A stretch of DNA of 64,000 bases from Jannaschia seohaensis. GTDB lineage: Bacteria; Pseudomonadota; Alphaproteobacteria; Rhodobacterales; Rhodobacteraceae. The stretch's first letter is position 1. Every line of letters starts with the position of its first letter. The position numbers and the translations under genes are program-made. Of the stretch, positions 1 through 64,000 are shown piece after piece. The stretch is taken from assembly GCF_900116765.1 (NCBI RefSeq), contig NZ_UETC01000006.1, positions 124,001-188,000 on the forward strand. Reading direction: 5' to 3'. The notes under the pieces are model-generated. The model had not been told where the DNA came from, made no database searches, and saw only the letters and a list, made by a program, of their open reading frames with translations.

Positions 1-1949
1 AGGTGGATCGACTGGTTTGCAAGCTCTTCGCTGGAGGCTTTGGATCGATCCGCAGCCATCGCGTTCTGCCGGACGACACGGTCCAGATCGCCGATGGCGC
101 GGTTGATCTGTTCGGCGCCGACGCGCTGTTCCTGCATGGCGGCTGAGATTTCCTCGACCAGTCCGGCCGTCCGCTGAATATCCGGGACCAGCTTCTCCAA
201 CATCTCTCCAGCACGGCCCGAAGCTTCGACGGTTCGCTCCGACAATTCGCTGATCTCGACCGCGGCCTGACGGCTGCGTTCGGCCAGGCCACGGACCTCG
301 CCCGCGACGACCGCGAAACCGCGGCCGTGTTCGCCGGCCCGGGCCGCCTCGACCGCAGCGTTCAGCGCGAGGAGGTCGGTCTGGCGCGCGATCTCCTGGA
401 CGACCAGGATCTTCTCGGCGATCGTCCGCATCGCGGTCACGGCCGTGCCCACCGCCTCACCGGATGTTTCGGCGTCCGCGGAAGAACGGCGCGCGATCTT
501 TTCGGTTTGCGACGCGTTCTCGGCGCATTGACGGATATTGGCCGTCATCTCCTCGACCGAGGCGGAGGCCTCTTCGACCGCAGCGGCCTGGTTCTCGGAC
601 CCGGCGCTCAGTTCTGCGGCAGTGCGCTGCATCGCCTCGGCATCGCCCGAGACCGTGCGGGCACTGACGGAGGCGTCGCCAAGCACTTCGCGCAGACGCA
701 GCGTGACGTCGCGCAGCGCGCGGCCCAGCCGGTCCTGCTCGGATCGGGGCATGACGTCTATGGTCAGGTCGCCTTCGGAGATCGCTTCGGCCGCGCGACT
801 CATCTCGCTGAGATCGGCCACCATCGCGTTCATGTCCCGCAATAGACCACCGATCTCGTCGCGCCGGGGCGGGCCGTCATCCGTGCGCAAATCCCCCTTG
901 GAGACCGCGCTGATGACCGAACGGGCCCGCGCCAGTCCGGAGGTCACCCCCCTGGACAGCCAGAAGGCGGCAAGTGTCCCCAAGAGCAGAGAGACCACAG
1001 CGACGGCGGCCAAGACGCGCAGGACCGTCTCGGCGGCCGCTTCGGTCGAGGCGACGCGCGCGTCCCGCACGGCGACGCCTTCGGCGGCGACGGCGTCGAT
1101 GGCATCGATCGCAAGCGTGAAATCCGTGTTCGCGGCGGCATAAGCGGCATAGGCGCGGGCGCGGCTGTTCTCCGCGGCTAGAGAGAGGGTTTGCTCGAAC
1201 GCGTCTGCGTAGTCGCGCCAGAGGCCGTCAAGACGCGCAGCGATCTCCATGCCGCGCTCGGCCCCCTGGCGCGCCGCGGCGGCGAAGGTCTCGCCCAATT
1301 CGCTCTGGAGCGCTGCGATCCGCTCTTCCAGGTCGGCCTCCACCGCGCGGCCCAGCAGGACTTCGCCCTCGATCGCCCGCATCGCCTCCAGCTTGGGGGT
1401 CGCGCGAGAGAGGGCGATCACCAGGCTGGACCCGGCGGCCTGTGCCTCTTCGATCCCGCTGTCGATGGCCGTGCGAAGGCCGCGGAAGGCTTCGTCGCCC
1501 GGGCCGGCATAGGCCTCGGCGGCGACAAGGTTCGACCGGATCAAGGCAATGGGGCGCAGCGCGTTCTCAGACGCAACATAGGCGTCCCAGGCCGCGTCGA
1601 ACCTGTCGTAGAGCGCTGTCTCCCGCACCGAGGACGGCAACGCGCGCAACTGAGCGCGGAGCGCGTCGACATCGGCGATCAGGCGATCCGTGCGTGACAG
1701 CGCGGCTTCGACCGCCTCGGGGCTTTGGAGGAAGAGGTAGTCGTCGAGATAGCTTAGAACGAGGCGCTGCACGTCCTTGGTATTCGTGCGGATCTCTTGC
1801 TGAAGGGCCGTCTTGCGCGAGTCGACCTCGACCAGCTGCTGCGTTTCGTCAGCGATCCGTGTCAGGCCCCACCAGCCGAACAGGCAGGCGACGGCGATCA
1901 TACCGATCATGGTGGCAAAGGTCGCGTTGAGTTTCGTCGTGAGTCTCAT
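1..1949 (-). CDS. Methyl-accepting chemotaxis protein (3' end cut by window edge)
   Basis: Transmembrane receptor that signals to the CheA kinase. The start is the ATG at 1949, behind a GGGGGA-like site, and the frame stays open for 649 codons to base 1. Residues about 13-30 form the first membrane helix. They are followed by a helical periplasmic region of the four-helix-bundle type, a second membrane helix (around 950-1010), HAMP-like linkers, and the cytoplasmic signalling hairpin. The hairpin tip is clear at about 300-390 ([20 protein letters not shown], then EVRGLAERS). The C-terminal end of the signalling domain is missing because the window starts inside it. The gene lies 66 bases downstream of a secreted sensor-domain gene on the same strand, so the two may have formed a receptor/binding-protein pair. 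The ligand cannot be told from the sequence. Confidence 0.95.
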
Positions 1950-2015
1950 CTGTCCCCCGAAACGTGCCTGCCTTGGCCCCACCCCGTGGCGGGACCAGCT
2001 GGTTCCGATCGCCGC

Positions 2016-2576
2016 TCAGAGCGCTTCGGCGTTGAGACCCAAAGTGATGGCCCCGATGACTGTGCCCGCGGCATCGACAATGGGCATCGACACCTGCACC
2101 TGGAACGTCTGGCTGGACTCGTCGAACTCCAGTGGGCCGACATGCATCGCGCCGGACCCAAGCGGATAGGTCTCGGTGAACTTGGCCTCATCGCCCTGCC
2201 AATAGTCGGAGGTGACGCCGCTGGCCGCGACATTGAGGCCGACCCCGTCCATCACGAAGATCTCGCTGATCAGCCCACCGGCCTCCGCCACGCGGGCCCG
2301 GAGGAAATCCGAGGCGGGCGCGGCGATCACACCATCGATGGTCGGCGTCTCCAGGGCGCCGATCTCGGCGCGCCAGACAGCGTCCATTTCGTTGATCTGG
2401 TCGAACGACAGCGATCCGGTCCGGGCGTTCTGCGCCGCGATCGCCTCGACCAGCATCGGGTCGCTCACCCATTCGGCGGCGGCGGCATAGGCGCGGGCGG
2501 CCGCTTCCTAGTCGTCCAAGGCCACGGCCGGGCTGGCGAGTGCGGCCAGGGCCAGGGAGGTCAGAAATCTCTTCAT
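2016..2576 (-). pseudogene. Secreted PDC/Cache-like sensor-domain protein with in-frame TAG
   Basis: From the ATG at 2576 the frame reads a typical Sec signal peptide (MKRFLTSLALAALASPAVA) and then meets a TAG at 2508-2510, codon 23. The same frame continues without another stop for about 160 codons to TGA at 2016. The downstream part contains a plausible ligand-binding fold: a region near DAVWRAEIGAL, then IFVMDGVGLNVAAS and YWQGDEAKF, ending QVSMPIVDAAGTVIGAIT. This is the pattern of single PDC/Cache domains. It is encoded just upstream of a chemoreceptor, so it probably presented a small ligand to that receptor. The stop sits exactly between the signal peptide and the domain. A restart inside the gene would give a cytoplasmic protein. 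Nonsense mutation, sequencing error and readthrough are all possible; mutation or error seems most likely. Confidence 0.7.
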
Positions 2577-2732
2577 GTCAGGGCCTTTCGTTCCGATTGA
2601 ATCGGCACCTCCGCCGCCAGCGCAGAGGCGGCGCAGAACGGTGATCGACCCACCGTCTCGTCAAGGCGCGGTCGGACCGTTGGACATCAGGACTGAAGGC
2701 CGAGTTAACGGGGGGCGCAGGTGTCAAGGGTC

Positions 2733-4367
2733 TCAGGCAGCGCGGCTCCGACAGAGGCAACTGGCCCGGATGGGAATGTCGGCGCGGGCCAGCGCCTGAT
2801 CCAGCAGGAGCCGCACATGCGGCCGCTCCACCGTTTCGCCGCGCCGTTCGAGACATTCGTGCAGCCCGTGCAACGCCCAGACGTTGCGGGGATGCTGACT
2901 GGGCCGGGGCAGCGCGGCGTCGAGTCCTAGATCGGCACGGTAGACGGCCTCGGCCTCGGCATACTCCCCCGCCTCCATCAGCAGCGCCCCGAGCGCGTGC
3001 CGGGTGGGTTGCGGCCAGGACCAGGGCTCCTCGTATTCGAGCCCGTCATCGAGAGCCACGGCGGCGCGCAGATGGTCCAACCCCTCGGCCCGGCGCCCGG
3101 CCTTGAAGGCCAGTTCGCCGAGCATCATCCGCTCGGCCACGGCCAGCACGTCCCGCGCGGTGTTCTGGAACAGCATCCGCTCTTCGGGGACGACGGCATA
3201 GGCGGCGTCGAAGGCGGCGCGGGCGGCCTCGGCCTCGTCATGGCGGCCGAGATTGGCGAGGGCGACGGCGCGGGCGTAGAGAATCAGCGCGTTCGTGGTG
3301 GTGTAGAGCTCTTTGTCCTCGGGCAGGTCCAATTCCAGGATCCGGTCCCACAGGCCGAAGCGGACATAGACATGGGGCAGCGCCGCCACGAAGGTCTCGA
3401 AGAGGTCGGGATAGACGCGCACGACCTCGTCGGGGACCTCCCCGCGCAGGCGCCGGGCGGTCTCGATCGCGGCGGCGCTCTGGCCCAGGAACATCGCCCC
3501 ATAGAGCGCGAAATGCAGGTTGTGGATGCGGTAGAGCGCATAGAAATTCGCGCCGCCGGCATAGGCCTTGAACCGGTCGTCCACTTCGGCCGCGGCGAGG
3601 TTGCGCGACACGACGTTCTCGTAATCGCCGCAGAGCACGTCGATATGGGTGCCCATATGAACGAGGTGCCCCGCATCGGGGACGAGGCGGGTCAGGCGGT
3701 CGCCATGGCGCAGCGCGCGTTCGGGATGGGGCGACATCTCCATGAGGTGGATATACATGTGCAGGAGGCCCGGATGGTCCCAGGCGTCGGGCCGCCCGGC
3801 GAAGGTCCGCTCCAACAGGTCCACCACCGTCGCGGTCGAGGCCTCCGGGTTCGGCACGCCGTTCTGCCGGTCCCAGAGCTTCCAGGGGGTGCGGTTCATC
3901 ATCGCCTCGGCGGTGACGAAGATCACGTCCAGGTCTTCGGGATGCGCGGCCTGGACGGGCGCCATCGCGGCGGCGAACCCGTCGTTGAAGGGCTGATAGT
4001 CCTCGATGCCCGGATCGTCCGGATAGCGGGCGGCCAGGGCCTCCAGCATGGCGTGCTCGACGCTGCCCGAAGGCGCCGCATCGAGGCCCGCGGCCAGGGC
4101 GGCATGGGCGCGCGCCAGGGCGGGGGCTTTCTCTTCGGGGTCGAACACCTCCCAGGGTTTGTTGTAGTTGGGTCCGATCGCATAGGCGATGCCCCAATGC
4201 GCCAACGCGCAGCCGGGATCGGCCTCCAGCACGTGCTCGAAGCAGACGATCGCTTCCTCGTGGTTGTAGCCGAAGAGCCAGACGAGGCCCCGGTCGAACC
4301 AGATCTGCGCCTCTGGCACGTCGCTGGCGGGGCGGCTGTAGCGCCCCAAATCGAAATAACTGTCCAT
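2733..4367 (-). CDS. TPR-type repeat protein
   Basis: A protein of 544 residues. The start chosen is ATG 4367; a GTG two codons upstream is possible. Helical repeat signatures fill the chain: near the N-terminus FDRGLVWLFGYNHEEAIVCF followed by ALAHWGIAYAIGPNY, and toward the C-terminus ARAVALANLGRHDEAEAAR and a further repeat around GALLMEAGEYAEAEAVYR. There is no signal peptide or membrane helix. Proteins of this size and pattern occur widely in proteobacteria as tetratricopeptide-repeat proteins of unknown role; the repeats normally bind other proteins. It stands alone, with a decayed region behind its start, so context gives no hint of a partner. The histidine-rich stretch LLHMYIHLMEMSPHPERALRH in the middle is a family feature whose meaning is unknown. 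Confidence 0.85.
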   Translation of the reverse strand: MDSYFDLGRYSRPASDVPEAQIWFDRGLVWLFGYNHEEAIVCFEHVLEADPGCALAHWGIAYAIGPNYNKPWEVFDPEEKAPALARAHAALAAGLDAAPSGSVEHAMLEALAARYPDDPGIEDYQPFNDGFAAAMAPVQAAHPEDLDVIFVTAEAMMNRTPWKLWDRQNGVPNPEASTATVVDLLERTFAGRPDAWDHPGLLHMYIHLMEMSPHPERALRHGDRLTRLVPDAGHLVHMGTHIDVLCGDYENVVSRNLAAAEVDDRFKAYAGGANFYALYRIHNLHFALYGAMFLGQSAAAIETARRLRGEVPDEVVRVYPDLFETFVAALPHVYVRFGLWDRILELDLPEDKELYTTTNALILYARAVALANLGRHDEAEAARAAFDAAYAVVPEERMLFQNTARDVLAVAERMMLGELAFKAGRRAEGLDHLRAAVALDDGLEYEEPWSWPQPTRHALGALLMEAGEYAEAEAVYRADLGLDAALPRPSQHPRNVWALHGLHECLERRGETVERPHVRLLLDQALARADIPIRASCLCRSRAA

Positions 4368-4719
4368 CAGCACCCCCCCCGCTGTCGGGGCAGTCTAGCA
4401 CATCGGCGCCCCTCGGTCGCGCCTGGCGCAGGGCTGGTCTCGGATGGCGCCTCGAGCCTGGGGTGGCCGCATTGGTCCGGAGGCGTCATGACGCCTCCCT
4501 TGCATCCCGATGACCCGGCGACGGGCCGCACAGCCCTCCACCTCGGCGACCCCGAGGTTGATGTGACGGCCAGAAGGCTAAGCCGGAACGGCGCGGGACC
4601 GTAGTCGGGCGAACGCCATCGTGGAGCGCATCTGGAACGGACGACCCGTCACCGATGACGCCATCGGCGCAGCGCTCCACCCCCTCGGCGAGACGGGGCG
4701 GAAGGGGGGTGGCGAGGCG
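4368..4719. other. Intergenic stretch without recognisable gene
   Basis: About 350 bases between the TPR gene and the decayed dehydrogenase. No open frame here resembles a protein family, and I see no tRNA or strong terminator. It is probably eroded sequence belonging to the neighbouring pseudogene. Confidence 0.4.
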
Positions 4720-5029
4720 ATGCGGCAGACAGTCGGCGCGGCGGGCGGGCTCGACATCCTGGTCGACACCGCGGCCATGGCGCGGGCCGCCGCCCCGCAT
4801 CTGCGCGCAGCCCCCGGCGGCCGCGTCGTCACCGTCGCCGCGATGGCGGGCTTGAAGCCTATCGATGCCTCCATCGCGCCGTCGCCGAGCAAGGCGGGCG
4901 GTGCTGGGGACGACCACCGCGCTGGCCGACATGGCCCGGCAGATCATGCAATTCTGCCGCTCCGATACGATCACCGGCCAGACCGCCGTGATCGACAGCG
5001 GCGTGTTCGTCCACTGCCCCCCGCCGTGA
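4720..5029 (+). pseudogene. Decayed short-chain dehydrogenase/reductase (SDR)
   Basis: Two frames together read as a broken SDR. The first (from about 4720) gives GGLDILV, then AAPHLRAAPGGRVVTVAAMAG and IDASIAPSPSKAG, the usual NNAG-adjacent strand, the strand-5 region and the YxxxK active-site segment. Both the NNAG motif and the catalytic tyrosine are altered, and the stretch between the first two pieces is about 40 residues too short. The second frame (from about 4901) gives ALADMARQIMQF and then DTITGQTAVIDSGVF, the standard SDR C-terminal motif, ending at TGA 5027-5029. An internal deletion plus a frameshift make a functional enzyme unlikely. The substrate cannot be inferred. Confidence 0.7.
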
Positions 5030-5303
5030 CAGGAGGCTCCGATACCATCGATCGACAGCCGGGTGCTGGGAGGTGTCTTTACGTCCGAGGAAACCGCTGA
5101 GATCATCACCAGCGCGACCGTGAAGGCAGGCAGCTCGGTGCGGGTCCATCAGGTGAAGATCGGCGCCTGGGGCTTCGACGCAGAGATGCCCCGAACGAAA
5201 AACGGGCTGGCCATGCGGGCGCGGGGAGAGCGCCGCGCGGGACCCGACCGGGCCCCGGCGGGTTGATCCCCGGCAGTGCCCAGTGGTGGGAGGAGGATGG
5301 AAG

Positions 5304-5579
5304 ATGGAAGCGGTTCTGGAAGGTTTCGGCATCGCCGCGCTGGCGACCCTGGCGCTGGTGGGGCTGGCGGTTGGCCTGCTCATGGGCAAGCTCACGGGGC
5401 GCAGCCCGCGACTCTACGGTGCCATCGGCGCGGTGGCGGCGGTGGCGACGCCGTTCATGCTGGCTCTGCTGGGAATAACGGTGTTGGCCGCGGGGGGACT
5501 CCTGCTGGTGGCGGCGGTCGGTCTGGTGGGCGCGGTGGTGACCCTGGGCGTGGTGCGGGCGCTGTCACGCCGGGGGTGA
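5304..5579 (+). CDS. Small membrane protein of unknown function
   Basis: A 91-residue protein starting at ATG 5304, preceded at 8-16 bases by GGGAGGAGG, which favours this start over the in-frame GTG at 5283. The chain is almost entirely hydrophobic with two or three membrane helices (AALATLALVGLAVGLLMG; AVAAVATPFMLALLGITVL; GGLLLVAAVGLVGAVVTLG), a short basic loop at LTGRSPR and a basic C-terminus (RALSRRG). I do not recognise a family. A GC-rich hairpin begins at the stop codon. Its neighbours, a decayed dehydrogenase and a rhodanese, do not suggest a role. Confidence 0.6.
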   Translation: MEAVLEGFGIAALATLALVGLAVGLLMGKLTGRSPRLYGAIGAVAAVATPFMLALLGITVLAAGGLLLVAAVGLVGAVVTLGVVRALSRRG

Positions 5580-5596
5580 CGCCGCCGTTGCGGCGT
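5579..5596 (+). terminator. GC-rich hairpin at stop codon, possible terminator
   Basis: A perfect 7-base stem (ACGCCGC / GCGGCGT) with loop CGTT overlaps the TGA of the small membrane protein gene. There is no clear T-tract after it, so termination is only possible, not shown. Confidence 0.35.
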
Positions 5597-5630
5597 GGTT
5601 CTGTAGCGCGAAACAGACCGGAGCCCAACG

Positions 5631-6224
5631 ATGACCCGCCTCGCCTTCCCCCTCCTTCTGGCCATGGCCGCCACACCGCTCGCGGCGGAGGAAGTCCGCA
5701 TCACGCCCGACATGATGTCCGTCACCGTCCCGACCGAATCGGGCGAGGCAACGATCTCGCGCATCCAGGATACGGAGCACGAACTCACGGGCGAGTTCGC
5801 CCGCACCTCGCGCCCCTGCCCGAACTTCTGCATCCAGCCGATGACGCCCGCCGAGGGGGTCGCCACGATCGGCGAGTTGGAGGTGCTGGCCGCGCTTCAG
5901 GATCCGGAGGTCATCGTGATCGACAGCCGCGTGCGCCCCGACTGGCAGGGCGGGACGATCCCCGGCGCGATCTCGATCCCCTATAACGAGATGGCCGACC
6001 GCCTGCATGAGCTGGGCTGCGAGCTCGATTTCGACGGCTTCCTCTGTGAGGAGGCATCCGAGGTCGTGCTGTTCTGCAACGGCCCCTGGTGCGGCCAGTC
6101 CCCGACCGCGATCCGCCGGATCATCGAGGCCGGCTACCCGGCCGAGCGCATCCGCTACTACCGCGGCGGCATGCAGGTCTGGCGGATGCTGGGGCTGACG
6201 GTGCGGGTGCCGGGGGAGGGGTGA
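5631..6224 (+). CDS. Periplasmic rhodanese-like domain protein
   Basis: A 197-residue exported protein with a signal peptide (MTRLAFPLLLAMAATPLAA, cleavage before EE). The C-terminal half is a rhodanese fold: VIVIDSRVRPDWQGGTIPGA, then the active-site strand VVLFCNGPWCGQSP with the cysteine in the catalytic-loop position, and AGYPAERIRYYRGGMQVW at the end. The loop differs from the classical C-x4-R sulfurtransferase loop, and a second cysteine is present. The N-terminal segment carries a further CPNFC pair. Known relatives transfer sulfur or act as periplasmic redox/binding modules; which applies here is not visible. The gene lies between the small membrane protein and the REP/transposase unit and seems to be transcribed alone. 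Confidence 0.85.
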   Translation: MTRLAFPLLLAMAATPLAAEEVRITPDMMSVTVPTESGEATISRIQDTEHELTGEFARTSRPCPNFCIQPMTPAEGVATIGELEVLAALQDPEVIVIDSRVRPDWQGGTIPGAISIPYNEMADRLHELGCELDFDGFLCEEASEVVLFCNGPWCGQSPTAIRRIIEAGYPAERIRYYRGGMQVWRMLGLTVRVPGEG

Positions 6225-6258
6225 GGGACTGATCGCCCCCGACCTGCGGCCTCGGGCG

Positions 6259-6284
6259 GTGGGCATGGTGATGCCCACCCTACG
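6259..6284 (-). repeat. Left REP hairpin flanking the RAYT
   Basis: Reads GTGGGCAT-GGTG-ATGCCCAC followed by CCTACG. It is an exact 26-base reverse complement of the element at 6820-6845. Read on the minus strand it begins with GTAG next to the stem, the type of foot that RAYT enzymes recognise. Confidence 0.9.
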
Positions 6285-6323
6285 TTAACCGCGCGTTCAC
6301 GCTGTTTCGGCCATGCAGGACGC

Positions 6324-6824
6324 ATGTCGACCTATCGCCGCCTGCGCATCCCTGGGGGAAGCTACTTTTTCACCGTCGGCCTCGCCCGCCGCGGCGACGA
6401 CCTGCTGACGCAACGGATCGACGCCCTGCGCGCCGCCTATGCGGCGACGGTCCGCACCATGCCGGTGCGCTGCGACGCGATGGTCGTGCTACCCGATCAT
6501 CTGCATGCGGTCTGGACACTCCCACCCGGCGATGCGGACTTCTCGGAGCGGTGGCGCAAACTGAAACATCGCTTCAGCCGGTCCGTCGAGACTCAGCCGG
6601 GCCGATCCGCGAGCAAGTGGCGCGCGCGGGAGCGGGGCATCTGGCAGAGGCGGTTCTGGGAACACGCGATAAGGGACGACCGGGAATGGCATGCGGCGCT
6701 CCGCTACGTCTGGGCGAACCCGGTCAAGCACGGTCTGGTCGACCGCGCGGCCGATTGGGAATTCTCGTCGATCCATGGCGCGATCCGGGCCGGCCAGATC
6801 GGCGCGGACTGGGACGGCACGTAG
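6324..6824 (+). CDS. REP-associated tyrosine transposase (RAYT, Y1/IS200-like)
   Basis: A 166-residue HUH-superfamily nuclease. The metal-binding HUH pair is seen as PDHLHAVW (His59, His61), preceded by a strand with the usual MVVL. The C-terminal catalytic tyrosine is Tyr128 in RYVWANPVKHGLV, and GIWQRRFWEHAIRDD is the conserved basic segment between them. Family members cleave single-stranded REP hairpins and are thought to spread them around genomes. The gene is framed by two inverted REP hairpins, and its stop codon TAG is itself part of the right-hand REP foot (GTAG). All key residues are present, so it may be active. Confidence 0.93.
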   Translation: MSTYRRLRIPGGSYFFTVGLARRGDDLLTQRIDALRAAYAATVRTMPVRCDAMVVLPDHLHAVWTLPPGDADFSERWRKLKHRFSRSVETQPGRSASKWRARERGIWQRRFWEHAIRDDREWHAALRYVWANPVKHGLVDRAADWEFSSIHGAIRAGQIGADWDGT

Positions 6825-6845
6825 GGTGGGCATCACCATGCCCAC
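6820..6845 (+). repeat. Right REP hairpin, overlapping the RAYT stop codon
   Basis: CGTAGG foot, then an 8-base perfect stem GTGGGCAT / ATGCCCAC with loop CACC. The left copy at 6259-6284 is its exact reverse complement. The GTAG foot includes the TAG stop of the transposase. Confidence 0.9.
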
Positions 6846-6895
6846 CGTCGCCCGCGCGGAGGCCCCCTGGACGCGACTCGGGGTGAGGCGACCGC

Positions 6896-9121
6896 CTACC
6901 GTTTCCGCTTCCGCTTCACGTTCCCCCCGCGCTGCCCGGGGCGTCCGGCCGTCGACCGCCCTTCGGCCCGGCGCGCATCCTCGACGGCCTGCTCGACCGC
7001 CGATTGCCGTGCCAGCGGGTCGTCGGAGACCACCAGATCTACCTGCTCCAACCGCTTGACCTCGTCGCGGAGCCGCGCCGCTTCCTCGAATTCCAGGTTC
7101 TCGGCGGCCTTGCGCATCTGCTCGCGCAGGCCCTCCAGATGCGCCTGGAGGTTGCCGCCATGCATCGGCTTCTCGACCTTGGCCGTCACGCGGTTCATGT
7201 CGACATCGCCCTGGTAGAGCCCGGCCAGCACGTCCTCGACGTTCTTCTTGACCGTCGCGGGGGTGATCCCGTGTTCCTCGTTATAGGCGATCTGCTTGGC
7301 GCGGCGCCGCTCGGTCTCGGCGATGGCGCGCTCCATCGAGCCGGTGATGCGGTCGGCATACATGATGACGCGGCCATCGGCGTTCCGCGCCGCCCGGCCG
7401 ATCGTCTGCACCAGCGAGGTCTCGGAGCGCAGGAACCCCTCCTTATCCGCGTCCAGGATCGCGACCAGCCCGCATTCCGGAATGTCGAGCCCCTCGCGCA
7501 AGAGGTTGATCCCAATCAGCACGTCGAACGCGCCCAGACGCAGATCCCTCAGGATCTCGATCCGCTCGATCGTGTCGATATCCGAGTGCATGTAGCGGAC
7601 TTTGATGCCCTGCTCGTGCAGATACTCGGTCAGATCCTCGGCCATGCGCTTGGTCAGCGTGGTGACCAGCGTGCGGTAGCCCTTGGCCGAGACCTTGCGG
7701 ATCTCGTCCAGCAGGTCGTCGACCTGCATGTCGACCGGGCGTATCTCGACCTCCGGGTCCAGTAGGCCCGTGGGCCGGATCACCTGCTCGGTGAAGACGC
7801 CGCCCGTCTGCTCCAACTCCCACGCCGCCGGCGTGGCCGACACAAAGACCGACTGGGGCCGCATCGCGTCCCATTCCTCGAACTTGAGCGGGCGGTTGTC
7901 CATGCAGGAGGGCAGACGGAAGCCGTGCTCCGCCAGGGTGAACTTACGACGGTAGTCGCCGCGATACATGCCGCCGATCTGCGGCACCGAGACGTGGCTC
8001 TCGTCGGCGAAGACGATGGCGTTGTCGGGGATGTATTCGAAAAGCGTCGGCGGCGGCTCACCGGGCGCGCGGCCGGTGAGGTAACGGGAATAGTTCTCGA
8101 TCCCGTTGCAGACGCCGGTCGCCTCCAGCATCTCCAGGTCGAACTTGGTGCGCTGCTCCAGCCGCTGCGCCTCCAGGAGCTTGCCCTCGTCCACCAGCTG
8201 CTTGAGCCGCACCTCCAGCTCGGCGCGGATGTTCTTGATCGCCTGCTGCATGGTGGGGCGCGGCGTGACGTAGTGGCTGTTCGCGTAGACCCGGATCTTG
8301 TCCATGCTGCCGGTCTTGGCCCCGGTCAGCGGGTCGAATTCGGTGATCGCCTCCAGTTCCTCGCCGAAGAAGCTCAGCCGCCAGGCGCGATCCTCCAGGT
8401 GGGCGGGCCAGATCTCGACCGAGTCGCCCCGCACCCGGAAGCTGCCCCGCGCGAAGGCCGCGTCGTTGCGGCGGTATTGCTGCGCCACGAGATCGGCCAT
8501 CACCTTGCGCTGGTCGTAGTCCTGCCCCGCAATCAGGTCCTGCGTCATGGCGCCATAGGTCTCGACCGAGCCGATGCCGTAAATGCACGACACCGAGGCC
8601 ACGATGATCACATCGTCGCGCTCCAAGAGCGCCCTTGTGGCGGAGTGGCGCATCCGATCGATCTGCTCGTTGATCTGGGACTCCTTCTCGATGAAGGTGT
8701 CCGACCGGGGGACATAGGCCTCGGGCTGGTAGTAGTCGTAATAGCTGACGAAATATTCGACGGCGTTATCGGGGAAGAAGCCCTTGAACTCGCCGTAGAG
8801 CTGGGCGGCCAGCGTCTTGTTCGGGGCGAGAATGATCGCCGGGCGCTGGGTCTCTTCGATGATCTTCGCCATGGTGAAGGTCTTGCCGGTGCCGGTCGCG
8901 CCCAGCAGGACCTGATCCCGCTCCCCGTCCAGAATGCCCTGGGCCAGCTCGGCGATGGCGGTGGGCTGGTCGCCCGCCGGGCTGAACGCCGTCTCCATCC
9001 TGAGCCGCTTGCCGCCCTCCAGCTTGGGGCGCGCGGCGGGCGCGCGGGACTGCATGTCCACGTCGCGCTCGGGCAGGGTCAGGATCTCGCCCTTGGGACG
9101 GTTGTCGTTGTTATGGGCCAT
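6896..9121 (-). CDS. uvrB: Excinuclease ABC subunit B
   Basis: The DNA damage-verification helicase of nucleotide excision repair, which works with UvrA and UvrC. It has 741 residues, slightly over the usual ~670 because of a 35-residue N-terminal leader and a basic C-terminal tail ([10 protein letters not shown]). Visible motifs are the Walker A loop GATGTGKT (about residue 79), the damage-binding beta-hairpin [12 protein letters not shown], helicase motif [13 protein letters not shown], motifs V/VI in [14 protein letters not shown] and QTIGRAARN, and the C-terminal UVR coiled segment [15 protein letters not shown] that contacts UvrC. The start is ATG 9121. An RTX gene lies upstream on the same strand, 63 bases away. 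No LexA-type box was identified by eye. Confidence 0.98.
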
Positions 9122-9184
9122 GGGTCGCTCGCGATACGGATTGGCCCTAATGTGTCGTCTCGGCGCGGGCGTTCAAGCGCGCCG

Positions 9185-10867
9185 TCAGAGGAGCCAGATG
9201 TCGGCGAGCCGGAGCTCCGCCCCTTCCCCGAGCATGACCACCCGCTCCAGCCCCGGCGCGCCGGCGTCGAGATCCAGCCAGAGCGTGCCGGTCTCCGCGT
9301 CCCATCGGGCCAAGTCGGCCTCCTGAACCGCTTGCGAGAGCGCACGGGAGAGCGGACGCAAGTCATGCCCCGGTTCCGCGAGGTCCAGCCCGTCCCCCGC
9401 GCGCAGGCTCCGATCGTCGAAGATCAGCCGGTCGCCCGACCCGAAATCCGTGATCGTCATCTTCCCGGGCCAGCGGTCGAAGAGAAAATCGTCCGCGCCC
9501 TCCCCGCCCGAGAGCGTATCGTCACCCGCCCCGCCGGTGATCCGCTGATCGAAGACGCCGCCCGCGAGGCGGAGGCCCGCGTCGCTCTCGGCAAAGACAT
9601 GCTCGATCTCCTGGGCGCCGGTGGAGAAGTCGACGGAGGTTCGGACGAAGTCGAAGCCGCCCTGGCCGCGCGATTCGAAGACGGTGTCGCTCGGGTCATC
9701 GACGAGGAAGAGATCGTCACCGGGCCCGCCACGCATCTCGTCGGCGCCAGGCCCGCCGTCCAGCCGGTCGTCATCAGCGCCTCCAGAGAGGCTGTCATCC
9801 CCCACACCACCGAAGAGCCGATCATTGCCGTCCTCGCCTCTGAGATGCGAAGCATCAGGACCATCGAACAGGATATCTGCGACAGTGGATCCATCGAAGT
9901 CATACGGATCGCTCTCGTCCGTAAGGATCTTCACGCTGAACGCGTGGTAGGACTCGATTGCGGAATAAGCGTCCTCCAGCAGATCGAAGTGAAACGCGTC
10001 AAGGATCTCCACGGCCGCGATGTCGCGGGCGATTTCCTCGTGGGTTTCAGCACGCGCTTCGAACGACGTCCACGCCTCGGCTTCGCCGGACGAGATTTCG
10101 TGTCCGTCACCGTCGCGATACACGACATACATTTCGCCCAGCCGGTTCCGCCCGGAAGCGGGTCGCGACGTTGGGAATATTTCGTAGGGCAAGAGCGGCG
10201 TCGAAACGGTCCCGTTCCAGACGATCCACCAGAGCTCAATTTCTCCTGTTGAGGGATCGTCACCGAATCGTGGTTCGCACCCACGGAACTGCACCTCCGG
10301 CTGCTTCGTTGCGACATCCAAGCTTTCAGGCTCGAAAAGCGCGCCTGGCAACCTGAAGAACAAGCCCTGCTCGAAGGTTTCCCCAAGGTAAGATCGCGAC
10401 TCCCTCAGCATGTCCCGCGTCCCGCCTGCCAACTCAATGTCGACACGGGCGACCACGGCCAGCACGGCGGAGGCGATGGTGACGGCCTGGGCGGCCTCCT
10501 CGATTAACGTGATGGACGGGCGGTTCGCGCCGAGCGCCGCGATGGCCGCCTCCGCCGCGGCGACCGCGTCGGAGGCCAGCGCATCGCCGCCCTGGCGGAT
10601 TTCGCGCATCAGACGCCAAGCCGTCTCGGCCTGCGTGATCGCTTCGGCCTGCGCGGCAAGGACGGAAAGCTCGGCCTGGGCCTCCCCGAAAGAGGCGAGG
10701 AACTCGTCCAGCGCATCTTTGGCAGCGAGGATCGACCGGCCCAACTCGTGGCTCACGGAGGGCAGATCCGGGTAATCGACATAGTCACGCGGGTCTTCGA
10801 TGTGCAGCCAGATGTCACGGGCGCGTTCGAACACCGTGCGTGCCGCGTCAGCATCGGGAAAAGTCAC
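9185..10867 (-). CDS. RTX (hemolysin-type) calcium-binding protein
   Basis: A 560-residue protein without an N-terminal signal peptide, as expected for type I secretion. Residues 1-170 are helical and alanine-rich, and the middle part has no recognised fold. From about residue 345 the nonapeptide calcium repeats begin ([39 protein letters not shown]), followed by a second block [19 protein letters not shown]. The end module [17 protein letters not shown] resembles the ends of two other RTX proteins in this window. RTX repeats fold on calcium outside the cell, and the C-terminus normally carries the ABC-exporter signal. No exporter genes are nearby. The cargo function of the N-terminal half is unknown. 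Confidence 0.85.
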
Positions 10868-11004
10868 TTTATTCCCGAAATTTGCACGTCAGAGAATTGC
10901 TTGCATCTGTCGGCCGCGTTGACACCCCCGGCTCCGTCGCCTCTTGCCGCCGCGCCGTCCGTTCCTGTAGGACGACATCAATTCCCTTCGTCCCGGAGGC
11001 CCCC

Positions 11005-11316
11005 ATGCGCGCCCGCATCTACAAGCCCGCCAAGACCGCCATGTCCTCTGGCACCGCCAAGACCCGCGACTGGGTTCTGGAATTCGTGCCCGAGACCCCG
11101 CGGGAGGTGGACCCGCTGACCGGCTGGACCGGCTCGCGCGATACCCAGTCCCAGGTCAAGCTGCGCTTCGAGAGCCAGCGGGAGGCCGAGGATTACGCCC
11201 GCGAGGAGCGGATCGACTACATCGTCCTCCGCCCGCAAAAGCGCCGCGCCAATGTCCGGCCCGGCGGCTACGGCGACAATTTCGCCACCAACCGGCGTGG
11301 CGCCTGGACGCACTGA
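11005..11316 (+). CDS. NDUFS4-like accessory subunit of NADH dehydrogenase (complex I)
   Basis: A 103-residue protein of the ETC complex I subunit family (mitochondrial 18 kDa / NDUFS4 homologue). ATG 11005 is chosen because GGAGG lies 6-11 bases upstream; the frame is open further 5' but without family similarity. Typical features are the start [21 protein letters not shown], the loop [18 protein letters not shown], and [16 protein letters not shown] then [13 protein letters not shown] at the C-terminus. In alphaproteobacteria this accessory subunit is usually encoded away from the nuo operon, as here. It sits at the peripheral arm of complex I on the cytoplasmic side. Confidence 0.93.
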
Positions 11317-11325
11317 GCGCCGGGC

Positions 11326-12123
11326 TCAGCCCAGCGGCGCGCGGCGCCACAGCGACGTCCCCGCGAAGGCGAGCGCCGCACAGCAGACGATGGTCGGGCC
11401 CGCGGGCGTGTCGAGAACGAAGGCCGCGCGTAGGCCGACGATCGCACTCCCCGCGCCGATGGCGCCCGCGATGACCGCCATCGCCTCGGGCGATCGGGCC
11501 AGGGGCCGGGCGGCGGCGGCCGGAATGATCAGCATGGCCGCGATCAGCAGGACGCCCACCACCTTGATCGCCACGGCGACCGTGACCGCCAGGGCCACGG
11601 TCAGCACCAGCTGCTCGCGCCGGGGGTCGATCCCGCTGGCATAGGCCAGGTCGGCGTTCAGCGTCGCCGTCAGCAGCGCCGACCACCGCCAGGCGATCAG
11701 CCCCGCCACCACGGCCGCCCCGCCCCAGATCACGGCCAGATCCAGGCGCGACACCGCCAGGATGTCCCCGAAGAGATAGGCCATCAGATCGATCCGGACC
11801 CCGGAGAGAAAGGACACGGCGACCAGCCCGAAGGCCAAGGCCGAATGCGCCATCACGCCCAGCAGCGTGTCCATCGCATAGCCGCGCCCGGTCAGCGCGT
11901 TCACCGTCAGCGCCATCGTGAAGGCGACCACGAGCGCGCCCGCGAAGATCGACATGCCAAAGGCCAGCGACAGCGCCACGCCCAGCATCGCGGCATGGGC
12001 CGTCGCATCCCCGAAATAGGCCATCCGCCGCCACACGACGAAAGAACCCAGCGGCGCGGCGGCCAGCGCCACGCCCATCCCCGCCAAAGTCGCGCGGGTC
12101 ATGAAGTCGCCAAGCAGATCCAT
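11326..12123 (-). CDS. znuB: Zinc ABC transporter permease
   Basis: A 265-residue inner-membrane permease of the ABC-3 family with about eight membrane helices. The early motif VVWRRMAYFGDATAHAAMLG is the family signature (SxxLxHAxLPG-like loop). The start is ATG 12123, four bases after the znuC stop codon, giving MDLLGDFMTRATL; longer readings would run into znuC. It forms the membrane channel with ZnuC as ATPase and ZnuA (divergent gene at 13417) as periplasmic zinc-binding protein. It is last in the zur-znuC-znuB operon. Confidence 0.95.
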   Translation of the reverse strand: MDLLGDFMTRATLAGMGVALAAAPLGSFVVWRRMAYFGDATAHAAMLGVALSLAFGMSIFAGALVVAFTMALTVNALTGRGYAMDTLLGVMAHSALAFGLVAVSFLSGVRIDLMAYLFGDILAVSRLDLAVIWGGAAVVAGLIAWRWSALLTATLNADLAYASGIDPRREQLVLTVALAVTVAVAIKVVGVLLIAAMLIIPAAAARPLARSPEAMAVIAGAIGAGSAIVGLRAAFVLDTPAGPTIVCCAALAFAGTSLWRRAPLG

Positions 12124-12127
12124 CGCG

Positions 12128-12856
12128 CTACTCCGCCGCGTGATCGTGGGAATGATCGTGGTCGTGGTCGTGGCGATAGAGCGCCAGCGCGCCGCCCGTC
12201 CCCGTCCCGAACAGCGCCCGGTATTCGGGCGCGGAGGCGACCACGGCGGGCGAGCCCTCGCAGCAGACATGCCCGTTGAGGCAGATCACCCGGTCGGAGG
12301 CGGCCATGACGACGTGCAGTTCGTGGCTGATCATCAGCACCGCGCAGCCGGTCTCGGCGCGGACCGCCTCGATCTGGCGGTAGAAGGCGGCGGAGCCGGG
12401 CTGGTCCAGCCCTTGCGTCGCCTCATCCAGAAGCAGGATCTCGGGGTCTCCGATCAGGGCGCGGGCCAGTAGGACGCGCTGGAATTGCCCGCCCGAGAGA
12501 CCGGACATCTGGCGGTCCATCAGATCGGGCACCCCCGCCCGCTGGAGCGCGGCGCGCCGGGCCCCGTGAGGCGCGCGGTGGGGCAAGGCCAGGAAACGAC
12601 CGACCGTGATCGGCAAGGTCGGGTCGATATGCAGCCGTTGTGGCACATAGCCCAGGCGCAGACCGGGCTTGAGCCGAACGCGCCCCGACGCGGGACGCAG
12701 CGCCCCGATCACCGCGCGCAGAAGCGTGGTCTTGCCGGAGCCGTTCGGCCCCACAATCGTCACGATCTCCCCAGGCTCGATCGACAGGTCAACGCCACGG
12801 AGCGCGGTCTTGCCGCCATAGCGGATGCTCAGCCCTTCGACCGTGACAAGGCTCAT
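12128..12856 (-). CDS. znuC: Zinc ABC transporter ATP-binding protein
   Basis: A 242-residue ABC ATPase. Walker A is GPNGSGKTT, the signature is LSGGQFQRVLLARAL, Walker B is EILLLDEATQGLD and the switch histidine is in MISHELHVV. The start ATG 12856 overlaps the zur stop codon (ATGA), so zur and znuC are translationally coupled. The C-terminus ends in a histidine/aspartate-rich tail (YRHDHDHDHSHDHAAE), a common trait of ZnuC and probably a local zinc-binding site. It powers zinc import through ZnuB. Confidence 0.96.
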   Translation of the reverse strand: MSLVTVEGLSIRYGGKTALRGVDLSIEPGEIVTIVGPNGSGKTTLLRAVIGALRPASGRVRLKPGLRLGYVPQRLHIDPTLPITVGRFLALPHRAPHGARRAALQRAGVPDLMDRQMSGLSGGQFQRVLLARALIGDPEILLLDEATQGLDQPGSAAFYRQIEAVRAETGCAVLMISHELHVVMAASDRVICLNGHVCCEGSPAVVASAPEYRALFGTGTGGALALYRHDHDHDHSHDHAAE

Positions 12857-13359
12857 GCGGGCGCCGCCTCGGCACATCCCGGGCAGACGCCCAGCACCTC
12901 GATCATGGCCCTCTCGACGGTAAAGCCGCTGGCCCGCGCGACCTCGCTCAGCGCGGCCCGCGCGGGCGCGGCGGGCGCCTCGGCGACCGCGTCGCAGACC
13001 CGGCAGATCATGAAGACGGGCGCGTGATCGTCGCCCGGCTCCACGCAGGCGACGAAGGCGTTCAGCCGCTCGATCTTATGTGCGAATCCATGCGCCACCA
13101 GGAAATCGAGCGCCCGGTAGGCGACCGGCGGCTGCGAGCCGAATCCCCGCTCCCTGAGGGCGTCGAGCACCGCATAGGCGCCCAGCGCCCGGTGCCCGTG
13201 GAGCAGGATCTCGAGCGCGGCGCGGCGCACGGGCGTCAGCCGCAAGCCATTGGCATCGCAAGTTTCCTCGACCGAGCGAAGCGCCGAGGCGATGCAGTCG
13301 CCATGGTCGTGCTCAGCAAAACCCGGGAGGGGCGCGGGGGTGTCGGTGATGCTTGTCAT
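12853..13359 (-). CDS. zur: Zinc uptake regulator, Fur family
   Basis: A 168-residue Fur-family repressor. The N-terminal winged-helix region is RLTPVRRAALEILLHGHRAL through PVAYRALDFLVAHGFAHKIE. The dimerisation part carries the structural zinc cysteines CRVC and CPGC and the regulatory segment FVACVEPGDDHAPVFMI. Zur binds DNA when loaded with zinc and represses zinc import. Genome context supports Zur over Fur or PerR: it leads the znuCB operon, faces znuA, and a dyad lies between the two start codons. The start ATG 13359 gives the usual length. Confidence 0.95.
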   Translation of the reverse strand: MTSITDTPAPLPGFAEHDHGDCIASALRSVEETCDANGLRLTPVRRAALEILLHGHRALGAYAVLDALRERGFGSQPPVAYRALDFLVAHGFAHKIERLNAFVACVEPGDDHAPVFMICRVCDAVAEAPAAPARAALSEVARASGFTVERAMIEVLGVCPGCAEAAPA

Positions 13360-13386
13360 GATCTTGGGACGCGTGTAACGGGTTTC

Positions 13387-13404
13387 GTAATGTTATACAA
13401 TTAC
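13387..13404. promoter_or_regulatory. Probable Zur operator in zur/znuA divergent promoter
   Basis: GTAATGTTATACAATTAC: perfect GTAAT/ATTAC outer arms around an AT-rich GTTATA core, resembling known Zur boxes. It lies 13 bases before the znuA start and 28 bases before zur, the only AT-rich spot in the 57-base gap. Bound Zur would block both promoters. Confidence 0.75.
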
Positions 13405-13416
13405 TCGGAGTGAGAA

Positions 13417-14424
13417 ATGATCCGATCGCTGCCCCTGATCCCCGCAGCCACGGCCCTTCTGTCGTCCACCGCATTGGCCGACGCGCCCCGCGTGGCCGCC
13501 GATATCGCGCCGGTGCATTCGCTCGTGGCGCGGGTGATGGAGGGCGTCGACACCCCTGCGCTAGTGATCCCGGCCGGGGCGAGCCCGCATGAGTACAGCC
13601 TGCGCCCCTCCGAAGCGCGGACGCTTCAGGACGCGGATCTGGTGTTCTGGACCGGAGAGGATCTGACGCCCTGGCTGGCCGACGCCCTGGGCACGCTGGC
13701 CGAAGGGGCCGAGGTCACGGCGTTGCTGGACGCGGAGGGCGTGACGCTGCTGCCGATGCGCGAGGGCGCTCTTTTCGAGGCGCACGACCATGGCGAAGAA
13801 GATCACGACGAGCACGAACACGATGAGCACGGGCACGACGACCATGGGCATGACGACGACGGGCATGACGATGAGGAGCACGGTCACGACGATCATGCCG
13901 GGCATGCGCATGGCGAGCACGACACCCATGCCTGGCTGGCGCCCGACAATGCCGCGGCCTGGCTGGACGTGATCGCGGGCAAGCTCTCCGCCGCCGACCC
14001 GGCGAACGCGGAGACCTATCTCGCCAATGCCGCCGCCGGGCGGGCGGAGATCGAAGCCCTCTCCGCCGAGATCGAGACCACGCTCGCCCCTGTCCGGGGC
14101 CGGAGCTTCCTCGTCTTCCACGATGCCTATCAATATTTCGAGACGACTTTCGGCCTCTCCGCCGCGGGCGCCATCTCGCTCAGCGACGCGACCGATCCGA
14201 GTCCGGCGCGCATCGCCGAGATCCAGGCGCGCGTGACGGGCGCGGGCATCGACTGCGTCCTGTCGGAGCCGCAGTTCAACGCCGCGCTGGTCGCGACCGT
14301 GCTCGACGGGACCGAGGCGGGCACCGCCGTGATGGACCCGCTCGGCTCCGGGCTGGAACCCGGGCCGATGCTTTATCCGCAGATGATGCGCAACCTCGCG
14401 CAGGCGCTGGCCGACTGCGGCTGA
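13417..14424 (+). CDS. znuA: Periplasmic zinc-binding protein of the ZnuABC importer
   Basis: A 335-residue cluster A-I metal-binding protein with signal peptide MIRSLPLIPAATALLSSTALA. Zinc ligands appear in the usual places: the first His in VHSLVARVM / GASPHEYSLRPSEA, the second in AWLAPDNAAAWL after a long His/Asp/Glu-rich loop (residues about 123-165, repeated H-D-D-H units), the third in FLVFHDAYQYFE, and the final acidic ligand in MDPLGSGLEPG. The acidic-histidine loop is typical of ZnuA and thought to sense or capture zinc. The gene is transcribed away from zur with GGAG before the start and is probably Zur-repressed. Confidence 0.96.
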   Translation: MIRSLPLIPAATALLSSTALADAPRVAADIAPVHSLVARVMEGVDTPALVIPAGASPHEYSLRPSEARTLQDADLVFWTGEDLTPWLADALGTLAEGAEVTALLDAEGVTLLPMREGALFEAHDHGEEDHDEHEHDEHGHDDHGHDDDGHDDEEHGHDDHAGHAHGEHDTHAWLAPDNAAAWLDVIAGKLSAADPANAETYLANAAAGRAEIEALSAEIETTLAPVRGRSFLVFHDAYQYFETTFGLSAAGAISLSDATDPSPARIAEIQARVTGAGIDCVLSEPQFNAALVATVLDGTEAGTAVMDPLGSGLEPGPMLYPQMMRNLAQALADCG

Positions 14425-14879
14425 GGGGCCATCACGGACCGGCGGCGGCCTCGTCGCGCAGACCGGCCCAGGGCAGCCAGAATCGCACGAGAAATTCGCG
14501 CAGACGGTCGGCGTCGTTGACGTCGGCCGTCGCCCTTCGCGAGACGGCGAAGCGCCCCAGGCGACCTCGCTCAATAACCCTGAACTGCGGCAGACACGGA
14601 TCTCCGCCCTGTTGGAACGCACCGATGGCTATGGTCCTCGTGCCTATCCCCGCGGCGCTCGCGCCCGTCCACCCGCCGCTCCAGGAGGCGGGCGCGGTAG
14701 CGGGCCACGAAAACCTGCCCCCGCCGACGCGGACGAGGCCGCGTGCCTCGCCAAGCTGCGCGAGACGACGGCCCCGATCCTGCGCACGCACAGCGCCGTC
14801 GGGCGAGTGATCCATCCGGCGATGCGTTCGACCGATGGCTGCTGCGCGCGGATGAGGAGCGATCTGGGCGAACCGGACC
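14425..14879. other. Eroded sequence between znuA and the rtcB remnant
   Basis: No convincing intact gene. Several long frames exist on both strands only because stops are rare at this GC content. Part of it may be the 5' portion of the rtcB pseudogene that follows. A minus-strand frame ending at 14432 finishes with DADRLREFLVRFWLPWAG, which looks protein-like but is not recognised. Confidence 0.4.
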
Positions 14880-15543
14880 CCGCCACCGCGCTGGACGTCG
14901 CCACCTCGCCCCCCCCTTTCGAGCCGGGCAAGCGGATGCTGCGGCTGGCGCAGGAGCATATGGTCCCCAGGGCACTTCCTGTGCATCGAGCGGTCCCGGT
15001 GGTGCATCGCGGCTCCCGCGAGCCGGGATGCAGATGGCGGAGCGGTTCCGCCGGAGGCCCTCACCCGAAACACTGAAGCGGAAGCCATCCACCAGGCCAC
15101 CGTCCTGGCCTGCGGCGCGCCCTGGGTGAACGGCCTTGGAACGAGCACAACTTCGTCTTCCGACGCCGAGGCTGCATCTTCGCGGCAAAGGTGCGCCGTC
15201 CGGCCTGGGCGGACGTCACCGCCCAACGCAGGCGCGCGCAGGCTGACCCCGCGCGACCTGACGGCGCCGGTCCTTGTCGTGCGGGGCAAGGATTGCGGGA
15301 CACGCGCTGGACCCCTCGCGGCACGACGGGGCGGGGCGCAACCGGTCGCGCGTCGAGGTTCGGCGCCGGATGAGGGCGAAGCCCGCCGCCCGCGCCATGG
15401 AGAAGGAGACGGCGGGGCTGGACGTATGCTTCGCCTCGCGCCTCCGACGGCGCCTCCGAACTGCTGTCGCACGGCAAGCCCGCGGCGGCGCTATCCGATC
15501 AGATCGCCCCCGAAGGCAGCCTGATGGCCGGGGAGCGGCCGCG
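14880..15543 (+). pseudogene. rtcB: Decayed rtcB (RNA 3'-phosphate ligase) remnant
   Basis: Pieces of RtcB can be read in order but in different frames. GHFLCIER (near 14963) matches the GNHFxEI segment. GERPWNEHNFVF, then AAKVRRPAW (15125-15210) matches the WNEHNFVF...KGATPAW segment. LTAPVLVVRGKD (about 15256-15292) matches the MAEPILIVRG segment. GHALDPSRHDGAGRNRSR (15298-15351) matches the HGAGR segment that holds the guanylylated histidine. ETAGLDVCF is followed in another frame by KPAAALSDQIAPEGSLMAG near 15475-15530, matching the family end KPAAxVRAQI...GxIMAGDW. At least three frameshifts separate these pieces, so no functional RNA ligase is made. The 5' limit is uncertain. Confidence 0.7.
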
Positions 15544-15744
15544 CTTTCAGCGGCGGGGCAAGGGGGCGCCGGTGCTGAGCGGTCGCGGCGCCCCCAAACG
15601 GGCGCATTCTGGACAAAGCCGGTCGAATGGCTTTGTCATAGCCGGAATGACCCTTGTCCATCTCGATCCCTCCGCAGCAGGCCGGACCGCTCAGGCGCGC
15701 GCCGCCCGCGCACGCCGCGCCCCCGCGTCCGGCGCCCCGGCCTG

Positions 15745-16638
15745 ATGCGCGTTCTCTCCATCGGCGAATGCATGGCCGAGCTGGCCCCCGCGCCCAATCC
15801 GGGCGACTACCGGCTGGGCTTTGCGGGCGACACGTTCAACACCGCCTGGTATCTCGCCCGGCTCGGCGTGGCGGTGGAGTATCTCACGGCGGTGGGCGAC
15901 GACGCGATCTCCGACCGGATGCTGGCCGCGATGCAGGCCGGCGGCGTCGGGACCGCGCATGTCGCCCGCCTGCCCGGGTCGACGGTGGGGCTCTACCTCA
16001 TCACCCTCGCCGACGGGGAGCGCAGCTTTTCCTACTGGCGGGGACAGTCCGCCGCGCGGCGGCTGGCCGACGATCCCGCCCGCCTGACCGCCGCCATGGC
16101 GGAGGCCGACACGATCTATCTCTCCGGGATCACGCTAGCCATCCTGGCACCCGACGCCCGCGCGACCCTGATCGCCGCGCTGGACGCCGCGCGGAGGCAC
16201 GGCGCCACGATCGCCTTCGATCCGAACCTGCGGCCCCGGCTCTGGCCCGACGCCGCCAGCATGACTCAGGCCATCATGGAGATGGCCGCGCGGACCGACA
16301 TCGCCCTGCCCTCCCATGAGGACGAGGCAACCTGGTTCGGCGACGCCGATCCGGCCGCGACCGCCGCGCGCTATGCCGAAGCCGGGGCACGGCTGGTCGT
16401 CGTCAAGGACGGAGCCAATCCCGTCCTATGGCGCAGCCCAGACGCGGACGGCACCGTGCCGGTGGCCCCGGTGCAAGATGTCGTGGACACGACAGCGGCG
16501 GGCGACAGCTTCAACGCGGGGTTTCTGGCGGGGCTCGCCCAAGGCGCACCCCTGCCCGACGCCATCGCCCGCGGATGCCACCTCTCGGCGCAGGTCGTGC
16601 AGGGCCGGGGCGCTTTGGTGGAGACCGTGCCGGTCTGA
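15745..16638 (+). CDS. kdgK: PfkB-family sugar kinase, probably 2-dehydro-3-deoxygluconate kinase
   Basis: A 297-residue ribokinase-like enzyme. The start ATG 15745 gives MRVLSIGECMAELAP, the usual KDG kinase N-terminus; the frame is open upstream only because of low stop frequency. Substrate-side motifs are GFAGDTFNTAWYLARLG (sugar-binding GGDxxN-type motif) and YWRGQSAAR. The ATP/catalytic motif is DTTAAGDSFNAGFLAGL with the catalytic Asp in AAGD. KDG kinase phosphorylates 2-keto-3-deoxygluconate to the 6-phosphate, feeding the Entner-Doudoroff aldolase. The YWR motif favours KDG kinase over fructokinase, but other sugar acids remain possible. It appears monocistronic; the next gene is convergent. 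Confidence 0.85.
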   Translation: MRVLSIGECMAELAPAPNPGDYRLGFAGDTFNTAWYLARLGVAVEYLTAVGDDAISDRMLAAMQAGGVGTAHVARLPGSTVGLYLITLADGERSFSYWRGQSAARRLADDPARLTAAMAEADTIYLSGITLAILAPDARATLIAALDAARRHGATIAFDPNLRPRLWPDAASMTQAIMEMAARTDIALPSHEDEATWFGDADPAATAARYAEAGARLVVVKDGANPVLWRSPDADGTVPVAPVQDVVDTTAAGDSFNAGFLAGLAQGAPLPDAIARGCHLSAQVVQGRGALVETVPV

Positions 16639-16651
16639 CGCCCGCCCCCGG

Positions 16652-17686
16652 TCAGGGCCGCGCGGCCCCGGCCAGTTCCGGATGGGCGTAGGCCTCCGGG
16701 TAGGGCATCGGGACCTGCGGCCCCAGCGGCACCACCCCATTTCCCGTCCGGCCGAAATAGCCCTGGCGGCAATGGATCAGCGACCCGGCCGCCGCCACGC
16801 CCGGCATCCCATGCACCCGGCAAAGCCAGCGCCAGAGATGCGGATAATCGAGAATCCGCGCGCCGTTGAGCTTCATGCGAACCATGTAGACCGGGTCGTG
16901 CCGGTAGAGGGTCGGGAAGAGGCGCAGATCGGCCTCGGTGAAGGTCTCTCCGGTCAGGAAGGGACGGCCGTCCGACAGCAGATCGTCCAGGAAGGCGAGC
17001 GTCTCGAAATAGGCGTCGAAGGCCGTGGCGTAGACCGATTGGTCCGAAGAAAACCCCGCCTTGTAGGCGCCGTTGTTGATCGCCGTGTAGATGCGGTCGT
17101 TCAGCCGCTCGACTTCCGCCCGCCGCGCCGGATCGGCGGGCAGGAGACGCGGGCGCTCTCCCGGGGGGAGCGTGCTGCCCAGGGCCTCGGCCTGGGCGTC
17201 GAACATCCGCAGGATCTCCGCGCTCTCGTTATTGACGATGCGCCGAGCGGTCTTGTCGTAGAGGATCGGCAAGGACCGCTCCGACGATCCTTCCCGTCCA
17301 TAGATGTCCACGGCCAGACGCAGCCCCTCGCCCGTCCCGGTCTCGGGCGTGCATTCGGGCAAGGGCGCGCCGGTGAGCGTCGCGACGCGGTCGGGCGCGA
17401 ATTCCCACAGGCTTGCCCCCACTGGGTCGTCGTCGCCGGTGCGGTTGGGGAAGGCCACGTCCATCGTGATCGCCTGCTCCAGCCCCAGCAGGGCGCGGGC
17501 CAGCGTCACGCGATGGCACCAAGGGCAGTTCAGCGCGACGAAGAGGTGATAGCGCCCCGGCTCCGCCGGAAATTCCGCCTCGCCGATGGCATGGCGGAAA
17601 CCGCTGACGCCACGGACGAATTCGCCCGCGGCGCGGCGCTTGGCGGCGTCGGTCTGATCCTCTTGGGTCGAAGTGTCGCTCGCCAT
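16652..17686 (-). CDS. Glutathionyl-hydroquinone reductase (Xi-class GST, YqjG/EcM4-like)
   Basis: A 344-residue cytosolic enzyme. The thioredoxin-like N-domain has the nucleophilic cysteine in LFVALNCPWCHRVTLARALL, preceded by the GRYHLFVA strand. SLPILYDKTARRIVNNESAE is the glutathione-binding loop. The C-terminal helical domain includes FLTGETFTEADLRLFPTLYR and HLWRWLCRVHGMPGV. The family reduces glutathionyl-hydroquinones to free hydroquinones. It lies three bases downstream of a hemerythrin-domain gene on the same strand, so the pair is probably one operon, perhaps for oxidative or quinone stress. Confidence 0.93.
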   Translation of the reverse strand: MASDTSTQEDQTDAAKRRAAGEFVRGVSGFRHAIGEAEFPAEPGRYHLFVALNCPWCHRVTLARALLGLEQAITMDVAFPNRTGDDDPVGASLWEFAPDRVATLTGAPLPECTPETGTGEGLRLAVDIYGREGSSERSLPILYDKTARRIVNNESAEILRMFDAQAEALGSTLPPGERPRLLPADPARRAEVERLNDRIYTAINNGAYKAGFSSDQSVYATAFDAYFETLAFLDDLLSDGRPFLTGETFTEADLRLFPTLYRHDPVYMVRMKLNGARILDYPHLWRWLCRVHGMPGVAAAGSLIHCRQGYFGRTGNGVVPLGPQVPMPYPEAYAHPELAGAARP

Positions 17687-17689
17687 GGT

Positions 17690-18256
17690 TTACCCCCTGA
17701 GCCTGTGATGCAGGATGATCGGCACCGCCAGATCTTCCTCGTCGCCGAGATGACGCTCCAGGAAGGCCTCGATGGTCTCGGCGGTCGCGTGGACCTCCCC
17801 GGCGGCGTCGCGCAACTGCGCGGGCTCCAGATCGGCCAGAACGATGGCGCGATTGGCCCGGCGGTCGAACGTGTCGAGCACCGCATCGAGATCGGCGTGA
17901 TCCTGCTCCAGCAGGGCCAAACCGGCGTCGAAGCGGGGATCGGCGGCGGACAGCTCCGGGAAGTAGCTGCGATCCTCCCAGCCGTGATGGCCGTGGAGAT
18001 TGGCGATCAGATGGCCGCCGAGATAGGCCAGCCGGTCGGCATAGGCCCCGGCCTCCATCTCCCCGTCCAGAAGCGACTCGCCGTCCTGCCGGATCCCCGC
18101 CGCCAAGCGGCGGAACATCCGATGCGCGCCCAGCCAATGGCGGGTCTTTTCGGCGAAGCCCGGATGGTCGGCCCAGCTCTCGCGCGGGTAGCGGTCGAGC
18201 AGGATGCGCATCTCCTCGGGCATGTCATGGGTGCGGATGGTGTAGGTGTCGAGCAT
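17690..18256 (-). CDS. Hemerythrin (HHE) domain protein
   Basis: A 188-residue four-helix protein. ATG 18256 with an AAGGGGA site upstream is preferred over the longer reading to 18301. Iron-ligand candidates follow the HHE pattern: His in HDMPEEM and HRMFRRLA, the LHGHHGWEDRSYFPEL segment with His and Glu, the LEQDHADLDAVLD helix, and FLERHLGDEEDLAVP near the end. Such proteins bind a di-iron centre and oxygen, nitric oxide or peroxide-derived species. It is coupled to the glutathionyl-hydroquinone reductase gene downstream. Confidence 0.88.
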   Translation of the reverse strand: MLDTYTIRTHDMPEEMRILLDRYPRESWADHPGFAEKTRHWLGAHRMFRRLAAGIRQDGESLLDGEMEAGAYADRLAYLGGHLIANLHGHHGWEDRSYFPELSAADPRFDAGLALLEQDHADLDAVLDTFDRRANRAIVLADLEPAQLRDAAGEVHATAETIEAFLERHLGDEEDLAVPIILHHRLRG

Positions 18257-18346
18257 GGGCTGTCCCCTTTCGCCCGGAGAGATGGGACCAGGCTGCCGCA
18301 AGGGAAAGGCGCCCCGACGCAGGGCGGCTGTGCGCGGGGGCCGGTC

Positions 18347-19219
18347 CTAAGGCGAGACCGCTGCCAGAGCTTCGGCCAGCGCGACGAGCCCTGCCTCGAC
18401 GGCCGAGACGAAATCGCCTTCGGCGGGCGGGATGGCGAGGGCCGGAACCACCGCCTGAGCGAGCCCCAGGGCGGCGACCGCATCACGGGCGGCGGCGGGG
18501 GGCTCGGCCTCCCAGATCAGCAGGCGCGCGCCGGTCTCAGCGGCGGCCCGCTCCAACTCGGCCAACTGCGCGGCCTCGGGCGCGACGCCCGCCCCCCAGT
18601 CGAGTTCCGTCACCTGCAACCCATAGGCCCGGCCCAGATAGGCATAGCGCGGATGGCTCGTGATCGCGGGCACCGGCATGCCCTCGACCAGCGCGTCGCC
18701 CGCGGCGTCGAGCCGGTCGAGTTCGGCGAGCAGGGCATCGAGATTGGCGGCCACCGGCCCATCGGGCAGCGCACGGGCCATCGCCGCCGCCAGCGCCTCG
18801 GCCTGCTCCGCGGCGAGATCGAGGTCGAGCCAGATATGGGGATCGATCCCCTCATGGCTGTGGCTGCCCTCGGCGCCATGGCTGTGGGTGATCGTATCCG
18901 TTGCGATCAGCGCATCCGACAGGGTGCGCGCCGTGTCGACCGTGCGCGACCGGGGCAGCGCCGCGCGGGTCGTCCAGTCCGACAGCCCCGCGCCATTCAG
19001 CACGATCAGATCGGCAGCCTGGATCTCGACGATCTCGGACAGGCTCGGCCGCCAGGAGGCCGGGTCGCGCCCCTCGGGCACGGCGAGCCGCACCTCGGCG
19101 GCGTCGCCCGCCAGCGCCTGCGCGAACTGCGCGACGGCGTAGCTGTCGGCCACGATCACGGGCCGATCCTGCCCCCAGGCGGGCGCCGCCAGCAGCGCCA
19201 GAAATGCGAGCGCCCTCAT
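18347..19219 (-). CDS. Second ZnuA-like periplasmic metal-binding protein
   Basis: A 290-residue cluster A-I solute-binding protein. The start ATG 19219 gives the signal peptide MRALAFLALLAAPAWG. Metal-ligand regions include a His-rich loop THSHGAEGSHSHEG just before DPHIWLDLDLA, and ITSHPRYAYLGRAYG. It differs from the canonical ZnuA at 13417: the first ligand histidine of the classic set is replaced in the PASWRPSLSE segment, where a GAxPHxxxPxP-type motif is expected. It is the last gene of a tightly overlapping operon with NikL/NikM-like proteins and a MacB-like ABC transporter; there is no own permease of the ZnuB type. Zinc or another divalent metal is likely, but the partner transporter is unproven. 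Confidence 0.85.
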   Translation of the reverse strand: MRALAFLALLAAPAWGQDRPVIVADSYAVAQFAQALAGDAAEVRLAVPEGRDPASWRPSLSEIVEIQAADLIVLNGAGLSDWTTRAALPRSRTVDTARTLSDALIATDTITHSHGAEGSHSHEGIDPHIWLDLDLAAEQAEALAAAMARALPDGPVAANLDALLAELDRLDAAGDALVEGMPVPAITSHPRYAYLGRAYGLQVTELDWGAGVAPEAAQLAELERAAAETGARLLIWEAEPPAAARDAVAALGLAQAVVPALAIPPAEGDFVSAVEAGLVALAEALAAVSP

Positions 19220-19554
19220 GCGCCCTCCCCCAGATCGGCCGGGGTCAGCAGCCAATAGCCCTCGTGATCGTCATCGGTGCGCACGGTGATCGACAAGCCA
19301 CCCGCCGCCGCGCCCCGGTCCAATGGAAACCGCGCGGTGCCGTCCGTGAGCGGCAAGGTCGCGAGCACCCTGCCCTCGGCATCCTCGACCACGACCTCGC
19401 CCAGCGCCGGAATGCGGCCCGAGGAAAACTTGGCCTCGACGACCACGACCTCCCCGGCATCGGCAGGCTGAACCGACGCGAAGACGTTGACGCGATGGGC
19501 CAGCGCGGGTCCGGCCAGGGCGAGCGCGACGGTCAGGACAAGCGCGCGGATCAT
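19216..19554 (-). CDS. Small exported NikL-like protein
   Basis: A 112-residue protein with signal peptide MIRALVLTVALALAGPALA and mature N-terminus HRVNVFASVQ. The AHRV-type N-terminus and the following beta-rich domain (VVVEAKFSSGRIPALGEVVV, ATLPLTDGTARFPLD) resemble NikL-type accessory proteins of metal uptake, which often use the amino-terminal histidine as a ligand. The C-terminal DDDHEGYW is another possible metal site. The start ATG 19554 overlaps the stop of the DUF4198 gene (ATGA), and its end overlaps the ATG of the ZnuA-like gene. Confidence 0.7.
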   Translation of the reverse strand: MIRALVLTVALALAGPALAHRVNVFASVQPADAGEVVVVEAKFSSGRIPALGEVVVEDAEGRVLATLPLTDGTARFPLDRGAAAGGLSITVRTDDDHEGYWLLTPADLGEGA

Positions 19555-20309
19555 TGCCATGCCTCGAAATGGACCCAGATCACCGCACCCAGCTCGACGG
19601 GCTTTTCCTCGCCCTCGAACGCGATCGTCTCGGGCGCGGTATTGAGCGCGGCGAAGCCCCACCATCCCGGCGCGGGCGCGGCATAGGTAAAGACGCCATT
19701 CGCGTCGGCCTTGATCGTCTGGGTGATCATAAGCTCGGACGGGGCGGAGGCCTGCTGGCCTTCGTTATAGAATTCGACCTCGACCTCGGCATAGGGCACC
19801 GGTTCGCCCTCCAGGCGGACGATCCCCTGAAAGACGTTCCCGGCCCAAAGGCCGAAGGGCTTGCTGAGCGGCACGATCTCGGTGCGCAGACCCAACTCCG
19901 CGTCCCAGCCTTCGTCGTCGCCATAGGCGGAGACATAGGTCTTGGTGAAATGCTGGATGAAGGCGTCCTCGGCCGGCTCCCAGTAAGGGACCGGCGTCAT
20001 GGCGAAGACATGGGTGCCGGGGCGCCCCAGCGCGTGAGTCAGGGTGAAGCCGGGCGCGCCCATCACGGTCGCGTCGGCCAGCGCGCCCCGCAGGTCGGTC
20101 GTCTCGCCCGCATGGGTGACGGTGAAGACCTCGGGCCGTTCCAGCACCATCCCGTCCTCCTCGAACGGGTGGGAGAAGGAGATCGTCAGGTCGACCGCGC
20201 GCCCCTCCTCCTGGGCGAGCATCGGGTCGGAGGGGATGATCATGCCGTAATGCGCGGCGGCGGGGGTGCCGGCCAGAAGCGCAAGAGCGGCAAGGGTCAG
20301 ACGGGTCAC
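19551..20309 (-). CDS. DUF4198 / NikM-like periplasmic protein
   Basis: A 252-residue exported beta-rich protein starting at GTG 20309 with AAGGAG seven bases upstream. After the signal peptide (MTRLTLAALALLAGTPAAA) the mature protein begins HYGMIIPSDPM, the N-terminal His-containing start typical of DUF4198/NikM proteins. TISFSHPFEEDGMVLERP and GVFTYAAPAPGWWGFAAL are family-like. Family members support nickel, cobalt or zinc uptake in the periplasm or outer envelope. It lies between the ABC permease gene (12 bases upstream) and the NikL-like gene (overlapping). Confidence 0.85.
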   Translation of the reverse strand: MTRLTLAALALLAGTPAAAHYGMIIPSDPMLAQEEGRAVDLTISFSHPFEEDGMVLERPEVFTVTHAGETTDLRGALADATVMGAPGFTLTHALGRPGTHVFAMTPVPYWEPAEDAFIQHFTKTYVSAYGDDEGWDAELGLRTEIVPLSKPFGLWAGNVFQGIVRLEGEPVPYAEVEVEFYNEGQQASAPSELMITQTIKADANGVFTYAAPAPGWWGFAALNTAPETIAFEGEEKPVELGAVIWVHFEAWQ

Positions 20310-20320
20310 GGAATGCTCCT

Positions 20321-21478
20321 TCAGGATCCGAGGGCGATCAGCCTGGCTGCGATGGTAGGTGCCTGAGACAACAAGACAATGACAAGCGGCAGGGCCAGCA
20401 GGGCGGCCCCGGCTATCACCAGCGCGACTTCGGCCAGCGCCATGCGTGCGATCGTGCCACGGCCCGCCCCCAGCGCGAAGGCCGTCCGCATCTCGGGCGC
20501 GCGCAGCCGCCAGGAGAGGAACAGCGCGAGACCCAGCGCCAGACCCGCCGCGATGCCGACCACCAGCGTCACCGCATCCACCAGCGCCGCGATGCGCAGA
20601 AGCCGCGCCACCAGCGCCTCGATCACGTCGGCGGGCACGACGGCCTGCACCGGTCCCTCGGCATCCAGGTAGCGGCCCCGCAGGATCGTCGCGGAGCGGT
20701 CGTCATAGGGCGCGACCATCACCGCGGTGACCGGGTAGGTCGCGGGATCGCCGTGGAAGTGGAAGCTGTCGATATTCTCCGGGGTGATGCGGGCGTATTG
20801 CACGGCGCGGGCGGCGGCGGCCGCCGCGTCTTCACCCTCGGCCAGGATGTCGTCATGGCCATGGCCGATGCCCGCGATGACCCAGGCGGTCTTGATGTCC
20901 ACGAAGACGGCGTCGTCATCCGGCGTCCCGGTCGGAGCCAGCACGCCCACGACCGTCATCTCCAGCGGATAAGCGCCGTCGAGGTCGAAGAGGTTTTCGG
21001 GGTCCGACAGGATGGCATCGCCGGGGCCCGCGCCCAGCCGCGCCGCCGCGCCCGCGCCCAGCACCGCCTCGCCCAGCAGCGCGAAGGGCCGCCCCTGGGC
21101 CACCTCCAACGCGCGCAGGTCGAAATAGTCGAGCGTCGTGCCCACCACCCGCGCGCCGCCCGCGGTGAAGCGGGTATGCAGCGGGACGGGGATGCCCAGC
21201 CCCGAGTCCCACACCGCTTCGGAGGCGGCCATGTTGGTGGGCTCCGGCAGGTCGTCCGTGAAATAGGCCCCCGCCATCACCAGATCGAGCCGCGAACCGC
21301 GTGTGCCGAGCAAGAGCGGCGTCGCCTCGGCCCGGGCGCCGAGTTGCGCCTCGCCCTGCGCCAGCAGCGTCCGCGTCAACACCGGCACCGACAGAACAAG
21401 AGCGGCGGCCACCACCAGCACCAGGGTCCGCGCCCAGTGGAAGCGCAGGTTGGCGGCGGCGAGATAGAGCGCGTTCAT
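20321..21478 (-). CDS. FtsX/MacB-type ABC transporter permease
   Basis: A 385-residue permease with one N-terminal membrane helix (TLVLVVAAALVLSVPVLT), a periplasmic domain of about 220 residues, and three C-terminal helices (LVDAVTLVVGIAAGLALGLAL; IARMALAEVALVIAGAALLA and neighbours), the FtsX/MacB layout. FALGAGRGTIARM is the conserved cytoplasmic loop. The periplasmic part contains ITPENIDSFHFHGDP and GIGHGHDD, unusual histidine-containing spots. Proteins of this type are mechanotransmitters, moving or extracting substrates in the periplasm rather than importing them. The stop and start codons overlap with the ATPase gene. Confidence 0.88.
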   Translation of the reverse strand: MNALYLAAANLRFHWARTLVLVVAAALVLSVPVLTRTLLAQGEAQLGARAEATPLLLGTRGSRLDLVMAGAYFTDDLPEPTNMAASEAVWDSGLGIPVPLHTRFTAGGARVVGTTLDYFDLRALEVAQGRPFALLGEAVLGAGAAARLGAGPGDAILSDPENLFDLDGAYPLEMTVVGVLAPTGTPDDDAVFVDIKTAWVIAGIGHGHDDILAEGEDAAAAAARAVQYARITPENIDSFHFHGDPATYPVTAVMVAPYDDRSATILRGRYLDAEGPVQAVVPADVIEALVARLLRIAALVDAVTLVVGIAAGLALGLALFLSWRLRAPEMRTAFALGAGRGTIARMALAEVALVIAGAALLALPLVIVLLSQAPTIAARLIALGS

Positions 21479-22134
21479 GCCGTCCCCCCGAGATCGGCGA
21501 AGTCGATCACCCGGTCAAAGCGAGGCAAGAGCTCGTGGTCATGGGTCACGCACAGCAGCGCGGCCCCGGTCTCGGCGGCCTGCGCGAAGAGGAGGTCCAG
21601 CGCGGCTGCCTTGTTCGCCGGGTCCAGGTTCCCGGTCGCCTCGTCGGCGAGGATGACCTTGGGCCGGGTCACAAGGGCGCGGGCGATGGCGACGCGCTGC
21701 CGCTCCCCCTGGCTGAGCTGGGCGGGACGGCGGCGGGTCTTCTCGCCCAGCCCGAACTCGGCGAGCAATGCGCGGGCGCGGGCGCGGGCCTCTTTGTCCA
21801 AGGCCAGCCCGGTGCCCACGCGATAGGGGTAGAGGACGTTCTCCTCGGCGGAGAGGTAGTCGACCAGGGCGAACTCCTGAAAGACGAAGCCGACCGAGGC
21901 GGCGCGCGCGGCCCGGCGCGCCCGGTCGGGGAGCGCCGAAATCGCCCTCCCATCCAGCGTCACCCGGCCCGCATCGGGCACCGCGATGCCCGAGACGAGG
22001 TTCAGAAGCGTCGTCTTCCCCGCACCGGACGGCCCGACCACCGCTACCCGCTCCCGCGCGGCGACATCCAGAACGGGCACCGACAGCGCGAAGCCCGAGC
22101 CATAGGCGAAACGCAGGTCGCGGATTTCGATCAT
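21475..22134 (-). CDS. ABC transporter ATPase (LolD/MacB type)
   Basis: A 219-residue ATPase starting at ATG 22134 (MIEIRDLRFAYG). Walker A is GPSGAGKTT, the Q-loop is GFVFQEFALVDYLS, the signature is LSQGERQRVAIARAL, Walker B is VILADEATGNLD and the switch is VTHDHELL. The FQEFALVDYLSAEENV segment and the ATGNLD Walker B are typical of the MacB/LolD/FtsE class, matching the adjacent FtsX-type permease. It overlaps both neighbours by four bases. Confidence 0.95.
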   Translation of the reverse strand: MIEIRDLRFAYGSGFALSVPVLDVAARERVAVVGPSGAGKTTLLNLVSGIAVPDAGRVTLDGRAISALPDRARRAARAASVGFVFQEFALVDYLSAEENVLYPYRVGTGLALDKEARARARALLAEFGLGEKTRRRPAQLSQGERQRVAIARALVTRPKVILADEATGNLDPANKAAALDLLFAQAAETGAALLCVTHDHELLPRFDRVIDFADLGGTA

Positions 22135-22736
22135 CCGTCGGAAGATCCCGCGTCGCCGCCGGGGAGGGTCGTCAGCGTGCCCGCCTCGGTGCGGTCCACA
22201 TCGGTCAGGCGGAAGCCGGTCAGCCGCCAAGCGCCCTCGGCCGGGGCGATGGTCAGCTCGGCGGCGTAGGCGTTGCCGCGGATATGGGTGTGCTCGGCAT
22301 GGCCCACTTCGCCCAGCACCGCCCAGCGCACATCGGCGGTCATCACCTCGCCCTCCATGCGCCAGGTGCCGTCGGTCAGGCTGAGTTCGTGCACGACCTG
22401 GTCGGGCAGGCCGCCCGTCGCCAGCGCGCCCGCCCGCTCCAGGTAGAGATCCTCCAGCGCGTCGCCCGCCGCGACCTGCGCCAGCCCGTCATAGATCGCC
22501 CGCTCCTCCGTCTCGGCAAAGGCGGCATAGACCGCGGCCAGCACAGCGAGCGTCACGCCATAGCCCTCGCCGCGCAGGCCCGCCGCGTCCACCGGCCCGT
22601 CGAGCCCCGGCGCGGGCAGCACCTGCGGCGGCGCCGGGCGCAGCAGCCAGACGCCAGCGCCCAGGGCCGCGAGAAGCGCGACACTCAGCAAAATGGCGGG
22701 GGCGCGCCGGGGGGACGGGACGTCGGAAACAGTCAT
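22131..22736 (-). CDS. Membrane-anchored protein heading the metal operon
   Basis: A 201-residue protein with one N-terminal membrane helix (APAILLSVALLAALGAGVWLL) and a periplasmic domain of about 165 residues: YGVTLAVLAAVYAAFAETEE, ALEDLYLERAGALATGG and EVGHAEHTHIRGNAYAAELT. The His-containing GHAEHTHIRG segment could bind metal. I do not recognise a named family. It is the first gene of the six-gene operon down to 18347 and overlaps the ATPase gene start by four bases, so it is probably a periplasmic subunit or adaptor of that transporter. Confidence 0.75.
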   Translation of the reverse strand: MTVSDVPSPRRAPAILLSVALLAALGAGVWLLRPAPPQVLPAPGLDGPVDAAGLRGEGYGVTLAVLAAVYAAFAETEERAIYDGLAQVAAGDALEDLYLERAGALATGGLPDQVVHELSLTDGTWRMEGEVMTADVRWAVLGEVGHAEHTHIRGNAYAAELTIAPAEGAWRLTGFRLTDVDRTEAGTLTTLPGGDAGSSDG

Positions 22737-23089
22737 GGCGCCCTAGTTAGTGCTCTGTAAGCGCGTCACAACGCCGAACTGCGCGTCAGGCCGTCCTGGC
22801 GGCTGACAGGGCTGCTTCCGGCGGTCGGCTCCCCGGCTGCGGCCCCTCCGGTCCGCGACGCGCAGGACGAATTCGCCCGCGACCCCAAGGACGGGCACAT
22901 CCGCGCAGAGGCCGGGATTGGCTGGCTTTTCCGCCCGAGGCGGCGGCGTCCTGCCCTTCGCGCCAAAGGTCGCCGAACCGCCCGCCGTGCCTCCTCCCCT
23001 TGCGTAACAGGCACTTGTCTGACGATAACGGAGCCATCGGACGGCCTCCTGGCTGCGGCGCGGAGGCACGCAACAGGGGATAGCATATC
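22737..23089. other. Intergenic region between divergent operons
   Basis: About 350 bases that must hold the promoters of the metal operon (leftward) and of the FG-GAP/RTX gene (rightward). No Zur-box-like GTTATA dyad was seen here, in contrast to 13387-13404. No RNA gene or convincing small gene recognised. Confidence 0.5.
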
Positions 23090-25669
23090 ATGGCCATCGA
23101 TATCCGAACGCTTCTCGGCGACAGCGGGGACCTCAACTTCACCGCTCTCGGAGAGCCCGGCTCCAGTGCCGCGTCCCTCGGGGTCGGCGCGCGCGTCGAG
23201 ACCCTGGGCGACTTCAACGGCGACGGGATCGACGACGTGGTCATCAGCACGCCGGGCCTGGACCTGCCCTCACCGGTCGCGCCGCGGACCGACGCGGGCG
23301 GCGCCTTCGTGGTCTATGGCGGCAGCGCGCTGGCCGCCGCGGTGAGCGGGGACAGCACACTGGACCTGTCCACGACGGCGCTGACGGATCTGGGCTTCGG
23401 CATCGTCGGTGCGCTGACGGACGACTTCACCGACGCCAAGGCCGCGGGCGACGTCAATGGCGATGGCTTCGCAGATATCCTACTCGCGGCGCCCAGCTTC
23501 GTCGAGGTCCCCTCCGACGGCCTCTTCGACATTGGCTTCGACCACCGCCCGGGGACCGCCACGATCCTCTATGGCGGCCCGGACGCCGCCCAGGCCATCG
23601 CTCAGAACAGTGGCCTGCTGGACCTGGCGGCGCCGGTAACCGATGTGACCACGATCGCGGGCGAACCCGATTTCGTGCGCTTGGGGCTCAGCTTTGCCGG
23701 CGGCGGCGACCTCAATGGCGACGGGTTCGACGATGTGGTGGTCGGCACGTTCCAGGGGGCGGGCGCCTTCTACAACCCGGACGGGACGGAATTCGAGGTC
23801 CCGGACATCACCGATATTCCCGACATCCCCGATATCCCTGGGTTCGACATCCCCATCGACATCCCGAACCCCGGGGAAGGGCTCGGCCGTCTTTATGTCG
23901 TCTATGGGGGCGAAACGCCAAGCCCGACGGTCGATCTGGCCACCGACATCGTCGGCGGCGACGGCAGCCAGGGCTTCCTCGTGCGCGGCTATGTGACGAC
24001 CCGCATCGAAGGCGGGGACCAGGTGCCCGACTTTATCGGCAGCGTCGGCCTGTTCGACAGCCTGGCGATGGTGGATCTGAACGGCGACGGCCGGGACGAG
24101 CTGGCCATCGGGGTCGCCTTCGGCGGCACGCTGGTCGACCCGGCCGCGCCCGACCCCTATGCCACCGGCGGGCTGTTTCTGCTGTCGGCGCCCGAGACAG
24201 CAGCGGCGTCTGTCGATCTGCGCGACGAGATCTTCCTGGAGGGCCTACGGGCCGGGGAGTTCACGCTGGCGGGCTTCAACCCGTCCAATCTTGGCGATGT
24301 GAACGGCGACGGCTTCGACGATCTCGCGGTCTCCGCGCCGCTCCTGGACGTGCAGCGCGGGGCGACGCTCGATGTCAATGCGGGCGGGATCTACGGCCTG
24401 TTCGGCGGCGAGGACGCCCTGACACAGATCGTGCAGGAAGGCGGGCTGGCGGCGGCGGCCGATCTCTTCCTGACCGGCGCCACTGCGGGCGCGAGCGCGC
24501 CGGTGGCGCTGGACGATGTCTTCACGACCGACAATCCCGACGAAGAGATCCTCGGGACGCTCGGGATCGGCCTTGTGGGTCTGGGCGATATCGACGGCGA
24601 CGGGATCGACGATTTCGGCGTCGGTCTGTCCGAGGGAGGCATCGGCGCCGGCACCGTCTACATCATCCGTGGCCGCGACGGCGACTCGCCCCTCGCAAGC
24701 TTCGACGCGCTGAACAATCTCGGTCTGGCCGAAGGCGTCGCCAATGGCGGGGTGACGGAGCTGACCGCGGGCGAGGACGACTCCCTCGGCTTCGCCATCG
24801 CCTCGGCAGAGCTGGGCGAGAGCCCGTCCCTGCTGCTCGGCGCACCCGGACAACTCATCAGCGAAGACGGCTTCGACCGGCCGGGACAGATTTACGTCTT
24901 CAATGCCGACGCGCTTGACGACGCGGGCGGCAGCGATGGCGGCACCGGAGGCGGCGGCGACACTGGCGGCGGTGACCCCGACCCGAACCAACGGATCACC
25001 GGCACCGCCTCTGCGGAAACCCTGACCGGCGGCAGCGGTGACGACACCGTCACTGGCGGCGGCGGGGACGACATCTTGCGCGGCCTCGCCGGCAATGACG
25101 ACCTGGGCGGTCAGGCGGGCAACGACGTGCATGAGGGCGGTCCCGGCGACGACCGCTACCTGATCACCGATGCAGGCGACACCGTCATCGAACTGCCGGG
25201 CGAGGGCTCCGACCAGGTCTTTGGCCGCGTCGATATCGATCTGGGCAGCGCCGAAGTGGAAGTCGTTCGCCTCCTCGGCCGCGACAATCTGGACGTGACC
25301 GGCAACGACGTCGATCAGCGCATCTTCGGGAATAACGGCAACAACATCCTACGGGGCGGCGGCGGTGAGGATATCCTGACCGGCGGCGGGGGCGACGACG
25401 TCTTCGTCCTGGAATTCGCCAATCGCGGGGACCCGGTGACGATCACCGATTTCGCCGCGGGTGACCGTCTCGCCATCGACGATCGCTTCTTCGGCGGCGA
25501 TCCCGGCATCAACCCGCGCCCGGCCGACGCCCAGACGGTCGCGAATGCCCTGGCCTCCGGCGCGGCGGCCTATGACCGCAGCACCGGCGAGCTGAGCCTC
25601 GGCGGCGACGTCGTGGCCGTGATCGACGACAAACCCCTGCTGGGCGCCGACGACGTGCTGCTGTTCTGA
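23090..25669 (+). CDS. FG-GAP (integrin-like propeller) and RTX secreted protein
   Basis: An 859-residue extracellular protein without signal peptide. Residues 1-620 form a beta-propeller with at least six FG-GAP calcium loops of the form GD(F/V/L)NGDG(I/F)DD followed by V(V/L)(I/L/V)xxP, for example LGDFNGDGIDDVVIS, AGDVNGDGFADILLAAP and LGDVNGDGFDDLAVSAP. A glycine-rich linker (about 625-645) leads into RTX nonapeptides (GGSGDDTVTGGGGDDILRG; GGGGEDILTGGGGDDVF) and the end module ITDFAAGDRLAIDDRFFG. One propeller loop carries a repeated IPDI run. Type I secretion is likely. Adhesion or surface binding is the usual role of such propellers, but no ligand can be named. Confidence 0.9.
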   Translation: MAIDIRTLLGDSGDLNFTALGEPGSSAASLGVGARVETLGDFNGDGIDDVVISTPGLDLPSPVAPRTDAGGAFVVYGGSALAAAVSGDSTLDLSTTALTDLGFGIVGALTDDFTDAKAAGDVNGDGFADILLAAPSFVEVPSDGLFDIGFDHRPGTATILYGGPDAAQAIAQNSGLLDLAAPVTDVTTIAGEPDFVRLGLSFAGGGDLNGDGFDDVVVGTFQGAGAFYNPDGTEFEVPDITDIPDIPDIPGFDIPIDIPNPGEGLGRLYVVYGGETPSPTVDLATDIVGGDGSQGFLVRGYVTTRIEGGDQVPDFIGSVGLFDSLAMVDLNGDGRDELAIGVAFGGTLVDPAAPDPYATGGLFLLSAPETAAASVDLRDEIFLEGLRAGEFTLAGFNPSNLGDVNGDGFDDLAVSAPLLDVQRGATLDVNAGGIYGLFGGEDALTQIVQEGGLAAAADLFLTGATAGASAPVALDDVFTTDNPDEEILGTLGIGLVGLGDIDGDGIDDFGVGLSEGGIGAGTVYIIRGRDGDSPLASFDALNNLGLAEGVANGGVTELTAGEDDSLGFAIASAELGESPSLLLGAPGQLISEDGFDRPGQIYVFNADALDDAGGSDGGTGGGGDTGGGDPDPNQRITGTASAETLTGGSGDDTVTGGGGDDILRGLAGNDDLGGQAGNDVHEGGPGDDRYLITDAGDTVIELPGEGSDQVFGRVDIDLGSAEVEVVRLLGRDNLDVTGNDVDQRIFGNNGNNILRGGGGEDILTGGGGDDVFVLEFANRGDPVTITDFAAGDRLAIDDRFFGGDPGINPRPADAQTVANALASGAAAYDRSTGELSLGGDVVAVIDDKPLLGADDVLLF

Positions 25670-25694
25670 GGCGCGGCGCACAGGCCATCGCAGT

Positions 25695-25720
25695 CCCGGC
25701 GGGGGCGGAGCGCCGCCGGG
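25695..25720 (+). terminator. Hairpin after the FG-GAP/RTX gene
   Basis: CCCGGCGG / CCGCCGGG 8-base stem with a 10-base loop, 26 bases after the stop codon, followed by AAGAAAGG rather than T's. Possible terminator. Confidence 0.4.
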
Positions 25721-26077
25721 AAGAAAGGACCGCGATCAGAGGTGATCCGGCACGCTCGGTCCGCACATCTCAGCCGGGCGCGCGAAGCGCTTGGAGCGGC
25801 GGGAGACCGGCCGCCGTATTCGGCGGCGCGGCCAGCCCGAAGCGGCTGTTCGCGATGGACTGCGGCAGCGGTTGGCGCGAGACAGGCCGCATTGCGGACG
25901 AAGCTCCGAGGCTTTCGCAGCGGGGTATCGCCGCATCCCAGGCCCCGCGCACACCCACCGGCTGCCCGAAGGCGATGCACGCGCCACGCGCGCCGCGCAC
26001 GTGAAACCTCGTCGGTTGGCCTTGATGCCCATGGGAACGGCCCCTGGCCTGCGGAGAGGTCCCGACGCGCGACATGC
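25721..26077. other. Intergenic stretch, no recognisable gene
   Basis: About 360 bases with open frames on both strands but none resembling a known family. It separates the FG-GAP/RTX gene from a decayed RTX gene and may be eroded coding sequence. Confidence 0.4.
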
Positions 26078-26530
26078 TCAGAACAGCATCACGTTATCGA
26101 TGCCGAGCCGTAACGGGCCTTCGAAGGTCGCGATCACCTGCAGCCGCCAGGGCCGTCCCGTCCGTCGATATCGAAGAAGAGCTGCTTGTTGCGCAGGCTG
26201 AACGAGGCGAGCCCGTCGTTCAGCAGCCCCCGGATGTCGGCCGGAGCCAGTGCTCTGGGGTCGGTACCGCTATCGCCCAACCCGAAGAACCGGTCGTCCA
26301 GGAGCAGCTTGTCCTGCGTATCGAAATCCATGATCGCCGCGTCCGGCGGGGGATCGGTCCGTTGGAAGGCGAAGTCGTCCGCCCCCTCTCCGCCCGTCAT
26401 GACGTCGTTGCCACCGCCCGAGGCGAGAACGTTGCTTGCCGCGTTGCCGAGCATCTCGGTGTCGCCGTCTTCACCGAGGAACCGCGCGGCGCAGTCGATC
26501 CGGAACCGGCCGCGAGCCGGATCAACGGCC
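26078..26530 (-). pseudogene. RTX protein C-terminal remnant with frameshift
   Basis: On the minus strand, a C-terminal RTX segment reads MLGNAASNVLASGGGNDVMT, then [28 protein letters not shown] and NKQLFFDIDGRDG, like the ends of the two intact RTX proteins here. The frame then stops at TGA 26134-26136. In the next frame the expected end, VIATFEGPLRLGIDNVMLF, continues to TGA 26078-26080, so a one-base shift lies near 26140-26160. On the upstream side the frame stays open but loses RTX character before about 26530. It is therefore a truncated and probably dead gene, unless the shift is a sequencing error and a start was missed. Confidence 0.7.
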
Positions 26531-26699
26531 GCGTCGCTCCCCTCGACCGGCAACCGATCACGCTGATCTCGCGCGCGATTCCGTTCTCCGCGCTGGCTTC
26601 CCATCATCAGGCGGCGGAACGCCGCCCGAACGATAAAGCCGCCCTCAAACCCCATGCCGAGCTGTGCCCACCCTGCGCCAGACGCGCCGCCAGGGCCGG

Positions 26700-28109
26700 T
26701 CAAGCGGTCAGATGCGCCGCCAGCCGAAGGGTGAATTGCAGCAGCGGGAGGGTCGGGTTGGCGTGGCCGCTGGTCGCGAAGACCGAGGAGCCCGCGACAT
26801 AGATGTTGTCCGAGCCGTGGATGCGGCAATTCTCATCCACGACCGAAAGATCCCTGCGCCCCATCCGGGTGCCGCCCATGTGGTGATTGCCGCCGTAATC
26901 CTCGTGCTCGGGCCAGTCGCCCCCGTCCGCCAGCCAGTCCTCCAGGCGGATGCGGCCCAGATCGTTATCCACCAGCCATTCGTTGAACAGCAAACAGGAG
27001 GACAGGATCGTGTCGCGGTCGATCTGCCGGGTCCGCCAGTGCAATTCAGAAAAGGGGATGCCGAACTTGTCCCGCGCCTCCGACAGCGCGATCCGGTTAT
27101 CCGCAAAGGGCGCCTGTTCGGAGGAGGTGCGCATCCGCACGCCACAGACCAGGTTGCGATCCGCCAGCGCCACGAGACGGCGTCCGAGGCCCGGCGCGAT
27201 GCACAGGATCTCGTTCAGAAGCCGGCGTGTCCGGTCGCGGCCCTGCCGATCCAGCTCCAGACGGCAGTTCATGATCCCGTTCGCTCGCAGCACCGAGGAG
27301 CGCAGCCCGAAATACTCCAGCTCCTCGACCGAGGTCGAGACGATGGCCTCGCCGACGCGGGTGCGGGGATGCTCCATCCAGTAGCGGCCGATGGGCAGGC
27401 CTGCGTCGAAGAAGCGCCCGCCGTGACGCGCGTCGAGCCAGAGCAGCATCCGCGAATTCTCGATGCCCCCCATGGCGAGCACGAAGCGATCCGCCGGGAT
27501 CGTAACCTGCGCGCCGTCGTAATTCGCGAAACGCGCCGAGCTGGCGGTCTGCCCGTCGCTTTCCAGGTCCAGAAAGTTCGCCGCGAGATAGAGGTCGATC
27601 TGGTCGGACCGCTCCAGCTCGGCGCGGTATTTCTGCTCGAACAGGGTCGGCGGCGAGAACTTGAAATCGATATGCTTGACCCGCGCGCTGCCATCCACCG
27701 GGCCGTCGCCGAAGGCGGGATCGACATCCACCAGCGCACAGGCCTCGGCCAGGAACGGCGCGATGGCGTCGGCCCGGATCGGCCATTCGAATTCGGGGCC
27801 GAGATCGCCGCGCTCGAAATCGACGGGGTCGAAGACACGGCACATGCCGCCCCAATGGTTCGTGCTCCCCCCGAGAAAGCGCAACCGGCAGGAATCGAGC
27901 GGAAAATAAGGATCGCCGAGGATCTCGCCGCGATACACGTCCTGCGAGGCGTCGGTGTAATAGTCGAGACCGCCTTCGCAGAGGGCGACGCGTCTGCCGG
28001 CCTGCGCCAGCTTGCGGGCCAGGGTGATGCCCGCTGCTCCGGCGCCGATGATGCAGGTATCGTAGGCCCCTTCGGCGGGGCCGTCCCCGGAATTGAGGTC
28101 GATGATCAT
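26700..28109 (-). CDS. GMC-family FAD-dependent oxidoreductase
   Basis: A 469-residue flavoprotein. The FAD dinucleotide-binding loop is IIGAGAAGITLARKLAQAG (residues about 20-38), with GGSTNHWGGMCRVFDP as the substrate/FAD segment. The C-terminal GMC domain has GGNHHMGGTRMG and NIYVAGSSVFATSGHANPTL, where the His of HHMGG and the final His-Ala-Asn-Pro are the usual catalytic region. Such enzymes oxidise alcohols, often sugars. It is located at the left edge of the exopolysaccharide locus, divergent from a glycosyltransferase, so a sugar- or polysaccharide-modifying role is plausible. No export signal is seen. Confidence 0.9.
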   Translation of the reverse strand: MIIDLNSGDGPAEGAYDTCIIGAGAAGITLARKLAQAGRRVALCEGGLDYYTDASQDVYRGEILGDPYFPLDSCRLRFLGGSTNHWGGMCRVFDPVDFERGDLGPEFEWPIRADAIAPFLAEACALVDVDPAFGDGPVDGSARVKHIDFKFSPPTLFEQKYRAELERSDQIDLYLAANFLDLESDGQTASSARFANYDGAQVTIPADRFVLAMGGIENSRMLLWLDARHGGRFFDAGLPIGRYWMEHPRTRVGEAIVSTSVEELEYFGLRSSVLRANGIMNCRLELDRQGRDRTRRLLNEILCIAPGLGRRLVALADRNLVCGVRMRTSSEQAPFADNRIALSEARDKFGIPFSELHWRTRQIDRDTILSSCLLFNEWLVDNDLGRIRLEDWLADGGDWPEHEDYGGNHHMGGTRMGRRDLSVVDENCRIHGSDNIYVAGSSVFATSGHANPTLPLLQFTLRLAAHLTA

Positions 28110-28562
28110 CAGCTATCGTCTTTCCGAAGCAGCCAGACGCCGCGACGCACGCGCCGACCGAAAAAGACGGACCCCGATCCGGCCAGCAGGACCGCTACGT
28201 TCAATATCGAGGCAAGGACGTTGCGTCTGTCAAATCTTCGGGCCAATCCTGATCTCCTGCGCATGTCCGAAACGGAGGGCAGGAAAAGACTACGCCGAAT
28301 TGGGATCAGGTTGGGCCGATTTCATGGCTGGGACGACATTTCGGCGCGCCTGTCGTCGGAATGCGACGCGGCGGGGCGGTCATGGGGGCGCCGCTTCGGA
28401 CGGGGAGGGACGGCTTGTCCGACCTCCGAGCGGCAACCCGGACCCGCAAAGACCGCAGTCGGCGCCCGCCCTGCGCCGACAGGACCGCGATCCGGCCAAA
28501 TGATCGCCTTGAAAGGGAACGATACCCCCGTCAGTTTCCCCTGCCCAGAGGACCGACGCCAG
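28110..28562. other. Divergent promoter region at left end of polysaccharide locus
   Basis: About 450 bases between the GMC oxidoreductase and the first glycosyltransferase. Frames are open on both strands but show no family resemblance. It should contain both promoters; no clear -10/-35 pair or operator can be assigned by eye. Confidence 0.45.
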
Positions 28563-29843
28563 ATGACCGACGCCGACAGCACCGCCCGCCCGTCCCGCCT
28601 GCGCCAGGTGCTGATCGTCGGAGATTTCGCCGACCTCATCAGCGGCCAGGCCAAGGTGGCGATCGACAGCGCCCTGCTGCTTGCCGATGGCGGCATCGAC
28701 GTAACCTTCTTCGCCGCCTGCGGGCCGGTCAGCGCGGCGCTGGAGCATCCGCGCATCCGGACCGTCTGCCTCGATCAGCGCACCATTCTCGACGATCCGA
28801 ACCGCCTGCGGGCCATGGCGCGCGGGATCTGGAACGGCCCCGCGCTGACCGCGCTCCGAAAGGTGACGGCCGAGCACGATCCCGCCTCGACGGTGCTGCA
28901 TTGTCACGGTTTCGCCAAGGCGCTGTCGCCGGCGATCGGTCGCGTCCTGGCGGATGGCCCCCTGCGCAGCGTCTTCACCATGCACGAGTATTTCCTCGCC
29001 TGTCCGAATGGCGGCTTCTACGACTATCGCCGCAACGAGATCTGCACACGCAAGCCGCTTGGCGCGTCCTGCATCGCCACCGATTGCGATGTGCGCCATC
29101 GGGCCCACAAGATGTGGCGGCTGGTCCGGGGCGCCGTGGCGGCCGGGCCCGGCAAGCTGCCGGGCGGGCTGCGCGACGTCATCTTCATCTCGGAGACGCA
29201 GCGGCGCGCCATCGAAGCCTATCTGCCGGAGGGGGTCCGTCTGCATTCGGTGCCGAACCCGGTCGAGGCCGGGGGGCCGCAAGTGGATTGGCGCGCAAAT
29301 CGCCACCTCGTATTCGTCGGCCGCCTCTCGCGCGAAAAGGGCGCGCTGCAACTGGCCGAGGCCGCGCGGGCGCTTGGCCTGCCCGTCCGCTTCGTCGGCG
29401 ACGGACCGGAAGCGGACCCGATCCGCAAGGCGAACCCGGAGGCGGAGATCACCGGCTGGGTCACCCCGGAGGACGTGCAGCGCCATCTCTCCGAAGCCCG
29501 TGCCCTGGTCTTTCCCAGCCTGTGGTACGAGGGCCAGCCCCTCGTGCCGATCGAGGCGCAGCTTCGCGGCATCCCAGTGGTCTGCGGCCGCTGGAGCGCC
29601 GCCGCGGAGGAAATCCGCGACGGCGAGAACGGGATCGTCTACGACACGCCCGGCACGGCTTCGCTGGTGGCGGCGCTCGGGCGGCTGGACACGGTCGGGA
29701 CGTTCGACAGCGCGGCGCTCGCCCGGAGGGTCGCTCCGGAGGCGCATCGCGACCGGCTCATCGCCCTTTATGAAGGGCTGCTCTCGACCGCGCCCCGCCA
29801 GGCGGACAGGTCGAGCCCGAATTCCCGTTCCAGCGCGGCATAA
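28563..29843 (+). CDS. Glycosyltransferase family 4 protein
   Basis: A 426-residue GT-B glycosyltransferase. ATG 28563 is chosen because GDFADLISGQAKVAIDSALL, the N-terminal acceptor-side fold, starts shortly after; the upstream frame is antisense to the oxidoreductase. The N-domain has VLHCHGFAKALSPAI and VFTMHEYFLACPNGGFYDY. The C-domain has LVFVGRLSREKGALQLAEAA, then FVGDGPEADPI and the GT4 nucleotide-sugar region SLWYEGQPLVPIEAQLRGIP with the conserved E-x7-E. It transfers a sugar during polysaccharide assembly at the cytoplasmic membrane. The last 76 bases overlap the convergent sulfotransferase gene. Confidence 0.92.
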   Translation: MTDADSTARPSRLRQVLIVGDFADLISGQAKVAIDSALLLADGGIDVTFFAACGPVSAALEHPRIRTVCLDQRTILDDPNRLRAMARGIWNGPALTALRKVTAEHDPASTVLHCHGFAKALSPAIGRVLADGPLRSVFTMHEYFLACPNGGFYDYRRNEICTRKPLGASCIATDCDVRHRAHKMWRLVRGAVAAGPGKLPGGLRDVIFISETQRRAIEAYLPEGVRLHSVPNPVEAGGPQVDWRANRHLVFVGRLSREKGALQLAEAARALGLPVRFVGDGPEADPIRKANPEAEITGWVTPEDVQRHLSEARALVFPSLWYEGQPLVPIEAQLRGIPVVCGRWSAAAEEIRDGENGIVYDTPGTASLVAALGRLDTVGTFDSAALARRVAPEAHRDRLIALYEGLLSTAPRQADRSSPNSRSSAA

Positions 29844-30706
29844 CCCGGGGCGAATTCTTCCCGGAGCGTCGCCAGGGTATCGGCCGCGACCTCCTCGCCG
29901 CCGGGCCGGGCGTTGAGCTTGCGATAGACCTTGCGCAGCGCGTGATAGGCCCGGCCCTTCGGCAACCGCGCCCGGACGGCGATGTTGAGCCGCTGGAGCG
30001 CGCGGCTGCGAGGGCGGTAGGTCTCGTTCTCGGTCGCGAAGGCGTAACCGTCGTAGAAGCCCCGTTCCAGGCCGATCCAATCCGCCAGATCCTGCATGAA
30101 CCCGCGCGGATCCCGGCGAAGGGTGTCGAAGGTCGCCACGAACATCCGCTCCTCCCCCAGCGCCGCGCGCCATCGGCGGAGATAGCGCAGGTAATCCGCG
30201 TTCCCCAGCGCGTCCCGGGCCAGTTCGTTGCCGCCGAAGGTCTCGCCTCCGGCATGCAGGGCGGCCACGTAAGCTTCGAAGGACATGGCCTCGGGGATGT
30301 AGGACCAGTTGTTGCGGTAATACCCGTAAAGGGACCGGATCTGCTCTGCCGGATCGCGGAGGATGAAGATACATCGCGGCGCCGTCGCGAGATCGGGAAT
30401 ATGGCGCAGCGCGGTCTCCTGGTAGATATAGGCGGGCGTGGAATCGAGGATCGCCGCGGGACGGCGGTCGCCGGGCAGATCGAATTGCTGGCGATAGGCC
30501 TCCCAGTCGGACCGGACATTGGCCTCCGGGCGGTAGATGTGGCTGTCCGGATCGACGAAGAAACACGCCTCCTTGTCACGCGCCCCGACGACGTCCGGGT
30601 GATCGCAAAGCCAGGCGTGGACCGCGCTCGTCCCAGCTTTCGGGACGCCGCAGATGAACAGGTCAGGCAGCCACTCCGCCTGGGCCGCAGCCGTGGATCG
30701 GCTCAT
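29768..30706 (-). CDS. Sulfotransferase (PAPS-dependent)
   Basis: A 312-residue sulfotransferase. The 5'-phosphosulfate loop is LFICGVPKAGTSAVHAWLCD near the N-terminus and the 3'-phosphate-binding strand is RCIFILRDPAEQIRSLYGYY. DSTPAYIYQE is the usual intermediate motif. The enzyme moves sulfate from PAPS to a hydroxyl or amino group. In this locus the acceptor is most likely the polysaccharide or its sugar precursor. Its start overlaps the stop of the upstream glycosyltransferase gene (ATGA), so the two are co-translated. Confidence 0.9.
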   Translation of the reverse strand: MSRSTAAAQAEWLPDLFICGVPKAGTSAVHAWLCDHPDVVGARDKEACFFVDPDSHIYRPEANVRSDWEAYRQQFDLPGDRRPAAILDSTPAYIYQETALRHIPDLATAPRCIFILRDPAEQIRSLYGYYRNNWSYIPEAMSFEAYVAALHAGGETFGGNELARDALGNADYLRYLRRWRAALGEERMFVATFDTLRRDPRGFMQDLADWIGLERGFYDGYAFATENETYRPRSRALQRLNIAVRARLPKGRAYHALRKVYRKLNARPGGEEVAADTLATLREEFAPGYAALEREFGLDLSAWRGAVESSPS

Positions 30707-31899
30707 GAGTCCCGTGACCCCGCGATCTGGGACGGGTCATGGCTTTCGAGGCGGGCGGCGGAGGCCAGATGCGATGCGCCGCCACGCTCCCTCCGGGCGC
30801 GGGCACGGCCGCTCTCCGCGGCGGGCCTGCGATCGGGGTCGGCAAGCTCCCGGAACAGGTCGTCCAACCCACGGCACAGCCTGTCCGCCGAAAAGCGGGC
30901 CTCGTAGGCCGCGCGGGAGGCCGGGCGCATCCGGCGCAGTTCCTGCTTGTCGAGGCCCCGCAACAGCTCGGCGAGGATTTCGGCATCGAGCGGAAACACG
31001 GCGCCGGTCTCGCCCGAGCGCACCAGGGCGTCCATCCCGCTGCGATCGGAGCACAGAACCGGGGTCCCGTTACGGAAGGCCTCCGGAATGACCAACGGCA
31101 AGCCTTCCCAGCGCGACGGCACGATGACCGCATCGGCCGATTTGTACCACGAGTCGATCTGGTCCCCGGCGACCCATCCGATCTTGTGCACGCCGTGCGG
31201 CAGGGGGCCGGTGACCCCGTCTCCGCGCACGGAACCGCCGACGAGGTAGAGATTGAGGTCGGGACGATCCGCCCGGCGCAGAGCCTCGAACAGGATGTCG
31301 AAGCCCTTCTGCGGATCGAGCCGCCCCACGAACAGCAGATGCAGCGCATCGGGCGCATCGGAAAAGAGCGCGCCATCCGCGTCTGGCGCAGGCGGCAGGA
31401 CGGCGTTTTCGAGCACGACGAACCGTCCGCGATAGCCAAGCCGCTCGGCCAGCGCCCGCTCATGCTCGGAGACGCAGACGACGCAATCCGCCAGACCCGC
31501 CAACCGCCCCTCGACGGCGCGCACCAGCCGCGCCTTCAAGCCGTTCGTTCGAACCGTCGAGATGGCCCAGGAATGCGGGCAATAGATCGCAGGGCGCCTG
31601 TCGCCGCCAAGCCGCAGCGCGGCCAGGCCGGCCAGGGCGAAGGTGCTGTGAAAGAAGACGATATCGGGATCGAGACGGTGGACGAGTTGCCGCATGGCGC
31701 GGACCATGTTTCGCACCGCCGTGGCACCGCGGCCGGGCCGATCGAAGAGATGGCGGCGCAGGCCGCTTCCGACGAAGTCGGCATGTTGCGCCGGAAGCAG
31801 ATGGTGCATTTCGTGCCCGTCGGCTTCGAGCCGCGAAATCACCTTCTGGTAGATGCCGACACCGCCATGCGCGGTCTCGCAGACGTTCAGGACTTTCAT
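30703..31899 (-). CDS. Glycosyltransferase family 4 protein
   Basis: A 398-residue GT-B enzyme starting at ATG 31899 (MKVLNVCETAHGGVGIYQKV, the Gly-rich N-terminal loop). The middle reads IVFFHSTFALAGLAALRL and AIYCPHSWAIST. The C-domain begins LHLLFVGRLDPQKGFDILFE, and VIVPSRWEGLPLVIPEAFRN holds the conserved E-x7-E donor-binding motif. It is followed by the overlapping sulfotransferase gene, and the two run opposite to the main polysaccharide operon. Sugar and acceptor cannot be told. Confidence 0.93.
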   Translation of the reverse strand: MKVLNVCETAHGGVGIYQKVISRLEADGHEMHHLLPAQHADFVGSGLRRHLFDRPGRGATAVRNMVRAMRQLVHRLDPDIVFFHSTFALAGLAALRLGGDRRPAIYCPHSWAISTVRTNGLKARLVRAVEGRLAGLADCVVCVSEHERALAERLGYRGRFVVLENAVLPPAPDADGALFSDAPDALHLLFVGRLDPQKGFDILFEALRRADRPDLNLYLVGGSVRGDGVTGPLPHGVHKIGWVAGDQIDSWYKSADAVIVPSRWEGLPLVIPEAFRNGTPVLCSDRSGMDALVRSGETGAVFPLDAEILAELLRGLDKQELRRMRPASRAAYEARFSADRLCRGLDDLFRELADPDRRPAAESGRARARRERGGASHLASAARLESHDPSQIAGSRDS

Positions 31900-32390
31900 G
31901 GCTCGCCTTCCTTTCCCGGCGAGACGGGGCGGAACGGAGCCCGGGTCAGGAGGCAGGACGGTTGACCGGTGCGGGAGACGCACTAGGCCCTCTCGCGGTC
32001 CGCGTCTCTCCCCGAACTCTTCCGCCTCCCCTTCATCACCCACTTACACACACGCCCCCCCGCGGCAAAAAAACTACCACAGAAGCGCCACACCCCAAAA
32101 GTAGAGGATACATAACTGTTACAATTGAGTCCACGAGATGATCGACGGAGGGGAAGGCCCGATTCGGCGCGCCACCCCGGGGCAGGCCCCGGGCACGCCG
32201 CGCCGATTCCGCCCTCCCGCTCGGATGTCCGGCAGGCGTGGCCGAGCGGTGGCCGCAGGCTTGGCAGGATTGCCGCATTTCGCGTCAGGGGGCGGATGAG
32301 TCGATGATTGTCACGGATCGCCGTACAGAGTTTTTCCTCGCAGCTTCGGGGCTTCTGCTACAAGCAACCGACTCCAGAGTGATTGGGTAA
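31900..32390. other. 490-base divergent control region of the polysaccharide locus
   Basis: Lies between the leftward glycosyltransferase/sulfotransferase pair and the rightward wzc-like gene. It contains an AT-richer stretch around 32080-32130 with a TACAAT -10-like hexamer at 32120-32125, and a long GC-rich inverted repeat at 32165-32205. No coding sequence recognised. Confidence 0.5.
32165..32205. repeat. Long inverted repeat in polysaccharide control region
   Basis: Outer arms CGGCGCG / CGCGCCG (32165-32171 with 32199-32205) enclose inner arms CCCGGGGC / GCCCCGGG (32176-32183 with 32186-32193). Folds as one extended stem-loop about 185 bases before the wzc-like gene. It could be a leader terminator/antiterminator or a protein site. 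Confidence 0.5.
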
Positions 32391-34589
32391 ATGATGACAG
32401 ATGTCCGGCCCACCCATGCCGAATCGGTCCCCGATGAGGCGGCTCTTGCCGAGGTGCTCCGCCAGGGCATCGCCTTCCTGCGCCGGTGGTGGCTGAGCAT
32501 TCTGGGATTTTCCCTGCTCGGCGGGATCGTGGCGGCCTATCTCGTGCTTCAGGTCGAGGATCGCTTTCGCAGCGACCTGCTTCTGCTGGTGGAGAAGCCG
32601 GTCGACCGGCCCCTGGAGGCCGAGGGACCGGGGGCGATCACCGATGACAGCTATGTCGACGGCCAGATCTTCGTCATCGAATCCCGCCGGCTGCTGCGCG
32701 AAGTCGTCATCGCCGAGAACCTGACCGAGGAACGCTTCTTTCAGCGCGAACCGAAATCCTGGCTCCAGACGCAGATCGGGACAATCCGCGGCTGGGTACT
32801 CGGCAATCCGGCCCCGCCGGCGGGGCCCGATACGGAAGACGACCCCGAGGTCGATTTCGCCGTCCGCGTCCTGGCGCGAAACCTGTCGGTCAGCCGCGAG
32901 GACGACACGAACGTCATCGAGATCTCCTTCAGCGCCACATCCCCCCGGCTTGCGGCGCGGGTCGCAGATGCGGTGGGCGATGCCTTCGTCCGGAGCCGCG
33001 AGGCCGCGCAGAGAGCACGGGCGGGACGGGTGTCGGGCTGGCTCGACGAGCGCGCAGTCCAGTTGCAGCAGCAGGTGACCGAGGCGGAAGATGCCGTCGC
33101 GGCCTTCAAGATCGAAAACGACCTGATCGGCGGCGCCCCGGGCCAGACCCTCAGCGAGCAGCAGCTGACCGAGTTCAACACCCAGCTGATCCTGACGCAG
33201 ACCGAACTGGCCGAACGCCGCGCCGCCTATAACCGCGCGCGCGAGATCCTGGCGGCCAACGGCGACATCCAGTTGCTGCCCGACGTCCTGGCCTCTCCGC
33301 TGATCGCGGCGCTGCGCGAGGACGTGCTGAGCCTTCGGCGGCGCGAGGCGGAGTTGGGCAATCGCGGGGTCGAGAACCCGCGCCTCGATGCGATCCGCGA
33401 CGAGATCGCCACGACCGAAGCGCAGCTCGATGCGGAGGTCCGGCGCGTCGTGGTCGCCATCGGCAACGAGGTCGAGACCCTGGAAGCACGGCAGAGCCTA
33501 CTGCTGGAAAGACTGGCCCAAGTCGGGGGCAACACCAACGCCGCCAGCCGTCTCGGCGTCGATCTGCGCGAGCTGGAACGCCGTGCCGCCGCCTATCGCA
33601 TCCTCTATGAGCGCTATCTGTCGGAGACGGCGCTCGCCGAGGAAAGCGTCAGCTTCCTGACGAGCGGGGTCGAGATCATCGACGCCGCCTCGATCCCGCG
33701 CGACGCCTATTATCCGCCGAGCAAGTTCTTCGTGGTCATGGGGCTGATGTTCGGGGCCGCGATCGGGACCTTCCGCGGCCTCTTCCGCGAGGCGATGGAG
33801 ACCGGCTTCCGAAAGGTGACGCAGGTGCAGCAGGGCCTGGGACTGCCCGTCCTCGCCTGCGTGCCCCGGTTGCCGCGCAGATCGAGTGCCCTGGACCTGC
33901 CCGCGATCCAGCCCCAGGCGCCATTCTCGGAGGCGGTCAGCACGTTGCGGCACCGGCTGGTTGGCTTGTCCAAAACCGAGATGGGTAAGGTCGTGCTGCT
34001 GACCTCGGCCAATCCGGGCGAAGGCAAGACGAGCCTGGCCGCGGCCCTCGCGACCTCCGCCCGCCTGGCCGGGCAGAGCACGCTGCTGATCGACGCGGAC
34101 CTGCGCCGCAGGGGCCTGTCGCGGCTGCTGCGCCTCGACGGCGAAGAGGGGCTCGCCGAACTCGCGCGGAGCGGCGAATGGGATCTGAACGAGGCGCTCC
34201 AGGTCGAGGAAAACCTGTTTGCCCTGCCCGCCGGCGAGGTGAAGGGGAACCCGTCGGATATGCTCGCAAGCGAGGCACTGTCCTGGTACATTGAAGACGC
34301 GCGGCAGATCTTCGACGTGATCATCATCGACGGCCCGCCGGTCGCCAACATGGCCGATGCGCAGATCCTTGCGGAAATGGCCGACAGCGTCGCCTTCGTG
34401 GTCCGTTGGGCGCAGACGCCACGCAACGTGGCGCGCGCCGCGCTTTCCACGCTTCCGCCCGACCGGGTCGCCGGCATCGCCCTGACGGCCGTCGATCTGA
34501 GGACGCTGTCCTATTACGGCGAGGCCTATGAGGCCTTCACCCCGTCCGGTCCGCCGCAGCGCACGGCTCAGGCCCGTGTCTCTGTCTGA
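32391..34589 (+). CDS. Polysaccharide co-polymerase / BY-kinase-like protein (Wzc/ExoP type)
   Basis: A 732-residue inner-membrane protein. A membrane helix (about residues 33-53, LSILGFSLLGGIVAAYLVL) precedes the Wzz chain-length domain, a long coiled-coil region (about 200-400), and a second helix at FFVVMGLMFGAAIGTF. The cytoplasmic ATPase domain has Walker A SANPGEGKTS (Lys546), Walker A' LLIDADLRR and Walker B VIIIDGPP. The tail has only a few tyrosines (LSYYGEAYEAF), fewer than the usual BY-kinase cluster, so strong autophosphorylation is uncertain. It controls polymerisation and export of the exopolysaccharide and opens the rightward operon with the Wzy-like gene. Confidence 0.92.
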   Translation: MMTDVRPTHAESVPDEAALAEVLRQGIAFLRRWWLSILGFSLLGGIVAAYLVLQVEDRFRSDLLLLVEKPVDRPLEAEGPGAITDDSYVDGQIFVIESRRLLREVVIAENLTEERFFQREPKSWLQTQIGTIRGWVLGNPAPPAGPDTEDDPEVDFAVRVLARNLSVSREDDTNVIEISFSATSPRLAARVADAVGDAFVRSREAAQRARAGRVSGWLDERAVQLQQQVTEAEDAVAAFKIENDLIGGAPGQTLSEQQLTEFNTQLILTQTELAERRAAYNRAREILAANGDIQLLPDVLASPLIAALREDVLSLRRREAELGNRGVENPRLDAIRDEIATTEAQLDAEVRRVVVAIGNEVETLEARQSLLLERLAQVGGNTNAASRLGVDLRELERRAAAYRILYERYLSETALAEESVSFLTSGVEIIDAASIPRDAYYPPSKFFVVMGLMFGAAIGTFRGLFREAMETGFRKVTQVQQGLGLPVLACVPRLPRRSSALDLPAIQPQAPFSEAVSTLRHRLVGLSKTEMGKVVLLTSANPGEGKTSLAAALATSARLAGQSTLLIDADLRRRGLSRLLRLDGEEGLAELARSGEWDLNEALQVEENLFALPAGEVKGNPSDMLASEALSWYIEDARQIFDVIIIDGPPVANMADAQILAEMADSVAFVVRWAQTPRNVARAALSTLPPDRVAGIALTAVDLRTLSYYGEAYEAFTPSGPPQRTAQARVSV

Positions 34590-35907
34590 AACGGCACTTC
34601 GCGGCCCCGGACCCGGCCTCTTCGACCGGCTTGTGGTCGTCAATCCCGCCATCCTGTTCATGGCGTTCCTGCCGCTGCAATGGATCGAGGTCACGCGGCT
34701 CGGCGGCTTCGATATCGTGCTGCCCTATCTGGCGGTGCTGCTCGCCTTCGCGGTCATCGCGGTCTCGGATGCGCATGCGTCCCGCTTCGTCGGCCTCACC
34801 CGCGAGGCGACGCCGTTTCTGCTGCCCTACGTCTTCTACCTGCTGATCATCATGGTCGCGCTGAAGGGCAGCCCGGCCCAGGGCATTCCGATCCGGCAGG
34901 TCTTCTTCATCGGGTCAGGGATCGCATTCGGCGCGATGCTGATCGCCGGTCGGGATGTCGGCCGCGTGCTCAGGCTCTCGGGACTGGCCGCGCCGGTCGT
35001 TTTCGTGGTCACGACCGAGATCATCGCCCGTGGCCTCGGTACCAGCTGGGTCGAGGCGCTGACCCGATTCTTTACGGCGGGCGATCTGGAGTTTCTGACC
35101 TATTCCTTCTTCCGGGACATCTTCAACGCCCAGTTCGAGACGGACGACCTGGTGATCACCGCCGCGCAGAAGAACGCGGTGGCCGTGGCCCTGCTGATCG
35201 CGATGCAACTCTTTGCGGCCGGACGCGTGCCCGGCGAGCGGGACCGCCCGGGCCTTCTGATCCTGGGCGTCTTCCTGGTTCTGCTGCTGATGCTGAACGC
35301 GCGGTCGGTGCTGCTGGCCGCGATGGTCTCGCTGCTGCTCGCCGCGCTGATCGGGGCGCTCCGGGCGCGGCGGATCGGTCTGTTCAGTGCCTTCGCGATG
35401 GCCTTCGCGACGATCAGCGGGATCGTGGCCCTTGCGATCATCGCGACCTCAGACAGCGCGATCGTCGAGACGCTGCGGGACCGCTTCACCTTTTCCGACC
35501 ATTCCACCGATGCGCGGCTGGGCCAGTATAGCTGGGCGATGTCGCGGATAAACGACAGCCTGCTGCTCGGGAGCGGCTATGCGGAACTGCATGGTCAGCC
35601 GGTGCACAACCTCTTTCTGGGCGCCTTCATGCATTCGGGTCTGCTCGCGTTCCTGCTGGTGGTCGCGGCCTATCTGAGCCTCTTCACCTTCTGGCTGGTC
35701 TTTTGCGCCAGGATCGTGACCCGTCCGGGCTTCTGGACGCTCCCCATCCGGCCGGAATGGGTGGCGGTCCTGCCGCTGCTGCCGATGTTCCGGGTCTGGG
35801 TCGCGGGTGGCGCGGGGCATCCCGCCCTGGGAGAATGGATGGCCATCATGGCCTTTGCCGCGCTCCTTGCGCTCAACCGCTGGACGAGCCTCCGCCGCCA
35901 GGGGTGA
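34528..35907 (+). CDS. O-antigen polymerase/ligase-like membrane protein (Wzy type)
   Basis: Up to 459 residues with about ten membrane helices, such as NPAILFMAFLPLQWI, VLPYLAVLLAFAVIAVS and AFATISGIVALAIIAT. A large periplasmic loop and the stretch DARLGQYSWAMSRINDSLLL through HNLFLGAFMHSGLLAFLLVV match the Wzy_C/O-antigen ligase region, in which such an arginine and histidine are functionally important. The start is uncertain. ATG 34528 overlaps the wzc-like gene by 62 bases; GTG 34579 gives an 11-base overlap and equally keeps all helices. It polymerises lipid-linked repeat units on the periplasmic side. Confidence 0.85.
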   Translation: MRPSPRPVRRSARLRPVSLSETALRGPGPGLFDRLVVVNPAILFMAFLPLQWIEVTRLGGFDIVLPYLAVLLAFAVIAVSDAHASRFVGLTREATPFLLPYVFYLLIIMVALKGSPAQGIPIRQVFFIGSGIAFGAMLIAGRDVGRVLRLSGLAAPVVFVVTTEIIARGLGTSWVEALTRFFTAGDLEFLTYSFFRDIFNAQFETDDLVITAAQKNAVAVALLIAMQLFAAGRVPGERDRPGLLILGVFLVLLLMLNARSVLLAAMVSLLLAALIGALRARRIGLFSAFAMAFATISGIVALAIIATSDSAIVETLRDRFTFSDHSTDARLGQYSWAMSRINDSLLLGSGYAELHGQPVHNLFLGAFMHSGLLAFLLVVAAYLSLFTFWLVFCARIVTRPGFWTLPIRPEWVAVLPLLPMFRVWVAGGAGHPALGEWMAIMAFAALLALNRWTSLRRQG

Positions 35908-35982
35908 AGGGCGCCGTGCCCCCCGGGACCGGGCCGGCGACGCGGGGGCGCGACCCGGGACAGTGACGGATCACGGGCCCCG

Positions 35983-36786
35983 CTAGGCCCTGACATCCAT
36001 CCCGCCGGCAAAGGCGCGTTCATAGACGGCGATGTCCGGGGCGCAGATCCGTTGGATCTCGGCCTTGGTCTCGGGCGCAAGGTCCGACAGGGTCAGCGAA
36101 CTGCGCCCTTTGCCGCCGCGATTCTCGTGCCCGATCCTGACCCGGATTCCGAGCCTGTCTCTCAGCTGGGCGCGGAATCCGTCGAGATCGTCGAGGCGGC
36201 CGACGGCCGAGAACTTCTTGAGATTGAGCACGGCGCGCTCGATCGCCTCAGCGGACCCGAAATCGGCATCGCTGGGCAAACCGCTGAAAAACTCGCTGTA
36301 GCTCGCGCCCATCTGACGGGCGCGGTCCGTCGTTAGAAATTCCTCTAACGGCTCTTCAATTCTCGCATGCGCATTGGGTTTGTCGAAGCTCCAGTTGTAA
36401 TGGGACAGAAAGCGCGCGGCGGGATCGCGGAGGATCGTGATGAATTTGTAGCGCTCCCGGAAACGGTCATAGGCCACTTCGGAAAAGCGGACGTGAAGCG
36501 AAATGCACCGCACATCCTCATACATCAGATAAAGCAGCATCTGTTCGCGCAGATCGAGCACGTCGACGAGCATGCGCTCGCGGTCGCTGCGACCGGTGAA
36601 CGCCTCGAATGCGCGAAAACTCGACTCCGGGACGACCGTAGCCTGGCTGAGCAGATAGCGCTTGCGCAAGGCGCGCCCGACGGAGGTTCCCCCGCATTTC
36701 GGGACATGATGGAACACGAAACGCTGCGGAAGGGCACGATCCAGCATCGCGCGACGGAGGGATTTCGCGGTATCGACGACATTCAT
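35983..36786 (-). CDS. Sulfotransferase, second of the locus
   Basis: A 267-residue protein starting at ATG 36786 (MNVVDTAKSLRRAM). The PAPS loop is FVFHHVPKCGGTSVGRALRK and the 3'-phosphate strand is YKFITILRDPAARFLSHYNW, the pattern of family-2 (carbohydrate/heparan-type) sulfotransferases rather than that of the first sulfotransferase at 29768. It faces the opposite way to the Wzy and Wzx genes around it. Two different sulfotransferases in one locus suggest sulfation at more than one position or acceptor. Confidence 0.88.
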   Translation of the reverse strand: MNVVDTAKSLRRAMLDRALPQRFVFHHVPKCGGTSVGRALRKRYLLSQATVVPESSFRAFEAFTGRSDRERMLVDVLDLREQMLLYLMYEDVRCISLHVRFSEVAYDRFRERYKFITILRDPAARFLSHYNWSFDKPNAHARIEEPLEEFLTTDRARQMGASYSEFFSGLPSDADFGSAEAIERAVLNLKKFSAVGRLDDLDGFRAQLRDRLGIRVRIGHENRGGKGRSSLTLSDLAPETKAEIQRICAPDIAVYERAFAGGMDVRA

Positions 36787-37103
36787 GGCGTGGCTCCTGT
36801 CTCGCCTTCCGGCCGGCGCAAGACTTCCCCGAGGCCGCGGCAAAGACAAGGCGCGAGTCGGCGTCGGGATTTTCCAAAACGCCTATCTTTTCGGCATCTT
36901 TCGCGCCGGATTTGTGAATTTACCTTTTCACCCGGCGCATTGCGCCCCCACGCCGAATTGTTGCGCAAAAGGAGTTGCACGGTTTCGCCGCCCTGTCTCC
37001 GGAGGCAGGGCGTTAGCGGTGGACAGCGACGGGAGCCGGATCGTAGAGTTTGATGCCTGCGTATCGATTGCCGCCAGACCGGCGCCCTTTTTTCTAGATC
37101 GCG
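36787..37103. other. Divergent gap between sulfotransferase and flippase genes
   Basis: About 317 bases, AT-richer around 36880-36940. It contains a near-perfect 22-base palindrome at 36990-37011. No gene recognised; promoters for both flanking genes are expected here. Confidence 0.45.
36990..37011. repeat. Near-perfect palindrome upstream of flippase gene
   Basis: GCCCTGTCTCC / GGAGGCAGGGC, symmetrical except for one T/G position. Could be an operator or a hairpin in the leader. Confidence 0.4.
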
Positions 37104-38414
37104 ATGACGTCTATCGGACCCCTTCCGCGCACCAGGGCGCCCTCTCTCCGTCGCAATATCGGATTTGCGGTCAGCGGGCGCATGGTGTTCGCGGTCACCC
37201 AATTCGCCATCCTGATCCTCGTGGCCCGGCTCGGCACGCCGCAGGATGTCGGGGCGCTGACGCTTGCCTCGGCCATCGTCACGCCCCTTTTCTTCCTGAC
37301 CTCGATGGGGATGCGGGACGCGCATAGCGTCGACGATCTCGTCTCCTACAGCCGGGCCGATTACGTCGCGCTGCGGCTGGCCGGCGGCAGTTTCGCGCTG
37401 CTTGCGACGGCCGCCATCGCTTTGGGGCTATATGGGCAGGACGGGTTCCTGGTCTACGGCTCCGCCATCGCCCTGGCACTGGTGAAGTTCTCGGGCGCGC
37501 AGATGGCGCTCAATCACGGGATGTTCCAGCGGGCGGAGCGGCTGGATTTCACGGCGATTTCAAACGCCATGCGCGGCGGCATGGGGCTGGCGGCGTTCGG
37601 CCTCGTGTTCTGGTACACCCGCGCCCTGCCGCTGGCTCTGCTTTGCGAGGCCCTGGCCTGGGTCGCGAGCTATGTCTTGGTCGACCGCCCCCTGCTCGGC
37701 CGGATCGGGGCGCGGACCAGCTGGGCGGAGCTGTCGCGGGCGCAGGCCCGGACGGTGCTCCGGCTGGCCTACTGGATCCTGCCGCTGGGGCTTTCGGGCT
37801 GGTGTCTGCGGGCCGCCCTCGCGGCGCCGCCGCTGATCCTGGAACGCCATGCCGGGCTGGCCGCCGTCGGTCTGTTTGGCGTGCTCGCCTATGGCCATTC
37901 GGCGATGCTGATGGTCGCCAACAGCCTCGGCGGCGCGGTCGCCCCCAGGCTGCGAAAGTATTACCGCAACGGTCGGCGCGCGCCCTTCCTGCGGACCGTG
38001 GGGCTGATGTCGCTCGTCTGCGGCGGCTTCGGAGCGGGGATGGTCGCGGTGGCCTGGCTGGCCGGCGATCCTTTGCTGGAACTGGTCTTCGGGGTCGACT
38101 ATCGCCGCGGCGACCTGCTGACTATCGTGATCTTCGCCTCGGCGCTGAGCGTGACGAGCGCCCCGCTCGTCGCCGCGATGAACGCGGGCCAAGCCTTTCG
38201 GAAGCGTTTGCTGGTGACGGCGAGTGGCCTGGCGGCGGCGGCGGTCGTCTCGGTCCTGCTGATCCCGAGCTACGGCATCGCGGGCGCCGCTTGGTCGATG
38301 GTCGCGCTGACGGCGACCCATGCCACGCTTTACGCGGCCCTGTTCGTCTTCGTCCTGCGCGCGATGCCGCCCCCCCTGCCGAAGGACGCCCCCGACGCGT
38401 CCGAGGGGAGATAG
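37104..38414 (+). CDS. Polysaccharide flippase (Wzx/MATE-like)
   Basis: A 436-residue membrane protein with about 12 helices and the polysaccharide-transport N-terminal pattern RRNIGFAVSGRMVFAVTQFA, ILILVARLGTPQDVGALTLA. Further segments are GMRDAHSVDDLVSYSRADYV, ANSLGGAVAPRLRKYYRNG, and near the end SYGIAGAAWSMVALTATHATL, the late helix pair of this family. It moves lipid-linked repeat units across the inner membrane for the Wzy-like polymerase at 34528. It starts a tight four-gene run (gap of 3 bases, then overlaps) to 42068. Confidence 0.9.
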   Translation: MTSIGPLPRTRAPSLRRNIGFAVSGRMVFAVTQFAILILVARLGTPQDVGALTLASAIVTPLFFLTSMGMRDAHSVDDLVSYSRADYVALRLAGGSFALLATAAIALGLYGQDGFLVYGSAIALALVKFSGAQMALNHGMFQRAERLDFTAISNAMRGGMGLAAFGLVFWYTRALPLALLCEALAWVASYVLVDRPLLGRIGARTSWAELSRAQARTVLRLAYWILPLGLSGWCLRAALAAPPLILERHAGLAAVGLFGVLAYGHSAMLMVANSLGGAVAPRLRKYYRNGRRAPFLRTVGLMSLVCGGFGAGMVAVAWLAGDPLLELVFGVDYRRGDLLTIVIFASALSVTSAPLVAAMNAGQAFRKRLLVTASGLAAAAVVSVLLIPSYGIAGAAWSMVALTATHATLYAALFVFVLRAMPPPLPKDAPDASEGR

Positions 38415-38417
38415 CCC

Positions 38418-39452
38418 GTGGGAGTCGCCGCCTCGGCCAGGTCCATGATCCAGCGCGCGATGCTGGAGCGCCGGGTCCGCCGGTCTCTGGCGGAGGCGCG
38501 GGCCGGCCTCGTGCGGCTCTCGCGCCGGCCCGGCGGGCTCTCGTCAGAGTTCAAGCGCCGCGCCGAGGCCTATTCCGGCGACGTGTTCGGCACCCGGCAA
38601 CACGCTCCCTGGCTGCATCTCTACTCGGAGTGTCGCGGTGAATTCCGGGAAGGCTGGCTGCCGGTCAGCTACTATTTCTCGGAGGTGCTGGACCGGGCCA
38701 ATGGTGGCTATCAGCACATGGCCCGCCACCGCGCCGCGAACACGGCTCTGTTCGGGTCGGACGCCTTCCCCGATCTGGCCTATTGCGTGAACGGGCGGCT
38801 GATGTGGGCGGACTACACGCCCTGCGACCCGTCGGAGCTGGCGGGGCAAGCCAAGGATCTCGTCTTCAAGCCCGACCATTCGGGGTTCGGGCGCGGCATC
38901 CGATTCCTGTCGGCCCGCGACCTCGACGCCGCGCGGATCGCGCGTCTGGGCAACGGCGTGCTGCAACCGCGCCTGATCCCCCATGACAGCTTCGCGCAGA
39001 TCGACATGCCCTCCCTCGCCACCCTGCGGATCGGGACCGTGGTCGGGCACGACGGAGAGGTCTCCGTCCGGACCGCCTATCTCAAGATGGGACGCAAGGC
39101 GGAGTCGCATGTGATCTCGGCCAGCCAGGTGCGGGTGCCGGTCGACTGGCGCACGGGTCTGCTGGCCGCCGATGGCTACCTGGCCGATTGGACGCCGGTC
39201 ACAGCGCATCCGGATACCGGCGACAGCTTTGCAGGTCGCAGCCTGCCCGGGCTCGACGAATTCGTTGAGATCGTCACTTCCCTGCACCGCAAGCTGCCGC
39301 TGGCGCGCTATCTCTGCTGGGATCTGGTCCGCGACGCGAGCGGTCGGATCCGCGTACTGGAATGGGAGGGCGGCGTCGTCAGCTTTGCCGAGGCGACGCA
39401 AGGCCCATGTTTCGCGGATCTTGGCTGGGCGCGCGGTCAATCCAATGGCTAA
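38418..39452 (+). CDS. Sugar-transfer-associated ATP-grasp protein
   Basis: A 344-residue protein starting at GTG 38418, three bases after the flippase stop codon, with GGGGAG upstream. Segments fit the ATP-grasp fold seen in polysaccharide loci: DLVFKPDHSGFGRGIRFLSA (nucleotide-binding lysine and glycine-rich loop), QPRLIPHDSFAQID, SLATLRIGTVVGHDGEVSVR and, near the end, CWDLVRDASGRIRVLEWEGG (metal-binding acidic residues). ATP-grasp enzymes join a carboxylate to an amine, thiol or hydroxyl via an acyl-phosphate, so this may attach an amino acid or acid substituent to the polysaccharide. The actual substrate is unknown. It overlaps the next gene by eight bases. Confidence 0.8.
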   Translation: MGVAASARSMIQRAMLERRVRRSLAEARAGLVRLSRRPGGLSSEFKRRAEAYSGDVFGTRQHAPWLHLYSECRGEFREGWLPVSYYFSEVLDRANGGYQHMARHRAANTALFGSDAFPDLAYCVNGRLMWADYTPCDPSELAGQAKDLVFKPDHSGFGRGIRFLSARDLDAARIARLGNGVLQPRLIPHDSFAQIDMPSLATLRIGTVVGHDGEVSVRTAYLKMGRKAESHVISASQVRVPVDWRTGLLAADGYLADWTPVTAHPDTGDSFAGRSLPGLDEFVEIVTSLHRKLPLARYLCWDLVRDASGRIRVLEWEGGVVSFAEATQGPCFADLGWARGQSNG

Positions 39453-40599
39453 GGACCTGCCCCTCGACACCCCATCGCGGCCGCCGCGCATCCTGTTCGT
39501 GGCCAGCGAAGTCCTGGGCTGGAAAACCTATGCCAAGCGGATGCGGCGCGCCCTCGAGGCCCGATCCGACATCTCCCATGACATCTTCAGCTGGCAGCCG
39601 CCGCGCCTCGGCACACTGGCGGTCAAGCGCCACGGCGGCGGGCGCCTGTCCCGCCTCCTGCGCCCGCTCGACCCGATCCATGCCTATCGCTTCCATCTCG
39701 GCCGCGAGATCCGGGCCGCAATCCGCCGAAGCCGGCCGGACATCGTCCATGTCGCCGCGCATTGGCCGGCGGCGGCCTTCGCCTCGGATCCGGCGGCGCT
39801 GCCCTATACGCTCGCCTTCGATTGCACCCGTCACGGGATCAACGCCTTGCGCCAGCCGCCGGCCTGGTCCGACGGCGACCTCGTCCGGGAAGCGGCCCTG
39901 TTTCGCGGAGCGGCGCATCTCTTTCCGATGAGCGACTGGGCCGGGGCCTCCCTGGTCGCGCAATGCCGTGTCGCGCCCGAGGCGATCACGATCAGCCCGC
40001 CCTCGGTCGAATTGTCGGCCTTTGCGCCGCCCCGCAGCCATGACGGGGTGCCGAACATCGTCTTCGTCGGCAACGACTTCGCCCGGAAGGGAGGGCGCCG
40101 CCTCGTGGAATGGGTCGAGGGACCGCTGGCCGGGCGATGCCATCTGCATATCGTGTCACAGGATCCGGCGGCGCAGGTCACGGGCCGCCACATCACCGCC
40201 CATGGCCCTATGGCGCAAGAGCAGCTGTTCCAAGATCTTCTGCCGGAGATGGATATCTTCTGCTTGCCAACCGCCCTGGACATGTCGCCCCAGGTTCTCG
40301 CCGAGGCCGCGGCCGCCGGTCTGCCCGCGGTCGCAAGTGACCTCGGCGGCATCGGCGAACTGGTCCGCCATGAGCAGACGGGGCTGCTCGTGCCTCCGGG
40401 GGAGGATGGGGGCTTCGTCGACGCGCTCGACCGGCTGATCGCCGATCAGGAGGCACGGGCGCGCATGGGTCTCGCCGCGCGGCGGCACGCCGAGACCGTG
40501 CTGAACGCGGACCTGACCTATGGCGCCGTCGTCGACCGGCTGGTCGCACTCGCCACGCGTCACGCCGCGCCGTCCGATGTCGCCGGGGCGCGCGGATGA
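39445..40599 (+). CDS. Glycosyltransferase family 4 protein
   Basis: A 384-residue GT-B glycosyltransferase. ATG 39445 (MAKDLPLDTPSRPPRILFVA) lies inside the end of the ATP-grasp gene. The N-domain has SRPDIVHVAAHWPAAAF; the C-domain has PNIVFVGNDFARKGGRRLVE and DIFCLPTALDMSPQVLAEAA, then ASDLGGIGELVRHEQTGLLV, where the E-x7-E donor motif is partly changed (the first position reads M). It is co-translated with the following gene (ATGA overlap). Confidence 0.9.
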   Translation: MAKDLPLDTPSRPPRILFVASEVLGWKTYAKRMRRALEARSDISHDIFSWQPPRLGTLAVKRHGGGRLSRLLRPLDPIHAYRFHLGREIRAAIRRSRPDIVHVAAHWPAAAFASDPAALPYTLAFDCTRHGINALRQPPAWSDGDLVREAALFRGAAHLFPMSDWAGASLVAQCRVAPEAITISPPSVELSAFAPPRSHDGVPNIVFVGNDFARKGGRRLVEWVEGPLAGRCHLHIVSQDPAAQVTGRHITAHGPMAQEQLFQDLLPEMDIFCLPTALDMSPQVLAEAAAAGLPAVASDLGGIGELVRHEQTGLLVPPGEDGGFVDALDRLIADQEARARMGLAARRHAETVLNADLTYGAVVDRLVALATRHAAPSDVAGARG

Positions 40600-42068
40600 A
40601 CCTGGAAACCGGCATCGCGCGGGCCGATCTCGACACGCGGGTCGAGCCGTTCCTGCTGCGCCGCATGGCGCCCGATCCGGACCCTGTGCCGGTCCGCAGG
40701 CTGGTGCCGAAGCTGACCTGGAACCGGCTCGACCTCGCGATCAAACGGGCGTTTCTAGAATCGCTCGGGGACCGCCCGTCCGAGGCCGCCGGTCGCCGCT
40801 ACGACGCGCATATCAAGGCGTTTTCCCTCGGCGAAATGCAGGAGCCCGACAGTGCGGCCAAATCCGGGGCCGAGGCGTTTCGCGCCTCCTTCGTCGAGAC
40901 GCTCACCGCACTGGACACGGAGGGATTCGACCCGCAGCGCAGCTTGGTCCCGCTGGCGACGGATGGCACGATCCTGAATGGCGCGCACCGGACGGCGGCG
41001 GCAATGCATCTCGGTCGGGAGATCGTCGCGATCGAAACAGGGCTGGAGCCGTTCGTCTACGACTACCGCTACTTCCGGGGTCGCGGCATGTCGGACGCCG
41101 ATCTCGACGCGGCGGTCACCGATTACGTGCGCCTGTCCCCGGATGCGGCGGTCGCCCTGCTCTGGCCGGCGGCCGAAGGGCGCGACGCGGAGGTCGCGCG
41201 CGTGCTCGGCCCGCTGGTCTACCGAAAGGAGCTGTCCCTCACGCCGCGGGGGGCGCATAACCTTCTGAGCCAAGTCTACCGTGGCGAGCCATGGCTCGGC
41301 CCCGCCGAGGAGGATCACCCGGGCATCGACCGCAAGTTGCTGCCCTGCTTTTCCGGAGGCGGCGGGTTGCGGGTTCTGGTTCTCGACCTGCCCCCCGATC
41401 GCGACCGGGTGGCGCTAAAGGACGAGATCCGCGCGTTGTTCGGCCTGGGCAAGCACTCGATCCACATCACGGACGACCATGCCGAGGCACTCGACCTCGC
41501 GCGGCTGCTTTTGAACGCCCATGGCGTTCACATGCTCGACCATGCTTCGCCGAACCGCTTCCCGGAAGTGCGGCAGTTGGCGGAGGAACTCCGCGGCGTC
41601 CTCGACGCGAGCGGTGTCCCGGCGGATGCCGTGGCGATCGACTCCGGCATGGTGATGGGCCTCTACGGATTGCGGGCGCCGTCCGATCTCGACTATGTCG
41701 CCGCCGCACCGGGGCCGCAGACGGATCGGATCGAATGGCACAAGGGCGACCGGCACGGGATCCCGGTGACCGAATTGCTGACCGATCCGCAGTATCATTT
41801 CTTCTATTGGGGGCTGCGGTTCATCAGCCTGTCCCAGGTCACGGCGATGAAGGCGCGCCGTCTGGCCGGACAGGATGCCGAAGATCTCGAGCGGATCCGC
41901 CAGCTTCCGAGCGTCGCGCTTCGGTCGCCGTGGCAGGACTTCGTCTATCGCGCTCGTTTCCTGCAATCGAGGACGAAGCGTCAGGTCATCCGCGGCCTCG
42001 CCCGGATCGGACTGAAGGAACCTGCGCGCAGGATCTACCGCCGGGTACGCGGAGGATGGCGTCGGTAG
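40596..42068 (+). CDS. ParB-like plus nucleotidyltransferase-like protein of the polysaccharide locus
   Basis: A 490-residue protein, last gene of the locus. The N-terminal half contains a ParB/sulfiredoxin-type segment: LVPLATDGTILNGAHRTAAA, where GAHRTAAAMHLG corresponds to the GxxR motif of that fold. The C-terminal half contains MVMGLYGLRAPSDLDYVAAA, which resembles the strand and paired aspartates (G-x-R...D-x-D) of nucleotidyltransferase-fold proteins such as LicD/fukutin-like enzymes. The helical tail FFYWGLRFISLSQVTAMKAR and the basic C-terminus follow. I do not know a characterised homologue. If the fold guess is right, it may transfer a nucleotide-activated group such as phosphocholine to the polysaccharide. 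It overlaps the glycosyltransferase stop (ATGA) and ends at the mobile-DNA boundary. Confidence 0.7.
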   Translation: MNLETGIARADLDTRVEPFLLRRMAPDPDPVPVRRLVPKLTWNRLDLAIKRAFLESLGDRPSEAAGRRYDAHIKAFSLGEMQEPDSAAKSGAEAFRASFVETLTALDTEGFDPQRSLVPLATDGTILNGAHRTAAAMHLGREIVAIETGLEPFVYDYRYFRGRGMSDADLDAAVTDYVRLSPDAAVALLWPAAEGRDAEVARVLGPLVYRKELSLTPRGAHNLLSQVYRGEPWLGPAEEDHPGIDRKLLPCFSGGGGLRVLVLDLPPDRDRVALKDEIRALFGLGKHSIHITDDHAEALDLARLLLNAHGVHMLDHASPNRFPEVRQLAEELRGVLDASGVPADAVAIDSGMVMGLYGLRAPSDLDYVAAAPGPQTDRIEWHKGDRHGIPVTELLTDPQYHFFYWGLRFISLSQVTAMKARRLAGQDAEDLERIRQLPSVALRSPWQDFVYRARFLQSRTKRQVIRGLARIGLKEPARRIYRRVRGGWRR

Positions 42069-42091
42069 GTCGTCCGCCTTTCCGTGCTCCG

Positions 42092-42766
42092 GTGCGGGAG
42101 CTCGCATTGGTAGGGTCGGTCAGGGCTCGCGACGTCGGCGCCCTGGGGTTCGATCGCACGATCCGACATTGGGAGCCGGTGTTTGCGCGGGCCAACTGGC
42201 TGCTGTCAGGCCTATACCCGGATGTTCGCATTGGCGACGCAGCTGGTTCCGCTCTGCTGTTCAACATGGAGAAGCTCTTCGAGACGGTACTCGGACTGCA
42301 CATCCGGCATGCTTGCCAGGTAGAGGCCGGTGCTCGCCTTTCTGTCGGACTTCAGAGCCCTGTGAAGAACCTCGCGACGGCGGGCTTCCAGCTGCGCCCC
42401 GACGTTACCGTTCAGACCGGAGACAAGTGCGTCGCCATCTTCGATGCGAAATGGAAGCGCCTCGATCTCGCCGAACCGAACTCGGGCGTCTCGAGCGGCG
42501 ACGCGTATCAGATGAACGCCTACGCCAGTCGCTACCGCTGTAAGCGACTCGCGCTCGTTTACCCGGCCTCGAGGGACTGCCCGCCAGGAAGGATCACCGA
42601 GTTCGTGCTCATGACCGAAGAGCGCCCGGTACTGGATGTGGTCGCGGTCGATGTTCGAGAGCTCGCCTTTGGCACCGGAATCCCGGTCGGCATCGATGCG
42701 ATGATCCCGATCGAGCCGCACTGGAAGCAACGGTCATCGCAGGCACCGATTTACGAAGCGGTATGA
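42092..42766 (+). pseudogene. mcrC: McrC nuclease subunit, C-terminal fragment
   Basis: About 225 residues matching only the C-terminal half of McrC, the nuclease partner of the McrB GTPase in modification-dependent restriction. HWEPVFARANWLLSG and ALLFNMEKLFETVLGLHIRH are the typical central motifs. The PD-(D/E)XK nuclease core is FQLRPDVTVQTGDKCVAIFD followed directly by AKWK (PD, D, AKWK), then DAYQMNAYASRY. The N-terminal DNA/McrB-binding part is missing and no mcrB is adjacent. The frame abuts the end of the polysaccharide gene, so the break lies at about 42070-42095. The nuclease residues look intact, but a fragment without McrB is unlikely to work. Confidence 0.85.
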
Positions 42767-42786
42767 AGGACTTCGGCCCCTCTTTC

Positions 42787-42806
42787 TTCCACATTGCTTC
42801 CACGGG
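42787..42806 (+). repeat. Direct repeat 1 flanking attachment core
   Basis: TTCCACATTGCTTCCACGGG. Matches 43049-43068 at 18 of 20 positions. The two copies lie on either side of the tRNA-Met fragment, as expected for arm-type integrase binding sites. Confidence 0.65.
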
Positions 42807-42821
42807 TGGTTCAAACGCAAA

Positions 42822-42841
42822 CGCCGCCCTGGAGGGCGGCG
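42822..42841 (-). terminator. Rho-independent terminator behind the tRNA-Met 3' end
   Basis: Perfect 8-base stem CGCCGCCC / GGGCGGCG with a 4-base loop. Read on the minus strand it is followed by TTTGCGTTT. It lies 28 bases past the CCA end of the tRNA fragment, so it is probably the original tRNA terminator. It would also stop the mcrC fragment from the other side. Confidence 0.7.
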
Positions 42842-42869
42842 CGTAAGCGTTTGGAAGCGCGAGGGTATT

Positions 42870-42916
42870 TGGTTGCGGGGAGAGGATTTGAACCTCTGAC
42901 CTTCAGGTTATGAGCC
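42870..42916 (-). tRNA. tRNA-Met (CAT) 3' fragment, attachment site
   Basis: On the minus strand the sequence runs from the anticodon arm (GGCTCATAACC, anticodon CAT) through the variable loop and the T arm (AGAGGTTCAAATCCTCT) to the acceptor strand CCCCGCAACCA. The D arm, the 5' acceptor strand and most of the 5' anticodon stem are absent; upstream sequence bears no likeness to a tRNA. This is the classic footprint left when an element integrates into a tRNA 3' end. The intact tRNA-Met should lie at the far end of the island, beyond 64000. Confidence 0.88.
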
Positions 42917-43048
42917 GTGTTGAACGAACCATGAACAATCACTCGGAACCGCGAATTCTTGCGCAATTTCGGACACTTGCCGATCCCGGAGCTGAGGCTC
43001 CGCTTCGCACGATCTGTCGGGATTGCGCAGCGTTTTTCGGCCTCGTGC

Positions 43049-43068
43049 TTCCACAATGCTTCCAAGGG
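43049..43068 (+). repeat. Direct repeat 2 flanking attachment core
   Basis: TTCCACAATGCTTCCAAGGG, same orientation as 42787-42806 with two differences. Lies about 130 bases inside the island from the tRNA fragment. Confidence 0.65.
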
Positions 43069-43099
43069 GCCGTGAGCTGATTTTCCGGTAGCACGACCA

Positions 43100-44539
43100 T
43101 CAGGCGGCGGTGAGCGACCAGAAGCCGAACTTCCTGCCGTGTTCCTCCTTCAGCCGGGCGACATAGGCGTCGTGCGTCTCGAACGCGCCGAAGTCCGGGA
43201 TGTCGCCCGCGAGCCGCGCGCAGCTGGCGAGGTGCTCGGCGGCATAGCGATACCGCTTCGCCCGCGTTCTGGTGAGCGTGAAGTCGATCATCGCGCGGAG
43301 CACCAAGGTCGCGGCCAGCGGATGACGCTCTGACAGGGCCTCCGCCGCGGGGGCGAGATACTCGTAGTGGTCGCCGTCGATCTCGTCGTGCCGGGCCACC
43401 AGGAGTTCGGCGGCGCGATCCAGCGCTGGCCAGTCGAGGAAGAATTGCAGGGTGTGAAGAAGGCTTGGATAGGCCATGGCGTGCGCCATCGCCCGCTCTT
43501 CGGCCTCGATGTCGTCGAAGTCGGGCAGCTGCTTGAGATAGGCCCGCAGGTAGCTGTCGGAGAGTGTGCGTTCGAAGCAGTCCCTCCGGAACGCCTGCGC
43601 CTCCTCGCCGCAACCCAGCGCCTCCAGCGTCTGCAGGCGAATGTCCTGCCAGGCCAATGGAACCCGCAAACCGTCGCCGAGCTCCGCGCGCTCGAGGAAC
43701 CCCAGCGCCTCGCCCGCCCTGCCGGCCGCGAGCAGACGCTGCGCAATCTCGGCCGCGATCTGCGGTACCTTGCGGGTCTTCGGATCGTACTGGGCGATGA
43801 AGCCGTCGACGTCTCCCTGCGCGTCGGCGATGTCCTTGAGCGCCATGGCGACCGTGCTGGTGCGCTCACGCGCCCGCATCTCGTGCTCGTAGGTGGTGCC
43901 GCCCGTGCCCCAGCCCACCGCTTTCCATTGGTCTTTCGGCGGCACCGGCACGGGCGAACGACCGAGTTCTTCGGCCATCGATTTCAGGGCCGCGAGCCCC
44001 TCGTCGCCAAGCGCCGGGGCCATGATGCCGATCAGGCAGTCATACTGGCCATAGCCGTTGTCCTGAAGCGCATCGAGAACAGTGCCGGCGAGCGCCTGCG
44101 GGTCCGGACGGACCTTCTTGGCAAGCTGACCCAGATCTGCACAGGCCTGGTGGAAAATGCCGATGACGGTGCCGCTGGAGTCGTCGCAGCGCTCGAAGAC
44201 GGGCGTGGCCAACGCCATGAACCGCCACATGAGCGTGAGCGCCTCGTCTGGATCGGCGGGCGCGATCTGCTCGACGATGGCGCGACGCTGGGTCTCGAGA
44301 TCCGTGACCACCGCCTTGCGGTTCTTCCAGGTGATGAAGCTGCGGGCCCGGGCGATGCTGGTCAGCCGCTTGGTGATCTCCCGCGCTGCCTCCCTCGGGC
44401 TCTGGGCGCCCGCCAGCGCCAGACGCAGCTTGCGCTTGGCCGCCGCATTGCCGGTGCTGACCTCGATCAGCAATTGCGCCAGGCGCTCGGTGCCCAGCGC
44501 TTCGAGGTTCTTCGCATTGAGGGTGGTCTTGGAGGCCAT
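43100..44539 (-). CDS. DUF6880-type protein
   Basis: A 479-residue soluble helical protein. It begins NLEALGTERLAQLLIEVSTG, then AAAKRKLRLALAGAQSPREA, and ends ETHDAYVARLKEEHGRKFGF. The chain is a series of helix pairs, probably TPR/HEAT-like, with leucine/alanine-rich repeats (AEIAQRLLAAGRAGEALGFL). The N-terminal LGxxRLAxLLxE and the C-terminal YVARLKxxHxRKxxFW patterns fit the family known as DUF6880, found in alphaproteobacteria and frequently beside integrases. Function is unknown. It is divergent from the integrase with a 218-base gap. Confidence 0.75.
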   Translation of the reverse strand: MASKTTLNAKNLEALGTERLAQLLIEVSTGNAAAKRKLRLALAGAQSPREAAREITKRLTSIARARSFITWKNRKAVVTDLETQRRAIVEQIAPADPDEALTLMWRFMALATPVFERCDDSSGTVIGIFHQACADLGQLAKKVRPDPQALAGTVLDALQDNGYGQYDCLIGIMAPALGDEGLAALKSMAEELGRSPVPVPPKDQWKAVGWGTGGTTYEHEMRARERTSTVAMALKDIADAQGDVDGFIAQYDPKTRKVPQIAAEIAQRLLAAGRAGEALGFLERAELGDGLRVPLAWQDIRLQTLEALGCGEEAQAFRRDCFERTLSDSYLRAYLKQLPDFDDIEAEERAMAHAMAYPSLLHTLQFFLDWPALDRAAELLVARHDEIDGDHYEYLAPAAEALSERHPLAATLVLRAMIDFTLTRTRAKRYRYAAEHLASCARLAGDIPDFGAFETHDAYVARLKEEHGRKFGFWSLTAA

Positions 44540-44757
44540 CGGATCGCCAGTTCTTTTCCCCGAGCCTATCAGCGGCCAGCGGGATCCGGAACATGCGTTC
44601 TGATTCGCTGGGCTCGTCGATTTCCCGCATCAGCGCGCCAAAACGCCTTGCGCGGAAACGCGAGGAATTTCCTTTTTCTTCGCGCTTTCAATGTGTTCGT
44701 TGACTGTCGGCCGCACTTCAGCACTTTGGAACTTCGAGAGAACCACCGAAGAGCGCC

Positions 44758-45912
44758 ATGCCCAAGATCACCAAACGCCTCGTTGACGCCGCAGAAGCCC
44801 AACCCGCCGAATACTTCGTCTGGGACAGCGAGATCCCCGGCTTCGGACTGCGCGTGCTGCCGAGCGGGCGCAAGGGCTACGTGGTCCAGTATCGCGCCGG
44901 ACGCCGATCCCGGCGGATCAGCTTAGGGCCCAGCACGGTCCTGACCTGCGAGCAGGCGCGCAACCGCGCCATCTCCATTGTCGCTGCCGCGCGCAACGGC
45001 GCGGATCCCGCCGCCGAACGCGACGCGGGGCGCAAGGCGATCATGGTGAAGGAGCTGGCCGAGAGGTTCGACAAGGAGCACATCGCGATCCGCGTGAAGG
45101 CGAGCACGGCCAAGGAGTACCGCCGCAACCTCGAACGTTTCATCCTCCCTGCGCTCGGGCAACTCACGGTCACGGGCATCACCCGGGCGGACGTGGCGAA
45201 GTTCCATCACGACCTCCGCCACATTCCCTATCAAGCGAACCGCTGCCTCGAAGTGGTCTCGAAGATGTTCAGCCTCGCCGAGATGTGGGGTCTGCGTCCG
45301 GACGGCACCAACCCGCGAAAGCACATCCGGAAGTACCCAGAGGAGAAGCGCGAGCGGTTCCTCAGCGCGGCCGAACTCCGCCGCATCGGCGAGGTGCTGC
45401 GCGAGATGGAGGCGGAGGGAATCGAACTGCCCTCGGCCATCCTCGCCGCCCGCCTGCTGATCCTGACCGGCTGTCGTTTGAACGAGATCATGACGTTGCA
45501 GTGGACCCACGTCGATCTGGCCGAGCGCGTCCTGCGCCTGCCGGATTCCAAGTCCGGCGCCAAGGTCGTCCATCTCGGACAGCCCGCCGTCGACCTGCTC
45601 CGCGACGCCCAGCGCATCGACGGGAACCCGTGGGTCATCTTCGGCACTCTGTCTGGCAAGCGCCTGAGCGATCTACAGCCCTTCTGGCAGCGCGTCCGCG
45701 CCCGCGCCGGCGTGAAGGACGTCCGCATCCACGACCTGCGCCACACCTTCGCGTCCACGGCCGTCGCATCCGGTCAGGGCCTGCCGATGATCGGCAAGCT
45801 CCTTGGACACACGCAGGTCCAGACCACGGCACGCTACGCCCACCTCGCGGCCGAACCGGTGCGGATGGCGGCGGATGCAGTGGCGCAAAACCTCAGACAA
45901 TCCTTGGGATAA
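44758..45912 (+). CDS. Tyrosine integrase with DUF4102 arm-binding domain
   Basis: A 384-residue site-specific recombinase of the island type. The N-terminal DUF4102 arm-binding domain reads FVWDSEIPGFGLRVLPSGRK and YVVQYRAGRRSRRISLG. The SAM-like core-binding domain is at about 95-180. The catalytic residues are Arg240 (TGCRLNEI), the beta-hairpin Lys in DSKSGAK, His325 and Arg328 (HDLRHTFAS), His351 (LGHTQVQTT) and nucleophile Tyr360 (RYAHL). All are present, so the enzyme looks active. It lies 1.8 kb from the tRNA-Met fragment and presumably inserted the island there. Confidence 0.95.
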   Translation: MPKITKRLVDAAEAQPAEYFVWDSEIPGFGLRVLPSGRKGYVVQYRAGRRSRRISLGPSTVLTCEQARNRAISIVAAARNGADPAAERDAGRKAIMVKELAERFDKEHIAIRVKASTAKEYRRNLERFILPALGQLTVTGITRADVAKFHHDLRHIPYQANRCLEVVSKMFSLAEMWGLRPDGTNPRKHIRKYPEEKRERFLSAAELRRIGEVLREMEAEGIELPSAILAARLLILTGCRLNEIMTLQWTHVDLAERVLRLPDSKSGAKVVHLGQPAVDLLRDAQRIDGNPWVIFGTLSGKRLSDLQPFWQRVRARAGVKDVRIHDLRHTFASTAVASGQGLPMIGKLLGHTQVQTTARYAHLAAEPVRMAADAVAQNLRQSLG

Positions 45913-46252
45913 TCGCGCGCTGACGCGCCCCTTTTCGATTGATCGCGCAGTTCGCATGCACCCGTTGTTTGGCACCTGCTAGGCATCGATCGACACTTGG
46001 TGGTCGAGACAGTTGGACAGCCGCCCGCTTGCCACACTCCATGCGCGCGTCATGCGGAGCTCCGAAGCCATGGTGGCTTTGGACAATGCCCATCAGCATG
46101 GGACGAGTACCGACGTTGTCGGCAACCCGCGAGGCGTGAACCAGTCTCCGCCCTGTTGACCCGGACCGGCTGCTGTTGATTATGATTAAGTCTAGCCGTT
46201 GTGGCCATGAAGCGCTTTGGCACGCCTAACCCGCCAGTGACGGAGGAAGACG
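45913..46252. other. Gap between integrase and first defense-module gene
   Basis: About 340 bases. It carries the promoter of the 46253 operon, probably in the AT-richer stretch near 46170-46195 (TTGATTATGATTAAG). GGAGGAAG precedes the ATG at 46253. No gene recognised. Confidence 0.45.
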
Positions 46253-47263
46253 ATGACATCCGGCGAGTTTCAGAACCTACCGATCGATCAAGTAAAGCTT
46301 GATACGACGAACCCAAGAATTCGCCGATTTCTTGAGATATTCGATGAGGGCGTGATCGGTGATCACCATATCGGCCTTGCTCTGAATGCACCATCGAGTG
46401 ATAGCCCGACAGCTCTGGCCGACACCACAACGCCCTCTAGGCTAAGAGAGTCCATCATTGCCAATCGCGGTATTCGCCAGCCGATCATTGTGGATAGGCG
46501 AGAAGACGGCTCGCTCGTCTGCATCGAAGGCAACACGCGGCTGTGGATTTATCGCGATCTCCACAAGAAGGGTGCTACCGGAGACTGGTCGAAGATACCC
46601 GCTCTGGTACACAACGGCCTAGAACCCGAAAGCATCGATGCCATTCGTCTGCAGGCTCATCTTGTTGGGCCGCGCCCGTGGGATGCCTACTCCAAAGCGC
46701 GATATCTGCACGAGCTACAGAACGTGGAGTTGATGCCTCTTGAGAGAATCGTCGCTCTTTGCGGGGGCAATCAGAGGGACGTAACGCGCTCGATCCAGGC
46801 CTACGCCGACATGGAGGAGTTCTATCGCCCGCTGTGTGAAGCGGACGAGTTCGATCCGGAGCGATTTTCCGGTTTCGTCGAGTACCAGAGCCCTCGCGTT
46901 CAGGAGGCTATCCTCATGAACGGCTTTTCGGGCACGGACTTTGCTGAGTGGATTAAGGATCGCCGTATCAACACCTTGCAGGAGGTGAGGCAACTTCCTG
47001 CAGTGCTGAAAGACAAGAACGCAAAGGCCATCTTTCTCAAAGACGGGATGAAGATGGCGATCAGGGCGCTCGATCGCGAGGCGGACAATGTCGAACTGCA
47101 GAAGGCATCCCTTGCACAACTGGCCGCTGCGATTGCCAGCAAAGCGTATTCGATGCCGGAAATTCAGTCATTCAGGGAAGATGACGGAGCCACATTGAGG
47201 CACGTTGAAGCGGCGATAGATGCTCTGCAGACCCTGCAATCATTGATCGTTGACGCTGGCTGA
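46253..47263 (+). CDS. ParB-like N-terminal domain protein (first)
   Basis: A 336-residue protein. Residues about 9-100 form a ParB/Srx-type domain: LPIDQVKLDTTNPRIRRFLE at the start, then ESIIANRGIRQPIIVDRRED and SLVCIEGNTRLWIYRDL, with EGNTR as the GxxR phosphate-binding motif. The following region (VGPRPWDAYSKARYLHELQN, NQRDVTRSIQAYADMEEFY) looks like the helix-turn-helix part of ParB proteins. ParB domains bind CTP or ATP and DNA, and some have nuclease activity. It is not next to a parA, so partitioning is unlikely. It overlaps the next gene by one base (TGATG) and starts a four-gene operon with a second ParB-like gene at its end. Confidence 0.85.
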   Translation: MTSGEFQNLPIDQVKLDTTNPRIRRFLEIFDEGVIGDHHIGLALNAPSSDSPTALADTTTPSRLRESIIANRGIRQPIIVDRREDGSLVCIEGNTRLWIYRDLHKKGATGDWSKIPALVHNGLEPESIDAIRLQAHLVGPRPWDAYSKARYLHELQNVELMPLERIVALCGGNQRDVTRSIQAYADMEEFYRPLCEADEFDPERFSGFVEYQSPRVQEAILMNGFSGTDFAEWIKDRRINTLQEVRQLPAVLKDKNAKAIFLKDGMKMAIRALDREADNVELQKASLAQLAAAIASKAYSMPEIQSFREDDGATLRHVEAAIDALQTLQSLIVDAG

Positions 47264-47670
47264 TGTCCGGTGAGTCCGACGAGCACGCTCTATTGGTCTC
47301 CAGGCTGACGGCATTCGTCAGAGAGAAGCACGGCGGAGCCGGGAACTTGGCGTTGTATCTGGATGACCAGAAGATGGGGCGCGAGCGCCCGCAGCGCATT
47401 GGCGGCCATTTACCCGACCTATACGCTCAGGATGTGCCCCGCACATTCGTCGTTATCGGAGAGGCCAAAACGCAGTCGGACCTGATATCACCTCGCTCCC
47501 ATCGGCAACTTGCCACTTTCGTGCGCTATCTTTCGCTGCATAAGGCAGCGTTCTTCTACTTGGCCGTTCCATTCATTGCCAGGCCCACCGCGACGAAGCT
47601 GATGCGTGAACTTGAAGCCGCCTACGGAGCCGTAGGATCGCACATTTTGACGATTGATACGGGCTACTAG
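47263..47670 (+). CDS. Small PD-(D/E)XK nuclease-like protein
   Basis: A 135-residue protein whose core reads RIGGHLPDLYAQDVPRTFVV, then IGEAKTQSDL: a PD followed by EAK at the spacing of a PD-(D/E)XK nuclease active site, with a preceding acidic/helical segment. The C-terminal part continues the alternating strand/helix pattern (RQLATFVRYLSLHKAAFFYL; then AVPFIARPTATKLMRELEAA). Such small stand-alone nucleases occur in restriction-like systems. It is placed between the ParB-like and SNF2 genes, overlapping the first and two bases from the second. The assignment rests on the short motif and context only. Confidence 0.65.
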   Translation: MSGESDEHALLVSRLTAFVREKHGGAGNLALYLDDQKMGRERPQRIGGHLPDLYAQDVPRTFVVIGEAKTQSDLISPRSHRQLATFVRYLSLHKAAFFYLAVPFIARPTATKLMRELEAAYGAVGSHILTIDTGY

Positions 47671-47672
47671 AT

Positions 47673-49151
47673 ATGCTGCGCCCCGACCCAAGATTGAACC
47701 TCACGGCCAGATTTAAGGCGTTTCCTTACCAGATTGATGCGGTCGAGGCCGTGAAGTCTCTGGAATACGCAGCCCTCTTTCACGAGCAAGGGCTCGGAAA
47801 GACTAAGATTGCAGTCGATCTTGCCTTACATTGGCTAGCCGAGAGGACGGTCGATACGGTGATGATCATCACGAAGCGCGCGTTGGTGGAAAACTGGCGG
47901 CAAGAGTTGGCAAGTCACACTCATATAAAACCTGGGATCCTCAGCCAGGATCGTAAACACAACTTCTTCGTTCTCAACTCTTCTGCGAGGATTGTGCTTG
48001 GACACTTCGAGATGGTGCGCTCCGAACAACCGCGCCTTGAAATGTTCTTGAAGACGCGCAGAGTAGGCGTGATCCTTGACGAAGCGCAGAAGATCAAGAA
48101 TCCCTCAGCGGCGCTGACGCAGGCGTTTCATGAACTTCGGGAAGGCTTTGCGCGGCGGGTCATCATGACAGGAACGCCTGTGGCCAACCGACCCGAGGAT
48201 ATTTGGTCACAAGTCTTCTTTCTCGATGGGGGCGAAGCGCTCGGCGAAGACTTCGAAGCATTCCGATCAGACCTGTCACTGGACAACGACCTTCACCATA
48301 GCCCGGAGCGCCAGAAGAAATTCGCGGATGCCCTCGCTTCTGTATTCGAGAAACTTCGGGCGTTTTCCATCCGCGAAACAAAGAAATCAAGTGGTATCCA
48401 ACTCCCTGACAAGGTGGTGCGCACTGTCACCACCTACATGGCACCGCATCAGGCAAAGCTCTACGACACCTATCGCGAGCAAGCACGCGCGGAAGTCATG
48501 CAGGACGGGCAACTGACCGAGGATGACGCTGAAGCCGTCCTGAAACGGTTGCTTCGTTTGGTACAGGTTACGTCAAATCCGGCGCTCGTGGATGAAAGCT
48601 ACAAGGAGGAACCTGGCAAAGTCGCTGAGCTGAACCGTCTTGTGCGCGAGGCAACCGACGACGGTAGCAAGGTTATCGTTTGGACTTCGTTCGTGCGGAA
48701 CGCCGATTGGCTGTGTCAGCGCTTGGCGGAGTACGGTGCGGTCAGAGTGCACGGTGAGCTACCGATAGAGGTAAGAAACCGGGCCATCGAAGACTTCAAG
48801 AACTGCGAAGATGTAAGCGTTCTTGTGGCGACACCGGGTGCCGCGAAGGAGGGATTGACCCTGACCGTAGCCAACCATGCCATCTACTATGATAGGTCTT
48901 TCAGTCTGGATGACTATCTTCAGTCGCAGGACAGAATTCACCGGATCTCGCAGAAGCGCGAGTGCTACATATGGAACCTCATCTGCGATGATACGATCGA
49001 TTGCTGGGTGGACAGCCTGCTAAGCGCGAAGCGTCTGGCCGCACAACTGCTGCAGTCTGACGTAAGCAAGGAAGACTATGAGAATGCCGCCGACTACGAT
49101 TTCGGTCGTGCAGTCGCGGAAATTTTGAACCCCGTAGCGGAGGCAGAATGA
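47673..49151 (+). CDS. SNF2-family helicase/translocase
   Basis: A 492-residue superfamily 2 ATPase of Swi2/Snf2 type, compact, with no extra domains. Motif Q/I is FKAFPYQIDAVEAV then HEQGLGKTKIAVDLAL (Walker A about 40-44). Motif Ia is VMIITKRALVENWRQEL, motif II is VGVILDEAQKIKNPS and motif III is RVIMTGTPVANRPEDIW. The C-terminal lobe has SKVIVWTSFVRNADWLCQRL, VATPGAAKEGLTLTVANHAI and motif VI QSQDRIHRISQKREC. It probably translocates on double-stranded DNA to drive its nuclease/ParB partners. It overlaps the second ParB-like gene by four bases. Confidence 0.95.
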   Translation: MLRPDPRLNLTARFKAFPYQIDAVEAVKSLEYAALFHEQGLGKTKIAVDLALHWLAERTVDTVMIITKRALVENWRQELASHTHIKPGILSQDRKHNFFVLNSSARIVLGHFEMVRSEQPRLEMFLKTRRVGVILDEAQKIKNPSAALTQAFHELREGFARRVIMTGTPVANRPEDIWSQVFFLDGGEALGEDFEAFRSDLSLDNDLHHSPERQKKFADALASVFEKLRAFSIRETKKSSGIQLPDKVVRTVTTYMAPHQAKLYDTYREQARAEVMQDGQLTEDDAEAVLKRLLRLVQVTSNPALVDESYKEEPGKVAELNRLVREATDDGSKVIVWTSFVRNADWLCQRLAEYGAVRVHGELPIEVRNRAIEDFKNCEDVSVLVATPGAAKEGLTLTVANHAIYYDRSFSLDDYLQSQDRIHRISQKRECYIWNLICDDTIDCWVDSLLSAKRLAAQLLQSDVSKEDYENAADYDFGRAVAEILNPVAEAE

Positions 49152-50149
49152 GTCCGGACGAAGATTACATCCTGATCCGGCAGAAGAAGATACCTGCGGT
49201 TACACGCGACATACCGCATGAAGACCTGAACTTCTGGCCTGACAACCCGAGAGTTTATTCCCTGCTAGACCGCAGTGAGGCTGAACCTGACCAGAATTCG
49301 ATCTATCGTTCGATGTTAAAGCTGGAGCATGTCAGAGCGCTTAGGCATGATATTCTAGACAATGGCGGGCTCATCGACCCCATCATTGTTCGCGACTGTG
49401 ACTTTGTCGTCATCGAAGGTAACAGCCGCCTTGCCGCCTACCGCTCCTTGGCGGCTGACAACCCCGCCAAGTGGAACCTGGTTCGTTGCCGCATTCTGCC
49501 TGCCGACATAAGCGACGCAGATGTCTACGCGATGCTCGGGCAGTACCACGTCAAAGGGAAGAAAGACTGGGCGCCGTATGAGAAAGCCGGCTTCGTATAC
49601 CGTCGCCATGTCGATCAAAAAATCGACATTCCAGACTTAGCCCGCGAGCTTGGGGTTAGTCCGCAACATGTCAGACACCTGGTCAATGTCTTCCAGTTCA
49701 TGAAGGACAACAAGGACGAAAGTCGGGAACGCTGGAGCCACTATGACGAGTTCTTGAAGTCCAGAAAAATTAAGAAGGCCCGCGATGAGATAGCAGACTT
49801 CGAGCAAAGGGTCGTAAGGCTTATCAAGTCTGGAAAAGTCCGCGCAGTAGACATTCGAGACCAGCTCCCGGTTATCTGTGAGACACCGCAGATCCTAAAG
49901 AAATTTTCGAAGGGGGATGTGGATGTGGAGGAAGCCTACACCGACGCCAAGCATGCCGGCGGCGACAGTGTCGAACTCAGCAAGGTAAAACGCTTCCGCT
50001 CTTGGATTTGCGAACCGGATGTGCTCGATGAGATTGTTGAGCATAATCCCGGAGTTCGTCAAAAAATAGAGTTTGAACTGAAGAAGATCGAATCCAGAAT
50101 CGCAACAATACGAGAGCAGCTCGAGAAGGCGAAATCCGCGTCCCAATAG
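49148..50149 (+). CDS. ParB-like N-terminal domain protein (second)
   Basis: A 333-residue protein. The ParB/Srx domain reads EDLNFWPDNPRVYSLLDRSE, then RALRHDILDNGGLIDPIIVR and VVIEGNSRLAAYRSLAADNP, with EGNSRLAAYRSL a better match to the ParB box than in the first copy. IDIPDLARELGVSPQHVRHL is a clear helix-turn-helix. The C-terminus is a charged coiled coil (KKIESRIATIREQLEKAK). It closes the operon. The two ParB-like proteins are similar in plan but not near copies. Confidence 0.87.
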   Translation: MSPDEDYILIRQKKIPAVTRDIPHEDLNFWPDNPRVYSLLDRSEAEPDQNSIYRSMLKLEHVRALRHDILDNGGLIDPIIVRDCDFVVIEGNSRLAAYRSLAADNPAKWNLVRCRILPADISDADVYAMLGQYHVKGKKDWAPYEKAGFVYRRHVDQKIDIPDLARELGVSPQHVRHLVNVFQFMKDNKDESRERWSHYDEFLKSRKIKKARDEIADFEQRVVRLIKSGKVRAVDIRDQLPVICETPQILKKFSKGDVDVEEAYTDAKHAGGDSVELSKVKRFRSWICEPDVLDEIVEHNPGVRQKIEFELKKIESRIATIREQLEKAKSASQ

Positions 50150-50164
50150 GACCTGATCAGGTCC
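50149..50164. repeat. 16-base perfect palindrome at operon end
   Basis: GGACCTGATCAGGTCC, beginning on the last base of the TAG stop codon of the second ParB-like gene. Perfectly symmetrical with no loop, so more like a protein-binding site than a terminator hairpin. Confidence 0.5.
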
Positions 50165-50402
50165 ACGTCGTGGTGCTTGCATGCTTGCCGATGGCCTTCC
50201 CGCCGGCAGGGTGCCACGCCGCTTGCATTTTGTGCCAGCGATCTATGCTCCTACACGATATAGTGCCCGCGCAGTCAGGATTTGGTTGCGAACACCGTCC
50301 CGTCAGGTCCATACACAGACTGAGCCACGAAGTGACCACTGCTAGATCGACAAGCCGGCCTGCGGTAGGTAAGGTGGAACAGAACGCGAATCGAGGCAGA
50401 CC

Positions 50403-52031
50403 ATGGCCAACAAGAACATCCTTCTTGTAGAACCGGGCTACAGAAACAAGTACCCGCCGCTGGGTCTGATGAAGATTGCGCAGTATCATGGCCCGAACGG
50501 CAAGCGGGACAATGTTCGGTTCGTAAAGGGCGAGGACTCCTCGGCCTATGAGACGGCTTGGGACCGCGTGTACATCACGACGCTGTTTTCGTTCGAGTGG
50601 GAGCGCACGGCCCGCAGCATTGACTATGCCCTCGACCTCGTGGGCGGCCAGGCCCACCGCGTCTTCGTCGGCGGCATCGCGGCCTCGCTCATGCATGAGA
50701 GCTTTATCGACGAACCACGCTGGCGTGGCGTCCGCTTCATCAAGGGTCTCCTTGGCGAAGCGCCGGCCGTCTCACTCGGCCTGGACCCATTTGAGGAAGA
50801 GCTCTACGCCGATGACGTGAACGGTAAGCCCATCGAGGACCTCGTCCCAGACTACAGTATCCTCGACCACATCGAGTACCAGTATCCGGTCAATGACGCG
50901 TACTTCACCTACGCCTCGCGAGGTTGCGTGCGAAAATGCGCATTTTGCGGCGTCCCGAAGCTCGAGGGTGCTCAGCGCGATACGAATTCGCTGAGCGAAG
51001 TCGTCGAAGGTGTGAGTAAGCTCTATGGCGAGAAACGTGACCTGATCCTGATGGACAACAACGTGGTCGCCTCGGCCAACTTTAAAGAAATCATCGCTGA
51101 AATTATCGATCTTGGATTTGAGCGAGGCGCCAAGCTCAAACGGGGACGGTACGAACTGCAGCGGCGCGTAGACTTCAACCAAGGCGTCGATGCGCGCATC
51201 CTGTGCAAGGACCCAATGTACTTGCAGCAGCTGGCACGGATTGCGCTCAAGCCACTTCGCATCGCCTTCGACCATCTAGGTGTAAAGAAGCCTTACGCCC
51301 AGGCGATCCGCTATTCGGCGGATGCCGGACTGACAGAGCTTTCCAACTACATGCTCTATAATTTCAATGACAGTCCGGCTGATCTATTTGAGCGTATGCG
51401 GCTGAACGTAACGCTCAATGAGGAACTCAACATACGCATCTTTTCTTTCCCGATGCGCTACCAGCCTGTCGCTCGACCTGATCGCGGACATGTCGGAAAG
51501 AATTGGAATTCATATTACCTGCGCTCGATGCAGGTGATCTTGCAGGCAACGCACGGCATCGTCAGTGGTGCACCTGAATTCTTCCGGAAGGCGTTTGGCG
51601 ACACCTATGAAGAGTTCGAAAACATTTTGCTTCGTCCGCACCACTACATCTTCAATCGTTACTGGTATGAACAGTACGACGGGCGGTCTGAGTTCGATGA
51701 ATTCCAAGCGACGATGAGGGCGCTTTCGGACGATGAGCGCACCGAGCTTCTTGGCTTCCTGTGTACGCGCGATAAGAACGACTATGCGCGTGACCTGAAC
51801 GAGGTTGCCGCCGGCAAGCTACGAGAAGCTGCCCGGTTCTTCGTACCCATGTCCAAAGTAGATGAGGCGCGGATCTGGGAAGCTCAAAAGCGCCGGCGTG
51901 TTGAAGACATCAACGCCTATCTGGTTCCTGAGGATGAGCGAGTCGAAGATGCCGGCCTGACTGATGAGGATGTGCAGCCGTCCACGAATACGAAGAAACA
52001 GCTGAAAGGCATCACGCAGATTTACGCGTGA
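50403..52031 (+). CDS. Radical SAM protein with B12-binding-like N-terminal region
   Basis: A 542-residue protein. The N-terminus NILLVEPGYRNKYPPLGLMK has the start seen in B12-dependent radical SAM enzymes, but no DxHxxG cobalamin motif is visible. The iron-sulfur motif is SRGCVRKCAFCGVP: Cys175, Cys179 and Cys182 in CxxxCxxC spacing, followed by DLILMDNNVVASANFKEIIA and, later, QRRVDFNQGVDARILCKD, the strands of the radical SAM barrel. The C-terminal ~200 residues have no recognised fold. It lies 254 bases after the helicase operon and 22 bases before a GHKL ATPase gene, so it forms an operon with that gene. Substrate unknown. It lacks viperin-like length and motifs. Confidence 0.85.
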   Translation: MANKNILLVEPGYRNKYPPLGLMKIAQYHGPNGKRDNVRFVKGEDSSAYETAWDRVYITTLFSFEWERTARSIDYALDLVGGQAHRVFVGGIAASLMHESFIDEPRWRGVRFIKGLLGEAPAVSLGLDPFEEELYADDVNGKPIEDLVPDYSILDHIEYQYPVNDAYFTYASRGCVRKCAFCGVPKLEGAQRDTNSLSEVVEGVSKLYGEKRDLILMDNNVVASANFKEIIAEIIDLGFERGAKLKRGRYELQRRVDFNQGVDARILCKDPMYLQQLARIALKPLRIAFDHLGVKKPYAQAIRYSADAGLTELSNYMLYNFNDSPADLFERMRLNVTLNEELNIRIFSFPMRYQPVARPDRGHVGKNWNSYYLRSMQVILQATHGIVSGAPEFFRKAFGDTYEEFENILLRPHHYIFNRYWYEQYDGRSEFDEFQATMRALSDDERTELLGFLCTRDKNDYARDLNEVAAGKLREAARFFVPMSKVDEARIWEAQKRRRVEDINAYLVPEDERVEDAGLTDEDVQPSTNTKKQLKGITQIYA

Positions 52032-52052
52032 GAAAGAAACGGGAGCGGAGAC

Positions 52053-53600
52053 ATGGCTGAGGCGGCGCATATCGATGACGAAGGCTTTGACGATGCAGAA
52101 ATCTTCGTCGGCAAGGACGTGTTGGAGCTCCTTAGCAGCTCCATGTATGTCAATCCGCTCTCCATCTTCCGCGAGTACATTCAGAACGCCACCGATGCCG
52201 TCGATGATGCGGTAGCTGCCGGGCTCCTTGCTTCCAGTAATTTCGGCCTGATCGAGATTAATCTCGATCATATCGACCGGCGAGTTGTGATCCGCGATAA
52301 CGGCACGGGTTTGGCCAACCAGACCTTCGCCAGGCGAATGCTCTCCTTTGGCGCAAGTGATAAACGAGGCACGGACGCACGTGGGTTTCGAGGCGTCGGC
52401 CGGCTTTCTGCGCTCGGTTATGTTCAGCAGCTTGTGTTCCGCTCGCGCGCCAAGGGCGACACGAAGGTCCTCGAGGCCACGTGGGACGGACGCGTTGTTA
52501 AGCGCATGCTGGCATCCAATGATAGGGACTCCGACCTGCGCTCAATTGTTCGGGAGGCGGTGACGCTTAAGCGTCTGGAACCCGACGACTATCCGGTGCA
52601 TTTTTTCGAGGTCGAGCTCATCAAACCGCGCCGTATCGCCAATGACAGACTGCTCAACGAGATCGAGATCGAGAGCTTCGTGAGCCAGGTTTGCCCCTGT
52701 CCATTTTCGCCCGAATTCTCTTTCGGTGAGGAGATCGCTGATCTGCTCTCTCAGCATGGCCGTGCTGGCAAGGCGTACCGGATTCACATCAACGGATCAG
52801 AGGAGCCAGTCTACCGGCCCTATCGCGACCATGTCGAATATTCAGACACGAAGCGCGCTTCGCTGCGCAGCCTGAAGACCTTCGAGATTGAGAGCATCGA
52901 TGGAGCGCCAGCCGCTGTCGGCTGGCTCATTCATCATGACTACCAAGGTGCGATTCCCGCTGCGCAGGGAGTCCGGGGTTTGCGCGCTCGTGTCGGCAAT
53001 ATCCAAGTCGGCCATGATCGGCTGTTCTTGGAGATATTCCCTGAAGATCGCTTCTGTTCTTGGACCATTGGAGAGGTTCACGTGCTTGATGGTCGCGTCG
53101 TCCCGAACGGCCGCCGCGACGAATTCGAGAGCAACGCACATCTCGACAATATCATCGCTCACCTAAGACCTGTTGGCGCCGAAGTGGCGCGCGAGTGCCG
53201 TGTCTCCTCACAAAAGCGAAACCGCTTCAAGACATTCGAGCTCGCGGCCGACAAGGTCTACGAGAAGCTCGATGTCCTCAAGCAAGGGGCGATTTCGGAT
53301 CGGTACGCCAAATCAATCAAGGCTGAGATCGGCACGCTGCTGTCTGAAATGAGAAAAGCTGTGGACTTTGATCTTTTCGAGGATGCTGATCGCCGTACAA
53401 TGCGGTCACGCCTTATGACGATCGAGAAGGCAGTCGATGCCTATGCAAGCAAAGCAGAAGGCGACATTTTCGAGCACCTGCCTGAACGGAAAAGGGCCAC
53501 CTACAAGGAAGTCTTTGATCTGATTTACGATTGTTCCGTCAACCAAGTAGCAGCAAAGAGCCTCATCGATCGTATGCTTGACCGGCTATCAAGGTCCTAG
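52053..53600 (+). CDS. GHKL (Hsp90-type) ATPase
   Basis: A 515-residue protein with an N-terminal Bergerat ATP fold: N box FREYIQNATDAVDDA (Asn45), G1 box VIRDNGTGL (about 80-87), and a lid/G2 region SFGASDKRGTDARGFRGVGR with GFRGVGRLSALGY. The middle resembles the transducer domain of Hsp90/MutL-like proteins (residues about 200-350). The C-terminal third is helical (KYSKSIKAEIGTLL-type helices, then EHLPERKRATYKEVFDLIYD). Proteins of this shape appear in several bacterial defense loci as ATP-driven clamps or sensors. It is coupled to the radical SAM gene (22-base gap). Confidence 0.9.
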   Translation: MAEAAHIDDEGFDDAEIFVGKDVLELLSSSMYVNPLSIFREYIQNATDAVDDAVAAGLLASSNFGLIEINLDHIDRRVVIRDNGTGLANQTFARRMLSFGASDKRGTDARGFRGVGRLSALGYVQQLVFRSRAKGDTKVLEATWDGRVVKRMLASNDRDSDLRSIVREAVTLKRLEPDDYPVHFFEVELIKPRRIANDRLLNEIEIESFVSQVCPCPFSPEFSFGEEIADLLSQHGRAGKAYRIHINGSEEPVYRPYRDHVEYSDTKRASLRSLKTFEIESIDGAPAAVGWLIHHDYQGAIPAAQGVRGLRARVGNIQVGHDRLFLEIFPEDRFCSWTIGEVHVLDGRVVPNGRRDEFESNAHLDNIIAHLRPVGAEVARECRVSSQKRNRFKTFELAADKVYEKLDVLKQGAISDRYAKSIKAEIGTLLSEMRKAVDFDLFEDADRRTMRSRLMTIEKAVDAYASKAEGDIFEHLPERKRATYKEVFDLIYDCSVNQVAAKSLIDRMLDRLSRS

Positions 53601-53675
53601 GTTTCCAGCAGGTTGCAGGCGCGACGACAAGGTTGTTTCCTGCCTGCGATCTCTATTTTGATCGGTTTTCAACGT

Positions 53676-56540
53676 TCAAATCCGCTCGAATGGAATCACG
53701 ATCACCTGCCAAACTCTCGTATCAATCAGCTTCTCGTCCCCAACAATCCTCTCGAGCCGTCGCGATGCAAAAGCCCCCAGCGCCTCGGCCTCGCGTTCGA
53801 CCCTCATGGCGCGTGCTTCGGCAATGCGCGCCTGCCGTTCGTCGGACGAAATCTGCGCACGGAAAGCAGCTGCGCGCGCTTGGGCCTCACTTTTCTCGCG
53901 GTGAGCCTCCGCCTTCACCAATTCGGACCTGCGTGCGACCTGCCCCGGATCGGGTAGGTGCGGCTTGATGGCGTGGGCCTTGGCCCGCCTGCGCATCGCG
54001 GCGTCCCGAAGTCGGGAAACGGTGTCCGGCAGCGTTACGGGGTCACCCGCTACGAGCCTCCCTGTCTCAGCACGTGGGTCAAGAAAGGCTGTGACGTGGG
54101 ACGCCGGCAACCGCTCGAGATCGCCCCCCTCAGGGTTAATGGCCAGTCCTTCCAAGATAAGCCGGGTCGGCGCAGCGAGGCGCAGCCAGCGATCGTCGGC
54201 CTGTGAGGCGGCGCGAGCGTAGCGGCGCAGATGGCGCGCGTCCTCGCTGTTCAGGCCGTCCAACAGCCCGTCCCACCGGGCGTCTTCGTCAATTGGCAGC
54301 GACAGGCTGCATGCCGCTGCCGTCACAAGGAGGGGGCGAAGGTCGGACAGCGCAGAATGACCGGGCGGATATCCCACCGAGGCCACTGGAACTCTGTCCC
54401 GTTCGAGCGCGGTATCCGCCAGACTCAGGAACGCGGCGCAAAGCTGTTCATGAAATTCGTCGCCGTGGTCTATGAAGTGCAAGGGCCGGGCGACACCTTC
54501 GCGGTCCGTGGCCATCCTGAGCGGAGGGTCGGAAAGATGGCGTCTGTGGTGTAGAAAGGCGACCTGACCGGATCGTGGATTGGAACGTCGGTCGCCTTCG
54601 TTCCGACGCTCGAACAGTTCCAACGATAAGTCACGAGTTGCGCCGGAGTCTTTCACGCCGAGGTCAGCATACCATACACTGCCGAAGCGGGCGCCGTCTA
54701 CCGATTGGTCCTTCTGTCCCGTCCTCACGTCCAAAAGGCTCGACGCCCGGAGAGCCTCCAGCCAGGCAAGAAGCTCGGCCTCTTCAGGGCCACGGGCGCC
54801 GTGTTCCGGTCGCGACGGCCGCAATCCGCCAGGCAGGCTCTTGCGTTCCAACATGGTGCGATGGCGCGCCCGTGCCGCGTCCGCCGTGTTAGGGTCGTAC
54901 TGTGCGAGGCGGGAGGCTGCCAGTTCGCCGGTGCCGTCCCCGCCCATAAGCTCCAGGTCAGCCAAGGCAGCCGGTGCTTCCCGGCCCGCGGCCAGCGCGC
55001 CGAGGTGCCTCTCGATCTTTTTGGCGCGCTCCACGCTCATCGGAGGTGTTGGGCGCTCGAATACTCCTAGTCGTTCGAGACCATCGACGACGTCTGCCTC
55101 GGGCGACCCGGCCCATGTGATGGCGTGTATGCGAATACGCCCCTGATCCTGCCGCGCCTCCGCCGCCAGCGCCGCGCCCGGTCGTAGCCGGTCCAGACGA
55201 CCGACCAGCTGATCGATACTGCGGACGGTCCAAGGGCAGGAATAGAGGACGATGGTCTCGCACCCATGATGGAGATTCAGCCCGGCTTCGGCCCAATCGC
55301 CCAGCAGCAGGATGTCGTCGGAGCCGCTCACGAAATCGCCGATCGTATCGACGTTGCGCCGGATTGCTGCCTCGGCATCGGCCGCGGTGTGCTCACCGCG
55401 CGCTAGACGTGCGATGCTTGTCTGTTCGCCTTCCGAAGAGCTCTGAAGGTAGGCGGGCAAGATACGTTCCAGGCGGGCCATCGTGTCGTTGTCTCCCGCG
55501 ACCACGAGCACACGGGCGTTAGCATCCTCTGCACGGATCATCGCCAAGAAGTCGAGCAGCGCGTCCAGTCGGGAGTCGCCAATATTCGCATCCGCACTGT
55601 CGGGCATCTGGAAAAGATCGTTGGGGAGGGCGGCAAGCGCGTCGCGAGACGCCCGTCCGAGGCGGTGGAGCGCCCGTGCTCGGCTTATGGGATCGCTGCC
55701 GACGGTGCGCGCCAACACCTTTCGCGCTGTGGCGGCAAGACCGGCCTCGCGGACGAAAGTCGGGACGTTGGCGCGAGTGTAGTCTCGGCGTGGCATGTAG
55801 TCTGGCCAATCGGCCCGCGACCACCGGCAGATACGTCGACCGAATGCATCCCGCTCAAACGCGGTTCGAGCCTCGTCTGCGGACCGGATCGAGGCCGCGG
55901 CTGTCATCTCGTCCCGCCTGATGACCTCCGTTGGGTCGTCCGCGGTAGCGCTGCGAAGGGGCTCCAACATGGAGACGAACCAATGCAGCATTTCCGGTCG
56001 GCCAAGCTCCGGCGTCGCCGTCAAAGCAATAAACTGGGCGAAGGGTCGGGCGCGGGCTAGGGTGTCGCGTTGTGCGACTGTAAAGCTCTGCGGCTCGTCT
56101 AAGACGAGAAGGTCGTAGTGTTCGGACCCATGCCTCAGATGCACCGACAACGAAGATGGCTTGATAATTCTGACTGAGACGTCGGCCTCATCCTCCGAGG
56201 TGTTGCCGTCGATGAAGGCCGCTTCGCAGTGGCCACGAGTGGTCAACTCCTGTAGCCACTGGCCGATCAGATGGTCTGGGACCACGAGCAGCGTCCGATG
56301 GTCCGGGTCCTGGAGGCGCAGGGCGTTTAAGATCATAAGGGTCTGCACGGTTTTACCCAGCCCCACGCCGTCGGCCAGCAGATGCCGCAGCTCGGGCGCC
56401 TCCAGAATTCGGGCCACGTTGGCCATTTGGTGAGGCAAGGGATCTGCAGCGACCCCTAGCGCGCCTAGAAGCGCGTGGTCGCGCTCCACGCGCCGGCGGA
56501 GCGCCTGCACACCGTGGGCCATGCGCAGGTAGGCGTTCAT
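53676..56540 (-). CDS. SNF2-like helicase with divergent motif II (DrmD/DpdE-like)
   Basis: A 954-residue protein starting at ATG 56540, overlapping the stop of the 832-residue gene (ATGA). The helicase core has PHQMANVARILEAPELRHLL, Walker A ADGVGLGKTVQTLMIL (58-64), LLVVPDHLIGQWLQEL, motif II YDLLVLDEPQSFT (DEPQ instead of DEAH/DEAQ), motif III FIALTATPELGR and motif VI IDQLVGRLDRLRPG. A C-terminal extension of about 450 residues ends in a charged coiled coil (HREKSEAQARAAAFRAQIS). Size and plan fit the large SNF2 proteins of DISARM (DrmD) and Dpd (DpdE) systems; which one is not decidable by eye. Confidence 0.85.
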   Translation of the reverse strand: MNAYLRMAHGVQALRRRVERDHALLGALGVAADPLPHQMANVARILEAPELRHLLADGVGLGKTVQTLMILNALRLQDPDHRTLLVVPDHLIGQWLQELTTRGHCEAAFIDGNTSEDEADVSVRIIKPSSLSVHLRHGSEHYDLLVLDEPQSFTVAQRDTLARARPFAQFIALTATPELGRPEMLHWFVSMLEPLRSATADDPTEVIRRDEMTAAASIRSADEARTAFERDAFGRRICRWSRADWPDYMPRRDYTRANVPTFVREAGLAATARKVLARTVGSDPISRARALHRLGRASRDALAALPNDLFQMPDSADANIGDSRLDALLDFLAMIRAEDANARVLVVAGDNDTMARLERILPAYLQSSSEGEQTSIARLARGEHTAADAEAAIRRNVDTIGDFVSGSDDILLLGDWAEAGLNLHHGCETIVLYSCPWTVRSIDQLVGRLDRLRPGAALAAEARQDQGRIRIHAITWAGSPEADVVDGLERLGVFERPTPPMSVERAKKIERHLGALAAGREAPAALADLELMGGDGTGELAASRLAQYDPNTADAARARHRTMLERKSLPGGLRPSRPEHGARGPEEAELLAWLEALRASSLLDVRTGQKDQSVDGARFGSVWYADLGVKDSGATRDLSLELFERRNEGDRRSNPRSGQVAFLHHRRHLSDPPLRMATDREGVARPLHFIDHGDEFHEQLCAAFLSLADTALERDRVPVASVGYPPGHSALSDLRPLLVTAAACSLSLPIDEDARWDGLLDGLNSEDARHLRRYARAASQADDRWLRLAAPTRLILEGLAINPEGGDLERLPASHVTAFLDPRAETGRLVAGDPVTLPDTVSRLRDAAMRRRAKAHAIKPHLPDPGQVARRSELVKAEAHREKSEAQARAAAFRAQISSDERQARIAEARAMRVEREAEALGAFASRRLERIVGDEKLIDTRVWQVIVIPFERI

Positions 56541-59035
56541 AGTCGTTCGACCTCCCATCGAGCAGTTCTGAGCCGCAGAGCGGCATAGCGAATTGCACGG
56601 GCAGTCATCCGATCCTCGAAAAGCGCAGTGACGATCGGGAGCCAGTCGGTCATTGCGAAAGCACGCGGGTCGGTCCAGAGCGACAGTGCCACCGGAATGT
56701 CGCTTCCGGAGATCCGTCGCGCCTGGCGAGCAAGGCTCCCACGATCGATCCTGAAGTCTGCGATGGCGCGAGCGACTTCGAGGGTTTCGACGTTTTGGTA
56801 GTCGATGTTTCGAAGCGCGTTGGAGAGGCGCGGCGGGAGGATCATCCCGGCAAGGACGTGACGGCCGTTGCTTCGGACGGCGTGAGCGACTGCGGCCTGC
56901 CAGGCCTCCGGTGTGTTGTAGGCCTCGAAGTCAACGGGAGGGGCCGACCGCTCTGCGCGCGCCGGTGTCAGCGATTTCCAAGCTCTATCTATGCGCTCGT
57001 CTGCCCTTTCCGCCCATTTCTCGTCGAGCGTCTTTTCGAGGCAGCTGGGGGGCACAACGTCGGCGAAAGCGTCAGCCAGCGCCGCGGGCAAGCCATTCAG
57101 GTCCGCTTCTCCGATTTCCTGTCCGACCTCCCGCAGCTCAGATACCCCCGCCAAATCGAGGCGGATCACTGCTGCAGCGAGGCTGTCACGGAACCGTTTG
57201 CCTTCCGACGGCCTTGAATCTTCTTTCAACCAGATTTCGCCACACATCGTATTCACAATCGCGCGTTCGGCAACCTCAGCGGCTCCTCGTGCCTGGAGCG
57301 CGGCCACAACGTGGACAGGACGGGCACTACTCCAGCCAAGCCAGGCTTCGGTTTCGGCGCGCAGTCCCGGGCAGCTGTTCGAACGGCCGAGTTGCCGATG
57401 AACGTCCGGCGCCGCGGGCCGTGCATCGGTCATCCGCATGTGACTTGGCCCTGCAACGATGAAGTTTGGAGCCGAAACCCCGTCAACCTTGAGGAGCTGA
57501 GCCGCAGTGCCTTGGACACTCGCAACCGGGATCGCGAAAGGATCATCGGCAGGAACGCGGCGAACGGGAAGGTCTTTGGACCCGTCGGGTAAGGAGGCAC
57601 GCCATCCGTCTTCGGCCTCGTACCATCGAATCTCAAGCTGTTCATCCGCGAGCGAAAACGACCGATAATCCCCATCCCACCGAATGGTCAGCATCGCCGC
57701 TCGTATCGTCTCCCCCTTGTCCTCGAACCCGCGCAACCCTGATGACAGGTTGGACAGGCCCGGGCCTCTCGCTGCAAGCCGCCCGGGGATGGTGGGCAGG
57801 GTTTCGCGGGAGAGAACGGTAGGAGCGCCTGGGATGCGCAGCTCCAGGCGCATCTCGACGTCCAGAAGTGCCCGCGGCCATGTCCGAGCGCGGTCGTCGT
57901 CGGGCGGCTGCGCGAGCGACACGAATACCGAGAGACGATCTTCACGAAGGTCCGCGAGCACCGGGATACCAGGCTCCATGTGCACCGAGATTAGAGAAGG
58001 GATTGGGTCGGGACGGGTGAACCTCATGCTGGTTGTGCGGCGTACGTTGCGCTCGTCTTGGTAGTCCAAAACTAGCTGTTCACCATCACTAAGAATCAGA
58101 CGCGCGGTCTCCCCGGTGAGAAGGCGTTCGGGCTCAGACACTTCATGGCGGGTGAAGCGAAGTGGCGTACGGGCATGGAGGACGACAGGCAGGTCCGCTG
58201 CGAAGAGCCGGGCGCCAAGACGAAGTCCGCCGCGAAGTTCAAACGGCAACGCCGCCGCGCCATCGTCGTCTTGAGGCCCGTACGGCTCGACCTTTTCTCC
58301 CGTGACACGAGACCGTTCCCGCTGGCGCCGTCGACGCTCCACTCTCGCGCGGACGAGGGTATCGCGGACAGGCGCTGCGGACATCATGTCGTTTTGGAGC
58401 CGATCGACGATCGATCGGGACAATCGCGTGTCGGGCGCGTCGAGTATCGCGGTGGCGACGGACTCCACTCGTGCCTCTCCGGCCGCCCAATCGTTGAGCG
58501 CCAGCAAACCGCTCCGTCGACAGCATTGCTGCACGGCCCGGACCAAAGCGGAATCGGCCGGATCCAGCATGGCGACCTCCAGAAGCGCCTCGCTCAAACC
58601 GACATGGATCTGGCGAGGGGCCAGTGCGTTGGTGAGCGGCCACGCGATGTGCCGGAATGCCCGCGAAAATGGAGTGTTGTCCGGGTGAGCAAGACCGACG
58701 GCACGATGCGCACGAAGATAATGGTCGCTCAGTGTCTCGCGAGCACTGGCGGACAAGTGCAGACCAAGTGCAGCTTCCAGGTGCGGCCAGTAGCCGGAAA
58801 GCAGCCCCCTGTAGGCGTAGCCGATCTCGGCTGTAAGCGCGAGCAGCGGCCAGCTGATTCCGGACCCGATCGCTCCAGTAGCTCGAAGCCGTCGTGCGAT
58901 CTTGGAGGCGAGAGACCGTGCATCCTCCACGTTGAGACCGTGTTCGATGGCATAAACCGGCGCTCCTTCACGTTCTTGGGCTAGAGCACGGTAGCGATCT
59001 CCCAGATACGCATCGATTTCCTCGTAGCTTAGCAC
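56537..59035 (-). CDS. Large protein of unknown function, first gene of leftward pair
   Basis: An 832-residue soluble protein starting at ATG 59035. No family recognised. The N-terminal 200 residues are helical (DARSLASKIARRLRATGAIG; WPLLALTAEIGYAYRGLLSG). The centre (about 250-520) is strand-rich with VVLHARTPLRFTRHEVSE and ARLILSDGEQLVLDYQDERN, and the C-terminal 200 residues are helical again. No Walker, nuclease or methylase motif was seen. It is co-translated with the SNF2-like gene downstream and divergent, by 76 bases, from the UvrD-like gene. It is probably a structural or recognition subunit of the same system. Confidence 0.8.
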   Translation of the reverse strand: MLSYEEIDAYLGDRYRALAQEREGAPVYAIEHGLNVEDARSLASKIARRLRATGAIGSGISWPLLALTAEIGYAYRGLLSGYWPHLEAALGLHLSASARETLSDHYLRAHRAVGLAHPDNTPFSRAFRHIAWPLTNALAPRQIHVGLSEALLEVAMLDPADSALVRAVQQCCRRSGLLALNDWAAGEARVESVATAILDAPDTRLSRSIVDRLQNDMMSAAPVRDTLVRARVERRRRQRERSRVTGEKVEPYGPQDDDGAAALPFELRGGLRLGARLFAADLPVVLHARTPLRFTRHEVSEPERLLTGETARLILSDGEQLVLDYQDERNVRRTTSMRFTRPDPIPSLISVHMEPGIPVLADLREDRLSVFVSLAQPPDDDRARTWPRALLDVEMRLELRIPGAPTVLSRETLPTIPGRLAARGPGLSNLSSGLRGFEDKGETIRAAMLTIRWDGDYRSFSLADEQLEIRWYEAEDGWRASLPDGSKDLPVRRVPADDPFAIPVASVQGTAAQLLKVDGVSAPNFIVAGPSHMRMTDARPAAPDVHRQLGRSNSCPGLRAETEAWLGWSSARPVHVVAALQARGAAEVAERAIVNTMCGEIWLKEDSRPSEGKRFRDSLAAAVIRLDLAGVSELREVGQEIGEADLNGLPAALADAFADVVPPSCLEKTLDEKWAERADERIDRAWKSLTPARAERSAPPVDFEAYNTPEAWQAAVAHAVRSNGRHVLAGMILPPRLSNALRNIDYQNVETLEVARAIADFRIDRGSLARQARRISGSDIPVALSLWTDPRAFAMTDWLPIVTALFEDRMTARAIRYAALRLRTARWEVERL

Positions 59036-59111
59036 GCTTGCCCAACCCCACTCCGGCCAATATCACCTCAAGGACTCTGGTTGTGGACGAGGGACAAACG
59101 GGTAGCAGGTC

Positions 59112-61370
59112 ATGTCAAGGATATTTTCCGATGGCTCTCTTAGCCTAACGGCCTCAAGAGATGGCGTCGGTGCCCAATCGGTGGAGGACACGACACTTCA
59201 GGACGAAATGGTCCACGCGCTCAGGCGGGCTGGTGTCTCGACGGCCCCCGAATTGGCCAAAATGATCGGCGTGGAGATAGATGATGCCTTCCACGGGGCG
59301 CTCGCAGCGCTTGTGGAGCATTGTGTCGTGGTTCGCCACACCACGCGCAGCACGCCGGTCTATGTGGTCGCGCAGACAGCGGTCAGCGTCATAGCAGGAC
59401 GGTCTCTTGCCAATGGGTCTGCCGAAGTAAACGACGGTCTGAAAGACGACGTGGAAACGCTTGAAGAGCTGCTGGGTCCACCCTCTTGGCGATATGAGGC
59501 TTCCTCGCTCGACCAGTTCGTTGGGAACGCGCAGAACGCACAGTCCGACGACGCCTCGGCTTGGGTCGCGATGATCGAACGCGGAGAAGACGCCTTTTTG
59601 CTGGACGGCGACTTGAGTAGCAAGCCTGCTCAACTCCGACGTTTGTCGGCCCTGACCCTGCACTGGCCGGAGCATGCGAGGAAGGAGCTAAACGGACCCT
59701 TGCGGATATGGGCAGGTATGACGTCGTCGGCTCAGACGGATTTCTCTCAGGATCGCGTTGTCGCCCTTCCGCCCGAAGCTCGCGCTGTCGTCGTCGCCGG
59801 ACCAGGCGCTGGCAAGACCTTCACGATCCAGCGACGCATTTGCCGCCTGCTTGAGTCCGGTCTCAATCCCTCAGCCATCTCGGTCATCGCCTATTCACGG
59901 ACCGCAGTGGCAGAGCTCCTCGCGCGCGTGCCCGTCATCGACGGGGAAGTGGTAGACATCCGCACGCTTGACTCGATCGCCGGCCTGTTCGTCAGCCATG
60001 CGACCGAAGATATAGGCGAAACGGACTATGAAGGTACGGTGCGCCAGGCGACTACGCTCATCGCGCGGGACGACCGAATCGCGCGGCGATGGCTGGATGG
60101 CCGTCGGCATCTGATCGTAGACGAGGCGCAAGACGTTGTTGGCCCGCGGCGCGATATGCTGACGGCATTGATTGGGGCGTTACCGGGTGACTGTGGCGTC
60201 ACAGTCTTCGGCGATCCCGCGCAGGCGATCTACGACTACCGCGCACGTGAATTCGGCCACGCGGGACCGATGGCGATAGACGCGATTCTTACGGCATCCG
60301 GATTCGAGCGGTTTGAACTTGGAGGGAATCACCGGACGAGTCGATCATCGCTTCGACGTCTCGCTCGCGAGGGGCGCAGGATCGTCCTCGATGCCGCATC
60401 TGGTCAAGCCGCCTTATCGAAGATGCGCGAGCTTCTCTACGAGGTCAGCGATGGGCCGCCGCCTGGGTCTGCGGAGGCCCGGCCCGTTGCTGAACTAGCG
60501 TTATTCCGGTCGCACGCGGCGGCCGCTCGTCATGCGGCGCGATTGGGTGAGGTCGGAATGCGCGTGCGCCTTTCCGACGTCGGTATCCAGCTGGCACCTG
60601 CGTGGCTGGGACGCGCGATGGAACTGTTACAGGGTCGCGGCCCCAATGCCATAGAGGAAGTTGTCCGGAGCAACCCTACCCTGCCTGCTACGACGAAGGT
60701 CGCAGAGGCGCTTGCGGTGGCGCTCGTCGATGGACGCTACGATGCCAAGCGTATGGCCGAGGCGGTGCGGACCGGGCGTGCCCCCGCCCCTGAGCCGCCC
60801 ATTGGACAGGTCGCTTCCACGATCCACGCAGCGAAAGGAAGAGAGGCACTGGACGTTGAGTTGCATCTGCCGGAGCCTCGCGACGGCTTGTCGGATGCCG
60901 AGGCTGCCGAGGAAGCTCGCGTTCTGTACGTCGGAGCGACGCGCGCCAGACGCCACCTCTACGTCGCGCCCGAAACCGGCACCATGCGCGTGACGAAAGA
61001 GCGGCATTGGCGGGCCGCACAAACCGGTGTTCAGGTGCAGTTGAGGCCATCCGACGCACTCGGGATGACGGTTCTTGGACAGCCCGATGGCCATGTTCGG
61101 GCACCGCTGCTCCGTTGGCGGAGAGAAAGCGGATGGGGAGTTTTCGCAGAGGTTGATGACAACGAGGTAGAGCTGGCGCGCTTTTCCGAAACCTTCGGTC
61201 GAGAAATCGCGTCGATCTGTGCGGCCGTGCAAGCGATCCCCTTTGTTCCGGTCGCCAGAGGCCAAATCCGGGTGGAATGGTATACGATTGCCCGAGAAGA
61301 AGGCCTAGAAGTAGCGCCCGTCACCGATGGCTTCGTCTGGATTAATTTTAAACGACAGGGAAACCCGTGA
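59112..61370 (+). CDS. UvrD/PcrA-like superfamily 1 helicase
   Basis: A 752-residue protein. Residues about 25-85 look like a winged helix (HALRRAGVSTAPELAKMIGV). The SF1 helicase domain starts near 210: motif I VVAGPGAGKTFTIQRRI (Lys235), motif II HLIVDEAQDVVGPRRD, motif III FGDPAQAIYDYR, motif IV LGGNHRTSRSSLRRLAR, motif V STIHAAKGREALDVELHL and motif VI ARVLYVGATRARRHLYVA. The fixed order of motifs supports an active 3'-5' translocase. A C-terminal ~120-residue extension (RWRRESGWGVFAEVDDNEVE) is not recognised. Its TGA overlaps the GTG start of the DrmA-like gene. Confidence 0.93.
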   Translation: MSRIFSDGSLSLTASRDGVGAQSVEDTTLQDEMVHALRRAGVSTAPELAKMIGVEIDDAFHGALAALVEHCVVVRHTTRSTPVYVVAQTAVSVIAGRSLANGSAEVNDGLKDDVETLEELLGPPSWRYEASSLDQFVGNAQNAQSDDASAWVAMIERGEDAFLLDGDLSSKPAQLRRLSALTLHWPEHARKELNGPLRIWAGMTSSAQTDFSQDRVVALPPEARAVVVAGPGAGKTFTIQRRICRLLESGLNPSAISVIAYSRTAVAELLARVPVIDGEVVDIRTLDSIAGLFVSHATEDIGETDYEGTVRQATTLIARDDRIARRWLDGRRHLIVDEAQDVVGPRRDMLTALIGALPGDCGVTVFGDPAQAIYDYRAREFGHAGPMAIDAILTASGFERFELGGNHRTSRSSLRRLAREGRRIVLDAASGQAALSKMRELLYEVSDGPPPGSAEARPVAELALFRSHAAAARHAARLGEVGMRVRLSDVGIQLAPAWLGRAMELLQGRGPNAIEEVVRSNPTLPATTKVAEALAVALVDGRYDAKRMAEAVRTGRAPAPEPPIGQVASTIHAAKGREALDVELHLPEPRDGLSDAEAAEEARVLYVGATRARRHLYVAPETGTMRVTKERHWRAAQTGVQVQLRPSDALGMTVLGQPDGHVRAPLLRWRRESGWGVFAEVDDNEVELARFSETFGREIASICAAVQAIPFVPVARGQIRVEWYTIAREEGLEVAPVTDGFVWINFKRQGNP

Positions 61371-64000
61371 CCAATCTTCATGCACCTGGCGAAGCCGATG
61401 CGCCCTTCCGTGTGCTGCTCGACCGGCTGGCTGAGGACCTAATCGGTCCAGCACCGCTGGCCGGGCCTCTGCCCGATATCCCCTCTGAAGCTTTTATGAC
61501 AGGGATATTGTTTCCAAAGGCGTCCAGGAGAGAGCCCTCGACCACACCCGATGTCGGGGCCGAAGTCGGAGGAAAGGAAGATAAAGCTGAAAACGGAACA
61601 GCCGCCAGAATCGAAACCGCGGCACGGCCAGCAGCCGCCGGGCTGTCTTTCGCGCTGGCGACGAGGGATGGGGAAATACCATCCGTATCGGTCGAGGTAA
61701 CGGGCGCACGGTACGAGGATGAACAAGAACCGCTCGCAGATGATAACCACGGCGCAAGCCGGACACGTCGAGTATGGTGGAGACGGGCCGTTTCTACTGA
61801 CTTGCCCATCTCAGTCGATGAGAACGATGAACTTAGCCTTTCCGACAATGGATCGGAAGGCTTTGACGGATTGCATCTGACCATCGTCCAGTCGCGGTTC
61901 GACCATGGTACACCGGGCGAGAGCGCGCGTCTAATAACCGTTGTGGTGTACAACGAGGGCTCGGGGCTGAACGAGTCGCTCGATCGGTATGAACAGAACC
62001 GCCAAGCTCTTTTCGAATTTCGCATGACGATCCGAGCGGACGAAGGTTCACGGTTCATTGGGCGTCCGTTGCGCAGCGGACCGGACACCGATGATGCCGA
62101 CGAGCGGTCGGCAGATCTTCTGTGGCGAGATACAGTTGAATACGCGGTGGGACATACCTGTGCGGCGGCTTGGCACCCGCGTGACGGCGCGGTGAAGGAA
62201 GTCTCGACAGCTTGGCTTCCATCGACCCGCGTCCCGGACACGAGTGCCTTAGGTCATGTCTGTTTTGAAAGTGTCCGCGACCGTCTTGCGGCGAGCGTGT
62301 TGGCAGAGGGCGGCTCTGAGACGCTGGAGGTCTGCGAGGCGCTTGTCGACTCCTACGAAGTCTGGATCAAAGAAACGGCAAAGCGCCTGAGGACTCTGGA
62401 CTTGTCCGCGGCAAGGGCGGAACAGGCCAGAACGCATCTTGAAGTATGCTGGACGGCCGCGCGGAGGATGCGCGGCGGAATTGCCGCCCTCCGAGGTGAC
62501 GCCGATCTGATGATGGCGTTCCAGCTTGCCAATGCGACTATGGCGCGACAGCAGGACTGGAAAAACCTTAGAAAACCTGAAGAACAACGCCGAACATTGG
62601 TCTGGCGGCCGTTCCAGCTTGGCTTTGTACTTCTCTCGGCCGCCTCGAGCGTTGCACCCGACCACGAGGATCGGGGCATCATGGACCTGATCTGGTTTCC
62701 GACCGGCGGTGGCAAGACCGAAGCCTACCTTCTATTGACCGCCTTCACCATCTTCGCGCGGCGGCTTAAACGAGGCTCAGACGGTGAAGGCGTCTCGACA
62801 ATCATGCGCTACACCCTGCGACTTTTGACACTGCAGCAGTTCGAACGCGCGGCGGCGATGATCTGCGCCGCCAATCTCGAATGGGTCGAGCGGGGCTTCG
62901 ACACCACTCGGACGCCAATTTCCTTGGGCCTCTGGTTGGGAGAGTCTACAACACCCAACAGGCGGGGCGATGCCGCGAAGCTTCTCGACGGAGCGAACCT
63001 CAAGGACGTCGGACGACCCGATCGCTTAATAAAGTGTCCCGCGTGCGACGAGAGCCTGGATTGGCATTCTGCGGGCGATGGCGTCGAGGTTACCTGTGGG
63101 ACGGATGGGTGCGAGGTTGGCGAGGCGGGGCCGCTGCCGATCTATACGAACGACGACGATGTATACGACGAACGTCCGTCGCTGGTCATCGGAACGGCTG
63201 ACAAGTTCGCGCAGGTGGCACGGAACGAAAAGACGGCGGCTTTGTTCGGTGCAGGCGCCTACGATCCCCCGGACCTAATTGTACAGGACGAGCTCCATCT
63301 AATCTCGGGCCCGCTCGGAACCTTGAGTGGCCTGTACGAGACTGCCATTGACATTCTGGCAACCGGCGACGGGCACCCGCCCAAGGTAATTGGCTCGACT
63401 GCCACGATCCGGAGCGCTGCATCGCAGGTTCGTGCGCTATTTGCTCGTCGCACTATGCAGTTCCCACCGCCTGGCATTGACGCCGGTGATTCTGCCTTTG
63501 CCGTCGTCGAGAAAGACCCGAAAAAGCGAGGGCGCCTGTATGTCGGTGCATCGACCATTGGGCATTCAAAGCCTGAGATGCTGCAGGCAGTCTGCGGGTC
63601 ATTGCTGCAGTCGGCTTCAGTGCTAGACGGCAGCGAACGCGACGCCGCGTGGACCCTTCTTGGGTACTTTAACTCGCTCAAGGAACTTGGAGGATCAGTC
63701 TCACTTCTTCAGGTGATCGCACCGGAGACGATGAGACGGCTGGCCGCATATCGAGGCGAGCCGACCCGGTCGGTCGATACACAGATCGAAATCACAAGCC
63801 GCATCGGGTCCGAACAAATCGGAGAGACGCTGGCAAAGCTTGAGCGGAGGCACGATGCGGTAGGGGCCATCGACGTTGCGCTTGCGACGAACATGATCTC
63901 AGTCGGTGTCGATGTCGGGCGGCTGGGTTTGATGGTGGTGGACGGTCAGCCAAAAGGCGTTTCCGAGTACATCCAGGCCACTAGTCGGGTTGGACGCGAC
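61367..64000 (+). CDS. drmA: DISARM-type helicase DrmA-like (C-terminus beyond window)
   Basis: At least 878 residues, open to the window end. GTG 61367 overlaps the UvrD-like stop (GTGA). The N-terminal ~430 residues are a divergent DrmA-like region. The helicase then shows LIWFPTGGGKTEAYLLLTAF (Lys450), MRYTLRLLTLQQFERAAAMI, motif II LIVQDELHLISGPLG (Asp641-Glu642-Leu-His644), motif III VIGSTATIR, and near the edge ALATNMISVGVDVGRLGLMV, EYIQATSRVGR. A zinc-ribbon-like insert (CPAC at 557-560, then CGTDGC) lies between motifs Ia and II. This set, especially TGGGKTEAYL, YTLRLLTLQQF and EYIQATSRVGR, matches DrmA of DISARM systems. DrmB and DrmC genes would be expected next. Confidence 0.82.
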   Translation, partial: MTNLHAPGEADAPFRVLLDRLAEDLIGPAPLAGPLPDIPSEAFMTGILFPKASRREPSTTPDVGAEVGGKEDKAENGTAARIETAARPAAAGLSFALATRDGEIPSVSVEVTGARYEDEQEPLADDNHGASRTRRVWWRRAVSTDLPISVDENDELSLSDNGSEGFDGLHLTIVQSRFDHGTPGESARLITVVVYNEGSGLNESLDRYEQNRQALFEFRMTIRADEGSRFIGRPLRSGPDTDDADERSADLLWRDTVEYAVGHTCAAAWHPRDGAVKEVSTAWLPSTRVPDTSALGHVCFESVRDRLAASVLAEGGSETLEVCEALVDSYEVWIKETAKRLRTLDLSAARAEQARTHLEVCWTAARRMRGGIAALRGDADLMMAFQLANATMARQQDWKNLRKPEEQRRTLVWRPFQLGFVLLSAASSVAPDHEDRGIMDLIWFPTGGGKTEAYLLLTAFTIFARRLKRGSDGEGVSTIMRYTLRLLTLQQFERAAAMICAANLEWVERGFDTTRTPISLGLWLGESTTPNRRGDAAKLLDGANLKDVGRPDRLIKCPACDESLDWHSAGDGVEVTCGTDGCEVGEAGPLPIYTNDDDVYDERPSLVIGTADKFAQVARNEKTAALFGAGAYDPPDLIVQDELHLISGPLGTLSGLYETAIDILATGDGHPPKVIGSTATIRSAASQVRALFARRTMQFPPPGIDAGDSAFAVVEKDPKKRGRLYVGASTIGHSKPEMLQAVCGSLLQSASVLDGSERDAAWTLLGYFNSLKELGGSVSLLQVIAPETMRRLAAYRGEPTRSVDTQIEITSRIGSEQIGETLAKLERRHDAVGAIDVALATNMISVGVDVGRLGLMVVDGQPKGVSEYIQATSRVGRD

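Follow-up and report, generated by a model that had tools for sequence, protein, structure and literature searches.

A conserved ParB/nuclease/SNF2/ParB cassette linked to radical SAM genes: a candidate modification-restriction system in Jannaschia seohaensis

The window analysed here is a stretch of 64,000 nt from Jannaschia seohaensis (assembly GCF_900116765.1, contig NZ_UETC01000006.1, positions 124,001-188,000, forward strand). Open reading frames were called by a custom script, not a gene finder. Numbered from the first base of the window, the locus contains the following features:

42873..42916, minus strand: tRNA-like 3' half, read by eye from the sequence, 1.8 kb left of the tyrosine integrase gene
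44758..45912, plus strand: tyrosine integrase (Pfam Phage_integrase, 8.9e-22), with a GC content of 0.67, unlike the operon
46253..47263, plus strand: ParB1, ParB-like N domain with the box EGNTR at residues 92-96
47263..47670, plus strand: PD-(D/E)XK nuclease of 135 aa, predicted catalytic residues D52, E67 and K69
47673..49151, plus strand: compact SNF2 ATPase/translocase, motifs intact
49148..50149, plus strand: ParB2, ParB-like N domain and HTH-like region, box EGNSRLAAY
50403..52031, plus strand: radical SAM enzyme with C175xxxC179xxC182, DFNQGxDAR and a Rossmann-like N domain; proposed DNA-modifying enzyme
52053..53600, plus strand: GHKL (HSP90/MutL-type) ATPase, accessory (HATPase_c_3, 2.2e-9)

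The four reading frames of the cassette were confirmed at the positions listed. The first junction overlaps by 1 nt, the second leaves a gap of 2 nt and the third overlaps by 4 nt. Coordinates and junctions therefore bear out the original prediction of a unit of four (nearly) overlapping genes. The same prediction let the operon end at 50149, which was wrong: the radical SAM and GHKL ATPase genes continue the unit, and both share the low GC of the cassette (0.52-0.58 in the operon, 0.67-0.68 outside it on the left and 0.60-0.65 on the right). Profile scans covered the integrase, the six genes of the operon and four right-hand neighbours; as had been claimed, the scans of the operon genes revealed no parA, methylase or replication gene. 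Neither promoter prediction (6 vs 4.1 expected from shuffles) nor terminator prediction (4 vs 7.2 in shuffles) gave a signal, and an Rfam scan of 41500-54500 returned a single match far under the gathering score. A DrmA/DrmB cluster adjoins the operon, and no methylase was noticed in that cluster.

The tyrosine integrase adjoining the operon likely represents the carrier element, and the tRNA-like 3' half is a possible attachment-site remnant. Searched with a tolerance of 2 mismatches, the genome contains a single copy of this half. ARAGORN found no whole tRNA in the window, and an attachment-site search between 41500-46300 and the following 30 kb yielded no direct repeat of at least 15 bases. 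The tRNA-integrated island described earlier is borne out only in part.

The motifs named earlier (EGNTR, EGNSRLAAYRSL, PD and EAK) are all present in their respective proteins. ParB1 and ParB2 are paralogous (E 1.2e-6); E92, G93, N94, T95 and R96 of ParB1 are at least 95% conserved (75 rows), as are E90-Y98 of ParB2 (81 rows), in which EGNSRLAAYRSL spans residues 90-101. ParB2 matches TIGR00180 parB_part at 2.6e-4, under the family cut-off, and Pfam ParB_N is sub-threshold in ParB1 and in ParB2 (0.02). At the limits applied, none of Pfam, NCBIfam, PADLOC and PHROGs gives a match to the 135-aa protein. This protein contains the helix, three strands, helix and strand of the PD-(D/E)XK core, and its PD (residues 51-52) and EAK (67-69) motifs supply the predicted catalytic residues; P51, D52, E67, A68 and K69 are at least 95% conserved (73 rows). 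Fold and residues together uphold the PD-(D/E)XK assignment that had been proposed for it. The claim of a full SNF2 motif set was likewise correct: the motifs are intact, Pfam detects SNF2-rel_dom (1.5e-28) and Helicase_C (1.2e-17), and E38-K43, D136-E137, T166-P169, Q417 and Q419-R424 are at least 95% conserved (80 rows). The closest solved sequence is the Snf2/Rad54 helicase 1z63 (2.5e-37).

The downstream enzyme has a radical SAM core fold and the invariant cysteines C175, C179 and C182 (23 rows), which place it in the radical SAM superfamily. Its best structural matches are AprD4 (22.7), MgmA (21.5), CysS, MiaB, RimO and TsrM. Sugars, proteins, tRNA and small molecules are the substrates of these enzymes, and the fold by itself is uninformative about the substrate of the window protein. 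As regards a possible place among the cobalamin-dependent radical SAM enzymes, the N domain has a Rossmann-like fold, the DxHxxG motif is absent from the window protein, and the best match, AprD4, is cobalamin-free. In the GHKL ATPase, N45, D48, D82 and G111-G114 are at least 95% conserved (47 rows).

A search with ParB2 yields 787 homologues (E ≤ 0.001). The cassette was surveyed in the best 80 of 94 loci carrying two short ParB2 patterns, that is, loci were retrieved by ParB2 alone, and divergent systems are missed because of this choice. The complete four-gene cassette lies on one strand in 74/80 loci, whose records are labelled to 17 phyla; these labels may err because many loci are metagenome bins. 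The count includes L067 (split ParB1) and L080 (split SNF2). Among the incomplete loci, three lie at contig edges (L037, L046, L050), one showed SNF2 and ParB2 alone (L049), and two consist of a lone ParB2-like gene adjoined, by eye, by proS (L083, L085). This recurrence is far beyond chance. The homologues are not scattered, a point set beforehand as decisive for the original prediction, and the neighbourhood is conserved.

The partner genes are equally regular. Scored as presence anywhere in the available stretch of a locus, a radical SAM gene accompanies 66 of the 74 complete cassettes and a D12 adenine DNA methyltransferase gene accompanies 6; none has both, and the two with neither are on contigs that end within 130 bp of ParB2. 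All 48 loci with at least 5 kb on both sides carry one or the other (44 radical SAM, 4 D12). Adjacency was checked separately: in 72/72, the distance between cassette and partner gene is 0 to 2 genes. A GHKL gene is present in 39/66 radical SAM loci, always adjoining the radical SAM gene (39/39); it is missing from the other 27 and from all 8 complete cassettes without radical SAM. A DndB/DpdB-like (DGQHR) gene, of the type known from the Dnd and Dpd DNA-modification systems, occurs in 26/66 radical SAM loci and adjoins the radical SAM gene in 24. Since neither GHKL nor DndB-like genes appear in the available stretch of 25/66 radical SAM loci, the smallest version appears to comprise five genes.

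Among the six methyltransferase loci, two have a fuller set: in L059 and L061, D12 and N6_N4 methyltransferase genes, which we take to be DpnM and DpnA, stand before the cassette, and a gene for a DpnII-family protein stands after it (DpnII 5e-108 and N6_N4_Mtase 1.6e-64 in L059; the L061 genes were assigned by clustering with those of L059). In L065, D12 is paired with a type II endonuclease family (2.3e-82), and L071 was assigned the same pair by the same Pfam domains. A type II restriction endonuclease gene is thus present in 4/6. In the SNF2 tree, which is quick and midpoint-rooted and has 76 rows (L046, L049 and L080 left out; L083 and L085 without SNF2), the six loci form one clade, so the replacement of radical SAM by a methyltransferase counts once. 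The tree flags odd composition in L059, L061 and L065, among others. The rows of L074 and L075 are identical. The methyltransferase profiles were built from the D12 clade, so that other types would escape them; a crude motif test noted methyltransferase-like genes in the available flanks of 2/66 radical SAM loci (L009, L075). No gene of the window operon matches a methyltransferase family, and such a match is found in 6/74 relatives. As first described, the window operon lacks a methylase, but in 66/74 cassettes a radical SAM gene fills the place taken by a DNA methyltransferase in the six others.

We consider the unit to be, with moderate confidence, a horizontally moved modification-restriction system that combines a radical SAM DNA-marking enzyme with a ParB/SNF2/nuclease restriction module. 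The radical SAM enzyme, helped at this locus by the GHKL ATPase, would chemically mark host DNA at particular sites, and this mark would protect the host. The ParB1-nuclease-SNF2-ParB2 cassette would be the restriction arm. Both ParB proteins would act as readers that load on DNA, recognising or clamping DNA without the mark (or with a foreign mark); the SNF2 motor would translocate and drive cutting by the PD-(D/E)XK subunit, presumably against phage. The cassette is conserved, its catalytic motifs are intact, it is linked to radical SAM, and in one clade a DNA methyltransferase replaces the latter. We favour a restriction-like reading because six cassettes adjoin DNA methyltransferases, four of them with a type II endonuclease gene too. 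Further points in favour of the proposed system are the DndB/DpdB-like neighbours and, in the viral loci described below, the ParB genes upstream of radical SAM and the reuse of the radical SAM/GHKL pair. Counting against it are the origin of all six methyltransferase loci in one clade, the range of substrates among the structural matches of the radical SAM enzyme, the few loci in which methyltransferase-like genes accompany radical SAM, the 27/66 radical SAM loci without GHKL and the majority of viral loci with no adjacent upstream ParB. The restriction-like system first proposed thus gains from the conserved set, the nuclease fold and these six cassettes, and it is not confined to four genes. 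To our knowledge, no host radical SAM enzyme has been documented to modify DNA, and the literature searched (preprints not covered) contains no description of this system.

Three other explanations were weighed against this modification-restriction system. The separate type II endonuclease in four methyltransferase loci means that the cassette may be a helper and not the cutter. It could police or repair badly modified DNA, or spread or regulate the modification, for any DNA-modification system, while the cutting would fall to DpnII, to the GHKL partner or to some other gene. DpnII endonuclease genes do share an operon with the cassette in two loci, and a different type II endonuclease gene adjoins it in two others; the DpnII position is taken by a 224-aa-type gene in 9 loci, of which 8 showed a class-C radical SAM gene. 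We nevertheless find a helper role unlikely: the cassette brings a nuclease of its own whose catalytic residues are conserved, and the 25 loci without GHKL or DndB-like genes include several without any other recurrent neighbour in the gene lists. It is similarly improbable that the product of the radical SAM enzyme is an antiviral nucleotide analogue, as with viperins, or that its substrate is tRNA or a peptide, with the cassette as a separate nuclease effector in a defence without DNA marking. Enzymes of this fold include the tRNA/protein methylthiotransferases MiaB and RimO, and the viperins of prokaryotes are radical SAM enzymes with antiviral activity (PMC12926258). However, viperins share with the window protein the superfamily and fall in a different structural subgroup, scoring about 10 in the comparison that gave 22.7 for AprD4 and 21.5 for MgmA. 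Such a defence would also leave unexplained the D12 replacement, the DpnII and DndB/DpdB-like neighbours and the phage ParB genes upstream of radical SAM described below.

That the cassette serves the maintenance or partition of mobile elements, with the ParB proteins as centromere binders, has very little probability. Copies do lie beside integrases and on plasmids, but they are found in chromosomes too, the operon genes have no match to ParA as in ParABS, and methyltransferase and radical SAM partners accompany the cassette. A plain partition module was rejected outright, there being no parA and the nuclease and SNF2 genes being present in 74/80.

The original prediction of no match to a known system was sustained, with no full match in a defense-system profile search. 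NCBIfam matches were to the motor or ParB only and under cut-offs, and PADLOC, for which no cut-offs are given, matched only the motor or a ParB part; PD-Lambda-5 and PDC-M38 component A match in the ParB-like part alone and not over their full length (best 8.3e-7, 25.7 bits). Type II restriction-modification of the DpnII kind resembles the present system in its logic of modification enzyme plus nuclease and in the cassettes found inside such operons, whereas the window operon has a radical SAM gene, an SNF2 motor and two ParBs and lacks a DNA methyltransferase or type II endonuclease. Dnd/Ssp phosphorothioation and Dpd 7-deazaguanine systems similarly tie unusual DNA-modification enzymes to ParB/DndB-superfamily proteins and SF2 motors, and the DndB/DpdB-like neighbours strengthen this likeness. 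However, the cassette is a different set: apart from a DpdE-like motor (49 bits vs a cut-off of 500), the window operon has none of their components, and DpdA transglycosylase was not found for the operon genes among the matches listed. DISARM also joins SF2 motors to a modification enzyme, but the operon's SNF2 protein resembles DrmD in the motor alone, and the matches listed for the operon genes include no DrmA, DrmB or methylase. The likeness to Zorya is confined to the motor (ZorD, 87 bits vs an NCBIfam cut-off of 1500), with no ZorA, ZorB or ZorC among the matches listed for these genes. MORC/paraMORC operons, as described by Iyer et al. 2008 (PMC2292703), share with the present system a GHKL ATPase, an SF2/SNF2 helicase, an RE-fold nuclease and DNA methylases; in that paper, "ParB" and "radical SAM" have 0 occurrences. 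Here, in contrast, GHKL adjoins radical SAM and is absent from the six loci in which a methyltransferase replaces it.

If the proposed system is real, it would be a widespread means of telling self from non-self by radical chemistry on DNA, occurring in 17 labelled phyla and rare in each. There would be a modified base to discover, extending DNA modification past methylation, phosphorothioation and deazaguanine, a testable role for ParB as a restriction reader, and a role for the phage radical SAM genes of PHROG 9298. A modification gene other than a methylase may also lie unnoticed beside defence operons that seem to lack one.

More tentatively, and with the balance slightly against it, the mark may lie beyond the reach of ordinary methyltransferases (e.g. 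a carbon-linked methyl or methylthio group), the radical SAM/GHKL pair may be a plug-in for twin-ParB/SNF2/nuclease, NurA-like/HerA-like and DISARM arms, and phage relatives with ParB partners may serve counter-marking. Radical SAM PHROG 9298 has 470 related stretches in viral contigs. Among viral loci L108-L167, 10/60 have a ParB-domain gene immediately upstream of radical SAM, and in 50/60 none was found in that position; the profile used had been seeded from five of these ten ParBs (L113 and L114 are near copies). A ParB-box regular expression (17/63 loci vs 60/604 control genes) was not strict enough, and profiles took its place. Independently, of 25 proteins hand-picked from genes upstream of viral radical SAM genes, 10 match PHROG 498 "DNA methyltransferase", the displayed one N-terminally. 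The radical SAM/GHKL pair is reused with other DNA-targeting modules. It occurs on 4 viral contigs with NurA-like genes, named by eye without a profile match, and HerA-like genes, labelled from one weak profile match (PADLOC mad8, 1.3e-9), and on one viral contig in the order DrmA (2.8e-161), DrmB (1e-52), NERD/helicase, radical SAM, GHKL. In L197 and L207, a GHKL gene is present and the available stretch has no radical SAM gene. Two viral contigs that carry radical SAM (L205, L227) also have D12-like matches.

The original prediction placed a four-gene operon here, with a nuclease-like protein and an SNF2 translocase between two ParB-domain proteins. All four ORFs lie where they were claimed, on the plus strand and with matching coordinates, and their products contain the motifs that had been named. 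The extent was underestimated, as a radical SAM gene and a gene for a GHKL (HSP90/MutL-type) ATPase 3' of ParB2, both sharing the low GC content of the operon, had been missed. The first four genes are referred to as the cassette, and a cassette with all four as complete:

46253-47263, plus strand: ORF, ParB1, cassette gene 1
47263-47670, plus strand: ORF, 135-residue PD-(D/E)XK nuclease, cassette gene 2
47673-49151, plus strand: ORF, SNF2 protein, cassette gene 3
49148-50149, plus strand: ORF, ParB2, cassette gene 4
50403-52031: radical SAM gene, GC 0.558
52053-53600: GHKL ATPase gene, GC 0.559

Cassette genes 1 and 2 overlap by 1 nt, genes 2 and 3 are 2 nt apart, and genes 3 and 4 overlap by 4 nt. 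In profile searches, the SNF2 motor gave a clear Pfam match, the ParB_N matches of the cassette ParBs fell below the Pfam cut-off, and the 135-residue protein matched no family at the limits used. GC is 0.52-0.58 across the operon, radical SAM and GHKL genes included, and 0.67 in a tyrosine integrase to its left. The 3' half of a tRNA-like gene (42873-42916) is present in a single copy genome-wide, and its missing 5' part was not found. Immediately to the right of the operon, at 53676-64000 (cluster also recorded at L172:5367-10416), is a DISARM-like cluster encoding a DpdE/DrmD-like SNF2 protein, an 832-aa protein with no PADLOC match, a UvrD/GajB-like helicase, DrmA, and DrmB (NCBIfam, 463 bits), so positioned that the radical SAM/GHKL pair lies between it and the cassette. 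No DNA methylase was seen among the part of its ORFs that was scanned.

ParB2 has 787 homologues at E <=0.001. A scan with the ParB2 alignment, using one genome per species, yielded 94 relatives, and the best 80 of these were examined. The loci were selected by ParB2 alone. A second ParB, the nuclease, and SNF2 accompany it in 74 of the 80, on the same strand in all 74 and in the order ParB-nuclease-SNF2-ParB, so the proposed neighbourhood is conserved. ORFs of the relatives came from simple gene calling, and some starts are too far upstream. The six incomplete loci comprise three at a contig edge, one with SNF2 and ParB2 only, and two lone ParB2-like genes. The labels of the 74 records, many of them metagenome bins, cover 17 phyla, including Pseudomonadota (22), Bacillota (19), Bacteroidota (5), Acidobacteriota, and Chloroflexota; six records are unassigned. 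The system is rare: ParB2 matched at E <=0.001 in 6 of 100 relatives (window genome counted in), strongly in the window genome and one other only, and the radical SAM profile at E <=1e-20 found 2 of 385 genomes of the class, one being the window genome and the other matching only in part.

The complete cassettes carry either a radical SAM gene (66 of 74) or a D12 adenine methyltransferase gene (6), never both; the contigs of the two cassettes with neither stop less than 130 bp from ParB2. With flanks of at least 5 kb on both sides (n = 48), the counts are 44 and 4, with none having both or neither. The partner is 0-2 genes away in 72/72. GHKL occurs in 39/66 radical SAM loci, always adjoining the radical SAM gene, and in 0/8 complete cassettes without one; a DndB/DpdB-like gene occurs in 26/66, adjoining it in 24, and 25/66 show neither. 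A crude motif test found a methyltransferase-like gene in the flanks of 2/66. The six methyltransferase loci show three layouts: D12 and N6_N4 methyltransferase genes 5' of the cassette with a DpnII-family gene 3' (L059 and L061; in L059, DpnII 5e-108 and N6_N4_Mtase 1.6e-64), D12 with a different type II endonuclease family (L065, L071), and D12 on the opposite strand (L069, L070). In an SNF2 tree of 76 rows, they form a single clade (support 99) within a branch (support 100) whose remaining rows are 22 radical SAM loci, and thus represent one replacement event in these data.

We rate the system as being of the modification-restriction kind. In the simplest account, modification would fall to the radical SAM enzyme and restriction to the cassette, in which a ParB may read the mark and the SNF2 motor may travel along DNA to the cut. 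The principal reservation is that the cassette may not cut unaided, because a type II endonuclease is also encoded in four of the methyltransferase loci. PMC12839542 describes DpdB as a ParB-like ATPase taking part in deazaguanine base insertion, and PMC5512222 refers to a fusion of ParB and a methylase that has nicking activity, which together offer precedent for ParB-superfamily proteins in modification systems; PMC2292703 likewise offers one for GHKL ATPases in restriction-modification operons. No profile library files the operon as a known system, the kind of match against which the original prediction was to be checked. A full-text literature search, run without preprints and most subscription papers, found no description of ParB, SNF2, and radical SAM as one system. 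One paper (PMC10853773) combines 'ParB', 'SNF2', 'nuclease', 'anti-phage', and 'radical SAM', the last referring to DndC in at least one passage. Priority is not assured. If the radical SAM enzyme marks DNA, the system would be a new class.

The radical SAM protein was also used as a query against 2.9 million viral contigs, and 79 loci of 470 relatives were examined. The cassette is present in eight, of which L092 has no nuclease found and L089 is identical to the window. Radical SAM and GHKL occur with HerA-like and NurA-like genes on four contigs (L110, L111, L098, L223), and with DISARM DrmA/DrmB and a NERD helicase on one (L099). A ParB-domain gene lies immediately upstream of radical SAM in 10/60 loci (L108-L167, mostly phage-like), as judged by a profile seeded with five of its ten positives, L113 and L114 being near copies. 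Among 25 upstream proteins hand-chosen for PHROG comparison, ten matched PHROG 498 'DNA methyltransferase', ten the ParB-like PHROG 723, and three phosphoadenosine phosphosulfate reductase PHROGs (best 4.9e-49), the last hinting at sulfur chemistry. These matches indicate that radical SAM partners are repeatedly DNA-handling and ParB genes; most phage-like loci showed no such neighbour. D12-like matches on two viral contigs of this set (L205, L227) count against strict exclusion between the two partners.

On annotated plasmids of Mesorhizobium, Rhizobium, and Roseomonas, the genes have received nothing more specific than these labels: hypothetical protein, DEAD/DEAH box helicase, ParB N-terminal domain, DGQHR domain, radical SAM (or hypothetical) protein, and ATP-binding protein. 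A Bradyrhizobium plasmid variant has a ParB2-like gene, a ParB HTH-match gene, two unnamed genes, and a helicase gene; opposite these lie genes for DGQHR, radical SAM, and ATPase proteins. A second GHKL ATPase, paired with a PIN-domain protein (PIN_8 2.9e-24 in L015), adjoins the operon in seven loci (L014, L015, L016, L021, L023, L025, L063) and on two plasmids (L168, L169). At L181:1275-10086, the radical SAM gene and cassette are followed by a gene assigned by eye to a recurrent 224-aa type, here fused to a LexA/UmuD-like domain (lexA 3.2e-6), with a reverse-transcriptase-like gene, also by eye, upstream. On two viral contigs (L105:5076-10606 and L125:5122-10588), a radical SAM gene of the family described here directly follows type IV CRISPR-like csf1, csf2, and csf3 (typeIV_Cas7 5e-79 in L105; L125 assigned by eye from sequence similarity), and a second radical SAM gene comes next in both.
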